A stretch of DNA of 64,000 bases from Stappia stellulata (GTDB lineage: Bacteria > Pseudomonadota > Alphaproteobacteria > Rhizobiales > Stappiaceae), in NCBI RefSeq assembly GCF_020176715.1, contig NZ_JAIVMF010000004.1, forward strand, positions 124,001 through 188,000. The letters run 5' to 3'. Positions 1 through 64,000 of this stretch are shown in pieces. The position numbers were made by a program, and so were the translations under genes. How positions within the stretch are numbered: position 1 is the first letter of the stretch; every line of letters starts with the position of its first letter. A model generated the notes under the pieces. That model had not been told where the DNA came from and did no database searches. It worked only from the letters and a program-made list of their open reading frames with translations.

Positions 1-494
1 ACAACGACTTTTCCGTTCGCCTGTCGATGTCGTGGAACATCTTCAACGGCGGCATCGACCGGGCGCGGCGCATGCGCGAGGGCGAGCGCGTCACGGAAAG
101 CAAGATGCGGCTCGACCAACTTCGCCGGACGGTGGACGAGACCGCGCGGCGGGCCTGGTCGGATATTTCCGCCAACGACCTGCGGCTTGCAGCACTGAAG
201 CGCCAGAAGTCGGCCGCGATCGCGGTGATTTCCACCTATGACCAGGAGTTCGAGGCCGGGCTGCGCGACCTGCTCGACCTGCTCGACGCGCAAAGCTCCG
301 CCTTCAACGTCGAGGTCCAGCAGATCAGCGCCCAGACTATCGCGGTCTTTGCCCGCTACCGGCTGCTCGCCGCCACCGGCGGCCTGCTGCGCAGCTTCAA
401 CATCACGCCCCCGGCGGAGAGCATTTCGCTGCCGCGGGAGCGTCCCTGGTTTGTCGGCGGCAAGCCGCTGATCGAGCCGCTGAACAAGTGGTAG
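1..494 (+). CDS. TolC family outer-membrane channel, C-terminal part (5' truncated by window)
   Basis: The reading frame is open from the first bases of the window, so only the C-terminal ~163 residues are present. The segment contains S-M-S-W-N-I-F-N-G-G, the strand-turn motif of TolC-family efflux and secretion proteins, followed by a long alpha-helical stretch rich in Arg/Glu and a helix with D-L-L-D-L-L-D-A-Q, as in the second periplasmic coiled coil of TolC. The gene lies 13 bp before an ABC exporter and a HlyD adaptor, so it is very likely the outer-membrane channel of a type I secretion system. The methionine at 27 is internal, because the preceding codons (N-D-F-S-V-R-L-S) continue the conserved strand. 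The N-terminus and signal peptide are outside the window. Confidence 0.88.
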   Translation, partial: NDFSVRLSMSWNIFNGGIDRARRMREGERVTESKMRLDQLRRTVDETARRAWSDISANDLRLAALKRQKSAAIAVISTYDQEFEAGLRDLLDLLDAQSSAFNVEVQQISAQTIAVFARYRLLAATGGLLRSFNITPPAESISLPRERPWFVGGKPLIEPLNKW

Positions 495-507
495 GGGTGG
501 TGGGAGG

Positions 508-2748
508 ATGCGTCACGATCACGGGTCTTCCTTTCCCGAACCGCCCGCGCCGCGCGCTGAACCGTTTCACCCGGACACGGAAACGGGTTCGGCCGCGTCC
601 GCAAACGGCCTGCTCGAGGCGCTTGTGCATGTCGCGCGGGTCCATGGACTGTCACCCAGCGCCGATGCGATCCTTTCCGCCGTCGCGGCCGATCCCGAGG
701 GGCTGACGCTCGCCGGGCTTGAGGAGGCCGCCGACGGGCTCGGCCTGCGCACGCATGTCGCGCGCCTGTCCTGGCGGCGGATCCCGCAGGTGTCGCTTCC
801 CGCCATCGTGTTCGACGCGGATGGAAGCGCTGTCGTGCTCACCGGCGTGTCGCGCGCGACCCGGACGCTGGAAATCGTCGCGCCGGCGGCCGGGACCTCA
901 TCCCATAGGGTAGAGGCCGGCAGCTTCGGCGGCGGCGGGGCGCTCATCTGCGTCTTTCTGGCCCCGGCCACCGGCGGTGGGGCCGATCCGGGCGAGGCCG
1001 GTGCCGGTGCCGGCGCACTGCAGCGCGGCCACTGGTTCTGGTCGGCGGTCCGGCGGCTGTGGCCCGACTATCTCCAGGTCGTGGTCGCGGCGCTGATCGG
1101 CAATCTGCTGGGACTTGCGACCCCGCTCTTCGTGATGAACGTCTACGACCGGGTGATCCCCAATCTCGCGATCCCGACGCTCTGGGCGCTGACCGCCGGC
1201 GTCGTCCTGGCGCTCTTGATGGATTTCGCGCTCAAGATCCTGCGCACGCGCATTGTCGACGATGCCGGGCGGCGGGTGGACATGGCGGTGGCAGGCCGGA
1301 TGTACGACAAGATCCTCGCCATGCGGCTGGAGGCGCGGGCCGACACCACCGGCGCCCTGGCAAATCGCATCCGCGATCTCGATACCGTGCGCGACGTGCT
1401 GACCTCCTCCACCGTGATCGCGCTGACCGACATGCTGTTCATCGGCGTGTTTCTCTGGGTGATGTGGGTGCTGGTCGGGCCGCTGGCGGCGATCCCCGCC
1501 CTTGCGGTGCCGCTGGTCCTCCTCGTCACCGGTCTGGTGCAGATCCCGCTCGCCGGCGCCCTGCGCGCCAGCCAGACCGATACCGCCCGCCGCCAGTCTT
1601 TGGTGGTGGAAACGCTCTCCGGCCTGGAGACGGTCAAGGCCGCCGGGGCGGAGGGCTTCCTGCGCCGTGCCTTCGACCGGGCGGTGGCGGTCGCCAGCCG
1701 CTCGACCGCGCGGGCGCGCGGCTGGGCCAATCTCGCCGCGTCCTTCACCGCCCTGGTGTTTCAGGGCGTGTCGATCCTGATCGTGGTCTTCGGGGTCTTT
1801 CTGGTGGTGGAGGGGCGCATCACCATCGGCGCGCTGATCGCGGCCAACATCCTGGCCGGGCGCGTGTTGGCGCCGCTCGGCAACATCGCGCAGACGCTGG
1901 CGCGGCTGCATCAGGCCCGCGCCGCGTTGCAGGGGCTCGACGGCCTCATGACGGCGCCGCCCGAACGCGCCCGCGATGCTCGTGCCCACGCTCATGCCCG
2001 CGTATCTGCGGCCGCCGCCGTCGAGGCGCCCGAGGCTGTCGGCTTCCAGCGGGTGTCCTTCACCTATCCGGGCGCACGGGACCCGGCGCTTGACGGTGTG
2101 AGCTTCTCGATCGCCCGCGGCGAGCGTGTCGGCATCATCGGCCGCGTCGGCTCGGGCAAGTCAACGCTCGCCCGGCTGATCGGCGGGCTCTACGATCCCA
2201 CTGCCGGCACCTGTCTGCTCCACGGCACGGACGCGCGCCAATATGCCGCCGCGACCCTGCGCCGGGAGGTCGGCGTCTGCCTGCAGGACGCGGAACTCTT
2301 CACCGGGACGCTGGGCGAGAACATCGCCATCGGCCGGCCCTTCGCGACGGAAGCGGATCTCGAGCGCGCGGTGCGGCTCTCCGGCGTTGCGGCCTTCGCC
2401 GCGCATCATCCCCTCGGCCTCGATCTGCCGGTCGCCGAACACGGACGCAATCTTTCCGGCGGCCAGCGCCAGGCGGTGGCGCTGGCGCGCTGCCTGATCC
2501 GGCGTCCGGGGATCGTCTTTCTGGACGAGCCCACCTCGGCGATGGATGTCTCCAGCGAGCGCGCGGTCTGCGCGAACCTGAAGACCCTTGCCGCGGAGGG
2601 GGTGACGCTGCTGATCGCCACCCACCGCGATGGCCCGCTCGATCTGGTGGACCGGCTGCTGGTGTTCGAGGCCGGGCGGCTCGTCATGGACGGGCCAAAG
2701 GCGGAGGTGCTGGACAAGCTGCGCGGCGGCGGGGAGGGCGCGCGATGA
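508..2748 (+). CDS. Type I secretion ABC exporter (LapB/RTX type) with degenerate C39-like N-terminal domain
   Basis: A 746-residue exporter half-transporter. Residues ~30-130 resemble the peptidase C39-like domain of RTX exporters but lack a catalytic cysteine (the corresponding helix reads V-A-R-V-H-G-L-S), so it probably docks substrate rather than cutting it. Residues ~175-470 form the transmembrane domain. The nucleotide-binding domain has Walker A G-R-V-G-S-G-K-S-T (from ~residue 545), signature L-S-G-G-Q, Walker B I-V-F-L-D-E-P and H-loop A-T-H-R. It should power export of a large, C-terminally signalled protein through the adaptor and TolC-like channel on either side. The stop overlaps the next gene by 4 bp. 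A LapB-type adhesin exporter is favoured by the LapG-like protease downstream; no substrate gene is visible. Confidence 0.9.
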   Translation: MRHDHGSSFPEPPAPRAEPFHPDTETGSAASANGLLEALVHVARVHGLSPSADAILSAVAADPEGLTLAGLEEAADGLGLRTHVARLSWRRIPQVSLPAIVFDADGSAVVLTGVSRATRTLEIVAPAAGTSSHRVEAGSFGGGGALICVFLAPATGGGADPGEAGAGAGALQRGHWFWSAVRRLWPDYLQVVVAALIGNLLGLATPLFVMNVYDRVIPNLAIPTLWALTAGVVLALLMDFALKILRTRIVDDAGRRVDMAVAGRMYDKILAMRLEARADTTGALANRIRDLDTVRDVLTSSTVIALTDMLFIGVFLWVMWVLVGPLAAIPALAVPLVLLVTGLVQIPLAGALRASQTDTARRQSLVVETLSGLETVKAAGAEGFLRRAFDRAVAVASRSTARARGWANLAASFTALVFQGVSILIVVFGVFLVVEGRITIGALIAANILAGRVLAPLGNIAQTLARLHQARAALQGLDGLMTAPPERARDARAHAHARVSAAAAVEAPEAVGFQRVSFTYPGARDPALDGVSFSIARGERVGIIGRVGSGKSTLARLIGGLYDPTAGTCLLHGTDARQYAAATLRREVGVCLQDAELFTGTLGENIAIGRPFATEADLERAVRLSGVAAFAAHHPLGLDLPVAEHGRNLSGGQRQAVALARCLIRRPGIVFLDEPTSAMDVSSERAVCANLKTLAAEGVTLLIATHRDGPLDLVDRLLVFEAGRLVMDGPKAEVLDKLRGGGEGAR

Positions 2749-4058
2749 GACCGCCGCGCGACGAGGCCTTCGCAAACGATGTGCGCGCCGCATTGATCCG
2801 GCGGCGCGGCACGCGGGTCTGGCCGCTGCTGCTGGTGCTTGTCGTCTGTCTGGGCGCGGGCATTGCCTGGGCGCATTACGCGGTGATCGAGGAGGTCACC
2901 GCCGGCAGCGGGCGTATCATCGCCTCGTCGCAGACGCAGGTGGTGCAGCCGCTGGAGGGCGGGCGGATCGCCGCCATCGAGGTCGCGGAAGGCGACATTG
3001 TCGAGGCGGGGCAGGTGCTCTTGCGCATCGACGACACCGACGTTGCCTCGCAGTTGGGCGAGCTTCGCCAACGGCGGCTGGCGCTGACGATGCGCGGCGA
3101 CCGGCTGCGGGCGGAGGCGACCGGCACGCCCTTGCGGTTTTCCGTGAGGGGGCGCCAGGCGGAGGATCTCGTTTCAGGAGAGCGCGCGCTTTATGCCGCC
3201 CGACAGGCCGCGCTTGCCCGGGAACTGTCGGTGATCGACCAGGTGCTGGCGCAGCGCCGGCTGGAAAAGGTCGAGCTGGAAACGCGGCTGGACGAAACCC
3301 GCGGCACCATCGAGCTGCTCGACCGCGAGCTCGGCAAGGCCCGCGAATTGCAGAAACTCGGCGCCTATCCGGAGATGGACCTGCTGCGGCTGGAGCGTCA
3401 GGCGCGCACGGAGAAGACCGAAATCGCGGTCTTGGACGCTTCGCTGCCGCGCGCGGCGGCTGCCATCGAGGAGGCGGAGGCGCGCCGTGCCAGCGCCATG
3501 AGCGGTTTTCGCGCCAAGGCGCATGAGGACTTGACCGCGACCCTGTCGGATCTCTCGGTGCTGGAGCAGACCCTGCGCTCCGCGGAGGACAAGGTGCGCC
3601 GCACCGTTCTCAAGGCGCCGGTGCACGGCATCGTCAACAAGCTGATGGTGACGACGCTTGGCGCGGTGGTGCGCCCGGGCGAAAGCATCGCCGAACTGGT
3701 GCCGCTCGACGACACGCTGCTGGTGGAGGCGCGGATCCGGCCGAAGGACGTTGCCTTCGTGCGACCGGGGCAGGAGGCGAGCGTCAAGGTCACGGCCTAT
3801 GACTTCACCATCTACGGCGATCTGCCCGGGCGGGTGGAGCGCATCAGCGCGGATAGCATCGCCGACGAAGAGGGGCGAACCTACTACCGCGTGGTTGTTC
3901 GCACGGAAAAGACCTTCCTTGGCGAGGAAAAGGATTCTTTACCATTGATTCCGGGAATGGTGGTTTCTGTCTCCATCTTAACCGGAGAGAGAACAGTCCT
4001 GAATTACCTTCTGAAGCCAATAATAAAGGCGCGCTCGGAAGCTTTCCGCGAGAGATAA
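2745..4058 (+). CDS. HlyD family type I secretion periplasmic adaptor (LapC-like)
   Basis: A 437-residue membrane-fusion protein. A short cytoplasmic N-terminus is followed by one membrane helix (residues ~24-43), a lipoyl-like half (V-V-Q-P-L-E-G-G-R-I near residue 67), a long coiled-coil hairpin rich in Arg, Glu and Leu (~100-280), the second lipoyl half (K-A-P-V-H-G-I-V-N) and a C-terminal beta-barrel region ending near I-P-G-M-V-V-S-V-S-I-L-T-G, which is characteristic of HlyD/PrtE/LapC proteins. Its ATGA start overlaps the stop of the exporter gene, indicating translational coupling. It should bridge the inner-membrane exporter to the TolC-like channel. Confidence 0.92.
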   Translation: MRPPRDEAFANDVRAALIRRRGTRVWPLLLVLVVCLGAGIAWAHYAVIEEVTAGSGRIIASSQTQVVQPLEGGRIAAIEVAEGDIVEAGQVLLRIDDTDVASQLGELRQRRLALTMRGDRLRAEATGTPLRFSVRGRQAEDLVSGERALYAARQAALARELSVIDQVLAQRRLEKVELETRLDETRGTIELLDRELGKARELQKLGAYPEMDLLRLERQARTEKTEIAVLDASLPRAAAAIEEAEARRASAMSGFRAKAHEDLTATLSDLSVLEQTLRSAEDKVRRTVLKAPVHGIVNKLMVTTLGAVVRPGESIAELVPLDDTLLVEARIRPKDVAFVRPGQEASVKVTAYDFTIYGDLPGRVERISADSIADEEGRTYYRVVVRTEKTFLGEEKDSLPLIPGMVVSVSILTGERTVLNYLLKPIIKARSEAFRER

Positions 4059-4094
4059 TGCGGGTTCGGCGCGCCGCTTCAGGGGTGTCGAACC

Positions 4095-4871
4095 ATGCGG
4101 ATGCCGGTCGCTGCGCCGCGCCTTGCGCGCGTGCGTGCAGTCTGTGCGTTGTCCTTTGCCGCGCTGCTGGCCGTGGCTGTCCTGTCGCCCTCCGCGACCG
4201 CGGCCTCTTCCAGTCCGTTCGAGAGAGCCCCGCCTGTCCCGCCCCGGCCTGCCGCCATCCTTGCCGGCGTTCCCGTCGATGCGGCGCCGCAACTGCGCTC
4301 CGCCCCGGCGACCCGCAACACGCCGCTTGCCCGGCGCTGGGCCCGGGCGCGGGCACGGCTTGATGCGGAGCTGGCGTGGCTGATGTCCTGCGAGCGCGGG
4401 GCATGCCGCGATCCGCGCGCGGCCGAGTGGGGCCGCATGCGCGGGCTTATCGCCGCCGCGCCGGCTGCTGCGCGCCCGGCGCTCGTTCAGGCCGGCGTCG
4501 GTCGCAGGATCCGCTATCTTGCCGATGCACCGGGCGATGACCACTGGGCGACGCCGCTTGCAACCCTTGCCCGCGGGGCCGGCGATTGCGAGGACATCGC
4601 CATCCTGAAATACGCGCTGCTGCGCGCCGGGGGCATTGACGAGGCCGATCTCGGCCTGATGGTTCTCGCGACTGCCGGCGGCGGCGGGCATGTCGCGCTG
4701 CTTGTCGGCAAAGAGCGACCGCTGGTCCTCGACAACCGCTTCCGCCGCCCGCGTCCCGCGTCCGCGCTGGCCGAGGATCGTCTGGTGGCGCTGCTGTTGC
4801 CGCGGGGTTTCGTGCCTGCGAAAGACAGCGGTACACCGGCACAGCGCCTTGCGGCAACCGCCGGGCTTTGA
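4095..4871 (+). CDS. LapG-like periplasmic transglutaminase-like cysteine protease
   Basis: A 258-residue protein with a cleavable-looking signal peptide (hydrophobic residues ~14-36, ending A-T-A-A). It belongs to the bacterial transglutaminase-like cysteine protease family. The catalytic triad is visible as Cys165 in G-D-C-E-D-I-A, His199 in G-H-V-A-L-L-V and Asp213 in L-D-N-R. In the studied members, LapG cuts the N-terminus of a large surface adhesin and releases it, and is held in check by the c-di-GMP receptor LapD. It sits 36 bp after the secretion genes, supporting an adhesin-secretion locus. No LapD-like gene or adhesin is present in the window. The middle (residues 35-110) is Arg/Ala/Pro-rich and less conserved. 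Confidence 0.85.
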   Translation: MRMPVAAPRLARVRAVCALSFAALLAVAVLSPSATAASSSPFERAPPVPPRPAAILAGVPVDAAPQLRSAPATRNTPLARRWARARARLDAELAWLMSCERGACRDPRAAEWGRMRGLIAAAPAAARPALVQAGVGRRIRYLADAPGDDHWATPLATLARGAGDCEDIAILKYALLRAGGIDEADLGLMVLATAGGGGHVALLVGKERPLVLDNRFRRPRPASALAEDRLVALLLPRGFVPAKDSGTPAQRLAATAGL

Positions 4872-4887
4872 TGCCTCCGCAACCTGC

Positions 4888-5646
4888 TCAAAAAGCGGAA
4901 ATACCGCCGTCGACGGCGAGCGCCTGACCCGTGACATAGCTGTTGTCGGGTGAAATCAGCGCGATCATCGCGGCGACGACCTCCTCCGGTTCGGGCAGGC
5001 GTTTCATCGGTGCGCCAGCGGCGAGCCGCTCGGCGCGGTCGGCGAGCGGGCCGTCGCTCAGCATGGCAGTCGGGCTGTAGTAGGGGCAGACCGCATTGAC
5101 GCGAATGTTGTCGCGGGCGTGTTCCACCGCCGCCGTTCGGGTGATGCCGATCACCGCATGTTTTGCCGCCGAATAGGCGGCAAGCCTCGGACCGGCGCCG
5201 ATGCCGGCGAGCGAGCTGACGTTCAGGATCGCGCCGCCGCCTTGCGTCCGCATCTGCCGGATCTGGTGCTTGACGCCGAAAAATACCCCCTTGGCATTCA
5301 CCGCGAGGGCGAAATCGAGGTCTGCCTCGGTGGTGTCGATGAGCGGCTTCACCTCGCCGGTCGCACCCGCGTTGTTGACGGCGATGTCGAGCCGCCCGAA
5401 GGCGGAGACGGCCGCGGCCACCAGCGCCTCGACCTCGGCCTCGCGGGTCACGTCGCAGCTTTTCGCGACGACATCGGGCGTGGTTTCGCGCAGCGTCGCG
5501 GCAAGCTGCTCCAGCGCGCCGGCGTTGCGGTCGCCGAGGACGAGCCGGGCACCGGCGGCGGCAAGCCGCGCGGCCAGACGCCGGCCGAAGCCGCCGGCGG
5601 CCCCGGTGATCAGCACGACGTGTTCGGCAAAGGCATCGTCCGCCAT
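4888..5646 (-). CDS. SDR family NAD(P)-dependent oxidoreductase
   Basis: A 252-residue classical short-chain dehydrogenase. The cofactor motif T-G-A-A-G-G-F-G-R is near the N-terminus, N-N-A-G lies mid-protein, and the catalytic Ser and Y-S-A-A-K appear in the usual order. The C-terminus V-T-G-Q-A-L-A-V-D-G-G is typical. I chose the ATG at 5646 because a GGGGG-type ribosome-binding sequence precedes it and the Rossmann fold begins about ten residues later; a start 87 bp upstream would add an Arg-rich tail. It points away from the FadR-type regulator, so the two probably share the intergenic control region. The substrate cannot be read from sequence. Confidence 0.9.
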   Translation of the reverse strand: MADDAFAEHVVLITGAAGGFGRRLAARLAAAGARLVLGDRNAGALEQLAATLRETTPDVVAKSCDVTREAEVEALVAAAVSAFGRLDIAVNNAGATGEVKPLIDTTEADLDFALAVNAKGVFFGVKHQIRQMRTQGGGAILNVSSLAGIGAGPRLAAYSAAKHAVIGITRTAAVEHARDNIRVNAVCPYYSPTAMLSDGPLADRAERLAAGAPMKRLPEPEEVVAAMIALISPDNSYVTGQALAVDGGISAF

Positions 5647-6036
5647 GGCTTGTTCCCCCTCCCCAGGTGAGCGAAGCCCGGAGGCTCTCCTCCAGGCCCG
5701 ACCAGTTGTGTCAGGACGTGCGGTCAAAGCCAATCCCCGAGGCCCCGCGAAAGCCGCGCGACCGTGTGTCCTTGCGGCAGACAGGCGCCGCCATGCGCAG
5801 GCCGGACCGTGGCTTCCGCGGGCTGTCGGGTAACCAAAGTGGAGATTGGTTCTGCGCCCCTTGCGGGAAACGAAGAAAACCTGCGATTCGAGGTCGAGAA
5901 TCGTTCAGAAAGTTATTTTTCAGGCGCATTGATTGAAATTTTTGCACAAGGTGCTGCAATCAGAGGCTTGCCAAGTTTCACTGTTCAAGAAATAATCGAA
6001 CCAATATCGCAAAAGGTTCACAAGGGTTCCCGCGTC
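5647..6036. promoter_or_regulatory. Divergent intergenic region between SDR gene and FadR-type regulator
   Basis: About 390 bases between two divergent genes. The part at 5880-6030 is clearly richer in A+T than its surroundings (runs such as AGTTATTTTTC and GAAATTTTTGC) and is the likely site of the promoters. A longer reading frame entering from 5764 crosses this area but has no conserved content. I see no clear FadR-type operator palindrome. Confidence 0.5.
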
Positions 6037-6742
6037 TTGTCAGGCTCTCCCCAATCGCTGCGAAATTCCAGTCTCGCGCTCGAACGGTTGCGCATCATCG
6101 TCGACCAGCTTGAGCTGGAGGCGCGAGAGCAACTGCCGACCGAGCGGGAGCTTGCCGAGGAGATCGGCGTCGGCCGCCGCGCCGTTCGCCGCGCGCTCGA
6201 CGTGCTGGAGGCGGAGGGGCGCATCTGGCGGCGTCAGGGGGCCGGAACCTTCATCGGCGCGGCGACGCGGCTGACCGGCGCGCAACAGATCGCGCGGCTT
6301 CCGCAGATGAGCAACATGTTCGAGGTGATGGAGGTCCGGCTGCGGCTGGAGCCGGCGCTGGCGCGGCTTGCCGCGGTCAGGGCCTCCGCCGCTGACGTGG
6401 CGCGGATGCGGGCCCTGTGCGACAGCGTTTCGCGCGCCGACGACATGGACAGCCGCGAGCTGTGGGACGGCGCGCTGCACCGCGCCATTGCCGAGGCCGC
6501 GGGCAACACGCTGTTTCTCGCCGTCTTCGAGGTGGTCGACCGGGTGCGTCAGGACGACACCTGGCGCCACGTGCGCGAGGCGCTGCGCACCCATGTCACG
6601 GCGGAACTCTACACCTCGCAGCATTCCGAGGTGCTCGATGCCATCGAGCGGCGCGATCCGGTCGCGGCCGAGCGGGCGATGCGCCGGCATCTGCTGTCGC
6701 TTCAGGAGCGCCTCCTGCTGCAGTCTTCCGAGGAGCTCGCCG

Positions 6743-6753
<11 letters not shown>
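6037..6753 (+). CDS. GntR family transcriptional regulator, FadR/FCD subfamily
   Basis: A DNA-binding regulator with a winged helix at the N-terminus ([20 protein letters not shown]) and an all-helical FCD ligand domain. The FCD metal/ligand residues are visible as D-G-A-L-H-R, S-Q-H-S-E-V and M-R-R-H-L. A TTG start at 6037, preceded by AAGGG, gives 238 residues, the normal family length; the same frame is open from 5764 but the extra ~90 residues look like untranslated promoter DNA. Its last 11 bases overlap the following ABC ATPase gene, so it probably controls the importer operon and perhaps the divergent SDR gene. Confidence 0.85.
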
Positions 6754-7764
<1,011 letters not shown>

Positions 7765-7768
<4 letters not shown>

Positions 7769-8901
7769 GTGATACCCGGACGAATGCGCCTCAGGCGCCG
7801 ACGGGCGAGGCGGGCGACTACGTGCTGGAAGCCCGCGACCTGACGCGTCACTTCAAGGTCGGCTCCGCATTCCTGTCGAAGCCGCAGGTGGTGCGGGCCG
7901 TCGACGGGGTGTCGCTGGGGGTTCGCCGCGGCGAGACGCTGGCGATCGTCGGCGAGAGCGGTTGCGGAAAATCGACGCTGGCGCGGCTGCTGCTGCGGCT
8001 GATCCGCCCCAGTTCCGGGCAGGTGTTCTATGATCGGCAGGACATCAGTGCCCTGCCGGAAGGCGAGATGCGCCGGCTGCGCAAGGACCTGCAGTTCATC
8101 TTCCAGGATCCGTTCTCCTCGCTGAACCCGCGGATGACCGTGGGGGCGATCATCGAGGAGCCGATGCGCGTGCATGGCATCGGCACCCGCGCCACCCGTC
8201 CGCAGCGGGTCGCGGACCTCCTGCGCCGTGTCGGCCTCAGGGCGGAATTTGCCAACCGCTACCCGCATGAATTTTCCGGCGGCCAGCGCCAGCGCATCGG
8301 CATCGCCCGTGCGCTCGCCTCCGGTCCCAAGGTGCTGATCGGCGACGAGCCGGTCTCCGCGCTCGATGTGTCGATCCAGGCGCAGGTGATCAACCTGCTG
8401 GAGGAGCTGAAGGCGGAGTTCGACCTGACGCTGGTGCTGATCGCGCATGACCTGGCGGTGATCCGCCACATGAGTGACCGGGTGGCGGTGATGTATCTGG
8501 GCGAGATCGTCGAGCAGGGGGAAACCGATATCCTCTATGACGCGCCGCTGCATCCCTACACCCAGGCCCTGATGCGGGCGATCCCGATCCCCTCGCCACG
8601 CAGCCGCAAGGTGGATGCCGGGCTGAAAGGCGATGTGCCGTCGCCGCTGGCGCCGCCGCCGGGCTGCCGCTTTCACACCCGCTGTCCGCTGGCGAGCGAC
8701 GTGTGCCGCGCCAAGCGCCCGCCGCTCGCCGAGGTGGAACCGGGGCGTTTCGTCGCCTGCCATCACTGGGAGGCCGCGCGCGCCGGTGTGCCGGCGGCAG
8801 CGGATGCGCCGGCGCATTCGCCTGCGGCCGAGCGGCGTTTCGCGCTTTACCGGGAACGCAGTCTCGCCGCGACGGCGGACGGCGCGGAGCGCGCGTCGTG
8901 A
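7765..8901 (+). CDS. Dipeptide/oligopeptide ABC transporter ATP-binding protein (DppF/OppF type)
   Basis: A 378-residue ATPase, the second of the pair. Walker A is at residues 63-70 (G-E-S-G-C-G-K-S); the Q-loop segment F-Q-D-P-F-S-S-L-N-P-R, signature F-S-G-G-Q-R-Q-R and Walker B L-I-G-D-E-P follow. The oligopeptide C-terminal domain ends in G-C-R-F-H-T-R-C-P, and an additional Ala-rich tail of ~50 residues goes beyond the usual end. About 210 bases separate it from the substrate-binding protein gene; that gap contains a GC-rich hairpin (8985-9003) but no gene. Confidence 0.92.
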
Positions 8902-9115
8902 CCGCGGACTTCAGCCATCGTCTTCCGTTCCGCGCGGGGCAAGATGCCCGCCGCGCGGGGCGGCAGTTTACCGGACACGGTGTTGCCGGCGGCCTTCGCC
9001 GGCGCGCGCGTCCGCCCTGCCGTAGCCGGACACCCCGGACGCGGCCCCTTGGCGGGGGCGCGTTCACAAGATCCGGCATGGTCCGACCGAGTTCATCTCA
9101 CCAGAGGAGCGTTAG

Positions 9116-10627
9116 ATGAAAACCAAACTGCTAGCCGCAATGCTGTTCGCCCTTGGCGCCTCGACGGCGCTGACGGTCCAGGCCGCCGATCTGCGCATCG
9201 GCCTCCAGGAAGACCCGGACGTGCTCGATCCCGATCAGTCCCGCACCTTCGTCGGCCGTATCGTCTATGCGTCGCTGTGCGACAAGCTGGTCGACATCAC
9301 CCCGGATCTTGAAATCGTGCCGCAGCTCGCCACGGGCTGGTCCTGGTCCGAGGACGGCAAGACCCTGACGATGGACCTGCGCGAGGGCGTGACCTTCCAT
9401 GACGGCACGCCGTTCGACGCGGAGGCCGTCAAGGCCAACATCGACCGCTCCAAGACCATGCCGGAAAGCCGGCGTAAGTCCGAGGTGAAGTCGATCGAAA
9501 GCGTTGCCGTGACCGGCCCGTATCAGGTCGCCTTCACGCTGACGGCGCCTGACGCGACCCTGCTTGCCCAGTTCGCCGACCGCGCCGGCATGATGCTGTC
9601 GCCGGCGGCGACCGCCGCCGCCGGCACCGACTTCGGCGCCAAACCGGTCTGCTCGGGTCCCTTCTCCTTCGTCGAGCGCATCCAGCAGGACCGGATCGTG
9701 CTGGCGAAGTTCGCCGACTACTGGAACGCGGACGCGATCCACTTCGACACGGTGACCTTCCTGCCGATCCCCGATACGACCGTGCGTCTTGCCAACCTGC
9801 GCGCCGGCGATCTCGACATGCTGGAGCGTCTCGCGGCGACCGACGCGGCTGCCGTCAAGGGCGATGCCGGGCTGGTCTATGCGGAGGCCGTCAGCCTCGG
9901 CTACCAGGGCATCACCGTGAACGTCGACAATGGCGAGCGCGGCGACAATCCCTTCGGCAACGAGGCGAAGCTGCGCCAGGCGTTCTCGCTGTCGCTTGAT
10001 CGCGACGCGATCAACCAGGTGGTGTTCGAGGGCGCCTTCGCGCCGGGCAACCAGCCGTTCCCGCCGACGAGCCCCTGGTACGACACGTCGCATCCGGTGC
10101 CCGCGCGCGATGTCGCCAAGGCCAAGGAACTGATGAAGGAAGCCGGATACGAGACGCTCGACGTCGAGGTCCAGGTCGCCAACAACCCCGTGCAGACGCA
10201 GATGATGCAGGTGGTCCAGGCGATGGCGGCGGAAGCCGGCTTCAACGTCAAGCTCAAGTCGATGGAATTCGCCAGCCTGCTCGCCGACCAGTCGGCCGGC
10301 AACTATCAGGCGAGCCAGGTGGGCTGGTCGGGTCGCGTCGACCCGGATGGCAACATCCACCAGTTCATGACCTGCAAGGGCGGCATCAACGATTCCAAAT
10401 ACTGCAACCCGGAGGTCGACCGGCTGCTGGATGCGGCGCGCACGAGCAACGATCTGGCCGAGCGCAAGAAGAGCTATGATGCGGCCCGGACGATCCTCGC
10501 CGAGGATATGCCGATCATCTATCTCTACCACCCGACCTGGATCTGGGCGCTGGATGACAAGATCGAGGGCTTCACCCCCTATCCGGACGGCATGATCCGG
10601 CTGGAGAACGTGAAGTTCAAATCCTGA
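9116..10627 (+). CDS. ABC transporter periplasmic substrate-binding protein, family 5 (dipeptide/nickel type)
   Basis: A 503-residue solute receptor with a Sec signal peptide (cleavage predicted after T-V-Q-A, about residue 23). The mature protein starts A-D-L-R-I-G-L-Q-E-D and carries the family-5 pattern L-A-T-G-W-S-W-S-E-D-G-K-T followed by F-H-D-G-T-P-F. It captures peptides or similar solutes for the flanking permeases and ATPases. A strong ribosome-binding sequence (AGAGGAG) precedes the ATG, and an intrinsic terminator follows, suggesting it is expressed at a higher level than the permease genes. Substrate unknown; the nearby gamma-glutamyltransferase points to gamma-glutamyl or other modified peptides. 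Confidence 0.92.
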   Translation: MKTKLLAAMLFALGASTALTVQAADLRIGLQEDPDVLDPDQSRTFVGRIVYASLCDKLVDITPDLEIVPQLATGWSWSEDGKTLTMDLREGVTFHDGTPFDAEAVKANIDRSKTMPESRRKSEVKSIESVAVTGPYQVAFTLTAPDATLLAQFADRAGMMLSPAATAAAGTDFGAKPVCSGPFSFVERIQQDRIVLAKFADYWNADAIHFDTVTFLPIPDTTVRLANLRAGDLDMLERLAATDAAAVKGDAGLVYAEAVSLGYQGITVNVDNGERGDNPFGNEAKLRQAFSLSLDRDAINQVVFEGAFAPGNQPFPPTSPWYDTSHPVPARDVAKAKELMKEAGYETLDVEVQVANNPVQTQMMQVVQAMAAEAGFNVKLKSMEFASLLADQSAGNYQASQVGWSGRVDPDGNIHQFMTCKGGINDSKYCNPEVDRLLDAARTSNDLAERKKSYDAARTILAEDMPIIYLYHPTWIWALDDKIEGFTPYPDGMIRLENVKFKS

Positions 10628-10646
10628 TCCATCCCTGTCCGACACT

Positions 10647-10683
10647 GCGAAGGGCGGTGCAGCCGCCCTTCGCCCGCTCTTTT
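10647..10683 (+). terminator. Intrinsic terminator/attenuator after substrate-binding protein gene
   Basis: A perfect 11-bp stem (GCGAAGGGCGG / CCGCCCTTCGC) with a five-base loop lies 19 bases after the stop codon, followed by CCGC and then a T-rich stretch (TCTTTTG). Its place between receptor and downstream genes fits partial termination. Confidence 0.75.
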
Positions 10684-10721
10684 GTACCGTCCCTGTTTCG
10701 CCACCGGTCGATGCGCTAACA

Positions 10722-11522
10722 ATGTCCATGATGCAGACCTTCCTCATCAATCTCGACCGGGTTCCGGAGCGCCTTGCGCTGATGGAAGAGCGGTTTCGCG
10801 CCCATGGCGCCGCGTTCGAGCGGGTCCCGGCGGTCGATGCGCGGCTCTTGAGCGACGCCGACATCGCCCGCTACGTGGACGGCATCGGCTACTGGGGGCG
10901 TCTGTCGAGATCCGAGGTCGCCTGTTTTCTCAGTCACAGGCTGTGCTGGCAGCGGATCGTGGACCGCGACCTGCCATACGCGCTGGTGCTGGAGGACGAC
11001 GTCAGGCTCGGAGAGGATGTCGGCGAACTGCTGGCACAGACCCGCTGGATCCCGCAGGATGCGGATCTGGTGAAGCTTGAAACCAGCCTCAAACCGGTCT
11101 GGCTCGACCGGTCCGTTGCCGCGCGGGCTGCCGGGCGCAGTGTGACCCGGCTCTACTCCTCCCACGATTGCACCGCCGCCTATGTCGTGTCGCTTGCGAC
11201 CGCCCGCCGCCTCCTGCGCGAGACGCAGCGGTTTCGTGACGAGGTGGACGAACTGCTGTTCACCGAGCGCTCGGCGCTGAACCGGAGCCTGACGATCTAC
11301 CAGATGGATCCAGCGCCTTTCGCGCAGGAATGGAAACTCGGCGACGTGGACGGTATTCCGGGCCTCGCCAGTTCCCTCAAGGACCGTGACGAAAAGGTCT
11401 GGCCGAAGCGCTCCCTGCCGGTCCGGCTGCGGAACATGGCCGGCCAGGGGCGCCGCGACCTGACCCAGGCCGTCATGGAGTTCCTCGGCCGCCGCCACAC
11501 GACCGTGGTCGCCTTCCGATGA
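10722..11522 (+). CDS. Glycosyltransferase family 25 (LPS/LOS biosynthesis type)
   Basis: A 266-residue protein that opens with F-L-I-N-L-D-R-V-P-E-R, the signature of GT25 sugar transferases, and has the acidic L-E-D-D-V motif near residue 90 that binds metal and nucleotide sugar. Such enzymes add galactose or related sugars to lipo-oligosaccharide. It lies in the same orientation between the substrate-binding protein and the permeases of a peptide importer, which is an odd place for a glycan gene. Three closely spaced start codons (10722, 10728, 10731) are possible. Confidence 0.85.
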   Translation: MSMMQTFLINLDRVPERLALMEERFRAHGAAFERVPAVDARLLSDADIARYVDGIGYWGRLSRSEVACFLSHRLCWQRIVDRDLPYALVLEDDVRLGEDVGELLAQTRWIPQDADLVKLETSLKPVWLDRSVAARAAGRSVTRLYSSHDCTAAYVVSLATARRLLRETQRFRDEVDELLFTERSALNRSLTIYQMDPAPFAQEWKLGDVDGIPGLASSLKDRDEKVWPKRSLPVRLRNMAGQGRRDLTQAVMEFLGRRHTTVVAFR

Positions 11523-11562
11523 CCGCCCGTCTTGCCCCTCCCGCCCGCGCAACAGGACCAGC

Positions 11563-12513
11563 GTGATGCTTTCCTTTATCCTTCGCCGCCTGCTGATCGC
11601 CCTGCCGACGCTCGTGCTGGTGTCGATCTTCGTCTTCACCCTGCAAAAGCTCCTGCCGGGCGATCCCGCGCTGGTGCTTGCGGGCGAGGAGCGCGACCCC
11701 GAGACGCTCGCCTTCATCCGCGAGAAATACCATCTCAACGAGCCGATCCTCTATCAGTACTTCTATTGGGTCGGCGGCTTGCTGCAGGGGGATCTGGGCA
11801 TTTCGCTGAGGACCAACCAGCCGGTCCTGACGCTGATCGCCGACAAGCTGCCGGTGACGATCCAGCTTGCCGTGATGGCGATGATCATCGCCATGGTGAT
11901 CGGCATCCCGGCCGGCATTCTCTCCGCCGTCAAGAAGGGCGGGCCGGTCGACTATATCGCCAATTTTCTGGCGCTGTCGGGCCTCTCGATCCCAAATTTC
12001 TGGCTCGGGATCATGTTGATCCTGCTGGTGTCGGTCAATCTCGGCTGGCTGCCGGCGTCGGGCTATGAATCGATCTTCGTCGATCCGGTGCGCTCGCTGG
12101 AGACGATGATCATGCCGGCCTTCGTGCTCGGCACGGCGCTGGCCGCCACCTTGATGCGGCATACCCGCTCGGCGATGCTCGGCGTGCTCAAGGCCGACTA
12201 CGTGCGCACCGCCCGCGCCAAGGGCTTGAGCGAGCGCGTCGTCGTGATCAAGCATGCCTTTCGCAACGCGCTGCTGCCGGTGGTGACGCTGGGCGCGCTG
12301 CTCTTCGGCGAGCTGCTTGCCGGCGCCGTTTTGACCGAGCAGATCTTCACCATTCCCGGTTTCGGCAAGCTGATCGTCGATGCGGTCTTCACCCGCGACT
12401 ATGCGGTGGTGCAGGGCGTCGTGCTGTGCACCGCCGCCGGCTTCATCCTGATGAATCTGATCGCCGACGTGCTCTACGTCCTGCTCAATCCGCGCATGAG
12501 GAACGCCCAGTGA
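11563..12513 (+). CDS. Dipeptide-type ABC transporter permease (DppB type)
   Basis: A 316-residue membrane protein with six hydrophobic segments. It begins L-R-R-L-L-I-A-L-P-T, carries the binding-protein-dependent transport motif around A-R-A-K-G-L-S-E-R-V-V-V-I-K-H-A-F-R-N-A, and ends N-P-R-M-R as DppB proteins do. A GTG at 11563 and an ATG at 11566 are alternative starts. The stop overlaps the GTG start of the next permease. Confidence 0.93.
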   Translation: MMLSFILRRLLIALPTLVLVSIFVFTLQKLLPGDPALVLAGEERDPETLAFIREKYHLNEPILYQYFYWVGGLLQGDLGISLRTNQPVLTLIADKLPVTIQLAVMAMIIAMVIGIPAGILSAVKKGGPVDYIANFLALSGLSIPNFWLGIMLILLVSVNLGWLPASGYESIFVDPVRSLETMIMPAFVLGTALAATLMRHTRSAMLGVLKADYVRTARAKGLSERVVVIKHAFRNALLPVVTLGALLFGELLAGAVLTEQIFTIPGFGKLIVDAVFTRDYAVVQGVVLCTAAGFILMNLIADVLYVLLNPRMRNAQ

Positions 12514-13388
12514 CTGGTGCAACCGTTTCCCCCGCTGCTGACGGTCTCGCCACCCGGCGCCAGAGCCGGGTCTGGAGCAAGCTGAAGCGCAACCGCGGCG
12601 CGCTGGTCGGCGCGGTGATCGTCGGCTTCTTCGTGACCGTTGCAGCCCTTGCTCCGCTGCTGCCGATCGCCGATCCCACGGCGACGAGCTGGAGTGCCGT
12701 GCGCAAGGCGCCCTCCGCGCTCTACTGGCTCGGCACCGACGAGATCGGCCGCGACATCTTCTCGCGCATGATCTGGGGCGCGCAGGCGTCGCTGCTTGCC
12801 GGCGTCGTCTCCGTGCTGATTGCGGTCGCCATCGGCGTGCCCTTCGGACTGGTGTCCGGCTATTTCGGCGGCTGGATCGACCAGGCGATCTCGCGGGTGA
12901 CCGATGCGCTGCTGGCGACGCCCTTCCTGATCCTGGCCATCGCGCTTGCCGCCTTCCTCGGCCCGAGCCTGACCAATGCGATGATCGCCATCGGCCTGTC
13001 GGCGACGCCGATCTTCATCCGCCTGACCCGCGGCCAGGTGCTCAGCGTCAAGACGGAAGACTATGTGGAGGGCGCGCGCGCCATCGGCTTGAGCGACCTG
13101 GCGATCATGTCGCGCTACATCCTGCCCAATGTCTTTGCGCCGATCCTGGTGCAGGCGACGCTGACCATTGCCACGGCCATCATCGCGGAGGCGAGCCTGT
13201 CCTTCCTCGGCCTTGGCCAGCAGCCGCCCTATCCGAGCTGGGGGTCGATGCTGAATGTCGCCAAGAACTTCATGACCCAGGCGCCCTGGATGGCGTGGTG
13301 GCCGGGCGCCGCGATCTTCCTCGTCGTGCTCGGCTTCAACCTTCTCGGCGACGGCCTGCGCGACGCGCTCGACCCGCGCGAGAGCTGA
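12510..13388 (+). CDS. Dipeptide-type ABC transporter permease (DppC type)
   Basis: A 292-residue permease. The N-terminal R-N-R-G-A-L-V-G-A-V-I helix, the periplasmic W-L-G-T-D-E-I-G-R-D-I-F-S-R motif and the C-terminal L-G-D-G-L-R-D-A-L-D-P-R are diagnostic of DppC. I chose the GTG at 12510, which overlaps the stop of the preceding gene, because sequence upstream of it in this frame is antisense-like. With the preceding permease it forms the membrane channel of the importer. Confidence 0.93.
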   Translation: MTGATVSPAADGLATRRQSRVWSKLKRNRGALVGAVIVGFFVTVAALAPLLPIADPTATSWSAVRKAPSALYWLGTDEIGRDIFSRMIWGAQASLLAGVVSVLIAVAIGVPFGLVSGYFGGWIDQAISRVTDALLATPFLILAIALAAFLGPSLTNAMIAIGLSATPIFIRLTRGQVLSVKTEDYVEGARAIGLSDLAIMSRYILPNVFAPILVQATLTIATAIIAEASLSFLGLGQQPPYPSWGSMLNVAKNFMTQAPWMAWWPGAAIFLVVLGFNLLGDGLRDALDPRES

Positions 13389-13422
13389 TCAAGAAACCAA
13401 ACAAGAAATTTCGGGAGCTTCG

Positions 13423-15210
13423 ATGTCCACCTTCACCACCCGTCCGGAAATCCAGGGCACCTTCGGCGTTGTCACCTCGACCCATTGGATCGCCTCGGCG
13501 GTCGGCATGCGCATTCTCGAGATCGGCGGCAATGCCTTCGACGCGGCCGCGGCCACCGGCTTCGTGCTGCAGGTCGTCGAGCCGCACCTCAACGGACCGG
13601 GCGGGGACATGCCGGCAATCGTCTATGACGCGGGCCAGGACCGGATCGAGGTGATCTGCGGCCAGGGCGGCGCGCCGGCGGGCGCGACCATCGAACGCTA
13701 CAAGGCGGAGGGCATCGACCTCATTCCCGGCGACGGTCTGCTGGCGACGGTGATCCCGGGCGCCTTCGACGCCTGGATGGTGATGCTGCGCGACCATGGC
13801 AGCCTGCCGCTGCGCGAGGTGCTCGAACCGGCGATCCACTACGCCGAGGCCGGCCATCCGGTGCTGCCGCGCGTGAGCGCGACCATCGAGGGGCTCGGCG
13901 GCTTCTTCAAGGAGCACTGGCCCACGTCCCATGCCACCTGGCTGCCGGGCGGCTCCGCGCCCGAGGCGCATGCGCTGTTCAAGAACCCGGTTCTGGCGGA
14001 AACCTGGAAGCGTCTGCTGCGCGAGGCGGAATCCGTGTCCGGACGCGAGGCGCAGATCGAGGCGGCGCGCGCCACTTTCTACCGCGGCTTCATTGCCGAG
14101 GAGATCGACACATTCCTGCGCGAAACCGAGGCGATGGACGGCAGCGGCCAGCGCCACAAGGGGGTGATGACCGGCGAGGATCTGGCCGGCTGGCAGGCCG
14201 GCGTCGAGGCGCCGCTGACCTACGACTATCACGGCTGGAGCGTCGCCAAGACCGGGCCCTGGGGCCAGGGGCCGGTGCTGCTGCAGAGCCTGGCGATCCT
14301 GAAGGGCATGGATGTCGGCTCGCTCGATCCGGCCGGGTCCGACTTTGTCCATCTTGTCACGGAGACGATGAAGCTCGCCTATGCCGACCGGGAGGTCTAT
14401 TACGGCGATCCGGATTTCGCCGAGGTGCCGATGGAGCACCTGTTGTCGGACGCCTACAACGCGGAGCGTCGCAGGCTGATCGGCCTGCAGGCATCCCTCA
14501 GCCTGCGGCCCGGCACCGTGCCCGGTTTCGAGGACCAGTGCGCGCGCGCAAGCGCCGCCATCGATGCGCTCGGGGTTTCGGACAAGGGCGTCTACGAGCC
14601 GACGATGGCGCATCTGTCGGAGCGGCGCGGCGATACGGTGCATATCGACGTCATCGACCGCTGGGGCAACATGGTCTCCTCGACGCCCTCGGGCGGCTGG
14701 CTGCAGTCCTCCCCGATCATTCCGGGTCTTGGCTTTTGCCTGAACTCGCGGGCGCAGATGTTCCTGATGACGCCGGGCCTGCCGACCTCGCTTGCGCCGG
14801 GCAAGCGGCCGCGCACGACGCTGACGCCGAGCCTTGCCTCGCGCGACGGAAAGCCGATGCTTGCCTTCGGGACGCCCGGTGGCGACCAGCAGGACCAGTG
14901 GCAGCTCTCGCTGTTCCTGCGGCTGGTGCATCACGATCTGAACCTGCAGCAGGCCATCGACATGCCGCTGTTCCACACCACCCATTTCCCGGCCTCCTTC
15001 CATCCGCGCAAGCGCGCGCCGGGCCATGTGATGGTGGAGGAGAACTTCGGCGAGGGCGTTTTGAATGCCTTGCGCACCCGTGGCCATATCCTCGACGTGG
15101 CGCCGCCCTGGACCATCGGGCGTCTGACCGCGGCCAAACGCGAGGCCGACGGCCTGTTGAAGGCGGCGGCGACGCCTCGGCTGATGCAGGCCTATGCCAT
15201 CGGGCGCTAA
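13423..15210 (+). CDS. Gamma-glutamyltransferase family protein
   Basis: A 595-residue N-terminal-nucleophile hydrolase homologue. The family start (G-V-V-T-S-T-H-W-I-A-S, then G-N-A-F-D-A-A-A) and the G-P-G-G-D substrate loop are present. The expected autocatalytic threonine is Thr405 in G-D-T-V-H-I-D-V-I-D, followed by N-M-V-S-S-T-P-S-G-G-W. There is no obvious signal peptide, so it probably acts in the cytoplasm. Family members hydrolyse or transfer gamma-glutamyl groups. Lying 34 bp after the peptide permeases, it likely processes what the importer brings in. Confidence 0.88.
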   Translation: MSTFTTRPEIQGTFGVVTSTHWIASAVGMRILEIGGNAFDAAAATGFVLQVVEPHLNGPGGDMPAIVYDAGQDRIEVICGQGGAPAGATIERYKAEGIDLIPGDGLLATVIPGAFDAWMVMLRDHGSLPLREVLEPAIHYAEAGHPVLPRVSATIEGLGGFFKEHWPTSHATWLPGGSAPEAHALFKNPVLAETWKRLLREAESVSGREAQIEAARATFYRGFIAEEIDTFLRETEAMDGSGQRHKGVMTGEDLAGWQAGVEAPLTYDYHGWSVAKTGPWGQGPVLLQSLAILKGMDVGSLDPAGSDFVHLVTETMKLAYADREVYYGDPDFAEVPMEHLLSDAYNAERRRLIGLQASLSLRPGTVPGFEDQCARASAAIDALGVSDKGVYEPTMAHLSERRGDTVHIDVIDRWGNMVSSTPSGGWLQSSPIIPGLGFCLNSRAQMFLMTPGLPTSLAPGKRPRTTLTPSLASRDGKPMLAFGTPGGDQQDQWQLSLFLRLVHHDLNLQQAIDMPLFHTTHFPASFHPRKRAPGHVMVEENFGEGVLNALRTRGHILDVAPPWTIGRLTAAKREADGLLKAAATPRLMQAYAIGR

Positions 15211-15239
15211 GGCTGGGCCGCAGCGAAAAGGAGACGAGG

Positions 15240-15992
15240 ATGACCTATTCGATTGTCGCGCGCGATCCGCGCACCGGCGCCTTCGGCGTCGCGGTTGCCA
15301 GCCGGTTCTTCGCCGTCGGCGCGCTGGTGCCGCATATGCACGGTCAGGCCGGCGCGATCGCCACGCAGGCCTTCGTCAGTCCGCTCTACGGCACCGACGG
15401 TCTCGACATGTTGAAGAGCGGCCATGACGCGCAAACGGTGATGGAGGCGGTGACCGGACGCGATGCCGGCCGCCATTCCCGCCAGATGCATGTGATCGAT
15501 GCGCAAGGGCGCAATGCCGCTTTCACGGGCGAGAAATGCGTCGACTGGGCCGGGCATCTGGTCGCCGACAACGTCTCGGTCGCCGGCAACATGTTGGCCG
15601 GGCCAGAGGTGCTGGAGGCGACGCTTGCCGCCTATCAGGACGGGGCAGAGCTTGATCTTGCCGAGCGCCTGCTGCGGGCGATGGAGGCGGGCGAGGCCGC
15701 CGGCGGCGACAAGCGCGGCAAGCAGTCGGCGGCCCTTCGGATCACCCATGGCGAGGCCTATCCCTGGCTCGACATCCGCGCCGACGATCATGGCGATCCG
15801 CTTGCCGAGCTGCGCCGGCTCCTGGCGGTTGCCGGCGAGCGCTTCCTGCATGTGGCCGAAACCCTGCCGACGGCGGACAATGTCTCCGGCCTGCTCGACC
15901 GTAGCCATATCGACCTGAAGATCGCGGAACTGGACGCGGAGCGAAAGGCAAAGGGGCGTTCGTCGGCATCCCTGGCAACGCCGCCGCTTTGA
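15240..15992 (+). CDS. DUF1028 family protein (Ntn-hydrolase-like)
   Basis: A 250-residue protein starting M-T-Y-S-I-V-A-R-D-P, with F-G-V-A-V-A-S-R and the Q-A-G-A-I-A-T-Q-A element of DUF1028 proteins. Start at 15240 is supported by AAAAGGAGA upstream and by conservation from the first residues. The family has an Ntn-hydrolase-like fold and is often encoded beside peptide importers and peptidases; its reaction is not established. It is the last gene of the importer/GGT group. Confidence 0.85.
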   Translation: MTYSIVARDPRTGAFGVAVASRFFAVGALVPHMHGQAGAIATQAFVSPLYGTDGLDMLKSGHDAQTVMEAVTGRDAGRHSRQMHVIDAQGRNAAFTGEKCVDWAGHLVADNVSVAGNMLAGPEVLEATLAAYQDGAELDLAERLLRAMEAGEAAGGDKRGKQSAALRITHGEAYPWLDIRADDHGDPLAELRRLLAVAGERFLHVAETLPTADNVSGLLDRSHIDLKIAELDAERKAKGRSSASLATPPL

Positions 15993-16471
15993 ACCGGGCG
16001 CCGCCGCCAGGCGCAAACGCCGGCGGCGGGCAGCACTGGCTTGGCAATCCTGCCTAGAATCCGGCTTTCCTGGCGTCCGGCTTTCGTTTCCACAAGTCAT
16101 GAACTTTCGCCCTGTTGTTTATTTGTAGTACCGATGCCGATTTGAGAGAGTTGATTTGCGAAAATTCAGCCTGACTATGATGTAAAACCCGTTTGTGCAC
16201 TAATTTTGTGCATTGTTTACAGAAACAATAAGTATATTGCTGCATCGCACAATAAAATATATGCATCTAATACGATATGATTGTTCGGTGTCGATTTCGG
16301 ATAAAAAACGAAGCCGTTTAAACGGCGTATTATACTAAAAGAGAGTTGCGATCTTCTGGTGTTTCCGAAACCCTGATGGCTCGGATCGAAAGTGACGTTG
16401 CGTTCGCTTTCATCCCAAGAAAAGGCCCGTGAAAAACGGCGGGCATAGGGAAATGCTGGAGGAGAAATTTC
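15993..16471. promoter_or_regulatory. AT-rich control region upstream of liv operon
   Basis: A 479-base gap without a gene. The stretch 16100-16340 is markedly A+T-rich and holds several inverted repeats: TGCAC/GTGCA at 16196-16212, TTGTTT/AAACAA at 16213-16228, and the 14-base perfect palindrome GCCGTTTAAACGGC at 16313-16326. This looks like a multi-site regulatory region for the amino-acid importer that follows. Confidence 0.6.
16313..16326. promoter_or_regulatory. 14-bp perfect palindrome, candidate operator
   Basis: GCCGTTTAAACGGC is a perfect dyad 146 bases before the substrate-binding protein start, just upstream of an A/T-rich TATTATACTAAAA stretch that could hold a -10 element. The cognate regulator is unknown. 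Confidence 0.5.
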
Positions 16472-17815
16472 ATGATAAAGCGACCAATCAGCCGTCGCAG
16501 TCTCATCAAGACTGCCGGCGCCGCGGGTGTGGGTCTTGCCGCGCCGCACGTTCTTATCCGCAATGCGCATGCCTTTACCAACGAGCCGACGGGGTCGACC
16601 GTCACGCTCGGTTTCAACGTTCCGCAGACCGGTCCCTATGCCGACGAGGGCGCCGACGAGTTGCGCGCCTATGAGCTTGCCGTTGAGCATCTCAACGGTG
16701 GCGGCGACGGCGGCATGCTCGGCACCTTCTCGTCGAAGGCGCTGAAGGGCAACGGCATTCTCGGCAAGAAGGTCGAATACGTCACGGGCGACACCCAGAC
16801 CAAGTCCGATGCGGCGCGCGCCTCGGCCAAGTCGATGATCGAGAAGGACGGCGCCGTCATGATCACCGGCGGGTCCTCGTCGGGCGTGGCGGTCGCGGTG
16901 CAGGCGCTTTGCCAGGAGGCGGGCGTGATCTTCATGGCCGGCCTGACGCACTCCAACGACACCACCGGCAAGGACAAGAAGGCCAACGGCTTCCGCCACT
17001 TCTTCAACTCCTACATGTCGGGTGCGGCACTCGCGCCGGTGCTGAAGAACGCTTATGGCACCGACCGCAAGGCCTATCACCTGACGGCCGACTACAACTG
17101 GGGCTACACCACCGAGGAAGCCGTGCGCTCCTCCACCGAGGCCATGGGCTGGGAGACGGTCGAGGCCGTGAAAACCCCGCTCGCCCAGACCGACTTCTCC
17201 TCCTATATCGCGCCGGTCCTGCAGTCCGACGCCGATGTGCTGGTGTTGAACCACTACGGCGGCAACATGGTGAATTCGCTCACCAACGCCGTGCAGTTCG
17301 GCCTGCGCGACCGTGTCGTGAACGGCAAGAACTTCGAGATCGTCGTGCCGCTCTACTCGCGCCTGATGGCCAAGGGCGCCGGCGCGAACGTCAAGGGCAT
17401 CTTCGGCTCCACCAACTGGCACTGGTCGCTGGAAGACGAGGGCTCTGTCGCCTTCGTGCAGTCCTTCGGCAAGAAGTACGGGTTCCCGCCCTCGCAGGCG
17501 GCGCATACCTGCTACGTGCAGGCGCTGCTCTATGCGGATGCGGTGGAACGTGCCGGCTCGTTCAACCCCTGCGCCGTTGTCGAGGCGCTGGAAGGCTTCG
17601 AGTTCGACGGACTGGGCAACGGTCCGACGCTTTACCGGGCCGACGACCACCAGTGCTTCAAGGACGTGCTCGTGGTGAAGGGCAAGGAAAACCCGACGTC
17701 CGAGTTCGACCTTCTGGAGATCGTCGAAGTGACGCCGGTCGCCCAGGTGACCTATCCGCCCGATCACCCGCAGTTCGCGGGCGGACAGCTCGGGTCCTGC
17801 AACCCGGGCACCTGA
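16472..17815 (+). CDS. Liv-type ABC transporter substrate-binding protein with Tat-like signal
   Basis: A 447-residue periplasmic-binding protein type 1 (Leu/Ile/Val-BP family). The N-terminus I-S-R-R-S-L-I-K-T-A-G followed by a modest hydrophobic stretch is a twin-arginine signal, so it may be exported folded. The body contains G-F-N-V-P-Q-T-G-P-Y-A-D-E-G, typical of amide/urea/branched-chain amino-acid receptors, and I-T-G-G-S-S-S-G-V-A-V-A. It heads the livHMGF-type operon. The true ligand could be an amino acid, amide or urea and cannot be fixed from sequence. Confidence 0.9.
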   Translation: MIKRPISRRSLIKTAGAAGVGLAAPHVLIRNAHAFTNEPTGSTVTLGFNVPQTGPYADEGADELRAYELAVEHLNGGGDGGMLGTFSSKALKGNGILGKKVEYVTGDTQTKSDAARASAKSMIEKDGAVMITGGSSSGVAVAVQALCQEAGVIFMAGLTHSNDTTGKDKKANGFRHFFNSYMSGAALAPVLKNAYGTDRKAYHLTADYNWGYTTEEAVRSSTEAMGWETVEAVKTPLAQTDFSSYIAPVLQSDADVLVLNHYGGNMVNSLTNAVQFGLRDRVVNGKNFEIVVPLYSRLMAKGAGANVKGIFGSTNWHWSLEDEGSVAFVQSFGKKYGFPPSQAAHTCYVQALLYADAVERAGSFNPCAVVEALEGFEFDGLGNGPTLYRADDHQCFKDVLVVKGKENPTSEFDLLEIVEVTPVAQVTYPPDHPQFAGGQLGSCNPGT

Positions 17816-17840
17816 TCCCCGGGGTTTGCGCAACGACGGT

Positions 17841-17880
17841 CCGGCTGCGCCATGCGCGCAGCCGGTTCCCTCGTCTTTTC
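17841..17880 (+). terminator. Terminator-like hairpin between receptor and permease genes
   Basis: A 10-bp perfect GC stem (CCGGCTGCGC / GCGCAGCCGG) with a five-base loop, then TTCCCTCGTCTTTT. It lies in the gap after the receptor gene and may reduce read-through into the permeases, leaving receptor mRNA in excess. Confidence 0.6.
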
Positions 17881-17908
17881 AGGCTGCTTCGCCAACACGG
17901 ATACGACA

Positions 17909-18940
17909 ATGGACGCAATCATCCTGCAGGTCCTGAACGGACTGGACAAGGGCAGTGCCTATGCGCTGATCGCTCTCGGGCTCACGCTGATCTTCGGCAC
18001 CCTGGGGGTCGTGAATTTCGCGCATGGCGCGCTGTTCATGCTGGGCGCCTTCTGCGCGGTCACCCTCAACGGCATTCTGCGGCTGTCTTCTGAATCGATC
18101 GACCCGAGCCGGACCGACTTCCTCGGCAATCCGCTCAAGGTCAAGACGCCGTACGTGGAGAGCTGGTTCGGGCCCGAGATCGGCGGTGCGATGATCGAAT
18201 GGTCCGTGCCGTTGGCGATCCTCTTCGCGATTCCGATCATGGCGGCCGTCGGCGTCGCGATCGAGCGCGGACTGATCAAGTTCTTCTACAAGCGCGCGCA
18301 TGCCGACCAGATCCTGGTCACCTTCGGCCTCGCTATCGTGCTGCAGGAGATCATCAAGTATTTCTACGGCGCCAATCCGATCCCGACGCCGGCGCCGGAT
18401 GCGTTCACCGGCAGCTTCGATTTCGGCATGCTGCTCGGCTTCGATCCGGGCGTGATCATCTATCCCTACTGGCGGCTGGTCTATTTCGCCTTCGCCGCCC
18501 TGATCATCGGCGGCGTCTTCGCCTTCCTGCAGTACACGACCTTCGGCATGGTGGTGCGCGCCGGCATGGCGGACCGCGAGACCGTGGGCCTGCTCGGCAT
18601 CAACATCGACCGCCGCTTCACCATCATGTTCGCGATCGCGGCCTGTGTCGCCGGTCTCGCCGGGGTGATGTATGCGCCGATCAATTCGCCAAACTATCAC
18701 ATGGGCATGGACTTCCTGGTGCTGTCCTTCGTCGTGGTGGTCGTCGGCGGCATGGGGTCGCTGCCCGGAGCCGTGGCGGCCGGCTTCCTGCTCGGCATCC
18801 TGGAATCCTTTGCCTCCATGGCGCAGGTCGTCAGCCTGCTGCCCGGCATCAACCAGATCATCATCTACCTGGTGGCGATCATCATCTTGCTGACCCGTCC
18901 CCGCGGCCTTCTTGGTCGCAAGGGCGTGATGGAGGGATAA
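17909..18940 (+). CDS. livH: Branched-chain amino acid-type ABC transporter permease LivH
   Basis: A 343-residue membrane protein. The N-terminus [20 protein letters not shown] is typical of LivH, and G-V-V-N-F-A-H-G and the C-terminal [11 protein letters not shown] are the family's conserved loops. ATG at 17909 is chosen because conserved sequence begins there; the frame is open 57 bases upstream. It contains a longer periplasmic loop (residues ~55-90) than the enteric protein. Pairs with LivM to form the channel. Confidence 0.93.
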
Positions 18941-18944
18941 CGTC

Positions 18945-20156
18945 ATGCTCGGACTGAACAGGAGAGACGCGTTGCTGTTCGCGATCGTCATCGCGATCAC
19001 GCTCTTCGCGCCGATTATCCTCAATCCCTTCCCGGAAGGCTCGGAACTCGCCCAGTTCAACGCGGGCTATCCGGACCTGATGCAGCGCTTCGTCATCTTC
19101 GGGATCTTCGCCATCGGCTTCAACATTCTCTTCGGCCTGACCGGCTATCTGTCCTTCGGTCATGCCGCCTTCCTCGGCGTCGGCTCCTATGCGGGCGTGT
19201 GGATGATGAAGCTTTTGACGATGAACGTCGTGCCGGCGATCATCGTCTCGGTGATCTTCGCCGGGCTGTTCTCGCTGCTGGTCGGCTATATCTCGCTGCG
19301 TCGCTCGGGCATCTACTTCTCGATCCTGACGCTGGCCTTCGCGCAGATGTCGTTCGCGCTGGCCTATTCGGTGCTGACGCCGATCACCAACGGCGAGACC
19401 GGCCTGCAGCTTGCGCTGGACGACCCGCGCATCCTCGGCATCAGCCAGACGGCGGACGGCTCGATCCCGCTCACGAACTTCTTCGGGATCACCATGCGCG
19501 ACGGCTTCGAGATCGCGATGGGCGGCTGGCTCTTCACCTTCAACGCCGGCTACTATCTGTGCGCCATCGTGATGCTGATCGCTTTCTATGTCTCGATCCG
19601 GATTTTCCGCTCGCCTTTCGGCGTGATGCTGAAGGCGGTGAAATCCAACCAGCAGCGCATGCTCTACACCGGCCTCAACCCGCGTCCCTACACGCTGGCG
19701 GCCTTCGTGATCTCAGGCATGTATGCCGGTCTTGCCGGCGGGCTGATGGTGGCGATGGATCCGCTCGCGGGCGCCGAGCGCATGCAGTGGACCGCCTCCG
19801 GCGAGGTGGTGCTGATGACCATCCTCGGCGGCATGGGCACGCTGATCGGACCGGTGCTCGGGTCCGGCGTGATCAAATACCTGGAAAACATCTTCTCCAA
19901 GATCAACGACAACATCCTGCACCAGTGGTTTTCCTTCCTTCCCGACGGGCTGGAGGATTTCGTCGTCGCCATTGTCTATCCCTTCATCGGCAAGGGCTGG
20001 CACCTGACGCTCGGCATCGTGTTCATGCTGGTGGTGATCTTCCTGCCGGGCGGGATCGTGGAGGGCGGACAGCGCATTGCGGGGCTCTTCAAGCGCAAGC
20101 CGCCCGAGGACAAGAACAAGACCGCGGCGGCCTCGGCGCCGTCGGCGGCGGAGTGA
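18945..20156 (+). CDS. livM: Branched-chain amino acid-type ABC transporter permease LivM
   Basis: A 403-residue permease with the LivM hallmarks [16 protein letters not shown] and [11 protein letters not shown], and roughly ten hydrophobic segments. The C-terminal ~25 residues are Lys/Pro/Ala-rich and cytoplasmic. It starts 4 bases after livH, so the two are co-translated. Confidence 0.93.
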
Positions 20157-20162
20157 GGCGTC

Positions 20163-20918
20163 ATGGGCATTCTTGAAGTCAAGGGCGTCAACAAGCGCTT
20201 CGGCGGCCTGAAGGCGCTGAGCGACGTCAATCTGGACATTGCCGAGGGCAGCGTTCACGCCATCATCGGGCCGAACGGGGCTGGCAAGTCGACGCTGCTC
20301 AACTGTTTCGTCGGCCGGCTCGAACCCGACACGGGCACGGTGATGTTCGACGGCCGGTCGCTGCTGGGCATTCAGCCTTTCGAGATCAACCAGGCAGGCG
20401 TCAGCCGCGTGTTCCAGACGCCGGAGATCTTCGCCGACCTGAATCTTCTGGAAAACGTGATGATCCCGGCCTTCGCCCGGCGCGACGGCTCGTTCAAGAT
20501 CAACGGCTGGATGAGCGTTGGCGACGAGGCGGAAATCCGCGAGGAGGCGATGACGATGCTCGCCGAACTGGGGATGGACGCCAAGGCCGACCATATCGCC
20601 GGACAGCTCTCGCGCGGCGACAAGCGGCGGCTGGAACTGGCGATGTGCCTGGTGCAAAAGCCCAAGCTTCTGCTGCTCGACGAGCCGACCGCCGGCATGG
20701 CGCGGGCCGACACCAACAACACCATCGACCTGTTGAAGCAGATCGCCAAGCGCGGCATCACGATGGTCGTCATCGAGCACGACATGCATGTGGTGTTCTC
20801 GCTCGCCGACCGGATCTCGGTGCTGGCGCAGGGCACGGTGATCGTCGAGGACGAGCCGGGCAAGATCAAAGGCAACCCGAAGGTTCAGGAAGCCTATCTG
20901 GGAGGGGCGCACCTATGA
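20163..20918 (+). CDS. livG: Branched-chain amino acid-type ABC transporter ATP-binding protein LivG
   Basis: A 251-residue ATPase. It opens V-N-K-R-F-G-G-L-K-A-L, has Walker A G-P-N-G-A-G-K-S-T near residue 38, an R-V-F-Q-T-P-E Q-loop, and Walker B L-L-L-L-D-E-P-T-A-G-M. The signature is L-S-R-G-D-K-R-R, where the second position is Arg instead of Gly, a variation found in some urea/amide-type LivG proteins. It overlaps the next gene by 4 bp (ATGA). Confidence 0.92.
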   Translation: MGILEVKGVNKRFGGLKALSDVNLDIAEGSVHAIIGPNGAGKSTLLNCFVGRLEPDTGTVMFDGRSLLGIQPFEINQAGVSRVFQTPEIFADLNLLENVMIPAFARRDGSFKINGWMSVGDEAEIREEAMTMLAELGMDAKADHIAGQLSRGDKRRLELAMCLVQKPKLLLLDEPTAGMARADTNNTIDLLKQIAKRGITMVVIEHDMHVVFSLADRISVLAQGTVIVEDEPGKIKGNPKVQEAYLGGAHL

Positions 20919-21739
20919 ACGAGACATCGCCGGCCGAGCCGAAAGCCGCTCAAGCGGGTGGCGGCCTGATTCCTGACGACCCCTGGAAGGGGCATGCGCC
21001 CGGCGTTCCGCCGAAAAAGGCGCAGGGCGGTCAACGGGCCTATTTTTCGGTCTGGGATCTGCACGCCTATTACGGCGAAAGCTATGTGGTGCAGGGCGTC
21101 AGCTTCAACGTGCGTGAGGGCGAGATCGTCGCGCTCCTGGGCCGCAACGGCGCGGGCAAGACCTCGACATTGCGCGCCATCGCCCGCGTCGACAATCCTG
21201 AGGTTCGGCACGGTGAGGTGTGGCTCGACCACAAGCCGCTGCACGAGATGAAATCGTATCAGGCGGCGCAAAACGGCATCGGTCTGGTCCCGGAGGACCG
21301 GCGCATCATCCAGGGGCTGACGGTTGAGGAAAACCTCAAGCTTGCCCAGATCGCCCCGCCGCACGGCTGGTCGCTGGAGCGGATTTACGAACTGTTTCCC
21401 CGGCTTGCCGAGCGCCGGACGCAGGAGGGTACGACGTTGTCGGGCGGCGAGCAGCAGATGCTGGCGCTTGCCCGCATCCTCGCCCGCGACGTGAAACTGC
21501 TTCTCCTCGACGAACCCTACGAGGGGCTTGCGCCGGTCATCGTGCAGGAGATCGAACGCACGCTGGAGGAGATCAAGGCGCTCGGCATGACCACGATCAT
21601 CGTCGAGCAGAACGCCATCGCCGCCCTGCATCTCGCAGACCGCGCGCTGATCCTCGACATGGGCGAGATCGTCTTCGACGGCACTGCCCAGGAGGTTCTC
21701 GACAACGAGGACCTGCGTCACGAGTATCTGGCGCTTTAG
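20915..21739 (+). CDS. livF: Branched-chain amino acid-type ABC transporter ATP-binding protein LivF, with N-terminal extension
   Basis: A 274-residue ATPase with Walker A G-R-N-G-A-G-K-T-S, signature L-S-G-G-E-Q-Q, and Walker B L-L-L-L-D-E-P-Y-E-G-L. About 40 residues rich in Pro, Ala and Gly precede the usual LivF start (Y-F-S-V-W-D-L-H-A-Y-Y-G), making it longer than typical ~235-residue proteins. The ATG overlaps the livG stop. It ends the operon, just before a strong terminator. Confidence 0.92.
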   Translation: MNETSPAEPKAAQAGGGLIPDDPWKGHAPGVPPKKAQGGQRAYFSVWDLHAYYGESYVVQGVSFNVREGEIVALLGRNGAGKTSTLRAIARVDNPEVRHGEVWLDHKPLHEMKSYQAAQNGIGLVPEDRRIIQGLTVEENLKLAQIAPPHGWSLERIYELFPRLAERRTQEGTTLSGGEQQMLALARILARDVKLLLLDEPYEGLAPVIVQEIERTLEEIKALGMTTIIVEQNAIAALHLADRALILDMGEIVFDGTAQEVLDNEDLRHEYLAL

Positions 21740-21772
21740 GGTTTAAAGCTCTGTTTTTTGGTCATTGGGTTC

Positions 21773-21802
21773 GGCGCTCGCCAGTCATGGCGGGCGCCTT
21801 TT
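21773..21802 (+). terminator. Intrinsic terminator of liv operon
   Basis: A 10-bp stem (GGCGCTCGCC / GGCGGGCGCC, with one G-T pair) closes a six-base AGTCAT loop and is followed directly by TTTT. It begins 33 bases after the livF stop and 24 bases before the end of the convergent methyltransferase gene. Confidence 0.88.
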
Positions 21803-21826
21803 CGTGCCTGCGGAAAAGGTCCAGGG

Positions 21827-22543
21827 TCATTTCGGCGTTGCCCTTACCAGATATCCATTCGTCAGAAGCTCCGAGGAACTCGCCGCTGCGGATGATTTTT
21901 CCAGGTCGGAGATACGACGAAGATAGGCGCGCGTCAGCCACAGAAGTCCGCGACCCAGTGGGCCGATCCGCCGGTTCGTATAGCGTTTGTGGAGACGCGG
22001 CACGCGTCCCGTCTCATGCGAGAGCCAATCGAAGTAGTTGCCGTTCGCTGTCATTTCGACGATGTCCAGCCCGGCCTTCTCAAGGTGGGTTTCGTAGAAG
22101 TAGCGCGAAAACCCCGTGCAGTAAAAATGGGGTGAGAAGTGCGTGAGGCTGCAGAAGGGCGCGGTGAGGATGAGTTCCCCGCCCTTGTTTAGCAGCCGGC
22201 CGAGTTTCGCCAGCGCTGCGGCAGGGTCGGGAACATGCTCCAACACCTCGATGAAAAGGATGGTATCGAATTTCCGATCCTCGGGAATATCCAGAAGATC
22301 GCAGACGATATCGATCTCCGAGAAGTCGAATTGTCCGGTCTGAAGGCCCGCCCCGTCGCCCGAGCCGTCATATTGCGCGATGTCCTGCGACGTATAGTCG
22401 AGGTGCCGCGCATAGACACGGTTCGCGCACTCGCCCGCGCCCACATCGAGCACGCTCGAACCGTTGGGCCGGTTCTTGAGTGCCGCTTCGATCCATCGTT
22501 GGCGGATCTGATCGAATTTGAGCTTCGGGGTCGGTGAGCTCAT
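21827..22543 (-). CDS. SAM-dependent class I methyltransferase
   Basis: A 238-residue methyltransferase. Motif I is V-L-D-V-G-A-G-E near residue 32, the acidic F-D-F-S-E-I-D follows, and I-E-V-L-E-H-V-P-D-P is the classic post-motif region of methyltransferase-11 proteins. ATG at 22543 is chosen because GAAGGA lies upstream; an earlier in-frame start would add 18 Arg/His-rich residues. It neighbours an FkbM methyltransferase and glycosyltransferase-like genes, so its target is probably a surface glycan or a lipid-linked sugar. Confidence 0.87.
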   Translation of the reverse strand: MSSPTPKLKFDQIRQRWIEAALKNRPNGSSVLDVGAGECANRVYARHLDYTSQDIAQYDGSGDGAGLQTGQFDFSEIDIVCDLLDIPEDRKFDTILFIEVLEHVPDPAAALAKLGRLLNKGGELILTAPFCSLTHFSPHFYCTGFSRYFYETHLEKAGLDIVEMTANGNYFDWLSHETGRVPRLHKRYTNRRIGPLGRGLLWLTRAYLRRISDLEKSSAAASSSELLTNGYLVRATPK

Positions 22544-22640
22544 GGTTTGTCCTTCGAGTTCTGCACAGCGATGGCCGTGCCGAGATTGGTGGCGCAATGG
22601 AGGTAGCGCCTCTTTGACAGCCCTGTTCGCGTCGCGTTCC

Positions 22641-23360
22641 TTAGCTTCGCCGCAGAAGGCGATAAAGCACTTTTTTGATTCTGGATCGCGGCTTCTTGCT
22701 GTCCGTTTCTATCTGTTCGGCATCTTCGGGAACGAGAGCGTCGCGAATGTAGACGCCATCGCCCCAGCCGCGCCCGACCCAGTGCGTTTCCATGCGCGTG
22801 AAGCCGTAACCCGCCATGATCCTGTCGATATCCGTAATCGTCGCTGACGCGTGGTAAGTGATGTCTCGGTTGATTTCGCAGATCACGGCATCGAAAGTCC
22901 CGATCGTCTCCTTCGATCCAAGCAAAACCTCCTTCTCGAAACCCTGCGTATCCAGCACGAGGAAATTGAAGTCGTTGTCGCGGTCTATGTAGCGATCCAG
23001 CGTTTGAACCTCGACGGTCTCCTTTGCGTCGAAGTCGATGTTTTTCATCGAGCGCTTGCCGGCGATCGGCTTGAGAAGCGAACTGGAGGCTCCGCCGTTG
23101 CTGGCGACGAACATGTTCGCTCTGTCCGGCGACGAGCCGAGCGCCACCTGAAATAGCTCGAATGCGGCGAGATGCTCACGCGCCTTGACGTTCTCCGTCA
23201 GCTTCGCGAAGGGACCGTGCAGCGGTTCGAACATTTTGAAACGCGAGAAGCCGGCCTCGAGATAGGCGTCTATTTCCTGACCTTCGTTCGCACCGACGTG
23301 CACGACACCGCGCGTTTCCAGCCCGTAGCGCTTGGCGACCTCATCGAGTTTGAGCTGCAC
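22641..23360 (-). CDS. FkbM family methyltransferase
   Basis: A 239-residue protein containing V-V-H-V-G-A-N-E-G-Q-E (SAM motif), E-P-L-H-G-P-F, the A-S-S-S-L-L segment and L-D-T-Q-G-F-E-K-E-V-L, which together identify the FkbM O-methyltransferase family. A GTG at 23360 preceded by AAAGGAAAAG is the likely start: it leaves 47 bases to the upstream gene and begins at conserved sequence. The C-terminus is basic (S-R-I-K-K-V-L-Y-R-L-L-R-R-S). Probably methylates a sugar of an exopolysaccharide or LPS chain. Confidence 0.87.
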   Translation of the reverse strand: MQLKLDEVAKRYGLETRGVVHVGANEGQEIDAYLEAGFSRFKMFEPLHGPFAKLTENVKAREHLAAFELFQVALGSSPDRANMFVASNGGASSSLLKPIAGKRSMKNIDFDAKETVEVQTLDRYIDRDNDFNFLVLDTQGFEKEVLLGSKETIGTFDAVICEINRDITYHASATITDIDRIMAGYGFTRMETHWVGRGWGDGVYIRDALVPEDAEQIETDSKKPRSRIKKVLYRLLRRS

Positions 23361-23407
23361 GAGTCTTTTCCTTTTGCCTGCGGAGTGGCGGCGCTCGAAC
23401 CTGAGTT

Positions 23408-24139
23408 TCACGCCGAGCGTTTCTGCCGCGCGAGATAGAGGTTCCTGCGGATCGCGTCCTTGAAGCGCAGCATGCGTCCGTCGAGATGGTCGACCGTGCG
23501 CGGCAGGCCGAGCGATCCGTAGATATAGCCGCCGCCGACGATCCGGCACATGCCGCCTTCCAGCCCGCAGGTCGAGCCGTCGGGCCGGCGCAGGTGCGGC
23601 AGCACCATTTCGCGATAGTAGTGCATGTCGATGATATGCGGATTGTTGGAGCGCCCGCTCACCCGGCAGACCGGGAAGTCGGCGTCGCCGCGCGGTTCCA
23701 GCGCCAGGTCGTAAACGGCGGGCTTGTTGGTGCGCTTGTTGAAGCGCAGGTAGTTGACCTCATGGGCGCCCATCCAGGCGAGCATCTCGTCGAGCGTGTG
23801 GGTGATGCGGCTCTTCATGAAGACGAAATCATGCTCGAGCTGCATGGCGTATGCGCCTTCGCAGATCTCGAGGGAGCGCGCGAATCCGTCGATCAGGCCG
23901 TCGGTCGCGATGAACTCGAAGGGGACGTCGGGAAGGGCGTCTCGGATCGTCGCCTTCCATGCCTCGAGCGTCTGAGGGTGGGGATTGGCGTCGATGAAGA
24001 CGCGTGTGACGATGCGTCGTGTCGTGCCGGCTGCAAAGACCTCGTGAAACGAGCGAACCGCATGTTGCGCCAGGCAATGTGCCGGATCGGGGGAGGCGAC
24101 ATTGGTGAAGACGTTCAGATTGAAGATGTCTCGATCCAT
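23408..24139 (-). CDS. Hypothetical protein, glycosyltransferase-like
   Basis: A 243-residue protein I do not recognise with certainty. It has an alternating strand-helix pattern (I-V-T-R-V-F-I-D-A-N then F-E-F-I-A-T-D), and Q-L-E-H-D-F-V-F-M near residue 100, which looks like the metal-binding acidic motif of a GT-A glycosyltransferase. No signal peptide or membrane segment is seen. It heads a three-gene minus-strand run with two methyltransferases. Its base composition is somewhat less G+C-rich than the transporter genes, as is common for surface-glycan genes. Confidence 0.65.
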   Translation of the reverse strand: MDRDIFNLNVFTNVASPDPAHCLAQHAVRSFHEVFAAGTTRRIVTRVFIDANPHPQTLEAWKATIRDALPDVPFEFIATDGLIDGFARSLEICEGAYAMQLEHDFVFMKSRITHTLDEMLAWMGAHEVNYLRFNKRTNKPAVYDLALEPRGDADFPVCRVSGRSNNPHIIDMHYYREMVLPHLRRPDGSTCGLEGGMCRIVGGGYIYGSLGLPRTVDHLDGRMLRFKDAIRRNLYLARQKRSA

Positions 24140-24191
24140 GCTTGCTTTCCCGCGGTCCCGCTTCTAAGCGTGAGGCGCATATTCCGTTCCA

Positions 24192-25304
24192 ATGCCTTAT
24201 AGGTGTCTTGCTGTGACGACGCTAGCGTTGCGTGCCTGGCTGGTCAGACTGGAGGTCGCCGCGCGCCAGCGGGTCTATCGCGGGCTGGTGAGCCGGCTGC
24301 TGGTGCCGTTCTGGCCGCTTACCGATCTTTCCGGAAGCAGTGTGGAAACGCTCGCCGACGAGGCGATGCCGATCCCGCCCGCCGTGCTGACCGCAGCGCC
24401 CGAGGCCTTGCGCGAACCGGTGTCCCGTCTGGCGGAAACCCCGGACCGTCTGGCCTGCCGGCGCATCTCCGGGCGGACGATCGATGTCGAGCCGAGATCC
24501 GGCGCGCTGTTCTTCGACGGCAAATGGGCAACGGAAGCGCCCGTGCGCGAGCTGCTTCCGGTTCGGCGCACGCATCCCGATCTCACGCGGTTCCTGCGTC
24601 TGCGCCCGATGCTGCGCGAGCCGGTTGTCGTTCTTCATGGTGGCGGCGACACGTCGCTCGACGCCTTCTTCACCGATCTCCTGCCGCGCTTCTTCAGTCT
24701 CGATGCGCTGGATCTGCCGCGGGACCTGCTGGTGATCGTGCCGGTTTCCATGGCGATGACCGATCCCTTTCAGGATGCGATCAACGATGGGGTGTTTAGG
24801 CCCCGGCCGATCGAGCTGATGCAGCCGCGCCGCGTCACGCGCACCGAGACCGTCTATCGGGTCGACCGTCCGCTGTTGCGGCGCGATGTCTACGAACGTC
24901 TGTGGCAGCGGATCTCGGATGTCTATTCGCTAGACGGATCGTCAGCGGTACGTCCCGTGTTTCTGTGCAAAGGCGGCGCGGAGCGCGCGGCGAGGCTCTT
25001 TGCCACGTGGCCGCAGATCGCGGACTGGCTCGCGCATCGCGACATCGAGGTGATCGATCCGGCCGCACTGTCGCTCGGCAAGCTGGTCAGGCGGCTCTGG
25101 GGCGCGCCGCTCGTGATGGGACCGGATACCGGCGAGGTCTCCGCCTGCGTGCTTGGCGGCCCGGGTCTGGGGCGTGTGATCGAGCTCTCGACCGGGCGTC
25201 GGGACCCCAAGCGCTACCTGCTGGCATCCACGCTCGGCTGTGACTACGCGCTGCTGCCGCCGTCGCCCGCCGACTGGCCCGGGGACATGATCCCGGTCGC
25301 CTGA
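24192..25304 (+). CDS. GT61-like (DUF563-type) glycosyltransferase, divergent
   Basis: A 370-residue protein with no clear signal peptide. The C-terminal third follows the layout of DUF563/GT61 enzymes: V-F-L-C-K-G-G-A-E-R, then an I-E-V-I-D-P segment, an S-L-G-K-L-V region, and M-G-P-D-T-G-E-V-S-A-C-V-L ending V-I-E-L-S-T-G, where family members usually have G-P-H-G-A-G-L-T-N. The expected His is replaced by Asp, so activity may differ. It stands alone on the plus strand beside the minus-strand methyltransferase block. The start at 24192 is uncertain; an ATG at about 24363 is also possible. Confidence 0.6.
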   Translation: MPYRCLAVTTLALRAWLVRLEVAARQRVYRGLVSRLLVPFWPLTDLSGSSVETLADEAMPIPPAVLTAAPEALREPVSRLAETPDRLACRRISGRTIDVEPRSGALFFDGKWATEAPVRELLPVRRTHPDLTRFLRLRPMLREPVVVLHGGGDTSLDAFFTDLLPRFFSLDALDLPRDLLVIVPVSMAMTDPFQDAINDGVFRPRPIELMQPRRVTRTETVYRVDRPLLRRDVYERLWQRISDVYSLDGSSAVRPVFLCKGGAERAARLFATWPQIADWLAHRDIEVIDPAALSLGKLVRRLWGAPLVMGPDTGEVSACVLGGPGLGRVIELSTGRRDPKRYLLASTLGCDYALLPPSPADWPGDMIPVA

Positions 25305-25350
25305 CGGGTGTCGCTGCGGGCCGGGACTGGCAGGTCCGGTGGAGGCCGCC

Positions 25351-26409
25351 TCAGGTGAGCTTGCCGCGCGCGGCGATGTCGATGCGGCGCAGCACGCCGT
25401 CCTCGCCCTTCAGCCAGGCAAAATCGAAAAGATTGGTCACGACGCAGGCGTGGTTCGGCACGATGGCGACGCGCTGGCCGATGGCGAATTCGTTCTCGCC
25501 CGCGGTGTGGACGATGGCGTGTTCCTCGCTGAGCGTCACGATGGCGGCATCCGGATGCCCGAGGATCGTGCCGTGGCCGGTGAGGCCGAGAAGATCCGAC
25601 GACAGCGCCTTGGAACCGGCGTCGAGGATCGCGCGGGCCGGTGTCGGCGTGCTGACCACCGTTGCCTCGACGGTAAGCGCGCAGTCATCGAGCGCACACG
25701 CCCCGCCCGCCACCAGCGAGCGGTCGTTGTAGATATAGGTGCCGGCGCGATACTCGGTGACGACCGTCCCGCCGCCCGATTTCCACATGTCGGGCGAGCC
25801 GCCGCTGGTGATCGTCGGGCAGGCGATGCCGGCCTGTTCGATCAGCGCCTTTGCATCGCGCATGAAGGTCTCCACTGCGCTCTGGCCGCCGGGGGCGGGG
25901 TAGGTCATCAGCCCGCCGAAGGCGAGGCCGTCGGTCGCATCGATCCGCGCGGCAAGACCGGCAGCTGCCTCGGGCGTCTGCACGCCGCAGCGCCCGGCGC
26001 CCGTGTCGCATTCCACCAGCACGGAGAGCGGGCGGTCCTCGCGCGCAAACGCCGCGCCCAGTCCGTCGACAGTGGCCGCGCTGTCGGCGACGACGGCGAA
26101 GCGCTCCACCCGGCGGGCGACGGCGGCGAGCCGGGCGAGCTTGTCGACGCCCAGGATGTTGTAGGTCAGCAGGATGTCGTCGATGCCCGCATCGGCCATG
26201 ACCTCCGCCTCGCCGATCTTCTGCACGGTGATGCCGCAGGCCCCGGCCGCGATCTGGGCGCGGGCGAAGAGCGGCAGCTTGTGCGTCTTGATATGCGGGC
26301 GCAGCGCCAGCCCGGCCGCGTCGCAATGGGCCTGGAAGCGGGCGATATTGGCCAGTGCGACGCGCTCGTCGATGACGAGAGCCGGGGTCTCGGGGGCATG
26401 GGCGGTCAT
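25351..26409 (-). CDS. PLP-dependent D-threonine aldolase/D-serine dehydratase-like protein
   Basis: A 352-residue fold-type III PLP enzyme. The PLP lysine is Lys41 in R-P-H-I-K-T-H-K; G-I-T-V-Q-K-I-G-E-A-E follows, then V-E-C-D-T-G-A-G-R-C-G, and a C-terminal metal-site-like V-P-N-H-A-C motif. These features fit the DSD1/D-threonine aldolase family acting on D-amino acids. ATG at 26409 with GAAGGA upstream is preferred over a TTG nine bases earlier. It is the last gene of the minus-strand run with the M81 peptidase and peptide importer, consistent with breakdown of D-residue-containing peptides. Confidence 0.88.
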   Translation of the reverse strand: MTAHAPETPALVIDERVALANIARFQAHCDAAGLALRPHIKTHKLPLFARAQIAAGACGITVQKIGEAEVMADAGIDDILLTYNILGVDKLARLAAVARRVERFAVVADSAATVDGLGAAFAREDRPLSVLVECDTGAGRCGVQTPEAAAGLAARIDATDGLAFGGLMTYPAPGGQSAVETFMRDAKALIEQAGIACPTITSGGSPDMWKSGGGTVVTEYRAGTYIYNDRSLVAGGACALDDCALTVEATVVSTPTPARAILDAGSKALSSDLLGLTGHGTILGHPDAAIVTLSEEHAIVHTAGENEFAIGQRVAIVPNHACVVTNLFDFAWLKGEDGVLRRIDIAARGKLT

Positions 26410-26431
26410 TGCGGGCAAATCCTTCGGCAGG

Positions 26432-27919
26432 TCAGCTTCCCGTTGCCTTCAGGGCGTGCGGGTCTTCCACGCGCGGCCAGATGGCGCGCGTCAGCTTGGT
26501 GTAGGCATTGGTCGCGGGATCGTTGGGGTAGGGGCCATCGACCGCAGCGTAGAGAATTTCCGAGGCCACCGGCAAGAAGGCATCGTGGAAATGGTTGGTC
26601 GACTTCACCACCAGCACCTTGCGTTTCGCCGGATCGATGCCGAGGTTGGAAAAGGCGTCCGGGCTGAAGATCTGCGAGCGCACGGTGTTGAGGATGATGT
26701 CGACGCCCTCGACGCTGATCCAGACGCTGTCGCCGAGCGGCACGATGCTCTCGCCGAAGCTCTGCACCGCGTTGCGCACCACCTTGCGCACCCGCACCGT
26801 CGCGTCGATCGGGTCGCCGGCGGTCGCCGACATCTTGCCGCCGAAGCGCAGCGGCAGCACGGCGCCCTCGCCGGCGGAGATGCAGGTGCGCACCGCGACC
26901 GGATCCCAGATCGAGGCGAGCGCGACATTCTCCATCTTCCGCTTCAGCATTTCGCGCAGGATGATGGTGGAATCGCCGGCCACGCCGCCGCCGGGGTTGT
27001 CCCAGACATCTGCCACGACGATGGGCGCGCCCTCGCGTGTTTCCGCCAGTTCCAGCGCCCGATGCGGCGACAGGAAATCCGGGCGCGTGCGGCCGCGGTA
27101 GGAGAAGAGCTCCATGCCGAGCTTTTGCGCCAGCGCGTCGCCCTTCGCCTTCTGGCCGTCGGTGACGACGACGATCTTGCTGCCGAGGTCGGCGACGTCG
27201 GCGGCCATGAAGCCGTGGATCGTGGAGACGGAGAGCACGCCGTCGTGGCCTTCCATCGCCTTCATCCGGTCCACGAAGCCGCGCATCGGTTCGCGGCTCG
27301 TCGGGAAGATCTCGATCATGCGGCAGTCGAAGACGGAGATTTCCGGCGCGACGGCGCCCGTCGAGGTGCGGTGGGCGAGATCCACCAGGCTTTCCGCCGC
27401 GATGACGAAATCGGTGTGCGGGAATTCCTTGAAGACGACGACGAGGTCGGCGTTTTCGGTCCGGCGTGCCGACAGGTGGCTGTGCGGATCGAAAGTCGCG
27501 CCGATCACCGTGTCCGGTCCGACGAGCTTGCGGACCTTCTCCAGCAGTTCGCCCTCGCAGTCGTCGCAGCTCTCCGCGATCATCGCGCCATGCAGGCCGA
27601 GCAGGACGATGTCGAGCGGAAGCGCCGCCTCGATCTCGGAAAGGATCGCATCGCGCAGGAACTCCCAGGTGGCGCGGTTGACGACGCCGCCGGGTTCGGC
27701 CCAGGCGGCGGTCCCCTCGATCACGGTCCAGCCGTACTGGCGGGCGCGGTCGCGCGCGACCGGAAACACCGCGCTGCACAGCGTCGGCGTCACCGGGTGA
27801 TGGCCGGGGGGCGCGTAGAAGCTGTCGCGGAAGTCCTGCATGTCGGTGCGCAGCGGGGAGAATGTGTTTGTTTCCGTTGCCACGGATCCGACGTAGACGC
27901 GTTTGTTCCCGGCCATCAC
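26432..27919 (-). CDS. M81 family metallopeptidase (MlrC-like)
   Basis: A 495-residue protein whose start R-V-Y-V-G-S-V-A-T-E-T-N-T-F-S-P is the hallmark of MlrC proteins. Candidate zinc ligands lie in F-D-P-H-S-H-L-S and G-L-H-G-A-M; D-N-P-G-G-G-V is also conserved. MlrC was named for degrading linearised microcystin peptides, and other members occur in peptide and D-amino-acid catabolic clusters. Its GTG/ATG start overlaps the stop of the upstream ATPase gene, showing coupling to the importer. Confidence 0.9.
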   Translation of the reverse strand: MMAGNKRVYVGSVATETNTFSPLRTDMQDFRDSFYAPPGHHPVTPTLCSAVFPVARDRARQYGWTVIEGTAAWAEPGGVVNRATWEFLRDAILSEIEAALPLDIVLLGLHGAMIAESCDDCEGELLEKVRKLVGPDTVIGATFDPHSHLSARRTENADLVVVFKEFPHTDFVIAAESLVDLAHRTSTGAVAPEISVFDCRMIEIFPTSREPMRGFVDRMKAMEGHDGVLSVSTIHGFMAADVADLGSKIVVVTDGQKAKGDALAQKLGMELFSYRGRTRPDFLSPHRALELAETREGAPIVVADVWDNPGGGVAGDSTIILREMLKRKMENVALASIWDPVAVRTCISAGEGAVLPLRFGGKMSATAGDPIDATVRVRKVVRNAVQSFGESIVPLGDSVWISVEGVDIILNTVRSQIFSPDAFSNLGIDPAKRKVLVVKSTNHFHDAFLPVASEILYAAVDGPYPNDPATNAYTKLTRAIWPRVEDPHALKATGS

Positions 27920-28917
27920 GCGGCCTCCCCTTGTTGTTTGCCGGCGTGGTGACAGGCGCTGAATTGTCCGTTGCCGAGATCGACCGGCTGCGGCCGCTCG
28001 CTGCGGCAGATGTCGGTGGCGATCGGGCAGCGCGGGTGAAACGGGCAGCCGGGCGGGGGGGCTGCCGCACTTGCGGGCTCGCCCCGGTCCTCGGCCGGAA
28101 TGCGGCCCGGGCGGATGCGCGGGATCGAGGCGAGCAGAAGCCTGGTGTAGGGATGCGACGGCGCGGAAAACAGCGTCGCCTTTGGCGCGGTTTCCACGAT
28201 CCGCCCGAGATACATCACCGCCACGCGGTCGCAGATGTGACGCACGACGCCGAGGTCGTGGGAGATGAACAGCATCGAGATGCCGCTCTCCTTCTGCAGG
28301 TCCTTGATCAGGTTGAGCACCTGCGCCTGGATCGAGACGTCGAGCGCGGAGACCGCCTCGTCGGCGATGACGAGTTTCGGTTCGACGATCATCACCCGGG
28401 CGATGCCGATACGCTGGCGCTGGCCGCCGGAAAACTCGTGCGGGTGGCGGCTCATCACCTTCGGATCGAGACCAACCTGCGTCAGCGTGCGGGCGATGCG
28501 CGCGCGGATGCCCTCGCGGGTGGTTTCCAGCCCGTGGATGCGCACCGGTTCGGCCAGCGTCTGCTCGATGGTCAGGCGCGGATTGAGCGAGGCGAAGGGA
28601 TCCTGGAAGATCATCTGGATCTCCCGGCGCAACGGGCGGAAGGCGGCCTTCGACAGCGACAGCATCTCGCGCCCGTCGAATTCGGCCGTGCCGCCGGTGG
28701 CGTCTTCCAGCCGCGTCAGCGTGCGCCCGACGGTGGACTTGCCGCAGCCGCTCTCGCCGACGATGCCGAGCACCTCGCCGGCTGCGAGGTCGAAGGAGAC
28801 GCCGTCGACGGCCTTGAGTAGCTTTTTGCTGCCACCGAAGAGGCTGCCGGACTTCAGCGTGAAATGGGTCTTGAGGTCGCGGACCCTGAGCAGGGGGCGT
28901 TCAGCGTCTGTGGTCAT
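27916..28917 (-). CDS. Peptide ABC transporter ATP-binding protein (DppF type)
   Basis: A 333-residue ATPase with Walker [11 protein letters not shown]-loop F-Q-D-P-F-A-S-L-N-P-R, signature F-S-G-G-Q-R-Q-R, Walker B L-V-I-A-D-E-A and the oligopeptide C-terminal element P-G-C-P-F-H-P-R-C-P. Walker B is followed by A-V-S-A-L-D. Overlaps both neighbours by 4 bases. It belongs to the second peptide importer of the window. Confidence 0.92.
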   Translation of the reverse strand: MTTDAERPLLRVRDLKTHFTLKSGSLFGGSKKLLKAVDGVSFDLAAGEVLGIVGESGCGKSTVGRTLTRLEDATGGTAEFDGREMLSLSKAAFRPLRREIQMIFQDPFASLNPRLTIEQTLAEPVRIHGLETTREGIRARIARTLTQVGLDPKVMSRHPHEFSGGQRQRIGIARVMIVEPKLVIADEAVSALDVSIQAQVLNLIKDLQKESGISMLFISHDLGVVRHICDRVAVMYLGRIVETAPKATLFSAPSHPYTRLLLASIPRIRPGRIPAEDRGEPASAAAPPPGCPFHPRCPIATDICRSERPQPVDLGNGQFSACHHAGKQQGEAA

Positions 28918-29903
28918 GCGTCCGGCTCCAGCGGGTGGTGGCAGCGCGCGGCGTGTCCGCCGCCGAAGGCGGTTTCGCCCGGGTCCTCTTCGCGGCAGAC
29001 CGCGGAGGCGCGCGCGCAGCGCGGATTGAAGGCGCAGCCGTCGACCCGTTCGTCGAGGCCGGGCACCCGGCCGGGGATCGTCGGCAGGCGGTCGACGTCT
29101 TCATCGGGCTCGGGGATGGAATCCAGCAGCCCGCGCGTATAGGGGTGGCGCATCGTGGCGAAGAGGTCGCGGGTTTCCGCGCTTTCCACCACGCGCCCGC
29201 GGTACATCACCGCGATGCGGTCGCAGGTCTCGGCAATCACGCCGAGATCGTGCGAGATCAGGATGATGCCCATGCCGGTCTCGCTCTGCAGATCGGCGAT
29301 CAGCTTGAGGATCTGGGCCTGCACGGTCACGTCGAGCGCCGTGGTCGGCTCGTCCGCGATCAGAAGGCGGGGCGAGCCGGCAAGCGCCATGGCGATCATC
29401 ACGCGCTGACGCATGCCGCCCGACAACTGGTGCGGATAGCTGTCGATGCGCCCTTCAGGGTCGGGAATGCGCACCATGCGCAGGAGCTCGACGGCGCGGG
29501 TGCGGGCAGCCGATTTCGACATCGGCTGATGCTCGCGGATCGTCTCCACGATCTGGTCGCCGATCCGGTAGACCGGATTGAGGCTCGTCATCGGCTCCTG
29601 GAAGATCATGGACATCTCGTTGCCCATGATGCGGCGGCGTTCGCGAGGGGGAAGCGTCAGCAGGTCGCGGCCCTGGAACAGGATCTCGCCTGCCGTGACG
29701 CGCACCGGCGTTCCCTCCAGAAGGCCCATGATCGCAAGCGATGTCAGGCTCTTGCCGCAGCCCGATTCCCCGACGATGCCGAGTGTCTCGGAGGCGTTGA
29801 GGGAAAAGGACATATCGCGCACGACCGGCATCAGGCCGTCGCCGGTTGCGACCGACAGCGACAGGCCGCGCACGTCGAGGAGGGGCGGATTGGACTGTGT
29901 CAT
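28914..29903 (-). CDS. Peptide ABC transporter ATP-binding protein (DppD type)
   Basis: A 329-residue ATPase beginning [14 protein letters not shown]. Walker A is G-E-S-G-C-G-K-S-L, the signature L-S-G-G-M-R-Q-R, Walker [13 protein letters not shown], and the C-terminus carries D-G-C-A-F-N-P-R-C. The ATG at 29903 is two bases after the permease stop; the same frame continues open across the permease gene, but that is a shadow. Confidence 0.92.
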
Positions 29904-29905
29904 CG

Positions 29906-30775
29906 TCACACCCCCTTGATGTCGTTCTTGAACCTGGGGTCGATGCTGTCGCGCAGCGCGTCGCCGACAAGGTTCATGGAAAAGACGGACAGGATGATCA
30001 GCGCGCCGGGGAAAAGCAGCAGCCAGGGCGCGCGGGTGACGTAGATGCGCGATTCCGACAGCATGTTGCCCCAGCTCGGCACCTCCGGCGGCAGGCCGAG
30101 GCCGAGGAAGTCGAGGGCGGCGGCCTGCAACTGGGCGAAGGCGAAGATGAAGCTCGCCTGCACCAGCAGCGGCGAGATCAGGTTCGGCAGGATGTGGCGG
30201 AACAGGATGCTGGCGTGACCGGCGCCGGAGCACACGGCGGCGTCGATGAAGACCTCGTTCTTCAGCTTCAGCGTCATGCCGAAGAGAATGCGCGCGGTCG
30301 TCGTCGCATAGACGATGCCGATGACCAGCACGGTGTTCATCACGCTGCGTTCCAGCAGCGTCATCAGCACCAGCGCCAGAAGCAGCGCGGGAAAGGCCAT
30401 CAGCACGTCGACGACGCGCATCAGGAAGGCGCCGAGCCTCGTGAAATAGGCCGAGATCATGCCGGTGAGGCCGCCGACCAGCAGCGCGACGAGCACGGAG
30501 CCGAGGCCGATGACGATGGCCATGCGGGCGCCGTAGATGCTGCGCGAGAAGGTGTCGCGGCCGAAGTGGTCGGTGCCGAAGAAATGCGCGGCACCGGGTT
30601 CGGTCAGCCGGGCCACCGGATCGATCTCGAGCGGATCGAACGGCACGATCAGCGGTGCGAAGACGGCGGCGAGCACCACCAGCACCAGCCAGGCGAGGCC
30701 AAGCGTTGCGAGCCAGCGGCCGCGGAAGATCCGCCGGCCGGTGGCGAACCACTGGATTGTCGCGTTGGGGGTCAT
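29906..30775 (-). CDS. Peptide ABC transporter permease (DppC type)
   Basis: A 289-residue permease with F-G-T-D-H-F-G-R-D-T-F-S-R, the DppC periplasmic motif, and C-terminal L-V-G-D-A-L-R-D-S-I-D-P-R. The ATG at 30775 overlaps the stop of the upstream permease; a start 27 bases earlier is possible but less likely. Its membrane segments match DppC topology. Confidence 0.92.
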   Translation of the reverse strand: MTPNATIQWFATGRRIFRGRWLATLGLAWLVLVVLAAVFAPLIVPFDPLEIDPVARLTEPGAAHFFGTDHFGRDTFSRSIYGARMAIVIGLGSVLVALLVGGLTGMISAYFTRLGAFLMRVVDVLMAFPALLLALVLMTLLERSVMNTVLVIGIVYATTTARILFGMTLKLKNEVFIDAAVCSGAGHASILFRHILPNLISPLLVQASFIFAFAQLQAAALDFLGLGLPPEVPSWGNMLSESRIYVTRAPWLLLFPGALIILSVFSMNLVGDALRDSIDPRFKNDIKGV

Positions 30776-31719
30776 TTCAGCGATACCCTTGGGTCGAGCC
30801 ATGCGTAGGCCAGGTCGACGAGAAGATTGATGACCATGTAGAGGACCACGATGATCAGGATGACGCCCTGGATGACGGGATAGTCGCGGCGCAGGATCGA
30901 CTGCACCACCAGCCGGCCGATGCCGGGCAGCGAGAACACGGTTTCCGTCACCACCGCCTCGGAGACCAGCGCCGCGAAGGTGAAGCCGAAGGCGGCAGCG
31001 ACCGCGATCAGCGCGTTGCGGAAGACGTGTTTGGTGGCGACCTTCCAGGGGGCAAGGCCCTTGGCGCGTGCGGTGCGCACATGGTCCTCGCGCTGCACGT
31101 CCAGCATCGAGGCGCGCACCAGGCGGATGATCAGTGCTGCATTGGGCGCGGCCAGCGTGAAGCTCGGCAGCAGCAGGTAGCGCAGGTTCGCAAGCCCCCC
31201 GTCGTCGGAGATCGAGGGATAGCCGGACGACGGCAGCCAGCCGAGGCTCACCGAGAAGATCAGGATCAGGTAGAGGCCGAGCCAGAAGGTCGGCACGGAG
31301 GCAAACAGCATCGCGCCGCCGGAGGCGACCTGATCGACCCAGGTGCCGTGGCGGGTGGCCGAGACCACGCCGATCGGAACGCCGAGGATCACGATCCAGA
31401 CCATCGTCATGACGGCAAGCAGGATGGAGGTTTCCGCGCCGTCGGCGATCACCGAGAGAACCGGGGCGCCGAAGAAGATCGATGTGCCGAGATCGCCCTG
31501 CAGGACGTTGCCGAGCCAGTAGAGATACTGGAGGTAAAGGGGCGCATTGAGGCCCATTTCGCGCGTCAGCGCCTCGACCTCTTCCGGGGTTGCCGTGTCG
31601 CCGAGAAGGACGGCGGCGGGGTCGCCGGGAATAAGATGGACGAAGAGGAAGACGAGCAGGGATGCGGCAAGCAGCGTGGGAATGAGCGCCAGCAGTCTCC
31701 GCGTCGCATATCCGAGCAT
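30772..31719 (-). CDS. Peptide ABC transporter permease (DppB type)
   Basis: A 315-residue permease starting M-L-G-Y-A-T-R-R-L-L-A-L-I-P-T. It has the conserved L-V-R-A-S-M-L-D-V-Q and A-R-A-K-G-L-A-P-W-K cytoplasmic loop and ends A-W-L-D-P-R-V-S-L-K. It follows the substrate-binding protein gene after ~150 bases holding a nested hairpin. Confidence 0.92.
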   Translation of the reverse strand: MLGYATRRLLALIPTLLAASLLVFLFVHLIPGDPAAVLLGDTATPEEVEALTREMGLNAPLYLQYLYWLGNVLQGDLGTSIFFGAPVLSVIADGAETSILLAVMTMVWIVILGVPIGVVSATRHGTWVDQVASGGAMLFASVPTFWLGLYLILIFSVSLGWLPSSGYPSISDDGGLANLRYLLLPSFTLAAPNAALIIRLVRASMLDVQREDHVRTARAKGLAPWKVATKHVFRNALIAVAAAFGFTFAALVSEAVVTETVFSLPGIGRLVVQSILRRDYPVIQGVILIIVVLYMVINLLVDLAYAWLDPRVSLK

Positions 31720-31798
31720 GTCGACGGTCTTTCCGCGTTCAGGAGGGGTGGTTCAGGCAGTGTGCCGCGATTTTCAGCGCATGTCGCGGGGCGCAAAG

Positions 31799-31850
31799 GC
31801 CCCTCCCGCGCCTCGGTCCGTGAGGACCGGGCAGGCAGCGCGGGAGGGGC
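31799..31850 (-). terminator. Nested hairpin after second peptide-binding protein gene
   Basis: Perfect 13-base arms (GCCCCTCCCGCGC at 31799-31811 and its complement at 31838-31850) enclose a second hairpin (CGGTCC/GGACCG, 31814-31829). On the minus strand it follows the receptor stop by 18 bases and is trailed by CTTTGCG. Probably a transcription attenuator or an mRNA-stabilising structure favouring receptor over permease. Confidence 0.65.
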
Positions 31851-31868
31851 AGCCGGGAGGAAGCCGGC

Positions 31869-33410
31869 TTACTTGTCGACGTTCCAGAAGTGCGGCCAGA
31901 TCAGGGTGGCTTCACCCAGGCCGGTCAGCTTCGTGGAGGCGATGTTGTAGGTGTAGACATCGCCCGTCTTCATCGTCGGGACCTGCTCGTAGATCAGGGC
32001 CTGGATTTCGCCCCACAGCTTCTGACGCTCGGCCGGGTCGGCGCTTTCGGTAAACTTCGCCTTGAGCGCGGCCTTCTCCGGGGTCGTCCACCAGCCCGGA
32101 TAGTTGTCGTTCATCACCGAGATCAGGATCGGATCCGGAACGAAGCCGTGGTGAGTGAAGAACAGGTCCCACTGGTCCGGCTCGGCGCGCTTTTTGATCA
32201 GGGTGGCCCAGTCATAGACCTGAAGGTCGATGTTGAAGCCGGCCTGGGCGAGCTGCTTTGTGTAGACGATGGCCGTGTCGTAGTGGAACGGATAGTTGGT
32301 GGAGACCATGAACTTGATGGGCTCGCCGTTGTACCCGGCTTCCTTGGCCAGCGACCGCGCGGTGTCTGCGTCGCCCCTGGAGAAGTTCTCCGCACCCGCT
32401 TCCGTGTACCAGACGTTGCCCTTGGGCAGGAACGAGCCGTTGGCGCGCCACAGCTTGTCCGGGCCGATGGCGACCTGAAGCGCCGGCACCTTGTCGATGG
32501 CGGTCTGGATGGCACGGCGCAGCGCGAAGTTTTCCTTCAGCGGGCCGTCCTTGGAGTTCATGAAGACGAGGCCGAAGAGCGGGCCGCCGTTGACGATGGT
32601 GGTGACCTGCGGGTTGGCGTCCAGATCGGCGAAGAGATCGCCGGGGATGCTTTCGGCATAGTCGTAGTCGCCCGCCTGAAGGCCGCTGACACGGGTGCCG
32701 ACGTCGGGCACGGGGATGAAGCGCAGCGCGTCGAAGTTGGCCTTGCGCTCGCCGGCGTAGCCGTCGGCGGCACCGGAGGGCGAATCATAGTCGTCGAAGC
32801 GGACCAGCTCGACGTGACGGTTGGCCTGCCATTCGCCGAATTTGTAAGGGCCGGTGCCGATGTAGTTTTCCGGGGAAATCGGTGCCTTGCCGGCGTCGGC
32901 GACGACGGAGGCCGGATAGATCGCCGGACCGCCGTTGATGAAGGCCATCAGGTTCTTCCAGGGGCCGAACGGCTTCGACAGGCGGATCGTGACTTCATGG
33001 TCGCCGGTCGCCTCGACGCTTTCCACGTTGGAGAAAAGCAGCGAACCGCGCGAGCCGTGCTCGCCCCAGCGCTTCAGCGAGGCAACGACGTCGGCCGAGG
33101 TCATGTCGGTGCCGTCGTGGAAGGTGACGTCCTTGCGCAGGGTGATGACGATGGTCTTGCCGTCGTTCTCGAGCCGATCGCTTTCGGCGAGCAAGGGCTG
33201 GGGTGCATTGGCCGCGTCGAAGGTGTAGAGACCTTCGAACATGTGATGGGCAATGGTCGTCGCCAGGTCCGAGGTGACCACGTGCTGGTCGAGGCTCGGC
33301 GGCTCGCCGACGGTCGCGTAGCGCAGCGTCCCGCCGGCATAGGCAGTGCTCGCCATCGATGCGGCAAATGCCGCAGCGAGAATGGTTTTAAGGGGTCTGT
33401 TCAGCGTCAT
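31869..33410 (-). CDS. ABC transporter periplasmic substrate-binding protein, family 5
   Basis: A 513-residue receptor with a Sec signal peptide (M-T-L-N-R-P-L-K then a hydrophobic core ending T-A-Y-A, ~27 residues). The mature start G-G-T-L-R-Y-A-T-V-G-E-P-P-S-L-D and the F-H-D-G-T-D-M-T-S-A-D-V motif place it in the peptide/nickel family. ATG at 33410 is backed by GGAG; the frame continues upstream only through promoter DNA. First gene of the importer/M81/PLP-enzyme run. Confidence 0.92.
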   Translation of the reverse strand: MTLNRPLKTILAAAFAASMASTAYAGGTLRYATVGEPPSLDQHVVTSDLATTIAHHMFEGLYTFDAANAPQPLLAESDRLENDGKTIVITLRKDVTFHDGTDMTSADVVASLKRWGEHGSRGSLLFSNVESVEATGDHEVTIRLSKPFGPWKNLMAFINGGPAIYPASVVADAGKAPISPENYIGTGPYKFGEWQANRHVELVRFDDYDSPSGAADGYAGERKANFDALRFIPVPDVGTRVSGLQAGDYDYAESIPGDLFADLDANPQVTTIVNGGPLFGLVFMNSKDGPLKENFALRRAIQTAIDKVPALQVAIGPDKLWRANGSFLPKGNVWYTEAGAENFSRGDADTARSLAKEAGYNGEPIKFMVSTNYPFHYDTAIVYTKQLAQAGFNIDLQVYDWATLIKKRAEPDQWDLFFTHHGFVPDPILISVMNDNYPGWWTTPEKAALKAKFTESADPAERQKLWGEIQALIYEQVPTMKTGDVYTYNIASTKLTGLGEATLIWPHFWNVDK

Positions 33411-33459
33411 GCCAGTCTCCTCCCAGATCGTTCGCATGCCGGACATCGGCCGGTCGATA

Positions 33460-33474
33460 TGAAAGAAATTTTCA
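33460..33474. promoter_or_regulatory. Candidate RpiR-type operator 1 (TGAAA-N5-TTTCA)
   Basis: TGAAAGAAATTTTCA has perfect 5-base arms around a 5-base spacer. It lies 50 bases before the substrate-binding protein start and matches 13 of 15 bases of a second site at 33532. The TGAAA-N5-TTTCA dyad resembles sites I recall for RpiR regulators, one of which is encoded 0.5 kb away. Confidence 0.6.
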
Positions 33475-33531
33475 GAAATGGCAGAAATTGTCAATTCCAG
33501 ATTTGCATATCGTGTAAATGACGCTAATTTA

Positions 33532-33546
33532 TGAAAGAAACTTACA
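33532..33546. promoter_or_regulatory. Candidate RpiR-type operator 2
   Basis: TGAAAGAAACTTACA repeats operator 1 with two changes, 16 bases before the ridA start codon. Between the sites lies another dyad, AATTG-T-CAATT (33486-33496). Two boxes in one divergent promoter suggest joint control of both operons. Confidence 0.55.
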
Positions 33547-33561
33547 AAGCGGAGCTGACGC

Positions 33562-33951
33562 ATGACCACTGGAATCACCCGATACGACACCGCCGACCTC
33601 GCAGCCGGCGGCACGCGCCGTCCTTTCGCCAAGGCGGTGCGCGCAGGCGATTTCGTCTATGTCTCCGGTCAGGTGCCGGCGGAAAAGGGCGAGATCATCA
33701 CCGGGGGAATCGTCGCGCAGACGGAAAAGGTGATGGAAAACCTCATCGAGGTTCTGGCGCTGGCCGGCTGCACGCTGGAGCACGTCGTGAAGGTCAATGT
33801 CTGGCTCGACGATGCCCGCGACTTCTCCAGCTTCAACGGCGTGTTCGAGCGCTATTTTCTCGATCATCCGCCGGCACGCTCCACCGTCCAGTCGCCGCTG
33901 ATGGTGGATGCCAAGGTCGAGATGGACGTGATCGCCTACAAGCCGGAATAG
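33562..33951 (+). CDS. ridA: RidA family reactive-intermediate (enamine/imine) deaminase
   Basis: A 129-residue YjgF/YER057c/UK114-family protein of normal length. It contains Y-V-S-G-Q-V-P and P-A-R-S-T-V-Q-S, in which the Arg is the catalytic residue that binds the substrate carboxylate. RidA removes 2-aminoacrylate and other imines released by PLP enzymes, which fits with the PLP enzyme on the divergent side. It is divergent from the peptide importer and is followed by the RpiR regulator. Confidence 0.92.
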   Translation: MTTGITRYDTADLAAGGTRRPFAKAVRAGDFVYVSGQVPAEKGEIITGGIVAQTEKVMENLIEVLALAGCTLEHVVKVNVWLDDARDFSSFNGVFERYFLDHPPARSTVQSPLMVDAKVEMDVIAYKPE

Positions 33952-34015
33952 GCGCGGGCCGCGCGGGGCCCTATCCTGCGCGACGGGAAGATCGGGAAAG
34001 GCGAGGTCGGGGAAC

Positions 34016-34894
34016 GTGAGCAAGGTGATCGACATCATCGCCCAGTTGCGGGGCTTGAACGGGGCGTTGCCGAAGCGCGAGCAGCATGTCGCCGACTATG
34101 TGCTCGCCAATCTGGAAACCATCGCCTATCAGCGCCAGAGCGAGATCGCCAAGGGGGCGGGGGTGTCGGACGCCACCGTCAACCGCTTCTGCCAGTCGCT
34201 CGGCTGCGACGGGTTCAAGGAGTTCAAGATCCGCCTGGCGCAAAGCGTGGCGGTCAGCCTCCAGTATCTCGGCGGGCAGGGCAACGACCGCTCGCCCGCC
34301 GACCAATTGGTCGCGCAGGTCTTCGGCGCGCTGGTCGACACGCTCAACACCGCCCGCTCGCAGCTCGACGGGGCAGCACTTCAATCGGCCATCGACATGC
34401 TGGCCGACGCGCGGCGGATCGTGTTCTTCGGCGTCGGCGGCGGCTCCGCCAATGTCGCGCGCGAGGGGGCGAATCGCTTCTTCCGCCTCGGCATTCCGGC
34501 CGAGGCCCATGCTGACGGCTACCTGCAGCGGATGATTGCCTCGACGCTGGAACGCGGCGACGTGGTCTTTGCGGTCTCTGCCAGCGGCACGCCGGCGGAG
34601 CTGCTCGACAGCGTCGCCATCGCGCGTCAGTACGGCGCGGCGACGATCAGCCTGACCAAGGCCGGCTCCGACCTGGCCGCAGCCTGCGACATCGCCATCG
34701 GGGTCGATCTGCCGGAGGATCACGACATCTACAAGCCGAGCGCCTCGCGGCTTGCCTATATCGCGATTGTCGACGTGCTGGCGGCGGGGGCCGCGCGACG
34801 CCGGCCGGAGCGGGTCAAGGAATACCTGCGCCGCATCCGCACCTCGCTGGTGCCGCTGTCGACCGACGTCGGACCCAAGCCCATCGGCGACTGA
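34016..34894 (+). CDS. MurR/RpiR family transcriptional regulator
   Basis: A 292-residue regulator beginning with GTG. The N-terminal HTH_6 domain (residues ~1-77, K-R-E-Q-H-V-A-D-Y-V then A-T-V-N-R-F-C-Q-S-L-G) is joined to a C-terminal SIS domain (~125-260; F-F-G-V-G-G-G-S-A-N-V-A and V-S-A-S-G-T). SIS domains normally sense phosphosugars, but members next to peptide/amino-acid genes exist. It lies 64 bases after ridA and probably binds the two dyads in the divergent promoter. Confidence 0.9.
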   Translation: MSKVIDIIAQLRGLNGALPKREQHVADYVLANLETIAYQRQSEIAKGAGVSDATVNRFCQSLGCDGFKEFKIRLAQSVAVSLQYLGGQGNDRSPADQLVAQVFGALVDTLNTARSQLDGAALQSAIDMLADARRIVFFGVGGGSANVAREGANRFFRLGIPAEAHADGYLQRMIASTLERGDVVFAVSASGTPAELLDSVAIARQYGAATISLTKAGSDLAAACDIAIGVDLPEDHDIYKPSASRLAYIAIVDVLAAGAARRRPERVKEYLRRIRTSLVPLSTDVGPKPIGD

Positions 34895-34959
34895 CGCGCG
34901 CCGCCGACGGCCGCGTCGGCTATCGGCTTTCGTGATACCCGCTTTACTGAATGCTATTT

Positions 34960-34975
34960 GATTGAAATATCAATC
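34960..34975. promoter_or_regulatory. Inverted repeat upstream of 3-hydroxyanthranilate dioxygenase gene
   Basis: GATTG-AAATAT-CAATC, in a short AT-rich patch ~100 bases before the gene. It could be a LysR-type or other regulator site; weak evidence. Confidence 0.35.
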
Positions 34976-34988
34976 TGCCGTCTCCTGA

Positions 34989-35615
<627 letters not shown>

Positions 35616-35675
35616 GCACGCCCGGCGCCCGGTCGCGGCGCCGCTTCGCTCTTTTCACCATCATCAACAACGTGA

Positions 35676-36713
<1,038 letters not shown>

Positions 36714-36804
36714 GTCCCGGCCCGACACCCGCAACCCCGCATCCGGACGGTCAGGGCCCAATAGCCTTGCGGTCCGGGTGCGCGGCGTGGATGGATAACG
36801 CGCG

Positions 36805-37377
36805 ATGCTCTACAGGATCTCCGCCTTCTGGGCGCGGTGCGAAATCGCGCTGGCAGCCACCCTTGCCGCCACGATCACCGGGCTGATCCTTCTCAATGTG
36901 GTCACCCGGTCCGCCGATATGGCGATCTACTGGATCGACGAGACGGCGATCACCGCCATGGTCTGGATGACGTTTCTGGCCGGCTCCGCCGCCGTCCACC
37001 GGCGCTCCGGCGTTGCCGTCACGCTTGTCTACGACATGCTGTCCTCGCGGGTCGCGCGCTGGTGGCGGCTCGGCCTCGATGTCGTGACGGTCGTCTTCGC
37101 CGTCGCGATGATCCGGTTCTGCCTGCTGTGGTTCGATCCGCTGGCGCTTTATGCCGCCGGCTTCGACGCCCTGGCCTTCCAGGGCGAGACCTTCAATTTC
37201 ATCTATGCCGAGCCGACGGTGACGCTCGGCATCCGCAAGGCCTGGGTCTGGTCCATCATGATCGTCTTCACCTTCGGGCTGACGCTGCATGCCGCGTCCA
37301 ATCTGGTTGCGAGCCTTTGCGTGCTCGCCGGCGGTGACGATCCGCAGGCGGACGCCGACGCGGGGACACGGGCATGA
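36805..37377 (+). CDS. TRAP transporter small permease (DctQ family)
   Basis: A 190-residue protein with four hydrophobic helices (about 14-35, 50-66, 90-110, 145-165), the DctQ topology. The W-I-D-E-T-A-I-T motif near residue 45 is typical for the family. Its stop overlaps the start of the large permease by 4 bases. Confidence 0.9.
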   Translation: MLYRISAFWARCEIALAATLAATITGLILLNVVTRSADMAIYWIDETAITAMVWMTFLAGSAAVHRRSGVAVTLVYDMLSSRVARWWRLGLDVVTVVFAVAMIRFCLLWFDPLALYAAGFDALAFQGETFNFIYAEPTVTLGIRKAWVWSIMIVFTFGLTLHAASNLVASLCVLAGGDDPQADADAGTRA

Positions 37378-38633
37378 CGGCGATTGTCTTTCTGCTTCTG
37401 CTGTTCGGCGCGGTGCCCATCGCGCTGGTGCTGGCGCTGTCGGCGATCTGGTACATCCAGGCGAGCGGCAACGAGGTGCTCTACGCAAGCTTCGCCCAGC
37501 AGCTTTACTCCGGGATCGAGAGCTACGGGCTCTTGGCGATCCCGCTGTTCATGCTCACCGGCGAACTGATGAACGAGGGCGGGCTGACCCGGCGGCTGAT
37601 CCAGGCGGCGCGCGTCTTCGTCGGCGGGTTTCGCGGCGGGCTTGCCTATATCAACCTGCTCGCCAACATGTTCATGGCCGCGATCATCGGCTCCGCCGCC
37701 TCGCAGATCGCGGTGATGGCGCGTGCCATGGTGCCGGCGATGGAGGCGGAGGGCTACCGCCGCGATTTCGCCGCCGCAACGACCGCCGCCGGCGGCCTGC
37801 TGTCGCCGATCATTCCGCCGTCCATGCTGTTCGTCATCTACGGCGTTCTGGCGCAGATCCCCATCGGCGACATGTTCATGGCCGGCATCATTCCCGGCCT
37901 GATGCTGTCGGCGTCCTTCTTCGTCATCATCGCGCTCGTCGGGCTGACGCAGTCGTTTCCCAAGGGCAAGTGGATGAACCGCGGCGAGGCCCTGGCCGCG
38001 CTGCGCGACTGCCTTCCGGCGGCGCTCATTCCCGTCGCCATCGTCGGCGGCATCCTGCTCGGGGTGGCGACGCCGACCGAATCGGCCGCCGTCGCCTCGC
38101 TGATCGCTTTCCTGATCGGGCGGTTCATCTACCGGGATCTCAAGATCACCCGGCTCGGCGCCCTGTTCGTGCGCACCGCGACCAGCTCCAGCCTGGTGAT
38201 CTTCCTGATCGCCGCCGCCAATGTGTTCGGCTGGGTGATCATCTACGAGGCGCTGCCGCAAAAGCTCGCGGGCCAGATCACGTCGATCACCTCCGATCCC
38301 TTCGTCTTCCTCTTGATCGTCAACCTGTCGCTCTTCGTGATCGGCATGGTGATCGACGGCATCGCCGCACTGATCCTGGTGGTGCCGATCCTGCTGCCGA
38401 TCGCGCAGATGCATTACGACATCGATCCGTTCCAGTTCGGGGTGATCGTCTGCCTCAACCTGGTGCTCGGCCTTTTGACGCCGCCGGTCGGCGCGGGGCT
38501 CTATATCGCCTCGGCGATGAGCGGCACCCCGCCGATGCAGATCGTGCGCGCGCTCTATCCGTTCCTGATCGCGGTGGCGCTGATCCTGGTGCTGTTGAGC
38601 TGGGCGCCGATCCTGACGACGGCGCTGATCTGA
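37374..38633 (+). CDS. TRAP transporter large permease (DctM family)
   Basis: A 419-residue protein with a dozen hydrophobic segments. L-L-A-I-P-L-F-M-L-T-G-E-L-M, G-S-A-A-S-Q-I-A, A-A-G-G-L-L-S-P-I-I-P-P-S and T-P-T-E-S-A-A are DctM signatures. It performs the sodium-coupled transport step with the DctQ partner. Confidence 0.93.
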   Translation: MTAIVFLLLLFGAVPIALVLALSAIWYIQASGNEVLYASFAQQLYSGIESYGLLAIPLFMLTGELMNEGGLTRRLIQAARVFVGGFRGGLAYINLLANMFMAAIIGSAASQIAVMARAMVPAMEAEGYRRDFAAATTAAGGLLSPIIPPSMLFVIYGVLAQIPIGDMFMAGIIPGLMLSASFFVIIALVGLTQSFPKGKWMNRGEALAALRDCLPAALIPVAIVGGILLGVATPTESAAVASLIAFLIGRFIYRDLKITRLGALFVRTATSSSLVIFLIAAANVFGWVIIYEALPQKLAGQITSITSDPFVFLLIVNLSLFVIGMVIDGIAALILVVPILLPIAQMHYDIDPFQFGVIVCLNLVLGLLTPPVGAGLYIASAMSGTPPMQIVRALYPFLIAVALILVLLSWAPILTTALI

Positions 38634-38658
38634 CGGGAGCGGCGCTCGCCCGGCGCTA

Positions 38659-39612
38659 TTACAGCGTTGCGGCGACCGCCCGCAATTCGTCGAGGAAGAA
38701 GGCGGCCGCCGGCGTCAGGCCCTTGGTCTTGCGGTAGGAGACGCCCACGGGGCCGATGGGAATCGGCACGTCCCAGGGCACGCGCGCCAGGATGCCGGCG
38801 GCGATATCCTGTTCCACCACGTGATTGGGCAGGATGCCGATCATCGTCGAGGTGGCGAGCAGGCTGCGGTTGGCGAGGAAGGACACCGATTCCACCGCGT
38901 TGATCGGCGAGCTCAGGCCGTGGTCGAGGAACACCAGATCGATCTGGCGCCGCAGCGTCGTTTCCGGCGGCGGCAGGATCCAGCCATAGTCCATCATGTC
39001 CTGGAAGGTGACACGCTTGCGCCCTTGCAGCGGGTGGCTCATGCCGGTGACGGCGATGACCTTTTCCTCGTAGAGGCGCTCCTGCAGCAGTTCGTCGCGG
39101 TGGCGATGGGTCGGCAGCCGGCCGACGACAAGATCGACCTCGCCGGAGCGCAGCGCCGGCATCAGCACCTCGTTGGTGCCTTCCTGGATCTTGATCGACA
39201 GGCCCGGCTTTTGCGCCAGTACCCGGGCGATGGTCTTCGGCAGGAGCAGTGCCGAGGCAGCGAGCAGCGTGCCGATGACGATACGCCCGCTCGATCCTTC
39301 CGCCAGATCGTCGAGTTCCTGCGCGGCGTGGGAAATCTGCGCGAAGATCAGCTTGCCGTGGCGGGCCAGCGCCTCGCCGTAGATCGTCGGCACCACGCCC
39401 CGGTTGGTGCGCTCGAACAGCAGCACGCCGAAATCGGCTTCCAGATCCTTGATCAGCTTGGTGGCGGCGGGCTGCGACAGGTTCAGCTCGCGCGCGGCAT
39501 GGAGAATGCTGTTGTGGCGCTCGACCGCGACCAGCAGGCGCAGCTGCTTGAGCTTGAGGCGGGTCAGGATCCGCTCGACGATGCGGACGTGCTTCTGGTT
39601 CGGTTCGCTCAT
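38659..39612 (-). CDS. LysR family transcriptional regulator
   Basis: A 317-residue regulator. The N-terminal winged helix L-K-Q-L-R-L-L-V-A-V-E with S-Q-P-A-A-T-K-L-I-K-D-L-E is followed by a periplasmic-binding-like effector domain (R-I-V-I-G-T-L). An N-terminal ~20-residue tail before the HTH resembles PcaQ/GbpR-type regulators of aromatic or sugar catabolism. It converges on the TRAP genes and lies downstream of the aspartate dehydrogenase gene. Confidence 0.9.
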   Translation of the reverse strand: MSEPNQKHVRIVERILTRLKLKQLRLLVAVERHNSILHAARELNLSQPAATKLIKDLEADFGVLLFERTNRGVVPTIYGEALARHGKLIFAQISHAAQELDDLAEGSSGRIVIGTLLAASALLLPKTIARVLAQKPGLSIKIQEGTNEVLMPALRSGEVDLVVGRLPTHRHRDELLQERLYEEKVIAVTGMSHPLQGRKRVTFQDMMDYGWILPPPETTLRRQIDLVFLDHGLSSPINAVESVSFLANRSLLATSTMIGILPNHVVEQDIAAGILARVPWDVPIPIGPVGVSYRKTKGLTPAAAFFLDELRAVAATL

Positions 39613-39681
39613 CGCAGCGTCTTCAGTGTTGTGCCGGGAGCCGGGATGGCGGGACAGCGCGCACAGCCATAGCCCAACGGA

Positions 39682-40482
39682 TCAGGCAATGCGAATGGCG
39701 TCTTCAAGCCGCGCCAGCGTGTCGACCATGCTCATCGCGGTCAAGGCGGAGGATTTCGGATTGTCCGGCATGGCGCGGCCGGAAATCTGGATGGCGAAGG
39801 AGCCGAAGGCGCCCTCGACGGCAAGCTCGTGCCGGTTCTCGCGACACGCGGGATCGGAAATCAGCTCGACCTCGGTCTCGTCGAAGCCGATCCCGGCGAG
39901 CGCGATGCTCGCCGTGACATTGGCGTTCTTGGGATAAAGCGCCGCCGCCTGACGGGCGGTGCCGCGAAAATGCACCTGCGCCTCGCTTTGCGCGTCGAGG
40001 TCAATCCTGTCCTCCGCCGGCGTGCCGCGCCAGCTCGCGGGCGGCTTGCGGCCCCGGTAGATCACGCGGGTCAGCCCACCCTGACGCGCCGCGCTCAGGA
40101 TATCGAGGCCGCCGATCGCGCCCGACACGATCCTGAGCGCAGTCCCGCCGCGCCGGGCGGCATCGCTCAGGTCGCGGTAGAGATCCGCGTCGGCGAGGGC
40201 GCCGGCGGAGACGCTGTAGAGATCGATGCCGCCTGCAAGGATGTCGGGTCCGTGTTCGCGCAGGCCGGCATGGCCGGCGCAGTCGAGCACCAGGTCGGGG
40301 CGCTGCGGCAGATCGCCCACACTGTCGGCGATCGCAATCGCGCCGGGCGCGCAGGCGCGGGCATCCTCCAGCCGTCCGGCACGCCCGATGATGCCGCACA
40401 GGGTCACAGTGTCCCGCTCGGCGATCGCCGTCATGACATACCGGGCAATTGCGCCATAACCGATGATGGCGACATGTTTCAT
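39682..40482 (-). CDS. nadX: L-aspartate dehydrogenase
   Basis: A 266-residue NAD(P)-dependent enzyme that oxidises L-aspartate to iminoaspartate (or runs in reverse). A Rossmann motif G-Y-G-A-I-A lies at residues 8-13; D-C-A-G-H-A-G, P-K-N-A-N-V-T-A and N-R-H-E-L, which holds the catalytic His, are family features. Iminoaspartate is a precursor of quinolinate, the same product reached by 3-hydroxyanthranilate dioxygenase 4 kb away. It is divergent from the molybdenum hydroxylase gene. The symbol nadX follows the family; a role in catabolism is also possible. Confidence 0.88.
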   Translation of the reverse strand: MKHVAIIGYGAIARYVMTAIAERDTVTLCGIIGRAGRLEDARACAPGAIAIADSVGDLPQRPDLVLDCAGHAGLREHGPDILAGGIDLYSVSAGALADADLYRDLSDAARRGGTALRIVSGAIGGLDILSAARQGGLTRVIYRGRKPPASWRGTPAEDRIDLDAQSEAQVHFRGTARQAAALYPKNANVTASIALAGIGFDETEVELISDPACRENRHELAVEGAFGSFAIQISGRAMPDNPKSSALTAMSMVDTLARLEDAIRIA

Positions 40483-40627
40483 GGGCAGCTCCAGTCAGGT
40501 CTCGACGCTTGCGATCTTGCGCCAATCCGCGCGCTCCAGCTATCCAATTTCCAGATAGCAGGTTTGAAACACAATATTTGCCGCGATATCTGATTGCCGC
40601 CACTGTCGGCTCGAATTCCTGAAGGGC

Positions 40628-42799
40628 ATGCCGCCCGCCAGCAGAAGACGAGTTTTGGCCGTGACAGTCATTTCCGCCCGGGACCGCGAGCGCGCGGGAT
40701 CGCAGCAACCGCAGATCGGCCAACCCTTGCGCCGGCGCGAGGACCTTCGCCTGGTTACCGGAGCGGGCTGCTATGTGGCGGATGTGCCGTTGCAGGACCC
40801 CTTGCATGTCGCCTTCGTGCGCAGTCCCGTGCCCGGCGGGCGGATCGTCGGATGCGACGTGCAGGATGCCCGCGACATGCCCGGCGTGGAACAGGTCGTG
40901 CGTGCCGCAGATCTCGGGGAGTTGGGCCGGTTGAGCATCAATCCGGTGCTGGAACCTTTCGGGTCGGCGCCCTTTCCCGTGCTGGCGGGCGAGCGGGTCT
41001 CCGCCGTCGGTCAGCCGGTCGTGGCCGTTCTGGCGGAAACGCCGGCTGAGGCGCTGGATGCCTGCGACGCGGTTCTGGTCGAGATCGATGACGACGAGGC
41101 TGCCGTCGAGCCGGCCGGCTTTCGCGGCGCCTGGTCGTCGGGCGATTGCGATCAGGCTCTGGCCGGTGCCGCGCACCGCGTCTCGGTGAGGGTCGACCAT
41201 CCGCGTCTGGCGCCCGCTTCGCTGGAACCGCGCGGCATTGCCGTTGCCTATCACGATGAGAGCGACAGCGTGACCGTCTGGCTGTCGACGCAGACCCCCC
41301 ACCGCGCGCGGCGGGAACTGTCGCGCATCCTGTCCGTCGCGCCCGAGCGCATCCAGGTCGCGGCCCCCGATGTCGGCGGCGCTTTCGGCATGAAGGCCTC
41401 GCTCTATCCGGAAGAGGTGCTGTGCGTCTGGGCCGCGCTGCGGTTCAAGCGCGCGACCCGCTGGATCTCCTCGCGCGGCGAGGATTTCCTGGCCGCAAGT
41501 CACGGTCGGGGCGCAACGAGCGAGGGCACGCTCGGCGTCGATGCCGACGGGCGGTTCCTGGCGTTGAAGGCGCGGGTCGACGCGCCGCTTGGCCACTGGC
41601 TGCCGAATAGCGCCGCCATTCCCGCCTGGAACGCCGGGCGTATCCTGCCCAGCGGCTACCGCGTCGCGGCGGTTGATATCGTCACGCGAGCCGAGGTCTC
41701 CAACACGGCGGCGGTCGGAATCTATCGCGGGGCCGGGCGTCCGGAAGCCAACTGCCTGATGGAACGTCTCGTGGATGCGGCGGCGGCGGCGACCGGGATC
41801 GATCCGCTGGAGATCCGCCGGCGCAATCTGGTGGAAGCGGCCGCCTTTCCGCACGAGGGGCCGACCGGGGTCGTGCTCGATTCCGGCCGTTATGCGGAGC
41901 TGCTGGACCATCTTGCACGCGAGACGGAGTACGACGCGCGCCGCGCAGAGGTCGCGGCGCGCCGGGCCCGGGGCGAGGTCGTCGGACTGGGCGTTGCCTT
42001 CTACATCGAGCCCTGCGGCACGGGATGGGAAAGCGCGCGCGTCACGCGCAATCCGGACGGCACGGCGCTTGTCGCCTTCGGCGGCAGCACGCAAGGCCAC
42101 GGGCGCGAGACGGCGCTCGCCCAGATCGCGGCGGATGCGCTCGGCCTATCGCCCGAGGCGGTGGAGGTCTTCTGCGGCTCGACGCGGGACTGCCCGACCG
42201 GCATCGGCGCGCTCGCCAGTCGCAGCACGGCAATCGGCGGCAGCGCGGTGCTGAAGGCCTGCGAGGCGCTGCTTGCCCGCATCGACAGTGGCGCGGACAC
42301 CAGCGTGCCCGTCAGCGAGGAGGTGGTCTATGAGGCCGCCGGCGAGGCCTGGGGCTATGGCGCCTATCTGGTGCAGATGGCAATCGACCCGGAGACCGGC
42401 GATCCGACGCTTGAATATGTCGCCTGCGTCGATGATGCCGGCACGGTGATCAACCCGATGCTGGTCGAGGGCCAGATCCGGGGCGGCTTCGCGCAGGGGC
42501 TCGGCGAGGCGCTGATGGAGCGGCTGGTCTATGACGGCGACGGCCAGCTCGTGACCGGATCGCTGATGGACTATGCGCTGCCGCGCGCAAGCGACATTCC
42601 GGCCTTTGCGATTTCCAAGATGGAGACCCGCTCGCCCAACAATCCGCTCGGCGCCAAGGGGGTCGGCGAAGCCGGCACCATCGGCGCGCCCGCCGCCATT
42701 CTCAATGCCGCCATCGACGCGCTGCGTCCCCATGGCGTGACCGACCTTCCGATGCCGCTCACCAGCGAAACGCTGTGGCGCGCGCTTCACCGAACGTGA
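40628..42799 (+). CDS. Xanthine dehydrogenase-family molybdopterin-binding subunit (orphan)
   Basis: A 723-residue large subunit of the molybdenum hydroxylase family. It starts with the a/b hammerhead pattern (R-R-E-D-L-R-L-V-T-G), contains V-G-G-A-F-G-M-K and Y-R-G-A-G-R-P-E in the Mo-cofactor domain, and ends with the catalytic K-G-V-G-E-A-G, including the active-site Glu. No FAD-binding or [2Fe-2S] subunit gene lies nearby, so it must borrow partners. The start is uncertain: ATG at 40628 or GTG at 40661. It is followed 14 bases later by a DHDPS-family gene. Confidence 0.88.
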   Translation: MPPASRRRVLAVTVISARDRERAGSQQPQIGQPLRRREDLRLVTGAGCYVADVPLQDPLHVAFVRSPVPGGRIVGCDVQDARDMPGVEQVVRAADLGELGRLSINPVLEPFGSAPFPVLAGERVSAVGQPVVAVLAETPAEALDACDAVLVEIDDDEAAVEPAGFRGAWSSGDCDQALAGAAHRVSVRVDHPRLAPASLEPRGIAVAYHDESDSVTVWLSTQTPHRARRELSRILSVAPERIQVAAPDVGGAFGMKASLYPEEVLCVWAALRFKRATRWISSRGEDFLAASHGRGATSEGTLGVDADGRFLALKARVDAPLGHWLPNSAAIPAWNAGRILPSGYRVAAVDIVTRAEVSNTAAVGIYRGAGRPEANCLMERLVDAAAAATGIDPLEIRRRNLVEAAAFPHEGPTGVVLDSGRYAELLDHLARETEYDARRAEVAARRARGEVVGLGVAFYIEPCGTGWESARVTRNPDGTALVAFGGSTQGHGRETALAQIAADALGLSPEAVEVFCGSTRDCPTGIGALASRSTAIGGSAVLKACEALLARIDSGADTSVPVSEEVVYEAAGEAWGYGAYLVQMAIDPETGDPTLEYVACVDDAGTVINPMLVEGQIRGGFAQGLGEALMERLVYDGDGQLVTGSLMDYALPRASDIPAFAISKMETRSPNNPLGAKGVGEAGTIGAPAAILNAAIDALRPHGVTDLPMPLTSETLWRALHRT

Positions 42800-42813
42800 G
42801 ACAGGATCAAGCG

Positions 42814-43767
42814 ATGAACTACAGCAGACTGGACGCCAAGGCCTACGCCCGTGCCAACATGAAGGGCATCTGGGCGGCAGCGCTCAATCCCTTCCGTCCC
42901 GACTTCAGCCTGAACGAGGAGGGCCTGCGCGCCAACATCCGCCACTGGGTCGACGATCTCGGCATTGCCGGGCTGTTCATCGCCGGCAAGCAGGGCGAGT
43001 TTTTTTCCATGTCGCTCGACGAGCGCAAGCGCAACTTCGAGATCGCGGTGGAAGAGACCGGGGACCGGGCCGGCACTATCATGTCGTGTTCCGACCAAAA
43101 CTTCGACACGGTGATCGACCTGGCGAAACACGCCGAGGCCGTCGGTGCCGACTATATCGTCGTGCATGCGCCGATGCTGCATTTCGTCACCGATCCCGAC
43201 GAGACCGTCTATCAGTACTACAAGGCGATTTGCGAGAGCGTGAACATCGGCATCGCCATGTGGAGCCATCCGGATTCCGGCTATCTGATGAGCCCGGAGC
43301 TCTGCGCCCGCGTCGCCGAGCTGCCCAATATCGTCGCGATCAAATATTCCGTGCCCCGGCCGATGTACACGAAGCTGACCGAAATGGTCGGCGACACAAT
43401 CCTGGTGTCGACGGCCTCGGAAGAGGAATGGCTCGACAACATCCTCGAGCTCGGCTGGCAGCTCTATCTGTGTTCCTCGCCCCCCTATCTGCTGCAAACG
43501 GCAAACGACCGGCGCATGCATGACTACACGCAGGCGGCCTTTGCCGGCGACGCGGCGCGGGCGCGCGAGATCAGCAAGAGCCTCGATCCCGTGCGCAAGG
43601 CGCTGAAGGGCACGCGTCCGGGCGGCAAGCCGCAGGCGCACCAGAAATTCTGGCAGGAGCTGCTCGGCCAGGTCGGCGGCCCGGTGCGCCCGCCGCTGCT
43701 GCAACTGACCGAGGACGAAAAGGCCGCGACGAAGGCCGCCTTCGAGGCCTGCGGGTTGCGGCTCTGA
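42814..43767 (+). CDS. Dihydrodipicolinate synthase family aldolase/hydratase
   Basis: A 317-residue TIM-barrel lyase. Residues I-A-G-L-F-I-A-G-K-Q-G-E-F (normally G-T-T-G-E) and the Schiff-base lysine Lys177 in V-A-I-K-Y-S place it in the family; N-P-F is near the N-terminus. The altered G-K-Q-G-E loop argues against true DapA and for a catabolic aldolase or hydratase. It likely acts in a pathway with the molybdenum hydroxylase encoded just upstream. ATG at 42814 has AGGAT upstream. Confidence 0.87.
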   Translation: MNYSRLDAKAYARANMKGIWAAALNPFRPDFSLNEEGLRANIRHWVDDLGIAGLFIAGKQGEFFSMSLDERKRNFEIAVEETGDRAGTIMSCSDQNFDTVIDLAKHAEAVGADYIVVHAPMLHFVTDPDETVYQYYKAICESVNIGIAMWSHPDSGYLMSPELCARVAELPNIVAIKYSVPRPMYTKLTEMVGDTILVSTASEEEWLDNILELGWQLYLCSSPPYLLQTANDRRMHDYTQAAFAGDAARAREISKSLDPVRKALKGTRPGGKPQAHQKFWQELLGQVGGPVRPPLLQLTEDEKAATKAAFEACGLRL

Positions 43768-43893
43768 CACCGGGCGGGGCGGGCGGAATTCACGCAACGG
43801 TAACCAAGCGGGGCGATTGATCCCGCTCGCCTTTCCCGGATTAACCGAACTTGAGCCTCGCTGTCGGACACTCGCCTTTCAAGGGGAGTGGTC

Positions 43894-45195
43894 ATGGCGA
43901 AATCGTTTTTCAGGCAGGAGGCGCTCGACGCGGCGACCCGGGTGGACGAGACGCAGCGCACGATGCGCGTCTCCACCGCGGTGACGCGGCTGAGTGCCGC
44001 GGCCCTTGCCACCGCACTTGCCGGCGTCGTCACCTGGAGCGCCTTCGTCGACGTGCCGATCCATGTCACCGGCCACGGCGTTTTGGCGCGGTCCGGCGAG
44101 ACGCTGATCTCGCCGGTGCGCGCGGCGTCTTCCGGTTATGTCGCCGAGGTGCTGGTGAAGCGCGGCGATACGGTTGCCGCCGGCGACGTGCTCCTGCGGC
44201 TCTCCCAGCCTGAACGCATGGCCGCCTTGAAGAAGGCGGAGCGCATCCTGGAGGTGCTGAGCCGCAATGCGGAGCGCAGCGAAACCCTGCGGGCCGAAGA
44301 TGCCGAAGCCGAAAGCCGCAGCCACGCGCGCCAGCTGATCGCGCTCGGCGAGCGGATCGAGGCGCTGTCCTCCAAGAAGAGATGGCTCGACGAGCGCCGC
44401 GCCACCCTTGAAAAGCTCCATGCCGACGGGATCGTCTCGCTGGAGGCGGTGTCCAACGCGCGCATCGCCGCCGATGTCGCGGAAGACGATCTGGCGGCCG
44501 CCCGTGCCGCACAGGTCGCGCTCGACGTTGCCCGAGAGGAGGCAGCCTCCGAGCGCGAGCGTGCGGCCCTGTCCACCCGGCTCGAACTGGAGCGGCTGCA
44601 GGCCGAGGTCGCGGAAATCCGCGCCGATCTCGAGGCCGGTTCGACCGTCACCGCCGATGCGCCCGGCCGCGTCATCGCCATCAACACGCGCCTCGGCGCA
44701 CTCGCCGCCCCCGGTCAGCCGCTGCTGGAAATCCTGGTCGACGGCACGTCCGGTGCCGATCCCGACGCGCTGGAGGCGGTGGTCTTCGTGCCGCTGTCGC
44801 AGGGCAAGCGGCTGTCGCCGGACGACCGCGCGCTGCTGACGCCTGCGGATCTGCCGCTCGACCGGCACGACCGTCTGATCGCCCGCGTGATCTCGATCTC
44901 GGAGGTTCCCGCCTCCTCGCAGGCGCTTCAGTTCGCGCTTGGCGACGACACGCTGGCGGAAAAGATCTCCGCCGGCGGGCCGACCTTCGAGGTGCGGCTG
45001 GCGATGGAGCGCAAGACGGAAGGGAGCACCGGCTACGCCTGGACCGGCGCGCCGCCCCCCGGCGTGACCCTGTCGCCGGGCACGCCGCTCAGCGCCGACG
45101 TGACGGTGGAACGCCGTCCGCTGCTGGCGCTTGCCGTGCCCGCGCTCAAGCGCTTCCTGCATCTTGAGGCCGACGACTGGACGGGCCGTCCATGA
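43894..45195 (+). CDS. NHLP/NHLM bacteriocin system HlyD-type secretion protein
   Basis: A 433-residue membrane-fusion protein. A cytoplasmic N-terminus (F-F-R-Q-E-A-L-D-A) leads to one membrane helix (~30-50), then a lipoyl-like S-S-G-Y-V-A-E-V-L-V-K-R-G-D-T-V, a long Ala/Glu/Arg coiled coil (~100-260) and the second lipoyl half. The F-R-Q-E-A-L-D start and the order HlyD - peptidase ABC - ABC are characteristic of exporters linked to nitrile-hydratase-leader (NHLP) and Nif11 peptides. It overlaps the next gene by 4 bases. ATG at 43894 is preferred, with GGGGAG upstream. Confidence 0.88.
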   Translation: MAKSFFRQEALDAATRVDETQRTMRVSTAVTRLSAAALATALAGVVTWSAFVDVPIHVTGHGVLARSGETLISPVRAASSGYVAEVLVKRGDTVAAGDVLLRLSQPERMAALKKAERILEVLSRNAERSETLRAEDAEAESRSHARQLIALGERIEALSSKKRWLDERRATLEKLHADGIVSLEAVSNARIAADVAEDDLAAARAAQVALDVAREEAASERERAALSTRLELERLQAEVAEIRADLEAGSTVTADAPGRVIAINTRLGALAAPGQPLLEILVDGTSGADPDALEAVVFVPLSQGKRLSPDDRALLTPADLPLDRHDRLIARVISISEVPASSQALQFALGDDTLAEKISAGGPTFEVRLAMERKTEGSTGYAWTGAPPPGVTLSPGTPLSADVTVERRPLLALAVPALKRFLHLEADDWTGRP

Positions 45196-47351
45196 CGGGT
45201 TTCGGGTCCCGGCGGGCGCGCACCATCCTGCAGATGGAGGCGGCGGAATGCGGCGCCGCCTGTCTCGCCATGGTGTTGAGCGCCCACGGCCGGGAAATCG
45301 TGCTGGAGGACGCGCGCGAGCGCTGCGGCACCTCCCGCGACGGGGTGGATGCGGCAGCCCTTGCCCGCGCCGGCGAAAGCTATGGCCTCAAGGTCAAGGC
45401 GGTGCGGCGCGAGCCGGAGGATCTGGCGGAACTGCCGCTTCCCGCGATCCTGCACTGGAACTTCAATCATTTCGTGGTGCTGGAAGCCGTGAAGGGCGAC
45501 CGCTTCGTGCTGCTCGATCCGGCGGTCGGCCGGCGGGTCGTCACCCGCGCGAAGCTCGGCAAGGCGCTGACCGGTCTGGTGCTCGTCATGGTGCCGGGCG
45601 AGAGCTTCAAGGCCGGTGGCCGTCGCCCGATGGCACTTCCGGCGCTGCTGCGCCAGGCGGCCGGCTCCTGGGACGCGATGGCCATCGTCTTCGTCTGCGG
45701 CGTGGTCGGGATCATTCCGGGGCTGGTTCTGGCGGGTGCGATCCAGACCTATTCCGACTATGTGGTGGCGCAGGGCCGCCGCGACTGGCTGATCTTCATC
45801 CTTGTCGCGCTCGCCGCGACGCTTCTGGTGCAGGTCGCGCTCGGCGCGCTGCGCGAATGGACGGTCGCCGCGCTGAAATCCAAGATCGGCGTTGTCGTGG
45901 CGGCGCGCGCCTTCGAGCATGTGCTGTTCCTGCCGCTGTCCTTCTTCGCGCAGCGCAATGCCGGCGAGGTGGTCTCGCGGCTGCGCATCGGCTCCGAGAT
46001 CGGCGGCACCGTCGCAGGCCCGCTGGCGCAGATGCTGCCCAACATCGCCGTCGCCGGCGGCTATCTGGCGATCATCTGGCTCTATGACGCGGTGCTCGGC
46101 GGCATCGTCACGGCAATTGCGCTCGCCAATCTCGTCGTGCTGATCCGCCTGTCGGAACGCCTGAGCGAGGCGACGCGGCTGCAAAACGTGCTGGAAGGGG
46201 CGGCAAGCGGCGTGGCAACCGCCGGTTTCATGGCCTTCGATGCCTTCCGGCTGCTGGGCCGCGAAGCGCTGTTCGCCTCGCGCTGGCTGACGGCGGAGGA
46301 AGCCGCGCTCGATGCCGAGCAGCGGCTCGGACGCATCCGCGCGGCGGTCAATCTCGGCCCGGCGGCGGCGATGCTCCTGATCAGCATGTGCGTGCTCGGC
46401 GCCGGCGCTTTTCGGGTGATGCAGGGCGATCTGGCGCTGGGCGGTCTTCTGGCGCTGCAGGTGCTTGCCGGCCTCGTTGCCGCGCCGATTGCCGCCATTG
46501 CCTCCCACTATTGCGCGCTTCAGGAATCCGCCGGCGCGCTGATGCGCCTCGACGACCTGATCGACCATGCCGCCGATCCCCAGATCAACCGCGGCGCGGC
46601 CTATCCGGCAAACACGGCCGATGCGGCCGCGCCGCTGCTGCGCCTCGAGGCGCTCTCGTTTGGCTTTGGCACGGGCGCGGATCTGTTTTCCGGTGTGGAT
46701 CTGGCGTTTTCGGCGAATGAACTGACCGCGATCACCGGCGTTTCCGGCGCCGGCAAGTCGACGCTCGCCCGTCTGGCGGCCGGCCTTGTCGCGCCGCGCG
46801 CCGGACGGGTGCTGTTTGAGGGCCGTCCGCTCGGCGACTGGCCGCACGAGAGCCTGCGCCGGCGCCTGCAATATGTGCCGCAGGCTAGCGCGGTGATGAG
46901 CGGCACCATTCGCGACAACATCACCATGTGGGACGAGACCATCGCGCAGGATGCCATCGACGCAGCACTCGAGCTTGCCGGCGCGCAGGAGATGGTTGCG
47001 CGCGCCGGTGGCCTTACGGCGATGCTGTCCGCCGACCGTCCCGGCTTGAGCGGCGGCGAGATCCAGCGGCTGGCGCTTGCCCGTGCGCTCGCCCGCCGGC
47101 CGCAGGTGTTGGTGCTGGACGAGACGACATCCGCGCTCGATGCCTTGAGCGAGCAGCGCGTGCTCGACGGTCTCAGGCGCTCGGGCGCGGCGGTGCTTCT
47201 CGTGTCGCACCGTCCGGGGTCGATCCGGCGTTGCGACCGCGTGCTTCATCTGGACGGCGCGGGCGGTGTTTCGCTGCGCGCCACTGTCGAAGACGGGTCC
47301 GCGGAGGCGCAGCCCATGCAGCCGCGTGACGCGGGGAGGGCGGTCGCATGA
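45192..47351 (+). CDS. NHLP/NHLM bacteriocin export ABC transporter with C39 leader peptidase
   Basis: A 719-residue peptidase-exporter. The N-terminal C39 domain is intact: Gln14 in L-Q-M-E-A-A-E-C-G, catalytic Cys20, His93 in N-F-N-H-F-V-V-L and Asp109 in L-L-D-P. It should cut double-glycine leaders during export. Transmembrane helices fill ~165-440. The ATPase domain has Walker A G-V-S-G-A-G-K-S-T, signature L-S-G-G-E and Walker B L-V-L-D-E-T-T. The two neighbouring exporter genes overlap it by 4 bases. The GG-leader protein encoded 2.4 kb downstream is the obvious candidate substrate. Confidence 0.92.
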   Translation: MTGFGSRRARTILQMEAAECGAACLAMVLSAHGREIVLEDARERCGTSRDGVDAAALARAGESYGLKVKAVRREPEDLAELPLPAILHWNFNHFVVLEAVKGDRFVLLDPAVGRRVVTRAKLGKALTGLVLVMVPGESFKAGGRRPMALPALLRQAAGSWDAMAIVFVCGVVGIIPGLVLAGAIQTYSDYVVAQGRRDWLIFILVALAATLLVQVALGALREWTVAALKSKIGVVVAARAFEHVLFLPLSFFAQRNAGEVVSRLRIGSEIGGTVAGPLAQMLPNIAVAGGYLAIIWLYDAVLGGIVTAIALANLVVLIRLSERLSEATRLQNVLEGAASGVATAGFMAFDAFRLLGREALFASRWLTAEEAALDAEQRLGRIRAAVNLGPAAAMLLISMCVLGAGAFRVMQGDLALGGLLALQVLAGLVAAPIAAIASHYCALQESAGALMRLDDLIDHAADPQINRGAAYPANTADAAAPLLRLEALSFGFGTGADLFSGVDLAFSANELTAITGVSGAGKSTLARLAAGLVAPRAGRVLFEGRPLGDWPHESLRRRLQYVPQASAVMSGTIRDNITMWDETIAQDAIDAALELAGAQEMVARAGGLTAMLSADRPGLSGGEIQRLALARALARRPQVLVLDETTSALDALSEQRVLDGLRRSGAAVLLVSHRPGSIRRCDRVLHLDGAGGVSLRATVEDGSAEAQPMQPRDAGRAVA

Positions 47352-49540
47352 GCGGGCAGATGGGAAACGATTTCTTCCTGCGCTCGGCCGAGCGCATCGA
47401 GACGCTGCTGACCGAGCCGCGCCCGGCAATGGCGACGCCGACACCGGTGCTGGTCGACGCGCTGCATGCGGCTGCTGACGCGGCGCAGTCGAAGCTTGTG
47501 CCGGGCAGCGCGCTGGTGCCGGGCGAGCCGGCGGCAGCCTCCATCGAGCGGCTGGCGCGCGCCGCCGGCCTTCAGGTGCGCCAGGTTCGGCTCAGCGACC
47601 AGAGCATCGGCGAAAGCCCGGTGCCGATCCTCGCGCTCCGCAAGCCGGCGAGGGAGGATACCGATGCGGACGCACCCGCCGAAGCGGTGCTGCTGACGCG
47701 CGACGGGCCGCGCTGGCGGGTCGCGGATGCGGGAAGCCGCTGGAAACCGGGACCCGCGCGCCGACTGCCGCTCGACGACTTCGAGGAAACCGCCTTTCTG
47801 CTTCTGCCGGCCCTTCCCGACACACGGCTGACCGGCAGGGCGCTGCTGCGCTTCGGCCTGCCGCAGGCGCGCGGCGATCTCGCTGCCTTCTTCGCCTTCA
47901 CGCTGCTGGCCGGCATGGCCGTGGCAACGCTGCCGCTCGTCACCGGGCCGCTGTTTGAAACCGTCGTGCCGGAAGGCGATTTCGGCCTGCTCGCCAATAT
48001 GCTGGCGTTCTTCGTCGTCCTCTTCGGCGCCAACCTCCTGACACGCTTTGCCGCCGGCATCGCAAAGCTTCGGCTTGACGGGCGCATCGGCTTCTTCCTG
48101 CGCGCGGCGGCCATCGACCGCGCGATCCGCATCGCCGATGCCACGGCCGCGAGCGCCGGCGACTTGCCGCCGGCACCCATCGCAGCACTTTCCACCCGCT
48201 CTGTGGAACGCTGGCATCGGGGTGTGTGGGGCATGGGGCTTTCCGTCGTCGCGGCGCTTCTCGTCGCGCTTCCCAATATCGCGGTCGTTGCCGCAACCTC
48301 GGCCATCGGCGCTGTGGTCATCGGTGGCGTGGTCGCCATCGTCATTCTGGCCGGTGCGCTGATCGCCCGCCGCCGGGTGCAGGCGCTTCTGAGCGGTCTG
48401 GCCGCCCCGCAAAGCTGGATGAGCACCGCCTATGAGGCGCTGACCATGATCGACACGGTGCGCGCCACCGCGTCCGAAGGCCGGGTGTTCAGCCGCTGGA
48501 CCGACGGATTTTTATCGCTGCGTCACCGCTTCCTGAAAGCCGACCGGGTCGGGGCTGCCTCTTCCGCGCTGGAAGAGGCGGTGGAAGGCTCTCTGGTGTT
48601 GTCGGCCATTGTCGCGCTGGCGCTTGCCGGTGGTGTCGTCGCCGGCGGGGCGCCGATCTCGCTCGTCGTTGCCGCCGGCAGCATCGCCGGCGCGGTGTCG
48701 GCCGTGCTCGGCGCCTTCGGTCAGGCAACGATGCTGGGCCTTCAGTTTCGTATGATCAAGCCGCTGCTCGACGGCGTTCCGCGCCCGGCGATCGACGGCT
48801 GGACGCCGCCGCAGCTTGGCGGCGCCATCGAAGCCTGCGATCTCACTTGCCGGCACCGTGCCGGCGCGCCGGCGGCGCTGGAGGGCGTGAGCTTTCGCGT
48901 CGAAGCGGGCGAGCACATCGGCATCGCCGGACCGTCGGGCGCGGGCAAGTCGACACTGATCAAGGCGCTGCTCGGGCTGATCCCGCGCGAGGCCGGGTCG
49001 GTCACCTTCGACGGGATCGATCTCGACCGGCTCGACGACCGGCTGCTGCGCCGCCAGATCGGCATTGTCGGCCAGGGCGGGAAGCTGTTTCCCGGAACCC
49101 TGTTCGACAATATCGCGGCCGGCGCGCCAATCACCCCGGCGGAGGCCCGGGAGGCCGCGCGCAAGGCCGGCCTGGAGGCCGACATCGAGGCGCTGCCGCT
49201 CGGCCTGGGCACTCCGGTCGGCGACACCGAATGCGGCTTTTCCGGCGGCCAGGTGCAGCGCATCCTGCTGGCGCGCGCCTTTGCCGGCCGTCCGAAGATC
49301 CTCATTCTCGACGAGGCGACCAGCGCGCTCGATCCCGCCCTGCAGGAGCATGTCGCCTGGGCCATCGACGAGATGGATGCGACCGTGATCAGCGTCGCGC
49401 ATCGGCTCGAGACGCTTGCCGCCTGCGACCGGATCCTGGTGCTTGACCAGGGCCGCTTCGTGGAATGCGGCGCCTACCGCGAGCTGGTCGCCGGAAACGG
49501 CCTGTTCTCGCAGATGATCGAGGCACAGGACGCGGCGTGA
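47348..49540 (+). CDS. NHLP/NHLM bacteriocin export ABC transporter, second permease/ATPase
   Basis: A 730-residue exporter half without C39 residues. Residues 1-160 form a soluble N-terminal region typical of the second ABC protein of NHLM systems, ~175-460 the membrane domain, and the rest an ATPase with Walker A G-P-S-G-A-G-K-S-T, signature F-S-G-G-Q-V-Q-R, Walker B I-L-I-L-D-E-A-T and H-loop V-A-H-R. It probably pairs with the peptidase-ABC as a heterodimer. It is the third gene of the coupled run; a 239-base gap follows. Confidence 0.9.
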   Translation: MSGQMGNDFFLRSAERIETLLTEPRPAMATPTPVLVDALHAAADAAQSKLVPGSALVPGEPAAASIERLARAAGLQVRQVRLSDQSIGESPVPILALRKPAREDTDADAPAEAVLLTRDGPRWRVADAGSRWKPGPARRLPLDDFEETAFLLLPALPDTRLTGRALLRFGLPQARGDLAAFFAFTLLAGMAVATLPLVTGPLFETVVPEGDFGLLANMLAFFVVLFGANLLTRFAAGIAKLRLDGRIGFFLRAAAIDRAIRIADATAASAGDLPPAPIAALSTRSVERWHRGVWGMGLSVVAALLVALPNIAVVAATSAIGAVVIGGVVAIVILAGALIARRRVQALLSGLAAPQSWMSTAYEALTMIDTVRATASEGRVFSRWTDGFLSLRHRFLKADRVGAASSALEEAVEGSLVLSAIVALALAGGVVAGGAPISLVVAAGSIAGAVSAVLGAFGQATMLGLQFRMIKPLLDGVPRPAIDGWTPPQLGGAIEACDLTCRHRAGAPAALEGVSFRVEAGEHIGIAGPSGAGKSTLIKALLGLIPREAGSVTFDGIDLDRLDDRLLRRQIGIVGQGGKLFPGTLFDNIAAGAPITPAEAREAARKAGLEADIEALPLGLGTPVGDTECGFSGGQVQRILLARAFAGRPKILILDEATSALDPALQEHVAWAIDEMDATVISVAHRLETLAACDRILVLDQGRFVECGAYRELVAGNGLFSQMIEAQDAA

Positions 49541-49659
49541 CGACCCGGGCCGGGCCTGACCGAAGATCGGCAGCAGCCCCCTCGACTCATTGTCTTTTGT
49601 CGCGGCCTTCAAGTTATCGCGATGCTCTTTTGGAGACATCGTTCGCTCAAACGCGCTCA

Positions 49660-49779
49660 TTCATATTATAAAACTGTTTACCCTTTGATATAATAAAAGA
49701 ATTTTCCGGAAAAATTAGAATAATGGCAATCTCTGTTCCCTAGGGTTCACTCCGCAATCAACAAACCAGAGGTGGCGGG
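49660..49779 (+). promoter_or_regulatory. AT-rich promoter region of the GG-leader protein gene
   Basis: The only strongly A+T-rich patch of the exporter locus. It holds a TATAAT sequence at 49689-49694 and the perfect 12-base palindrome TTTTCCGGAAAA at 49702-49713, then AGAGGTGGCGGG as ribosome-binding region. The substrate gene therefore probably has its own promoter, separate from the exporter genes. No good -35 box is seen at normal spacing. Confidence 0.55.
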
Positions 49780-50766
49780 ATGAACAGGGAAATTCGCAAC
49801 AAGTTCGACAAGCTCGATGATGCCATTCCGCTGGAGACCCTGGACGGGGTGTCCGGCGGCACGCGCGTGTTTTCGACTGACGACGGCGGGTGGAGCGATC
49901 CCGACCTTGGCGTTCATGCCGGAGCCTCCGGCTCGACGGGCGACAGCAATCTCGGCGCCTCCGGCAGCGCCCATGCCGGCGACGGCGTCTCCGGTCATGC
50001 CGGCCACGGAAGCGTGTCGGGTGCGGCGGGGGCCGGCGCCAGCGCTTCGGGCGAGGTTCATGCGCATTCCGGTCCGGTCAGCGCGGGTGCGTCCGGTGAG
50101 GCGCAGGCCGGGGCCGGCGTCTCCGGCTCGGCCCATTCCAACAGTTCCGATACGGGCGCTTCGGCCTCCGCCGGCGCCTCTGCCGGTGTTTCCGGCGATG
50201 CCAGCGCGTCGGTCGGCACGCATGGCGTTTCGGCCGGCGAGAGCGCCGGCGGATCTGCGACGGCCGGCGCCAGCGCCAGCGGCTCGGGCGACATCCAGCA
50301 CGGTCATGGCTCCTACGGGGCGGGCGGATCCGGCAACGCGATGGCGGGCGCCGGTGCGGAAGCTCATGCCGGCGGCAGCGCGTCGGTTCACGGCGTCGGG
50401 TCGGGCGGCGGGTCCGGCGGTGTCGACGCGGGCGAGGTCGGTGTTGGCGGCGAGGCACATGCAGGCATTTCGCATCACCATATCAATTTCGGTCTCGGCG
50501 GCGATCTGGCGGCCGGTCTCGGCATCCACTTCGACTTCCACATCTCGATCGATACGCGTCCCTTCGAGAACGCCTTCCACTTCCTGGAGCATTCCTTTGG
50601 CGGGGCGGTTGCCCATGCGGCGTCCGAGGCCGGTCACGACATCAGCCATGCGGCGCATGAGGTTGGCCATGCGGTCAGCCACGAGGCGCATGCGGTGGAA
50701 CACACCGTCAGCCATGCCGCCCACAAGGTCGGCCATGCGGTGAAGCATTTCTTCCATCACTGGTGA
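49780..50766 (+). CDS. Double-glycine-leader Gly/Ala/Ser-rich secreted protein with His-rich 11-residue repeats
   Basis: A 328-residue protein I do not recognise. Residues 1-27 are a textbook GG leader ending L-E-T-L-D-G-V-S-G-G, with Leu at -7, Val at -4 and Ile at -12, so the C39 exporter upstream should cut after Gly27. Residues ~28-225 are low-complexity Gly/Ala/Ser with scattered His. Residues ~226-262 look like amphipathic strands (H-H-H-I-N-F-G-L then I-H-F-D-F-H-I-S-I-D). Residues 274-328 consist of five 11-residue units; the last four have His at positions 2, 6 and 9. There is no Cys. It could be a bacteriocin, a metal-binding surface protein or a matrix protein. Confidence 0.85.
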   Translation: MNREIRNKFDKLDDAIPLETLDGVSGGTRVFSTDDGGWSDPDLGVHAGASGSTGDSNLGASGSAHAGDGVSGHAGHGSVSGAAGAGASASGEVHAHSGPVSAGASGEAQAGAGVSGSAHSNSSDTGASASAGASAGVSGDASASVGTHGVSAGESAGGSATAGASASGSGDIQHGHGSYGAGGSGNAMAGAGAEAHAGGSASVHGVGSGGGSGGVDAGEVGVGGEAHAGISHHHINFGLGGDLAAGLGIHFDFHISIDTRPFENAFHFLEHSFGGAVAHAASEAGHDISHAAHEVGHAVSHEAHAVEHTVSHAAHKVGHAVKHFFHHW

Positions 50767-50781
50767 TCGCGGAAACGCGCG

Positions 50782-50798
50782 GGCCGCGTCATGCGGCC
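50782..50798 (+). other. Small hairpin between GG-leader gene and next gene
   Basis: GGCCGC-GTCAT-GCGGCC, six perfect pairs, no T-run. It could adjust the relative expression of the two genes. Confidence 0.35.
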
Positions 50799-50835
50799 TG
50801 ACACCCAATTGAAGACTTTCCGGTTTCAGGAGTGA

Positions 50836-51291
50836 ATGAACATGAGCATGGGCAAGGAATCCGTTTCAAAGGTGAAGGACATCGTCACCGGCCTGGCCGC
50901 CGGCGGCGCATCGCTGGCCGGCTGGTCGGCGGGCGAGGCCGCGCTCCTCGGCGTCAAGGCCGAAGAGGCGACCACCGCGCGGCTGGCGCTCGGTCAGGAT
51001 TTCGACGGCGCCATGGATGCCTCCATCTCGGAAGCGGAAATGGTGCTGGTGATGGACGTCTTCTGCAAGGCGATGGACGAGACCGGCGACGCGCAGGCCG
51101 CCTTCGACCGGGTGGTCGCGATCAAGATGAACGCGGCCGAGGGCGCGCCGGGCGCGGAGACCGCGTTGAAGGTGGCGCGGGCCTCCTTCCTGGATGCGGT
51201 ACGCGGTGGCTTCGCCCCGCAGGCGGCAATGCTCAGCGCCTTCATCTCGGCCGCCGCGACGATGCGCCTGGCCGCCGCCGGCACACACTGA
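50836..51291 (+). CDS. Small Ala-rich helical protein, hypothetical
   Basis: A 151-residue protein without recognised family. The N-terminus (K-V-K-D-I-V-T-G-L-A-A-G-G-A-S) has a Gly-Gly near residue 24, but Ala instead of a bulky residue at -4, so it is a poor C39 leader. The rest is predicted helical, with acidic first half (F-D-G-A-M-D-A-S-I-S-E-A-E) and Ala-rich end, and one Cys near residue 75. It starts 69 bases after the GG-leader gene, with GGAG upstream, and ends before a terminator, so the two are probably one transcript. It may be an immunity or partner protein, or a second cargo. Confidence 0.7.
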   Translation: MNMSMGKESVSKVKDIVTGLAAGGASLAGWSAGEAALLGVKAEEATTARLALGQDFDGAMDASISEAEMVLVMDVFCKAMDETGDAQAAFDRVVAIKMNAAEGAPGAETALKVARASFLDAVRGGFAPQAAMLSAFISAAATMRLAAAGTH

Positions 51292-51323
51292 GCGACCCGC
51301 GCAGCCGCTTTCAAGACACAGTC

Positions 51324-51351
51324 AAAAGGGCCGGCAATGTCGGCCCTTTTT
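51324..51351. terminator. Bidirectional intrinsic terminator
   Basis: AAAAGGGCCG - seven-base loop - CGGCCCTTTT(T): a 10-bp perfect stem with A-run before and T-run after, able to stop transcription from the plus-strand export locus and from the convergent oxidoreductase gene. Confidence 0.88.
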
Positions 51352-51393
51352 GCGTTGGGGATACGCGAATGCTCGATCTGGAAAGACCGTGCC

Positions 51394-52932
51394 TCAGTCG
51401 CGCCTGAGACCTCTCAGACGGCCGGGCGAGAGCGTCCCGGACGGGTCAAGGGCTGCGCGCAGACGGGTGAGAACGGCCGGCCAGTCGTCGTCGGCGGTGG
51501 CGATCTCGTCGAGCGCATCCGCATCCGCAAGACCGAGCCGATAGGGCGCAAAGCCAAGCGCATGACAGCCCCTTATGAGCGCGTCATGGGCGGTCATCGC
51601 GGCCGCGTCGGCGCCGGGCGTTGAGCGGTCCCAGGCGAGCGAGACATAGCCGTGCAGGGCGCGTGCGGTCACCGCCTGCAGGCCGAGTGCCGGATAAAGC
51701 GGCGTTCCGGCGGCGACCGTTTCCAGCAGGTCGGCGAGCGCGCGCACCGCCTGGCCCTCCAGCGGAAGCGCCGGACAGACCCACAGGAAACCGCAGCCGT
51801 CGAGATCCGGATTGCCCGGCACCTCGGGCCGCTCCGCCTTGCCCCAATAGGCGCTCATCACGTTGTTGCCGTCGCTGAAGCCGGTGATCGGCGTTTCCAG
51901 CCGCCGGCCGTCGGCGTCGCGGTCGCTTTGAACCTGGATGTCGCGGCAGACCTTGGCCAGTTCGCTGGTGACGATCCTGACGCTCAGTTGCAGCAGGTCG
52001 GGATGGGCGGCGGTGACGACCACCGAAAGCGCCCAGTCGTCCGGTTTCGTGGCGAGTGCGCCGGCGTCGCCATGGTGGCGGCCGACGAGCGAGGAGACGC
52101 GTTTCGCGCCGTTCCAGATCGCCGCCGCGTGGGGCGCGACGAGGCCGGCGTGGATCAGCCGGGTCAGCGTCGCAAGGGCCGCATCGAGGCCGTCTTTCGT
52201 GCCGATGTCGGCGAGGATCATGTTGGCATGGGCAAGGGTCGGCTGCAGCGCGATGCGGCCCGACAGCATGACGCCGAGGCCGGACTGGCTGAACAGCCCT
52301 TCGACCAGCGGGCCGGCGGGACGGGCATGGCGGGCGGAGAGCGGCTCTTGTGCGAAGCGCGCGTGGCCGGTGCGAAACCGCTCGCCGGTCGCAAGCGCCA
52401 CGTCGAGATCCCAAAGTGATGCGAAGCGGTCGCCCAGCGGTCCGGCGCCTTCGCCGCGCTCCAGCGCATTGGCGAGCACGCTGGCGTCGCGCGGTCCGCC
52501 GAAGGAGGGAAGGTGAAAGGCCAGACCCTCTGCCTTCAGCCGGGCCTGCAGCGCCTCGAAGGTGACGCCGGGCTCGATGCGCGCCGTGCCGCGCGCCATG
52601 TCGACATCAAGGATGCGGTCGAGCCCGGAGAGATCGAGGATCGCGGCATCGCGCGGCGGCAGGCGCGAGCCGAGCCCCCAGCTGCGGCCGCGACTGACCG
52701 GGTGCACGGCCACGCCGTGGTGTGCGGCGAGCGCCAGAAGCGCCGGCACCGCGTCGGCGGTTTCGGGCGACAGCACCGCCAGCGGCCGGGCCGTCCAGGG
52801 GAGAGTGGCGGAGGTCCATTCCGCGCCAATAGCGTCGCCGGCTGCGACCTGTCCGGCTCCGATGCGCGATCTCGCGGCCTCCAGGAAGGCGGCAAGCGCG
52901 CTCGGGTCGTTGGCAGGAGGCGTGGATGGCAC
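51394..52932 (-). CDS. VAO-type FAD-binding oxidoreductase (PCMH domain)
   Basis: A 512-residue flavoprotein. The FAD-binding half contains V-S-R-G-R-S-W-G-L-G-S and L-D-L-S-G-L-D-R-I-L-D-V-D, followed by A-R-I-E-P-G-V-T-F-E-A-L, the order seen in 4-cresol dehydrogenase and vanillyl-alcohol oxidase. V-L-A-N-A-L-E-R-G-E-G and F-R-T-G continue that alignment, though the whole is divergent. No signal peptide. It converges on the export locus. It could oxidise a phenolic or an alcohol, or act on the locus product. Confidence 0.75.
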   Translation of the reverse strand: MPSTPPANDPSALAAFLEAARSRIGAGQVAAGDAIGAEWTSATLPWTARPLAVLSPETADAVPALLALAAHHGVAVHPVSRGRSWGLGSRLPPRDAAILDLSGLDRILDVDMARGTARIEPGVTFEALQARLKAEGLAFHLPSFGGPRDASVLANALERGEGAGPLGDRFASLWDLDVALATGERFRTGHARFAQEPLSARHARPAGPLVEGLFSQSGLGVMLSGRIALQPTLAHANMILADIGTKDGLDAALATLTRLIHAGLVAPHAAAIWNGAKRVSSLVGRHHGDAGALATKPDDWALSVVVTAAHPDLLQLSVRIVTSELAKVCRDIQVQSDRDADGRRLETPITGFSDGNNVMSAYWGKAERPEVPGNPDLDGCGFLWVCPALPLEGQAVRALADLLETVAAGTPLYPALGLQAVTARALHGYVSLAWDRSTPGADAAAMTAHDALIRGCHALGFAPYRLGLADADALDEIATADDDWPAVLTRLRAALDPSGTLSPGRLRGLRRD

Positions 52933-53202
52933 GGAGCGCGGGTCCCTGGGTGCGAGGTGCCGCGATTAGACGCGATTCGCGCGGCATTGGCGACGGGTGT
53001 CCCGGACGGGAGGTTGAGTGTTATTCCCCTTGGTCGCGGCGGAAATCCCCGTCGCCGGCCCCTGACGCGCGGCGGCGCGAGATGCGGCAGATTTTGCAAG
53101 ATCGGCAAACCAGAGATCAATTTTCGCAAATTCCGGACTTCATTTTGCAAAAATTGCACAAGCGACGGCGCCGCGCGCCAGGGCCGCCTTGTCTGAAAAA
53201 AA

Positions 53203-53232
53203 AAGCGCGCGAGGGGCGCCCCTCACGCGCTC
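53203..53232. repeat. Palindromic repeat copy 1 (left end of REP-like element)
   Basis: AAGCGCGCGAGGGG-CGCCCCTCACGCGCTC: a near-perfect hairpin. A 29-base near copy occurs at 53427-53455, about 195 bases away and in the same orientation. The only differences are around the centre (GGGGCGCCCC versus GGGTGGCCC). Confidence 0.7.
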
Positions 53233-53290
53233 CAGAGTGATGACAAAGGGCGCGACTGATCTCCCGCGTCATACCGGGCAAGCGCAAGCG

Positions 53291-53394
53291 CGATCCGGTA
53301 TCGGAGAGCCAAGAACCTGTCCGTTTGATGGAGTTGCCAGGGGGCGGGTCCCAGCCTCTCCGATCCCGGATCGCAGCTCACGCTGCGTCCGGGA
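53291..53394. repeat. Inverted repeats of the REP-like element core
   Basis: CGATCCGGTATCGGAGAG (53291-53308) is repeated inverted at 53356-53373 with one mismatch. The right arm overlaps a second hairpin, 53364-53394, with a 13-bp stem (TCCCGGA / CGCAGC halves), one bulged T and a TCAC loop. Such CCGGGAT-rich dyads are typical of dispersed palindromes in alphaproteobacterial intergenic DNA. Confidence 0.7.
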
Positions 53395-53426
53395 GGATGC
53401 CTGCTCGAGGCCTTTGCATCATCCTC

Positions 53427-53455
53427 AAGCGCGCGAGGGTGGCCCTCACGCGCTC
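53427..53455. repeat. Palindromic repeat copy 2 (right end of REP-like element)
   Basis: AAGCGCGCGAGGG-TGGCCCTCACGCGCTC, matching copy 1 except at the centre. It lies 28 bases after the doeD stop on the minus strand and could also serve as its terminator structure. Confidence 0.65.
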
Positions 53456-53483
53456 TTCGATGGTGCGGTCCGGCGGTCGCGGA

Positions 53484-54854
53484 TCAGCCGAGGACTTCTT
53501 TGACCGCCTCGCGGGTCTTGGCCACGACGTGCAGGGCTTCGGCTCGCGTGATGCAGAACGGCGGGGCGAAGCCAAGGATGTCGCCCTGGGGCATCGCCCG
53601 GCCGATGACGCCGTGCTTGAGCAGGGCGCCCGACACCAGCGCGCCGATCTTCTTGGACGGGTCGAAGAAGGTGCGGCTTTTCTTGTCGTCGACGAATTCG
53701 ACCGCGCAGAGCAGGCCCTCGCCGCGCACGTCGCCGACATGCGGATGGTCGGCCAGCGCCTCGCGCATCTGGGCGTTGAAATAGGCGCCGGTCTCGCCCG
53801 CATTGGCGACGAGGTTCTGGTCGTCGATCAGCTTGAGGTTGGCGACGCCGGCGGCTGCGCCGATCGGATGGGCCGAGTAGGTCCAGCCGTGACCGATCGG
53901 GCCGTTCTCGTCGGTGCCCTGTTCCAGAACCTTCCAGACCTTGTCGGAGATGATCGAGCCGGACAGCGGCGCATAGGCCGAGGTCAGGCCCTTGGCGATG
54001 GTGATGATGTCGGCCTCGATGCCGTAGTGGTCCGAGCCGAACATGGAGCCGAGACGGCCGAAGCCGGTGACGACCTCATCGGCGATCAGCAGGATGTCGT
54101 GGCGCTTCAACACCTCCTGGATCGCGGCCCAGTAGCCGGCGGGCGGAGGCACGATGCCGCCGGTGCCAAGCGCCGGCTCGCCGATGAAGGCGGCGATGGT
54201 GTCGGCGCCCTCGCGGTCGATCAGCGCTTCCAGCTCGGCGACGCAATGGGCGACGAAATCGGCCTCGCTCATGTCGAGGTCGGGGCGGCGGAAATAATAG
54301 GGCGCTTCCGTATGAAGCACCTGCGAGAGCGGCAGGTCGAACTTCTTGTGGAACAGCTCAAGCCCGGTCAGCGAGCCGGTCATCAGGCCGGAACCGTGGT
54401 AGCCGCGCCAGCGCGAGATGATCTTCTTCTTCTGCGGCAGGCCGCGGATATTGTTGTAGTACCAGACCAGCTTGATGTTGGTCTCGTTGGCATCCGACCC
54501 GCTCAGGCCGAAATAGACCTTCGACATGTTCTTCGGCGCCCGCTCCAGCACCATATGGGCGAGCGTGATCGAGGCTTCCGTGCCGTGGCCGACATAGGCG
54601 TGATAATAGGCAAGCTCCCGTGCCTGTGCGGCGATGGCGTCGGCGATCTCCGTGCGGCCGTAGCCGACGTTGACGCAGTAGAGGCCGGCGAAGGCGTCGA
54701 GCAGCTTGGTGCCGTCGCGATCCTCGATGTGAACGCCCTTGCCGCCGGTGATGATGCGCGCCGGGCTTTCGCCGCGCGCATGCTGCGCCAGATGGGTGGA
54801 GGGGTGAAAGAAGCTCTCGCGGTCCCACTTGCCCAGTTGATCGTTGGTCAGCAT
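53484..54854 (-). CDS. doeD: Class III aminotransferase, probable diaminobutyrate transaminase of ectoine degradation
   Basis: A 456-residue PLP aminotransferase. [15 protein letters not shown] and the PLP lysine Lys288 in I-A-K-G-L-T-S identify the class III (omega) family. In ectoine degradation clusters this gene (doeD or atf) converts L-2,4-diaminobutyrate to aspartate semialdehyde. Here it is the last gene of the run eutB-eutC-doeX-doeC-doeD. Sequence alone would also fit a pyruvate-dependent omega-transaminase; the context decides. Confidence 0.88.
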
Positions 54855-54940
54855 GTCGTGTCTCCCTTTTGTGTCCCGGGATCGCTATCCGGATCCTGTA
54901 AAGAAATCATGTGCTTGGTGTGTCGCGCCCGCGGCTTGGC

Positions 54941-56425
54941 TCAGGCCCAGTCGCGGCAGACGTATTTGAGTTCCATGAAGGCCTGCATGCCTAGTGCGGC
55001 GCCCTCGCGGCCGACGCCGGACTGTTTCATGCCGCCGAAGGGGATCGGCGCGCCGGTCACCTTCGTGCGGTTGACCGCGACCATGCCGTAGGTCAGCGCC
55101 CGCGTCAGGCGATAGGTGCGCCGCGCGTCCTGGGTGTGGACATAGGCGACCAGCCCGTATTCGCTGTCGTTGGCCCGTGCGATCGCCTCGTCTTCCGTGT
55201 CGAAGGGGGTGATCGCGGCCACCGGTCCGAAGGTCTCCTCGCGCATGATCAGCGCTTCGTCCGGCACATCGGCGAGAACCGTCGGCTGGAAGAACAGCGG
55301 CCCGGCGGAATGCCGCTCGCCACCGGCGAGAAGCTTCGCGCCGTGCTTGAGGGCATCCTCGACATGGGACACCTGCTTGGCGACGGCGCGTTCGTTCATC
55401 AGCGGGCCGATGTCGGGATCGTCGAGGCCAACTCCGACGCTGAGCGCCCTGGTGCGCTCGGCGAAGAGCTCGCAGAAGCGCTTGTAGAGCGGGCGGGCGA
55501 CATAGAAGCGGTTGGCGCCGAGGCAGTCCTGGCCGGAGGTGGCGAATTTCGCCTTGATGCCTTCGTCGACGGCGCGGTCGAGATCGGCGTCGGCGAAGAC
55601 GATGAAGGGCGCGTGTCCGCCAAGCTCCAGCACCATGCGCTTCACGGTGGCCGCGCACTGGCTGTAGATCAGCCGGCCGACTTCGGTGGAACCGGTGAAG
55701 GAGACGGCGCGCACGCGGGCGTCCTTGGTCCAGGCGCCGACCACGGTCGCCGCATCGCCGGTGACGACGTTGAAGACACCGGCGGGAAAGCCGGCGCGTT
55801 CGGCGAGTTCGGCGAGCGCCAGTCCGGAGAACGGGGTCTCGTGCGAGGGATGGATCAGCACGGTGCAGCCGGCGGCAAGGGCTGCCGCCGCCTTGCGGGT
55901 GATCATCGCGCAGGGAAAGTTCCAGGGCGTGACCAGCGCCGCGACGCCGACCGGCTCGAGCCAGACTTCCATCTCCGCGTCGGGCAGATGCGATGTCACG
56001 CTCTCGATGTTCGGGCGCTTGGCTTCCTCGGCGTAGAATTCGGCGAAGGAGGCGGCGTAGTCGATCTCGCCGCGCGCCTCGGAAATCGGCTTGCCCTGCT
56101 CCAGCGTCATCAGCCGGGCGAGGTCTTCCTTGTGTTCCACGATGAGGTCGAACCAGCGCCGCAGGATCGCCGAGCGCTCCTGGGGAAGCGTCAGCGACCA
56201 GTCCGCGAAAGCCTCATGGGCAACGGCGACGGCCGCGCCGCTCTGCTCGGCGGTCAGGCTTGCGACCTCGCCGAGGCGCTCGCCGTCGCCCGGATTGCGC
56301 ACGGCAATGGTCTCGCCTGTCTCGCCGGCGATCCAGCGGCCGCCGACATAGGCGAACTGGCGCATCAGCCGTGCGTCGTGAAGCGAGGGCCGGGTGTGGC
56401 CGGTTTCCGTTCCCGTCTTGATCAT
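54941..56425 (-). CDS. doeC: NAD(P)-dependent semialdehyde dehydrogenase of ectoine degradation
   Basis: A 494-residue aldehyde dehydrogenase of the succinate-semialdehyde type. W-N-F-P-C-A-M-I, F-T-G-S-T-E-V-G, L-E-L-G-G-H-A-P (general base Glu) and the nucleophile Cys301 in S-G-Q-D-C-L-G are present. In this context it oxidises aspartate semialdehyde to aspartate. ATG at 56425 has AGGGAG upstream and gives the normal family length; an extra 28-residue upstream extension is unlikely. Confidence 0.9.
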   Translation of the reverse strand: MIKTGTETGHTRPSLHDARLMRQFAYVGGRWIAGETGETIAVRNPGDGERLGEVASLTAEQSGAAVAVAHEAFADWSLTLPQERSAILRRWFDLIVEHKEDLARLMTLEQGKPISEARGEIDYAASFAEFYAEEAKRPNIESVTSHLPDAEMEVWLEPVGVAALVTPWNFPCAMITRKAAAALAAGCTVLIHPSHETPFSGLALAELAERAGFPAGVFNVVTGDAATVVGAWTKDARVRAVSFTGSTEVGRLIYSQCAATVKRMVLELGGHAPFIVFADADLDRAVDEGIKAKFATSGQDCLGANRFYVARPLYKRFCELFAERTRALSVGVGLDDPDIGPLMNERAVAKQVSHVEDALKHGAKLLAGGERHSAGPLFFQPTVLADVPDEALIMREETFGPVAAITPFDTEDEAIARANDSEYGLVAYVHTQDARRTYRLTRALTYGMVAVNRTKVTGAPIPFGGMKQSGVGREGAALGMQAFMELKYVCRDWA

Positions 56426-56552
56426 GGCGCCGAACTCCCTGCTGGCGGTCGCGTCGTTGACGACAGAATGGGCGCGCAGGTGCAGACGATGCATCTGAAC
56501 TGGCGCCATGCGCCAGACGATCCGTCTTTTTTCGGTCGCTCTCGCAGGCCGA

Positions 56553-57041
56553 TCAGTCTGCCTGGGAGGAGAGCAGGAAATCGAGTGGCGGCGTGCCAGA
56601 CGATTTCACGTCCTTGGTGACGATGTAGGTGTAGTAGCGCGCCAGCCCCAGACCGCGGTCGAGCAACCGGTCGATCAGTCGCTGGTAGGTGTCGACGTCG
56701 CGGGTGACGATCTGCATGAGATAATCGAAGCCGCCGCCGAGCGCCCAGCAGTGAACGATCTCGTCCTGGGTCTCGACCATCTGCTCGAACAGCTGGAAGG
56801 CACCGGCGCTGTGGTTGTCGAGCTCCAGCGTGACGAAGACGGTGACATGCGGTGCGGTCTTCTTGAGCGCGATGCGGGCGTTGTAGCCCTCGATGATGCC
56901 GGCCTTCTCCAGCCGCTTCAGCCGTTCCCAGCACGGCGTCGGGCTGAGGTTGATGCGCCGCGCGAGATCGGCCTTCGACAGCCGGCCTTCGCGGGCAAGC
57001 ACTTTCAGGATGGCGATGTCGCGGTCATCGAGGCGGATCAT
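56553..57041 (-). CDS. doeX: Lrp/AsnC family regulator of ectoine catabolism (DoeX-like)
   Basis: A 162-residue regulator. The HTH (D-D-R-D-I-A-I-L-K-V-L, then L-S-P-T-P-C-W-E-R-L-K-R-L) is joined to a RAM ligand domain (V-T-V-F-V-T-L then G-G-G-F-D-Y-L-M-Q-I-V). It lies between eutC and doeC as asnC/doeX does in other ectoine loci, where it senses diaminobutyrate-type intermediates. ATG at 57041 begins directly at conserved sequence. Confidence 0.9.
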   Translation of the reverse strand: MIRLDDRDIAILKVLAREGRLSKADLARRINLSPTPCWERLKRLEKAGIIEGYNARIALKKTAPHVTVFVTLELDNHSAGAFQLFEQMVETQDEIVHCWALGGGFDYLMQIVTRDVDTYQRLIDRLLDRGLGLARYYTYIVTKDVKSSGTPPLDFLLSSQAD

Positions 57042-57123
57042 GCTTTGGTCATAGCGCCAGCCGGCCCCGCCTGTCCATCGCGGCGCGGGTGGCGGGTCTG
57101 CCTGGACGCGCGCGCAGACGGGA

Positions 57124-58128
57124 TCAGGCGCGGATGATCGTGCCGATGCGCTCTTTCGTGCCGGCGTCCCGGCACACTGCGAAGACATGGCTCGCTATTG
57201 CCGTGTCCTGCGCGCCCGTGCCGGTGAGGTCGCAAATGGTGACATCGGAAGGCGCCCGCCGTCCCGGCCGGGTGCCGGCGATCACTTCGCCCAGTTCGGC
57301 CGGGGTTTCCTGCAGGAGCAGGCCGGCGGCCCGGGCGCTGCGCAGTTCGCCGAGTTTCTCGCACTGGCTCACCCGGTCGCAGACATAGGCATCGGCACGG
57401 GCAAGCGCCTGCGGATCGATCTCGGTCTTGCCGTTCTGGTCGGACCCCATGGCGGTGATGTGGAGACCCGGATGGAGCCAGTCGGCCAGAAAGACGGGCT
57501 CGCGCGCCGGGGTGGTGGTGATCGCGAGCTGGCTTTGCGCCACGGCCGTCGCCGGATCGTCGGTGGCGCGGGCCTCGACGCCATGGGCTTGCGCGATCTC
57601 GCGGGCGCAAGTCTCGGCCTTTGCCGGATCGCGTCCCCAGACGAAGACGCGCGAGAACGGACGCACCAGACGGGCGGCGGCGACCTGGAGCCTGGCCTGA
57701 ACGCCGGTGCCGAAGACCGTGACGGTGTCGACCGTCTCCGGCGCGAGGTGGCGGGCGGCAACCGCACCGGCGGCGGCCGTGCGGATATCGGTCAGATAGC
57801 CGTTGTCGAGGAAGAGGGCTTCCACCAGTCCGGTCTTCGCCGAAAACAGGATCATCAGCCCGTTGAGGCTTGCAAGCCCGAGGGCTGGATTGTCGAAGAA
57901 GCCTGGGCTGACCTTGATGGCGAAGCCGTCGAAGCCCGGAATATAGGCGGTCTTGACGTCGACCTCGCCGTTGACCATCGGCAGGTCCATCGAGAGAACG
58001 GGGGGCATCACCACGTCTCCGCGCGCAAGTGCCCGAAAGGCCTCTTCCACCACATCGACGATGCGTTCGTCGAGCTGCACGGACCGGCGCAATTCCGCTT
58101 CGGTGGCGATCACAATGTCATGCGGCAT
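57124..58128 (-). CDS. eutC: Ornithine cyclodeaminase family protein EutC (ectoine utilisation)
   Basis: A 334-residue NAD(P)-binding protein with V-D-V-K-T-A-Y-I-P-G-F, A-A-A-G-A-V-A-A-R-H-L, the nucleotide motif V-F-G-T-G-V-Q-A-R-L-Q and V-W-G-R-D. These are ornithine cyclodeaminase/mu-crystallin features. The pairing with a threonine-dehydratase-like gene matches eutBC, thought to convert hydroxyectoine to ectoine. It overlaps eutB by 11 bases. Confidence 0.88.
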   Translation of the reverse strand: MPHDIVIATEAELRRSVQLDERIVDVVEEAFRALARGDVVMPPVLSMDLPMVNGEVDVKTAYIPGFDGFAIKVSPGFFDNPALGLASLNGLMILFSAKTGLVEALFLDNGYLTDIRTAAAGAVAARHLAPETVDTVTVFGTGVQARLQVAAARLVRPFSRVFVWGRDPAKAETCAREIAQAHGVEARATDDPATAVAQSQLAITTTPAREPVFLADWLHPGLHITAMGSDQNGKTEIDPQALARADAYVCDRVSQCEKLGELRSARAAGLLLQETPAELGEVIAGTRPGRRAPSDVTICDLTGTGAQDTAIASHVFAVCRDAGTKERIGTIIRA

Positions 58129-59074
58129 AGGAGCGTCCCTCGATCCGGTAGTCGCCGAGTGTCACGTCCTGACCCGTGATGACGCGGGTGAAGACCGTCA
58201 TGTCGACATTGCGGCCGGTGATGATGGTGGCGATCGGGCCTTTCGGCCTCGGCAGCTTGCCGGCCATGAGGGCTGCGATGCCGACGACGCAGGCGCCTTC
58301 GGCGACCAAGCGTTCCTCGAAATAGAGCGCCTGCATCGCCCGGTAGATCTCCGCTTCGCTGACGAGGATGACATCGTCGAGCAGGTCGCGGCACAGCGCG
58401 AAGGAGAGGCGGTTGTCGAGGCCGATGCCGCCGCCGAGCGAATCGGCGAGGCTTTCCACCTCCTCCACCTCCACCGGGCGCCCCGCCTCGATCGAGGCAT
58501 GCATCGCCGCGCCCCGGTCCATCGAGAGACCGATGACCCGGATCGCCGGGTTGATCGCCTTGGCGGCGAGCGCGACGCCGGCGGCGAGACCGCCGCCCGA
58601 CAGCGGCACGAGGATGGTGTCGAGCTCGGGCGCGTCCTGCAGCAACTCCAGCCCGATGGTGCCTTGGCCGGCGATGACGTGTTCGTCGTCGAAGGGGGAG
58701 ATCTCGACAAGCCCGTTTTCGGCGGCAAGGCGGCGGCTTTCGGCGAGCGCGTCATCCTGGCTGCGGCCGATGATGCGCACCTCGGCGCCAAGCGCGCGGA
58801 TGCCGTCGACCTTGGTCTGCGGCACCAGCGCCGACATGCAGACGACCGCCTTGAGACCCCGCGCCCGTGCGGCATAGGCGACGGCGCGTCCGTGATTGCC
58901 GGTGGAACAGCAGGTCACGCCCTTTGCGTCCGGCGGCAGGTGGGCAAGTGCGTTGAGCGCGCCGCGCAGCTTGAAGGCGCCGGTCGGCTGGGCGGTTTCC
59001 AACTTGAGCAGGACCGGCTGGCCGGCGATGGTGCGGGCGGCGGACAGGATATCGTTCAGATGCAAGGGGTTCAT
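58118..59074 (-). CDS. eutB: Threonine dehydratase-like protein EutB (hydroxyectoine utilisation), short N-terminus
   Basis: A 318-residue fold-type II PLP enzyme. The PLP lysine is Lys35 in P-T-G-A-F-K-L-R-G-A; S-T-G-N-H-G-R-A-V-A-Y-A and S-G-G-G-L-A-A-G (phosphate loop) follow. Between A-A-R-T-I-A-G and V-L-L-K-L-E the usual R-T-P-L segment and the next ~15 residues are missing, so the enzyme is shorter than relatives. The C-terminus looks complete. ATG at 59074 has GGCGGAG upstream; a longer frame upstream shows no homology. Confidence 0.85.
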   Translation of the reverse strand: MNPLHLNDILSAARTIAGQPVLLKLETAQPTGAFKLRGALNALAHLPPDAKGVTCCSTGNHGRAVAYAARARGLKAVVCMSALVPQTKVDGIRALGAEVRIIGRSQDDALAESRRLAAENGLVEISPFDDEHVIAGQGTIGLELLQDAPELDTILVPLSGGGLAAGVALAAKAINPAIRVIGLSMDRGAAMHASIEAGRPVEVEEVESLADSLGGGIGLDNRLSFALCRDLLDDVILVSEAEIYRAMQALYFEERLVAEGACVVGIAALMAGKLPRPKGPIATIITGRNVDMTVFTRVITGQDVTLGDYRIEGRSYAA

Positions 59075-59262
59075 GGTCTCCGCCGAAGGGGTCTTGTCAT
59101 GAGCGGGCAGGCGAGCACGCAGCGCGCCCTGCGTCAATCCTGCCGGACGACACCGAAGGCACGCAAAGGCGACACAAACGAAAAACCCTCTGTCCAAAGG
59201 CGGCTCGGCGTGTGTACAACGCGAGAGAGGTTCACTTTTTCCGGATGCAAACAGGGGGGCTC

Positions 59263-60447
59263 ATGCCGGCGTCTGAATTACCGTTTTCCGCAGCAGAGTT
59301 CTCGCGCCGCCTGGAAAAAGTGCGTGCCGCCATGCGGAAAGAGGACATCGACATTCTGTTCGTCGAGGATCCGTCGAACATGGCCTGGCTGACCGGCTAC
59401 GACGGCTGGTCGTTCTACGTCCACCAGGGCGTTCTGGTGTTTCACGACGCGGAGCCGATCTGGTGGGGACGGTTGCAGGATGCCAATGGCGCGATCCGCA
59501 CCGTGTGGATGGATGACGAGCGGGTCTCCGGCTATCCCGATTTCTACGTCCAGTCGACGCTGCGCCACCCGATGGAGACGCTGGCCGCGATCATCCGCAG
59601 CTACGGCTACGACAACAAGCGCGTCGGCGTGGAACTGGAAAACTACTATTTCTCGGCCAAGGCCTTCCTGACGCTGCAAAGCGAGCTGCCGGAAGCGGAA
59701 TTCGTCGATGCGACCGCGCTGGTCAACTGGCAGCGGGCGGTGAAGTCCGAGGAGGAAATCGTCTTCATGCGCCGCGCCGCGCGGATCTCGGAAAAGATCA
59801 TCGACGGCATTGTCGAGCGCATCCGTCCGGGCATGCGCAAGACCGATCTCGTGGCGGAAATTTATGCCGACGCGATCCGCGGCACCGAGGACGCCTGGGG
59901 CGACTATCCGGCGATCGTGCCGCTGCTGCCGAGCGGATCGGACGCCGCCGCGCCGCATCTGACCTGGGACGGCCGGCTGATCGAGGCGGAGACCGCGACC
60001 TTCTTCGAGATCGCCGGCTGCTACCGGCGCTATCACGCGCCGTTCTGCCGGACGGTGTTTCTCGGCAAGCCGCCGCAGTATCTGCTGGACGCGGAGATGG
60101 CGCTGGTCGAGGGGCTGGAAGCCGGTCTGGACGCTGCACGCGCCGGCAACACCGCCGCCGATATCGCCGAGGCGCTGGGCGCGCCGCTGGCCAGGGCCGG
60201 CATCGACCGGGCGGCGCGCTGCGGCTATCCGATCGGCGTTTCCTATCCGCCCGACTGGGGCGAGCGAACGATCTCGCTTAGGCCCGACGACGACACGGTG
60301 CTGGAAGCCGGCATGACGTTCCACTTCATGCCGGGCCTTTGGATGGATTCCTGGGGACTGGAAATCACCGAAAGCATCCTGATCCTGCCCGAGGGGCCGG
60401 CCGAATGCCTGTGCAAGCGGCCGCGAGAGCTGATCGTCAAGGCCTGA
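59263..60447 (+). CDS. doeA: Ectoine hydrolase DoeA (EutD), M24 family
   Basis: A 394-residue creatinase/prolidase-fold protein that hydrolyses the ectoine ring, mainly to N-alpha-acetyl-diaminobutyrate. N-terminal L-F-V-E-D-P-S-N-M-A-W-L-T-G-Y-D-G-W-S-F-Y and I-W-W-G-R-L-Q-D and the C-terminal M-P-G-L-W-M-D-S-W-G are typical of the DoeA subgroup rather than dipeptidases. ATG at 59263 has AGGGGGG upstream; an upstream GTG at 59212 is an alternative. Divergent from eutB, sharing a ~190-base promoter region. Confidence 0.92.
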   Translation: MPASELPFSAAEFSRRLEKVRAAMRKEDIDILFVEDPSNMAWLTGYDGWSFYVHQGVLVFHDAEPIWWGRLQDANGAIRTVWMDDERVSGYPDFYVQSTLRHPMETLAAIIRSYGYDNKRVGVELENYYFSAKAFLTLQSELPEAEFVDATALVNWQRAVKSEEEIVFMRRAARISEKIIDGIVERIRPGMRKTDLVAEIYADAIRGTEDAWGDYPAIVPLLPSGSDAAAPHLTWDGRLIEAETATFFEIAGCYRRYHAPFCRTVFLGKPPQYLLDAEMALVEGLEAGLDAARAGNTAADIAEALGAPLARAGIDRAARCGYPIGVSYPPDWGERTISLRPDDDTVLEAGMTFHFMPGLWMDSWGLEITESILILPEGPAECLCKRPRELIVKA

Positions 60448-60482
60448 GCGACGGACTGCGTAGCCGAAACGGAGAGAGCCCG

Positions 60483-61643
60483 ATGGCCCTGATCGACGAC
60501 ACGCGCGACATTCTGGCCGAGCTGATCGCCTTTCCCACCGTCACGAGCGACAGCAATCTGGAGCTGATCGCCTATGCGGCCGACTATCTCGGCGCGCTGG
60601 GCGCACGCACCCAGGTGATGGTCGACCCCACCGGTCACAAGGCCAATCTCTTCGCGACCCTCGGACCGGAGACCGACGGCGGCATCGTGCTGTCGGGGCA
60701 CAGCGACGTGGTGCCGGTGGAGGATCAGGACTGGTCGTCCGATCCCTTCGCGCTTCGCGAGGCGGACGGGCTGCTCTACGGGCGCGGCAGCTGCGACATG
60801 AAGGGCTTCATCGCAGCCGCCATGGCGGTGGCGCCGCGCTATGCCGCGCGAGAGCTGACGCGGCCGCTGCATTTCTCTATCACCTACGATGAGGAGGTCG
60901 GTTGCCTCGGCGCGCAGCAACTGGTCGAGGATCTGGTGCGGATGAAGCTGCGTCCGTCGGTGGCGATCATCGGCGAGCCGACGGAAATGCGCATCATCGA
61001 GGGCCACAAGGGCTGCTGCGAATACACCACGCGGTTCACCGGGCTGGAGGGACATGCCTCCGCGCCGGACGCCGGCGTCAACGCGGTCGAATATGCCGTG
61101 CGCTACGTCTCGCGGCTGATGGAGCTGCGCGAGGCGCTGAAGGAGCGCGCGCCGCAGGGCAGCCGCTTCGATCCCCCCTGGACGACGGTGCAGGTCGGGC
61201 GGCTCGTCGGCGGCGTGGCGCATAACGTCATTCCCGGCCATTGCAGCGTCGACTGGGAGATGCGGCCCGTGACGGAGGCCGACCGGCTGTTCGTGCGCTC
61301 GCGCATCGAGGCCTATGTGGCGGAGGAACTGCTGCCGGCGATGCGGGCGGTGTCGAAGGACGCGGAGATCGTGATCGAGGTGATCGGCGAGGTCGCCGGG
61401 CTCGAACCCGCCGACGAGAACGAGGCACGGCGGATCGTTTCAGAGCTCACCGGCGCCAATGGCGCGGATGTGGTCGCCTTCGGAACGGAAGCCGGTATTT
61501 TCCAGGCGTTCGGCATGTCCGCCGTCGTCTGCGGGCCGGGCTCGATTGCCCAGGCGCACAAGCCTGACGAATTCGTCAGCCGCGACCAGCTGCAGTCCTG
61601 TCTCGACATGCTCTGCGGCCTGGAGCGCAAGCTGGTCGCCTGA
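60483..61643 (+). CDS. M20 family deacetylase (ArgE-like), probable N-acetyl-diaminobutyrate deacetylase
   Basis: A 386-residue zinc amidohydrolase of the acetylornithine deacetylase type. Metal ligands appear in S-G-H-S-D-V-V-P, G-R-G-S-C-D-M-K-G, D-E-E-V-G-C and, near the end, Q-A-H-K-P-D-E-F. Thirty-five bases after doeA, it fills the slot normally held by DoeB/EutE, which belongs to the unrelated aspartoacylase/succinylglutamate-desuccinylase family. By context it should remove acetate from N-alpha-acetyl-diaminobutyrate. Start at 60483 follows GGAGAG. Confidence 0.88.
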   Translation: MALIDDTRDILAELIAFPTVTSDSNLELIAYAADYLGALGARTQVMVDPTGHKANLFATLGPETDGGIVLSGHSDVVPVEDQDWSSDPFALREADGLLYGRGSCDMKGFIAAAMAVAPRYAARELTRPLHFSITYDEEVGCLGAQQLVEDLVRMKLRPSVAIIGEPTEMRIIEGHKGCCEYTTRFTGLEGHASAPDAGVNAVEYAVRYVSRLMELREALKERAPQGSRFDPPWTTVQVGRLVGGVAHNVIPGHCSVDWEMRPVTEADRLFVRSRIEAYVAEELLPAMRAVSKDAEIVIEVIGEVAGLEPADENEARRIVSELTGANGADVVAFGTEAGIFQAFGMSAVVCGPGSIAQAHKPDEFVSRDQLQSCLDMLCGLERKLVA

Positions 61644-61722
61644 GCGGCGCTGCCTGCTCGCCATTGCGCCGACACCGCCACGCAATTCGGCGCGCCATCG
61701 CCGACGTCCGCATGGATTTGCA

Positions 61723-61784
61723 CTTTTTGCGCGAAATTTGGGATGTTGAACTTTTCTGGTGTTTCCGGGTACTCTTTTTGCGCG
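61723..61784 (+). promoter_or_regulatory. Direct repeats upstream of NHLP peptide gene
   Basis: CTTTTTGCGCG occurs at 61723-61733 and again at 61774-61784, 51 bases apart start to start, in the T-rich stretch before the NHLP peptide gene. They may be paired binding sites; five helical turns would put them on the same face. Confidence 0.4.
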
Positions 61785-61894
61785 CAGTCTTCCACTTCTT
61801 TGCGTTTTTCTGGTCGTGACTGTGCGTTGTTTCGACCTGCCGCAGCGGCGGGGCGTTCTGATTTCGGGTCTTTTTTTCAGGGAGATATTTGAAA

Positions 61895-62191
61895 ATGGTC
61901 AGCTCACCGAAGGATGCCAAGGGCAATCGCGACATCATGGCGCGGATCGTGGTCAAGGCCTGGACCGATCCCGATTACGCCAGGAAACTCGAGGAACATC
62001 CGCACCGGATGCTCGAGGAGGAGGGCTTCGAATTCGAGGAGGGCGGCGACGTCAAGGTCCAGTTCCATTTCGATACCAAGACCCACAAGAACATCGTCAT
62101 CCCGTCACCGCCGGATCTCCTGAAGCTCGACAAGGAAGACCTCCTGACGATCGCCGCCCAAGTGATCGGCATTCAGCTCGAGTTGTTCTGA
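61895..62191 (+). CDS. NHLP (nitrile hydratase-like leader) family peptide, precursor-like, no evident core
   Basis: A 98-residue peptide with the NHLP leader layout: basic start, I-M-A-R-I-V-V-K-A-W-T-D-P-D-Y-A-R-K-L, then H-P-H-R-M-L-E-E-E-G, G-G-D-V-K-V-Q-F-H-F-D-T, V-I-P-S-P-P and a final L-D-K-E-D-L-L-T-I-A-A. In usual precursors this ends in Gly-Gly followed by a core peptide with Cys, Ser or Thr. Here the expected Gly-Gly position reads A-Q and only V-I-G-I-Q-L-E-L-F remains. There is no Cys at all. It precedes a JmjC enzyme and a LanM-like gene. ATG at 61895 is preferred; AGGGAG lies upstream. Confidence 0.8.
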   Translation: MVSSPKDAKGNRDIMARIVVKAWTDPDYARKLEEHPHRMLEEEGFEFEEGGDVKVQFHFDTKTHKNIVIPSPPDLLKLDKEDLLTIAAQVIGIQLELF

Positions 62192-62206
62192 GCGCGGGAG
62201 GGCGTC

Positions 62207-63448
62207 ATGACCGTACAGGCAAGCACGCCGGCGGAAGCGTCGGCGGGCCTCGCCTCGATGCTCGCGCCGGTGTCGGTGGAGACGTTTTTCGCTGACTACT
62301 ACGAAAAGCGTCCGCTGCATCTCACGGGGCGCAGCGTGGCGGAGCGCTACCCGGGGTTTCCCGACATCGAGGGGTTTGAACATCTGCTCTGGTCGCAGGA
62401 GGAAAAGCTGCGCCGGGTGCTCAGGGTCAACCGGCAGGGCAGCTATTTCGCGCTGCCGCATCCCTCGCAGGGCAAGAGCCTTTTTCGCTGGTCGGTGGAC
62501 AGGCTGGCCGACGGATGCACGCTGATCCTCAACGGCATGGACACGATGTCGGTGCCGGTGGCGCGCGTGGCGCGCGCCATCGAGGCGGAATTCGGCGGAA
62601 AGGTCGCGGCGAACGGCTTTCTGACGCCGGCCGACCAGCAGGGGTTTCTCGCCCATTTCGACACGCATGACGTCTTTATCCTGCAGCTTGAGGGCGGCAA
62701 GCGCTGGCCGTTGTTCGATCAGCGGCTGGAGCTTCCGATCGACCGGCAGATCCATCTGATCGATCAGGCCAGCGTGGGCGAGCCGACCGCTGTTTTTGAT
62801 CTGGAGCCGGGCGATCTCCTGTATGTGCCGCGCGGTCTTGTGCACGGGCCGCATACGCTTGAGGGCCACTCCCTGCATCTGACCATGGGGTTCCGGCCGA
62901 TGCGCTGGGTCGACTATCTCGCCGCGATGGTGCAGATCGCGGCGGAGCAGGACCCGGCCTTTCGAAGCTCGATCCTCCAGCATGACGGCGAGGCGTTCGA
63001 GGCGCTGCTGGCGGAAAAGACCGCAGTGTTCGCGAAGATTGCCGGCAAGGCGCGTCCGCGCAAGCTGGCGATGGAACGCCTTATGGAGAATTTCGGCGCG
63101 CAGCTTCGCCCCTTGCCGGGCGACCACATCAAGGTCGCGACGCGGGCCGGAGAGATCGATGCCGGGACATCCGTGCTCCGGCGTCCCGAGTGCCCCTGCC
63201 ATATCTACGAGACGGGGGATGCGGTGCGCATCCAGTTTCCCGGGATCGGCCTTGCGACGGAGGAGGACCTTCAGCCCGGCTGCATCGAGGCGCCGCTGGT
63301 GGCCGGCGGCGCGCTGCGCTGGATCGCGCGCTCCCAAGCACCGTTTTGCGCGCGTGACCTGCCGGAACCGCTTGCGCTCGACGCGCGTGTCGAACTGATA
63401 CGCCGGCTTGCCCGCGACGGGCTGCTCACGCTCTGCCCGCCCGGATGA
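62207..63448 (+). CDS. JmjC/cupin-type 2-oxoglutarate-dependent oxygenase (RoxA/MINA53-like)
   Basis: A 413-residue protein with a double-stranded beta-helix. The iron triad is His150 and Asp152 (A-H-F-D-T-H-D), with His213 in V-P-R-G-L-V-H. Y-V-P-R-G and the N-terminal F-F-A-D-Y-Y-E-K-R-P-L-H resemble ribosomal-protein hydroxylases RoxA/MINA53, which hydroxylate Arg or His in proteins. It lies 15 bases after the NHLP peptide gene and overlaps the LanM-like gene by 4 bases, so peptide hydroxylation is the likely job. Confidence 0.88.
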   Translation: MTVQASTPAEASAGLASMLAPVSVETFFADYYEKRPLHLTGRSVAERYPGFPDIEGFEHLLWSQEEKLRRVLRVNRQGSYFALPHPSQGKSLFRWSVDRLADGCTLILNGMDTMSVPVARVARAIEAEFGGKVAANGFLTPADQQGFLAHFDTHDVFILQLEGGKRWPLFDQRLELPIDRQIHLIDQASVGEPTAVFDLEPGDLLYVPRGLVHGPHTLEGHSLHLTMGFRPMRWVDYLAAMVQIAAEQDPAFRSSILQHDGEAFEALLAEKTAVFAKIAGKARPRKLAMERLMENFGAQLRPLPGDHIKVATRAGEIDAGTSVLRRPECPCHIYETGDAVRIQFPGIGLATEEDLQPGCIEAPLVAGGALRWIARSQAPFCARDLPEPLALDARVELIRRLARDGLLTLCPPG

Positions 63449-64000
63449 TCTATCGCGGCCGGGCGGAGGACCTGCCCGGGTTCGAGACCTGTCGGGCGCT
63501 GGCCGAACATGCGGTGGCGGAGGCGGTTTCGCGCGCGGGCGCAGGCGATCCGGAGACCGGCGCGCGGATCACGCGGGACGCCTTGCGCGGTCTCGTTGGC
63601 GAAGGCGCAAACGTCCTTGCCGGCATCGCGCTTGCCGAGACGGCGATGGCGCAAGCGGCCGGGGCCGCACTGCCCTTGTCCGGCCTGGCGGGGACGGGCG
63701 GATTTCATGCCTTCCAGGATGCGGCGCGGCGCGATGGCGCGCGCGGTCTGGCGGTTCATCTCGCCGTCTTCCTGGCGGACTGGACGGATGGTCTTTCGGC
63801 GGTGATGACGCGGCTTGCCGCGGATGCGGCGGCGCTGGAGGAGATGTTCGCCGTTCCCCGCGCGGCGCGTGTCGTCGGCCTCGTCGGTGCCGGCGGCGAG
63901 TATCATCGCGGCGCCTGCGTGCGGCGGATCGACTTCGACGACGGCACTCGGATTGCCTACAAGCCGCGCCCGGTCGAGCGCGAGCTTGTGTGGCACACGC
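63445..64000 (+). CDS. LanM-like (DUF4135) lanthipeptide synthetase, N-terminal part (cut by window end)
   Basis: The frame is open from the ATG at 63445 (overlapping the previous stop) to the window edge, 185 codons. The segment G-G-E-Y-H-R-G-A-C-V-R-R-I-D-F-D-D-G-T-R followed by A-Y-K-P-R-P (Y-K-P-R at ~172-175) is the start of the dehydratase domain of class II lanthipeptide synthetases, which have D-x-H-x-x-G and Y-K-P-R. Asp is replaced by Glu-Tyr here. About 150 residues precede it. Whether the cyclase domain follows cannot be seen. Confidence 0.82.
   Translation, partial: MIYRGRAEDLPGFETCRALAEHAVAEAVSRAGAGDPETGARITRDALRGLVGEGANVLAGIALAETAMAQAAGAALPLSGLAGTGGFHAFQDAARRDGARGLAVHLAVFLADWTDGLSAVMTRLAADAAALEEMFAVPRAARVVGLVGAGGEYHRGACVRRIDFDDGTRIAYKPRPVERELVWHT

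What the first reader, a model, noticed from the sequence alone, without database searches (positions are those of the whole stretch)
43894..51351. NHLM-type exporter dedicated to a His-rich GG-leader protein
Three overlapping genes encode an NHLP/NHLM bacteriocin export trio (HlyD, C39-peptidase ABC, second ABC). Downstream is not a classic RiPP precursor with maturation enzymes but a 328-residue low-complexity protein with an exact GG leader, a small helical protein and a shared terminator. The C39 triad (Cys20, His93, Asp109) and the leader (Leu -7, Val -4, Gly-Gly) fit each other. Exporters of this class are normally associated with modified peptides, so a large, unmodified, histidine-rich cargo would be a new use.
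Basis: partly seen in the sequence, partly recalled or inferred. Interest (0 to 1): 0.9.

Follow-up and report, generated by a model that had tools for sequence, protein, structure and literature searches.

The report
Six-gene cassette exporting histidine-rich protein
A few alphaproteobacteria carry a self-contained six-gene cassette that makes, perhaps chemically alters, trims and exports a large histidine-rich protein of unknown family, through a transporter type best known for small peptides.

Summary
Window 43894-49540 encodes HlyD, C39-ABC and ABC genes related to the NHLM export trio; 49780-50766 encodes a 328-aa His-rich protein with a GG leader, then comes a 151-aa helical protein. The cargo is not random low complexity: it is under purifying selection, 10 of 11 copies are exactly 328 aa, its middle alternates hydrophobic and polar residues, and its tail is an 11-residue His repeat. 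All 11 cargo genes found sit directly behind the trio. A close relative has an empty site lacking these six genes. So 'no maturation enzyme' is unsafe. Large GG-leader cargo is not unique: another trio (L039) neighbours an 828-aa GG-leader protein. Best reading: a dedicated production-and-export cassette for an extracellular, probably metal-binding, beta-rich protein. The linkage is shown; export is well supported; modification, metal binding and the helical protein's role are inferred. New variant of a known kind.

The parts
43894..45195 (+). HlyD-type membrane fusion protein, NHLM type
   Evidence: TIGR03794 184.4 bits, cut-off 156.2
45192..47351 (+). C39 peptidase-ABC exporter; Q14, C20, H93, D109
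   Evidence: PF03412 4e-34; TIGR03796 best hit, below cut-off; residues 11 of 11
47348..49540 (+). second ABC exporter, no C39 domain detected
   Evidence: TIGR03797 best hit, below cut-off; no Peptidase_C39 match; Walker A, signature and Walker B motifs
49780..49860 (+). cargo leader, 27 aa ending GVSGG
   Evidence: L-7, V or I-4, GG in 11 of 11
49861..50763 (+). mature cargo, 301 aa, 34 His, no Cys
   Evidence: no Pfam, NCBIfam or PHROG match up to E 1
49897..50469 (+). cargo residues 40-230: alternating small-hydrophobic/polar residues, weak period near 25
   Evidence: autocorrelation z -5.6 at lag 1, +6.0 at lag 2 against 1000 shuffles; the period has no shuffle control
50314..50316 (+). 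codon of Tyr179, the only invariant Tyr, in QHGHG[SAN]YGA
   Evidence: 11 of 11
50599..50763 (+). cargo residues 274-328: 11-residue His repeats ending in Trp
   Evidence: extra copies in Salinarimonas L064
50836..51291 (+). small helical protein, 151 aa, six predicted helices
   Evidence: AlphaFold2 pLDDT 80.4; no PDB or BFVD match with E<=0.001
51324..51351 (.). hairpin, probably a terminator, between convergent genes
51394..52932 (-). FAD oxidase, VAO/PCMH type, GTG start, 512 aa
   Evidence: PF01565; PDB relatives include eugenol/vanillyl-alcohol oxidases and p-cresol methylhydroxylase; 11 of 11 cassettes
43788..53479 (.). stretch without match in close relative G011: holds the six-gene unit
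   Evidence: a weak 63-base similarity begins at about 53097, so the right border is uncertain

Best explanation
The locus is one six-gene unit. The cargo is made with a 27-residue leader; the C39 domain of the first ABC protein cuts after Gly26-Gly27, and the two ABC proteins with HlyD and a TolC encoded elsewhere push the 301-residue product out of the cell. Before export a cytosolic VAO/PCMH-type flavoenzyme most likely oxidises the cargo or something bound to it. The exported protein is a beta-rich repeat body with a C-terminal amphipathic helix whose one face is a ladder of histidines, and most likely acts outside the cell as a transition-metal- or haem-binding structural or buffering protein. 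The small helical protein most likely acts inside as a partner (chaperone or self-protection). Shown: genes, leader/peptidase fit, co-inheritance of all six, purifying selection, residue patterns. Inferred: cleavage and export (about 0.85), oxidase acting on the cargo (about 0.4), metal or haem binding (about 0.45), structural or buffering role rather than toxin (about 0.55).
For: Trio next to every cargo gene found, 11 of 11. In 250 relatives strong cargo hits and strong small-protein hits fall in the same 6 genomes. In two draws of 397 order genomes the close exporter (59% or more) and the oxidase (E<=1e-45) fall in the same 6. Of 14 same-genus genomes, 4 have HlyD and the oxidase at 62% or more, 10 have neither at E<=1e-20. 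Empty site in G011: flanks about 90% identical, six genes missing. Only these six genes recur in all seven cross-family genomes. Cargo against G202: 74% identical, HlyD 42%, ABC1 61%, ABC2 57%. Histidine ladder and 22 invariant His. The genome has three TolC-type genes.
Against: No metal-related gene, regulator or Rfam element was found in the unit. The oxidase is transcribed from the opposite strand, so it need not be co-expressed. The Tyr expected in the VAO phenol pocket (residue recalled) is Leu in 11 of 11. The cargo model is very poor (pLDDT 39.8). The leader lacks the extended acidic pattern described for NHLP/N11P leaders (PMC2887384, passages). Against Salinarimonas the cargo (59%) is no more conserved than C39-ABC (57%) or oxidase (60%). 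Nothing was tested at the bench.
Confidence: 0.5

Rival explanations
1. It is a bacteriocin-like toxin: the exported beta/His-helix protein inserts into or coats rival cells (in the manner of the glycine-zipper Cdz proteins), and the small helical protein is its immunity protein.
For: GG leader, C39 exporter and a small helical gene directly downstream is a usual bacteriocin layout (recalled); alternating pattern and amphipathic tail could be membrane-active; Cdz in Caulobacter is an alphaproteobacterial precedent (PMC5380434, passages).
Against: Cargo is conserved in length (10 of 11 exactly 328 aa) and sequence, with dN/dS well below 1; the small protein has no clear transmembrane segment (maximum 19-residue hydropathy 1.48), whereas CdzI is predicted to have three; a fixed flavoenzyme is unexplained.
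Confidence: 0.25
2. It is an adhesin, biofilm matrix or silk/amyloid-like surface protein; the histidines serve pH-dependent assembly rather than metal binding, and the oxidase cross-links it.
For: Gly/Ala/Ser-rich body with strict alternation (six orthologs tested) and a weak period near 25; near-constant length.
Against: No known anchoring or adhesin domain in Pfam or NCBIfam; many of the invariant residues are His (22 of 119).
Confidence: 0.2
3. The FAD oxidase acts on a small molecule and is only a physical neighbour of an export cassette for an unmodified cargo.
For: Convergent, not in the operon; the named PDB relatives act on small molecules (substrates recalled).
Against: Present in 11 of 11 cassettes, without ortholog in 10 of 10 cassette-less congeners, and missing together with the rest at the empty site.
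Confidence: 0.35

Closest known systems
NHLM/NHLP export trio (TIGR03794, TIGR03796, TIGR03797; Haft 2010, PMC2887384)
   Same: Three genes HlyD, C39-ABC, ABC; NHLM models are the best NCBIfam hits of all three; GG leader with L-7 and V or I-4
   Different: Both ABC proteins below the curated cut-offs; cargo is not an NHLP or N11P peptide; no TOMM or lanthionine enzyme among the six genes
L039 (genome G130): trio with 828-aa GG-leader protein
   Same: NHLM-like trio next to a large GG-leader protein and small helical proteins
   Different: No homology shown between the cargos (shuffled controls score as high); small proteins only weakly similar (hhalign probability 16%, E 0.0016); no oxidase
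Cdz glycine-zipper system of Caulobacter (PMC5380434)
   Same: Alphaproteobacterial ABC/HlyD exporter for glycine-rich proteins, with a small extra gene
   Different: CdzC and CdzD are 86 and 84 aa, CdzI is a predicted three-TM protein, and the authors name no modification enzyme in the cluster
VAO/PCMH flavoenzymes (eugenol oxidase, vanillyl-alcohol oxidase, p-cresol methylhydroxylase)
   Same: PF01565 domain; PDB relatives from 8e-31, the best one titled only 'Oxidoreductase'; C-terminal Tyr-Arg pair kept in 11 of 11
   Different: Pocket Tyr (recalled) replaced by Leu in 11 of 11; fixed partner of a protein export cassette
Metal-buffering peptides such as bufferins (PMC12452194, start of abstract in the listing)
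   Same: Idea of a genetically encoded, enzyme-modified metal-binding polypeptide
   Different: No MNIO enzyme among the six genes, no Cys in the cargo, C39/ABC export

Membership tests
NHLM export system | HlyD component passes TIGR03794 | tested here: met
   184.4 vs 156.2 bits
NHLM export system | C39-ABC passes TIGR03796 and ABC2 passes TIGR03797 | tested here: not met
   590 vs 853 and 426 vs 709 bits, though best hits
NHLP/N11P RiPP precursor | nitrile-hydratase- or Nif11-related leader (NCBIfam models) | tested here: not met
   no NCBIfam match for the cargo up to E 1
TOMM or lanthipeptide cluster | cyclodehydratase/YcaO or lanthionine enzyme in the unit | tested here: not met
   six genes scanned in Pfam; none
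C39/GG-leader exporter pair | C39 catalytic residues and matching GG leader | tested here: met
   11 of 11; cleavage itself not testable here
RiPP | post-translational modification of the precursor | not testable with these tools
   candidate enzyme linked; no mass data
VAO/PCMH flavoprotein family | FAD_binding_4 domain and similarity to VAO-type enzymes beyond it | tested here: met
   (best hit aligned at residues 13-266 strongly and 381-505 weakly, 15 bits)
VAO/PCMH flavoprotein family | phenol-binding Tyr in the GYG position (recalled) | tested here: not met
   Leu in 11 of 11
Cdz glycine-zipper bacteriocin | two cargo proteins under 100 aa and a three-TM immunity protein | tested here: not met
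   301-aa cargo, helical protein without clear TM segment
Class II microcin | small cargo, under about 10 kDa (recalled) | tested here: not met
   mature 301 aa

The most novel reading that the evidence does not exclude
A new kind of ribosomal, enzyme-modified, secreted protein: a VAO/PCMH-type flavoenzyme oxidises the single invariant tyrosine (Tyr179, inside QHGHG[SAN]YGA) of a 300-residue beta/His-helix protein, perhaps via a quinone methide that a neighbouring histidine traps, giving a cross-linked metal-binding protein exported by an NHLM-like C39 transporter.
Probability: 0.15. Interest if true: 0.88.

Novelty: new variant of a known kind. Interest (0 to 1): 0.6.

Why it matters
It extends the C39/NHLM-like export route from small peptides to a large, conserved, patterned protein, and ties that route to a flavoenzyme family for which two literature searches (all 8 papers listed and none with the VAO term, 8 of 42 listed and none of these with it) showed no case of acting on ribosomal peptides. 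The unit is compact and has a natural empty site in a close relative, so export, modification and metal binding can be tested by gene deletions and mass spectrometry.

Tried and rejected
Structure of the cargo: AlphaFold2 gave pLDDT 39.8; I did not search folds with it. Its long strands agree with the alternation test but carry no weight.

Fold of the small protein: pLDDT 80.4, but no match with E<=0.001 in PDB or BFVD; its profile found one PDB sequence at E 1.8. The cargo profile found none up to E 1.

Homology of the cargo to the large proteins of L039 and L098: hhalign scores 14.6 and 19.1, while up to 30 shuffled controls each reached 16.7 and 20.7 (the score of the reversed control was not printed): rejected. 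The L098 protein was read as an open frame only; its true start and leader were not established.

Small protein against the two L039 helical proteins: probability 16%, E 0.0016: inconclusive.

Mobile origin: no hits in plasmids (at E 1e-100) or viral contigs. No repeat is shared by the two borders of the unit; a roughly 30-base palindrome occurs twice near the right border (53203 and 53427) and once at the empty site. PADLOC matched only the ABC domains of the two ABC proteins. No sigma-70-like site on the + strand of 49400-51500.

Weak hits dropped before counting: cargo profile in G081 (23 bits, two stops); small-protein profile in G005, G012, G226 (17.8-19.1 bits); oxidase homologs at 32-37% in G026, G031, G103.

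Other-exporter loci: 25 of 27 fetched were searched for the oxidase; L042 and L043 (short contigs) were left out. Some of the 25 are on short contigs, and some lack a detected HlyD or separate ABC2 (for example L104, L106). Further distant exporter places (G717, G785, G112:C136) were not fetched with flanks.

The class-wide search of 385 genomes with the small protein found only the window genome. The species scan used two peptide patterns and found 4 loci, fewer than are known here, so it is not exhaustive. The regular expression missed His93/Asp109 in some rows; one search corrects this by alignment.
Full report
What is there. The exporter genes overlap by 4 nt each. NCBIfam gives the NHLM models as best hits for all three, but only HlyD passes its curated cut-off, so I call the system NHLM-like. 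The C39 residues Q14, C20, H93 and D109 are conserved in 11 of 11 orthologs, and all 11 leaders carry Leu at -7, Val or Ile at -4 and Gly-Gly. The cargo matches no Pfam, NCBIfam or PHROG family up to E 1; the small protein has only sub-threshold matches (E 0.11 to 0.2).

Who has it. HlyD was sought in 151 relatives (16 with a match at E<=1e-20, 4 of them close, the rest at 22-29%), cargo and small protein in 250 each, the C39-ABC protein in 397 genomes of the order (27 at E<=1e-110), and the cargo in the named-species collection with two patterns (4 loci). In all 11 the order trio-cargo-small protein is the same. Of the 27 genomes the six with an exporter at 59% or more all have the cargo; the others are at 38% or less.

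The missed gene. The gene that converges on the operon, 51394-52932 on the minus strand, is a VAO/PCMH-type FAD oxidase. It sits at the same place and orientation in 11 of 11 cassettes, 24-102 bp from the small gene, and in 0 of 25 other loci with related exporters. In 151 relatives (7 with any match at E<=1e-20) orthologs at 70% or more occur only in the four cassette-bearing congeners; in 397 order genomes matches at E<=1e-45 occur only in the six cassette genomes. In the neighbourhoods only these six genes recur in all seven cross-family genomes; two other genes matched in one or two (shown for four reference genomes). In G011, a close relative, both flanks match the window at about 90% nucleotide identity, and window 43788-53479 has no match there, apart from a weak 63-base similarity near 53.1 kb: the missing stretch holds exactly the six genes. 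This is the strongest evidence that they form one unit.

The cargo. Pairwise dN/dS is 0.09-0.19 against three congeners. Against G202 the cargo is 74% identical while HlyD is 42%, C39-ABC 61%, ABC2 57%, small protein 60%, oxidase 56%; residues 40-230, the part that looks like low complexity, are 83% identical. Against Salinarimonas the cargo (59%) is no better conserved than C39-ABC (57%) or oxidase (60%). Ten of 11 copies are exactly 328 aa although four-residue insertions and deletions occur; the Salinarimonas copy is 387 aa from the start chosen, mainly through extra tail repeats. In residues 40-230 hydrophobic and polar residues alternate strictly in the window copy (z -5.6 at lag 1, +6.0 at lag 2, fading by about lag 9) and likewise in the five other orthologs tested, with a weak period near 25 that has no shuffle control: the pattern of beta strands with small side chains. 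The tail repeats H-x-V-S-H-x-A-H-x-V-G every 11 residues, which puts His on one face of a helix; the i+4, i+7, i+11 count exceeded every one of 2000 shuffles in 11 of 11. Of 119 invariant residues 22 are His; Tyr179 is the only invariant Tyr and in four copies the only Tyr at all. AlphaFold2 could not model the cargo.

The small protein is predicted as six helices with fair to good confidence and has no recognisable fold relative in the two libraries searched.

How it most likely works. Leader recognition and cleavage by the C39 domain, export by the two ABC proteins with HlyD, and exit through one of the three TolC-type proteins of the genome follow from established knowledge of C39 exporters. 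That the flavoenzyme acts on the cargo is inferred from co-inheritance; that it is cytosolic is my reading of its N-terminus, no predictor was run. Metal or haem binding is inferred from the histidine ladder. The conservation of length and sequence speaks against an arms-race toxin but does not exclude it.

Known context. Haft and colleagues (PMC2887384, passages seen) tied the trio to NHLP and N11P precursors, state that the link to transport is stronger than to any tailoring enzyme, and that not all such loci are next to TOMM machinery. Here, trios in L099, L102 and L109 neighbour short GG peptides; of 10 neighbour genes scanned none matched a Pfam family that I know as a peptide maturase, one being a luciferase-like monooxygenase. 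L039 has a trio beside an 828-aa GG-leader protein. So large or apparently unmodified cargo is not unique to this window. The Cdz paper and PMC6959600 were seen as passages only. Searches for VAO-type enzymes with ribosomal peptides (8 of 8 listed, 8 of 42 listed), for Cohaesibacter with bacteriocin or histidine-rich terms (8 of 70 listed) and for His-rich or GG-leader metallophores (12 of 71,452 listed) listed nothing that describes this cassette; they cover open-licence PubMed Central only, and most hits of the last three were not seen.

Verdict. Observation confirmed; interpretation partly supported. The cassette is real, compact and unusual, and the sixth gene changes its reading from 'unmodified cargo' to 'possibly oxidised cargo'.

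Noticed in passing
window 43788-53479 versus L137 (G011): Empty site for the six-gene unit between a dihydrodipicolinate-synthase-like gene and an aminotransferase gene (names read by eye); no repeat shared by the two borders, but a roughly 30-base palindrome occurs twice near the right border.
   Followed up: yes
L142 5696-11234: At the same chromosomal place a cassette-less congener has asparagine-synthetase-like, GNAT/ATP-grasp-like and peptidase-like genes (read by eye), so this spot may be a variable site.
   Followed up: no
L039 114-10207: NHLM-like trio with an 828-aa GG-leader protein and two small helical-looking proteins 46% identical to each other; no Pfam match for the large protein up to E 0.1.
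   Followed up: partly
L111 14700-16000: Near an NHLM-like trio, a frame with the leader-like stretch LSDDQLEMVAGG followed by a Cys-rich Gly/Ala repeat: a possible cysteine counterpart of the His-rich cargo.
   Followed up: no
L102 996-1223 and 9179-9406: Two nearly identical GG-leader peptides, one on each side of the trio; a second such pair seems to lie at 1278-1496 and 8915-9124.
   Followed up: no
L109 6095-7379: Four different GG-leader peptides in a row directly upstream of an NHLM-like trio; the four neighbour genes scanned are a membrane/CBS protein, two regulators and a 2-hydroxyacid dehydrogenase.
   Followed up: partly
window 1-4058: A second type I secretion-like ABC gene (508-2748) with a TolC-type gene that starts just upstream of the window; this TolC could serve the His-rich cargo exporter.
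   Followed up: partly
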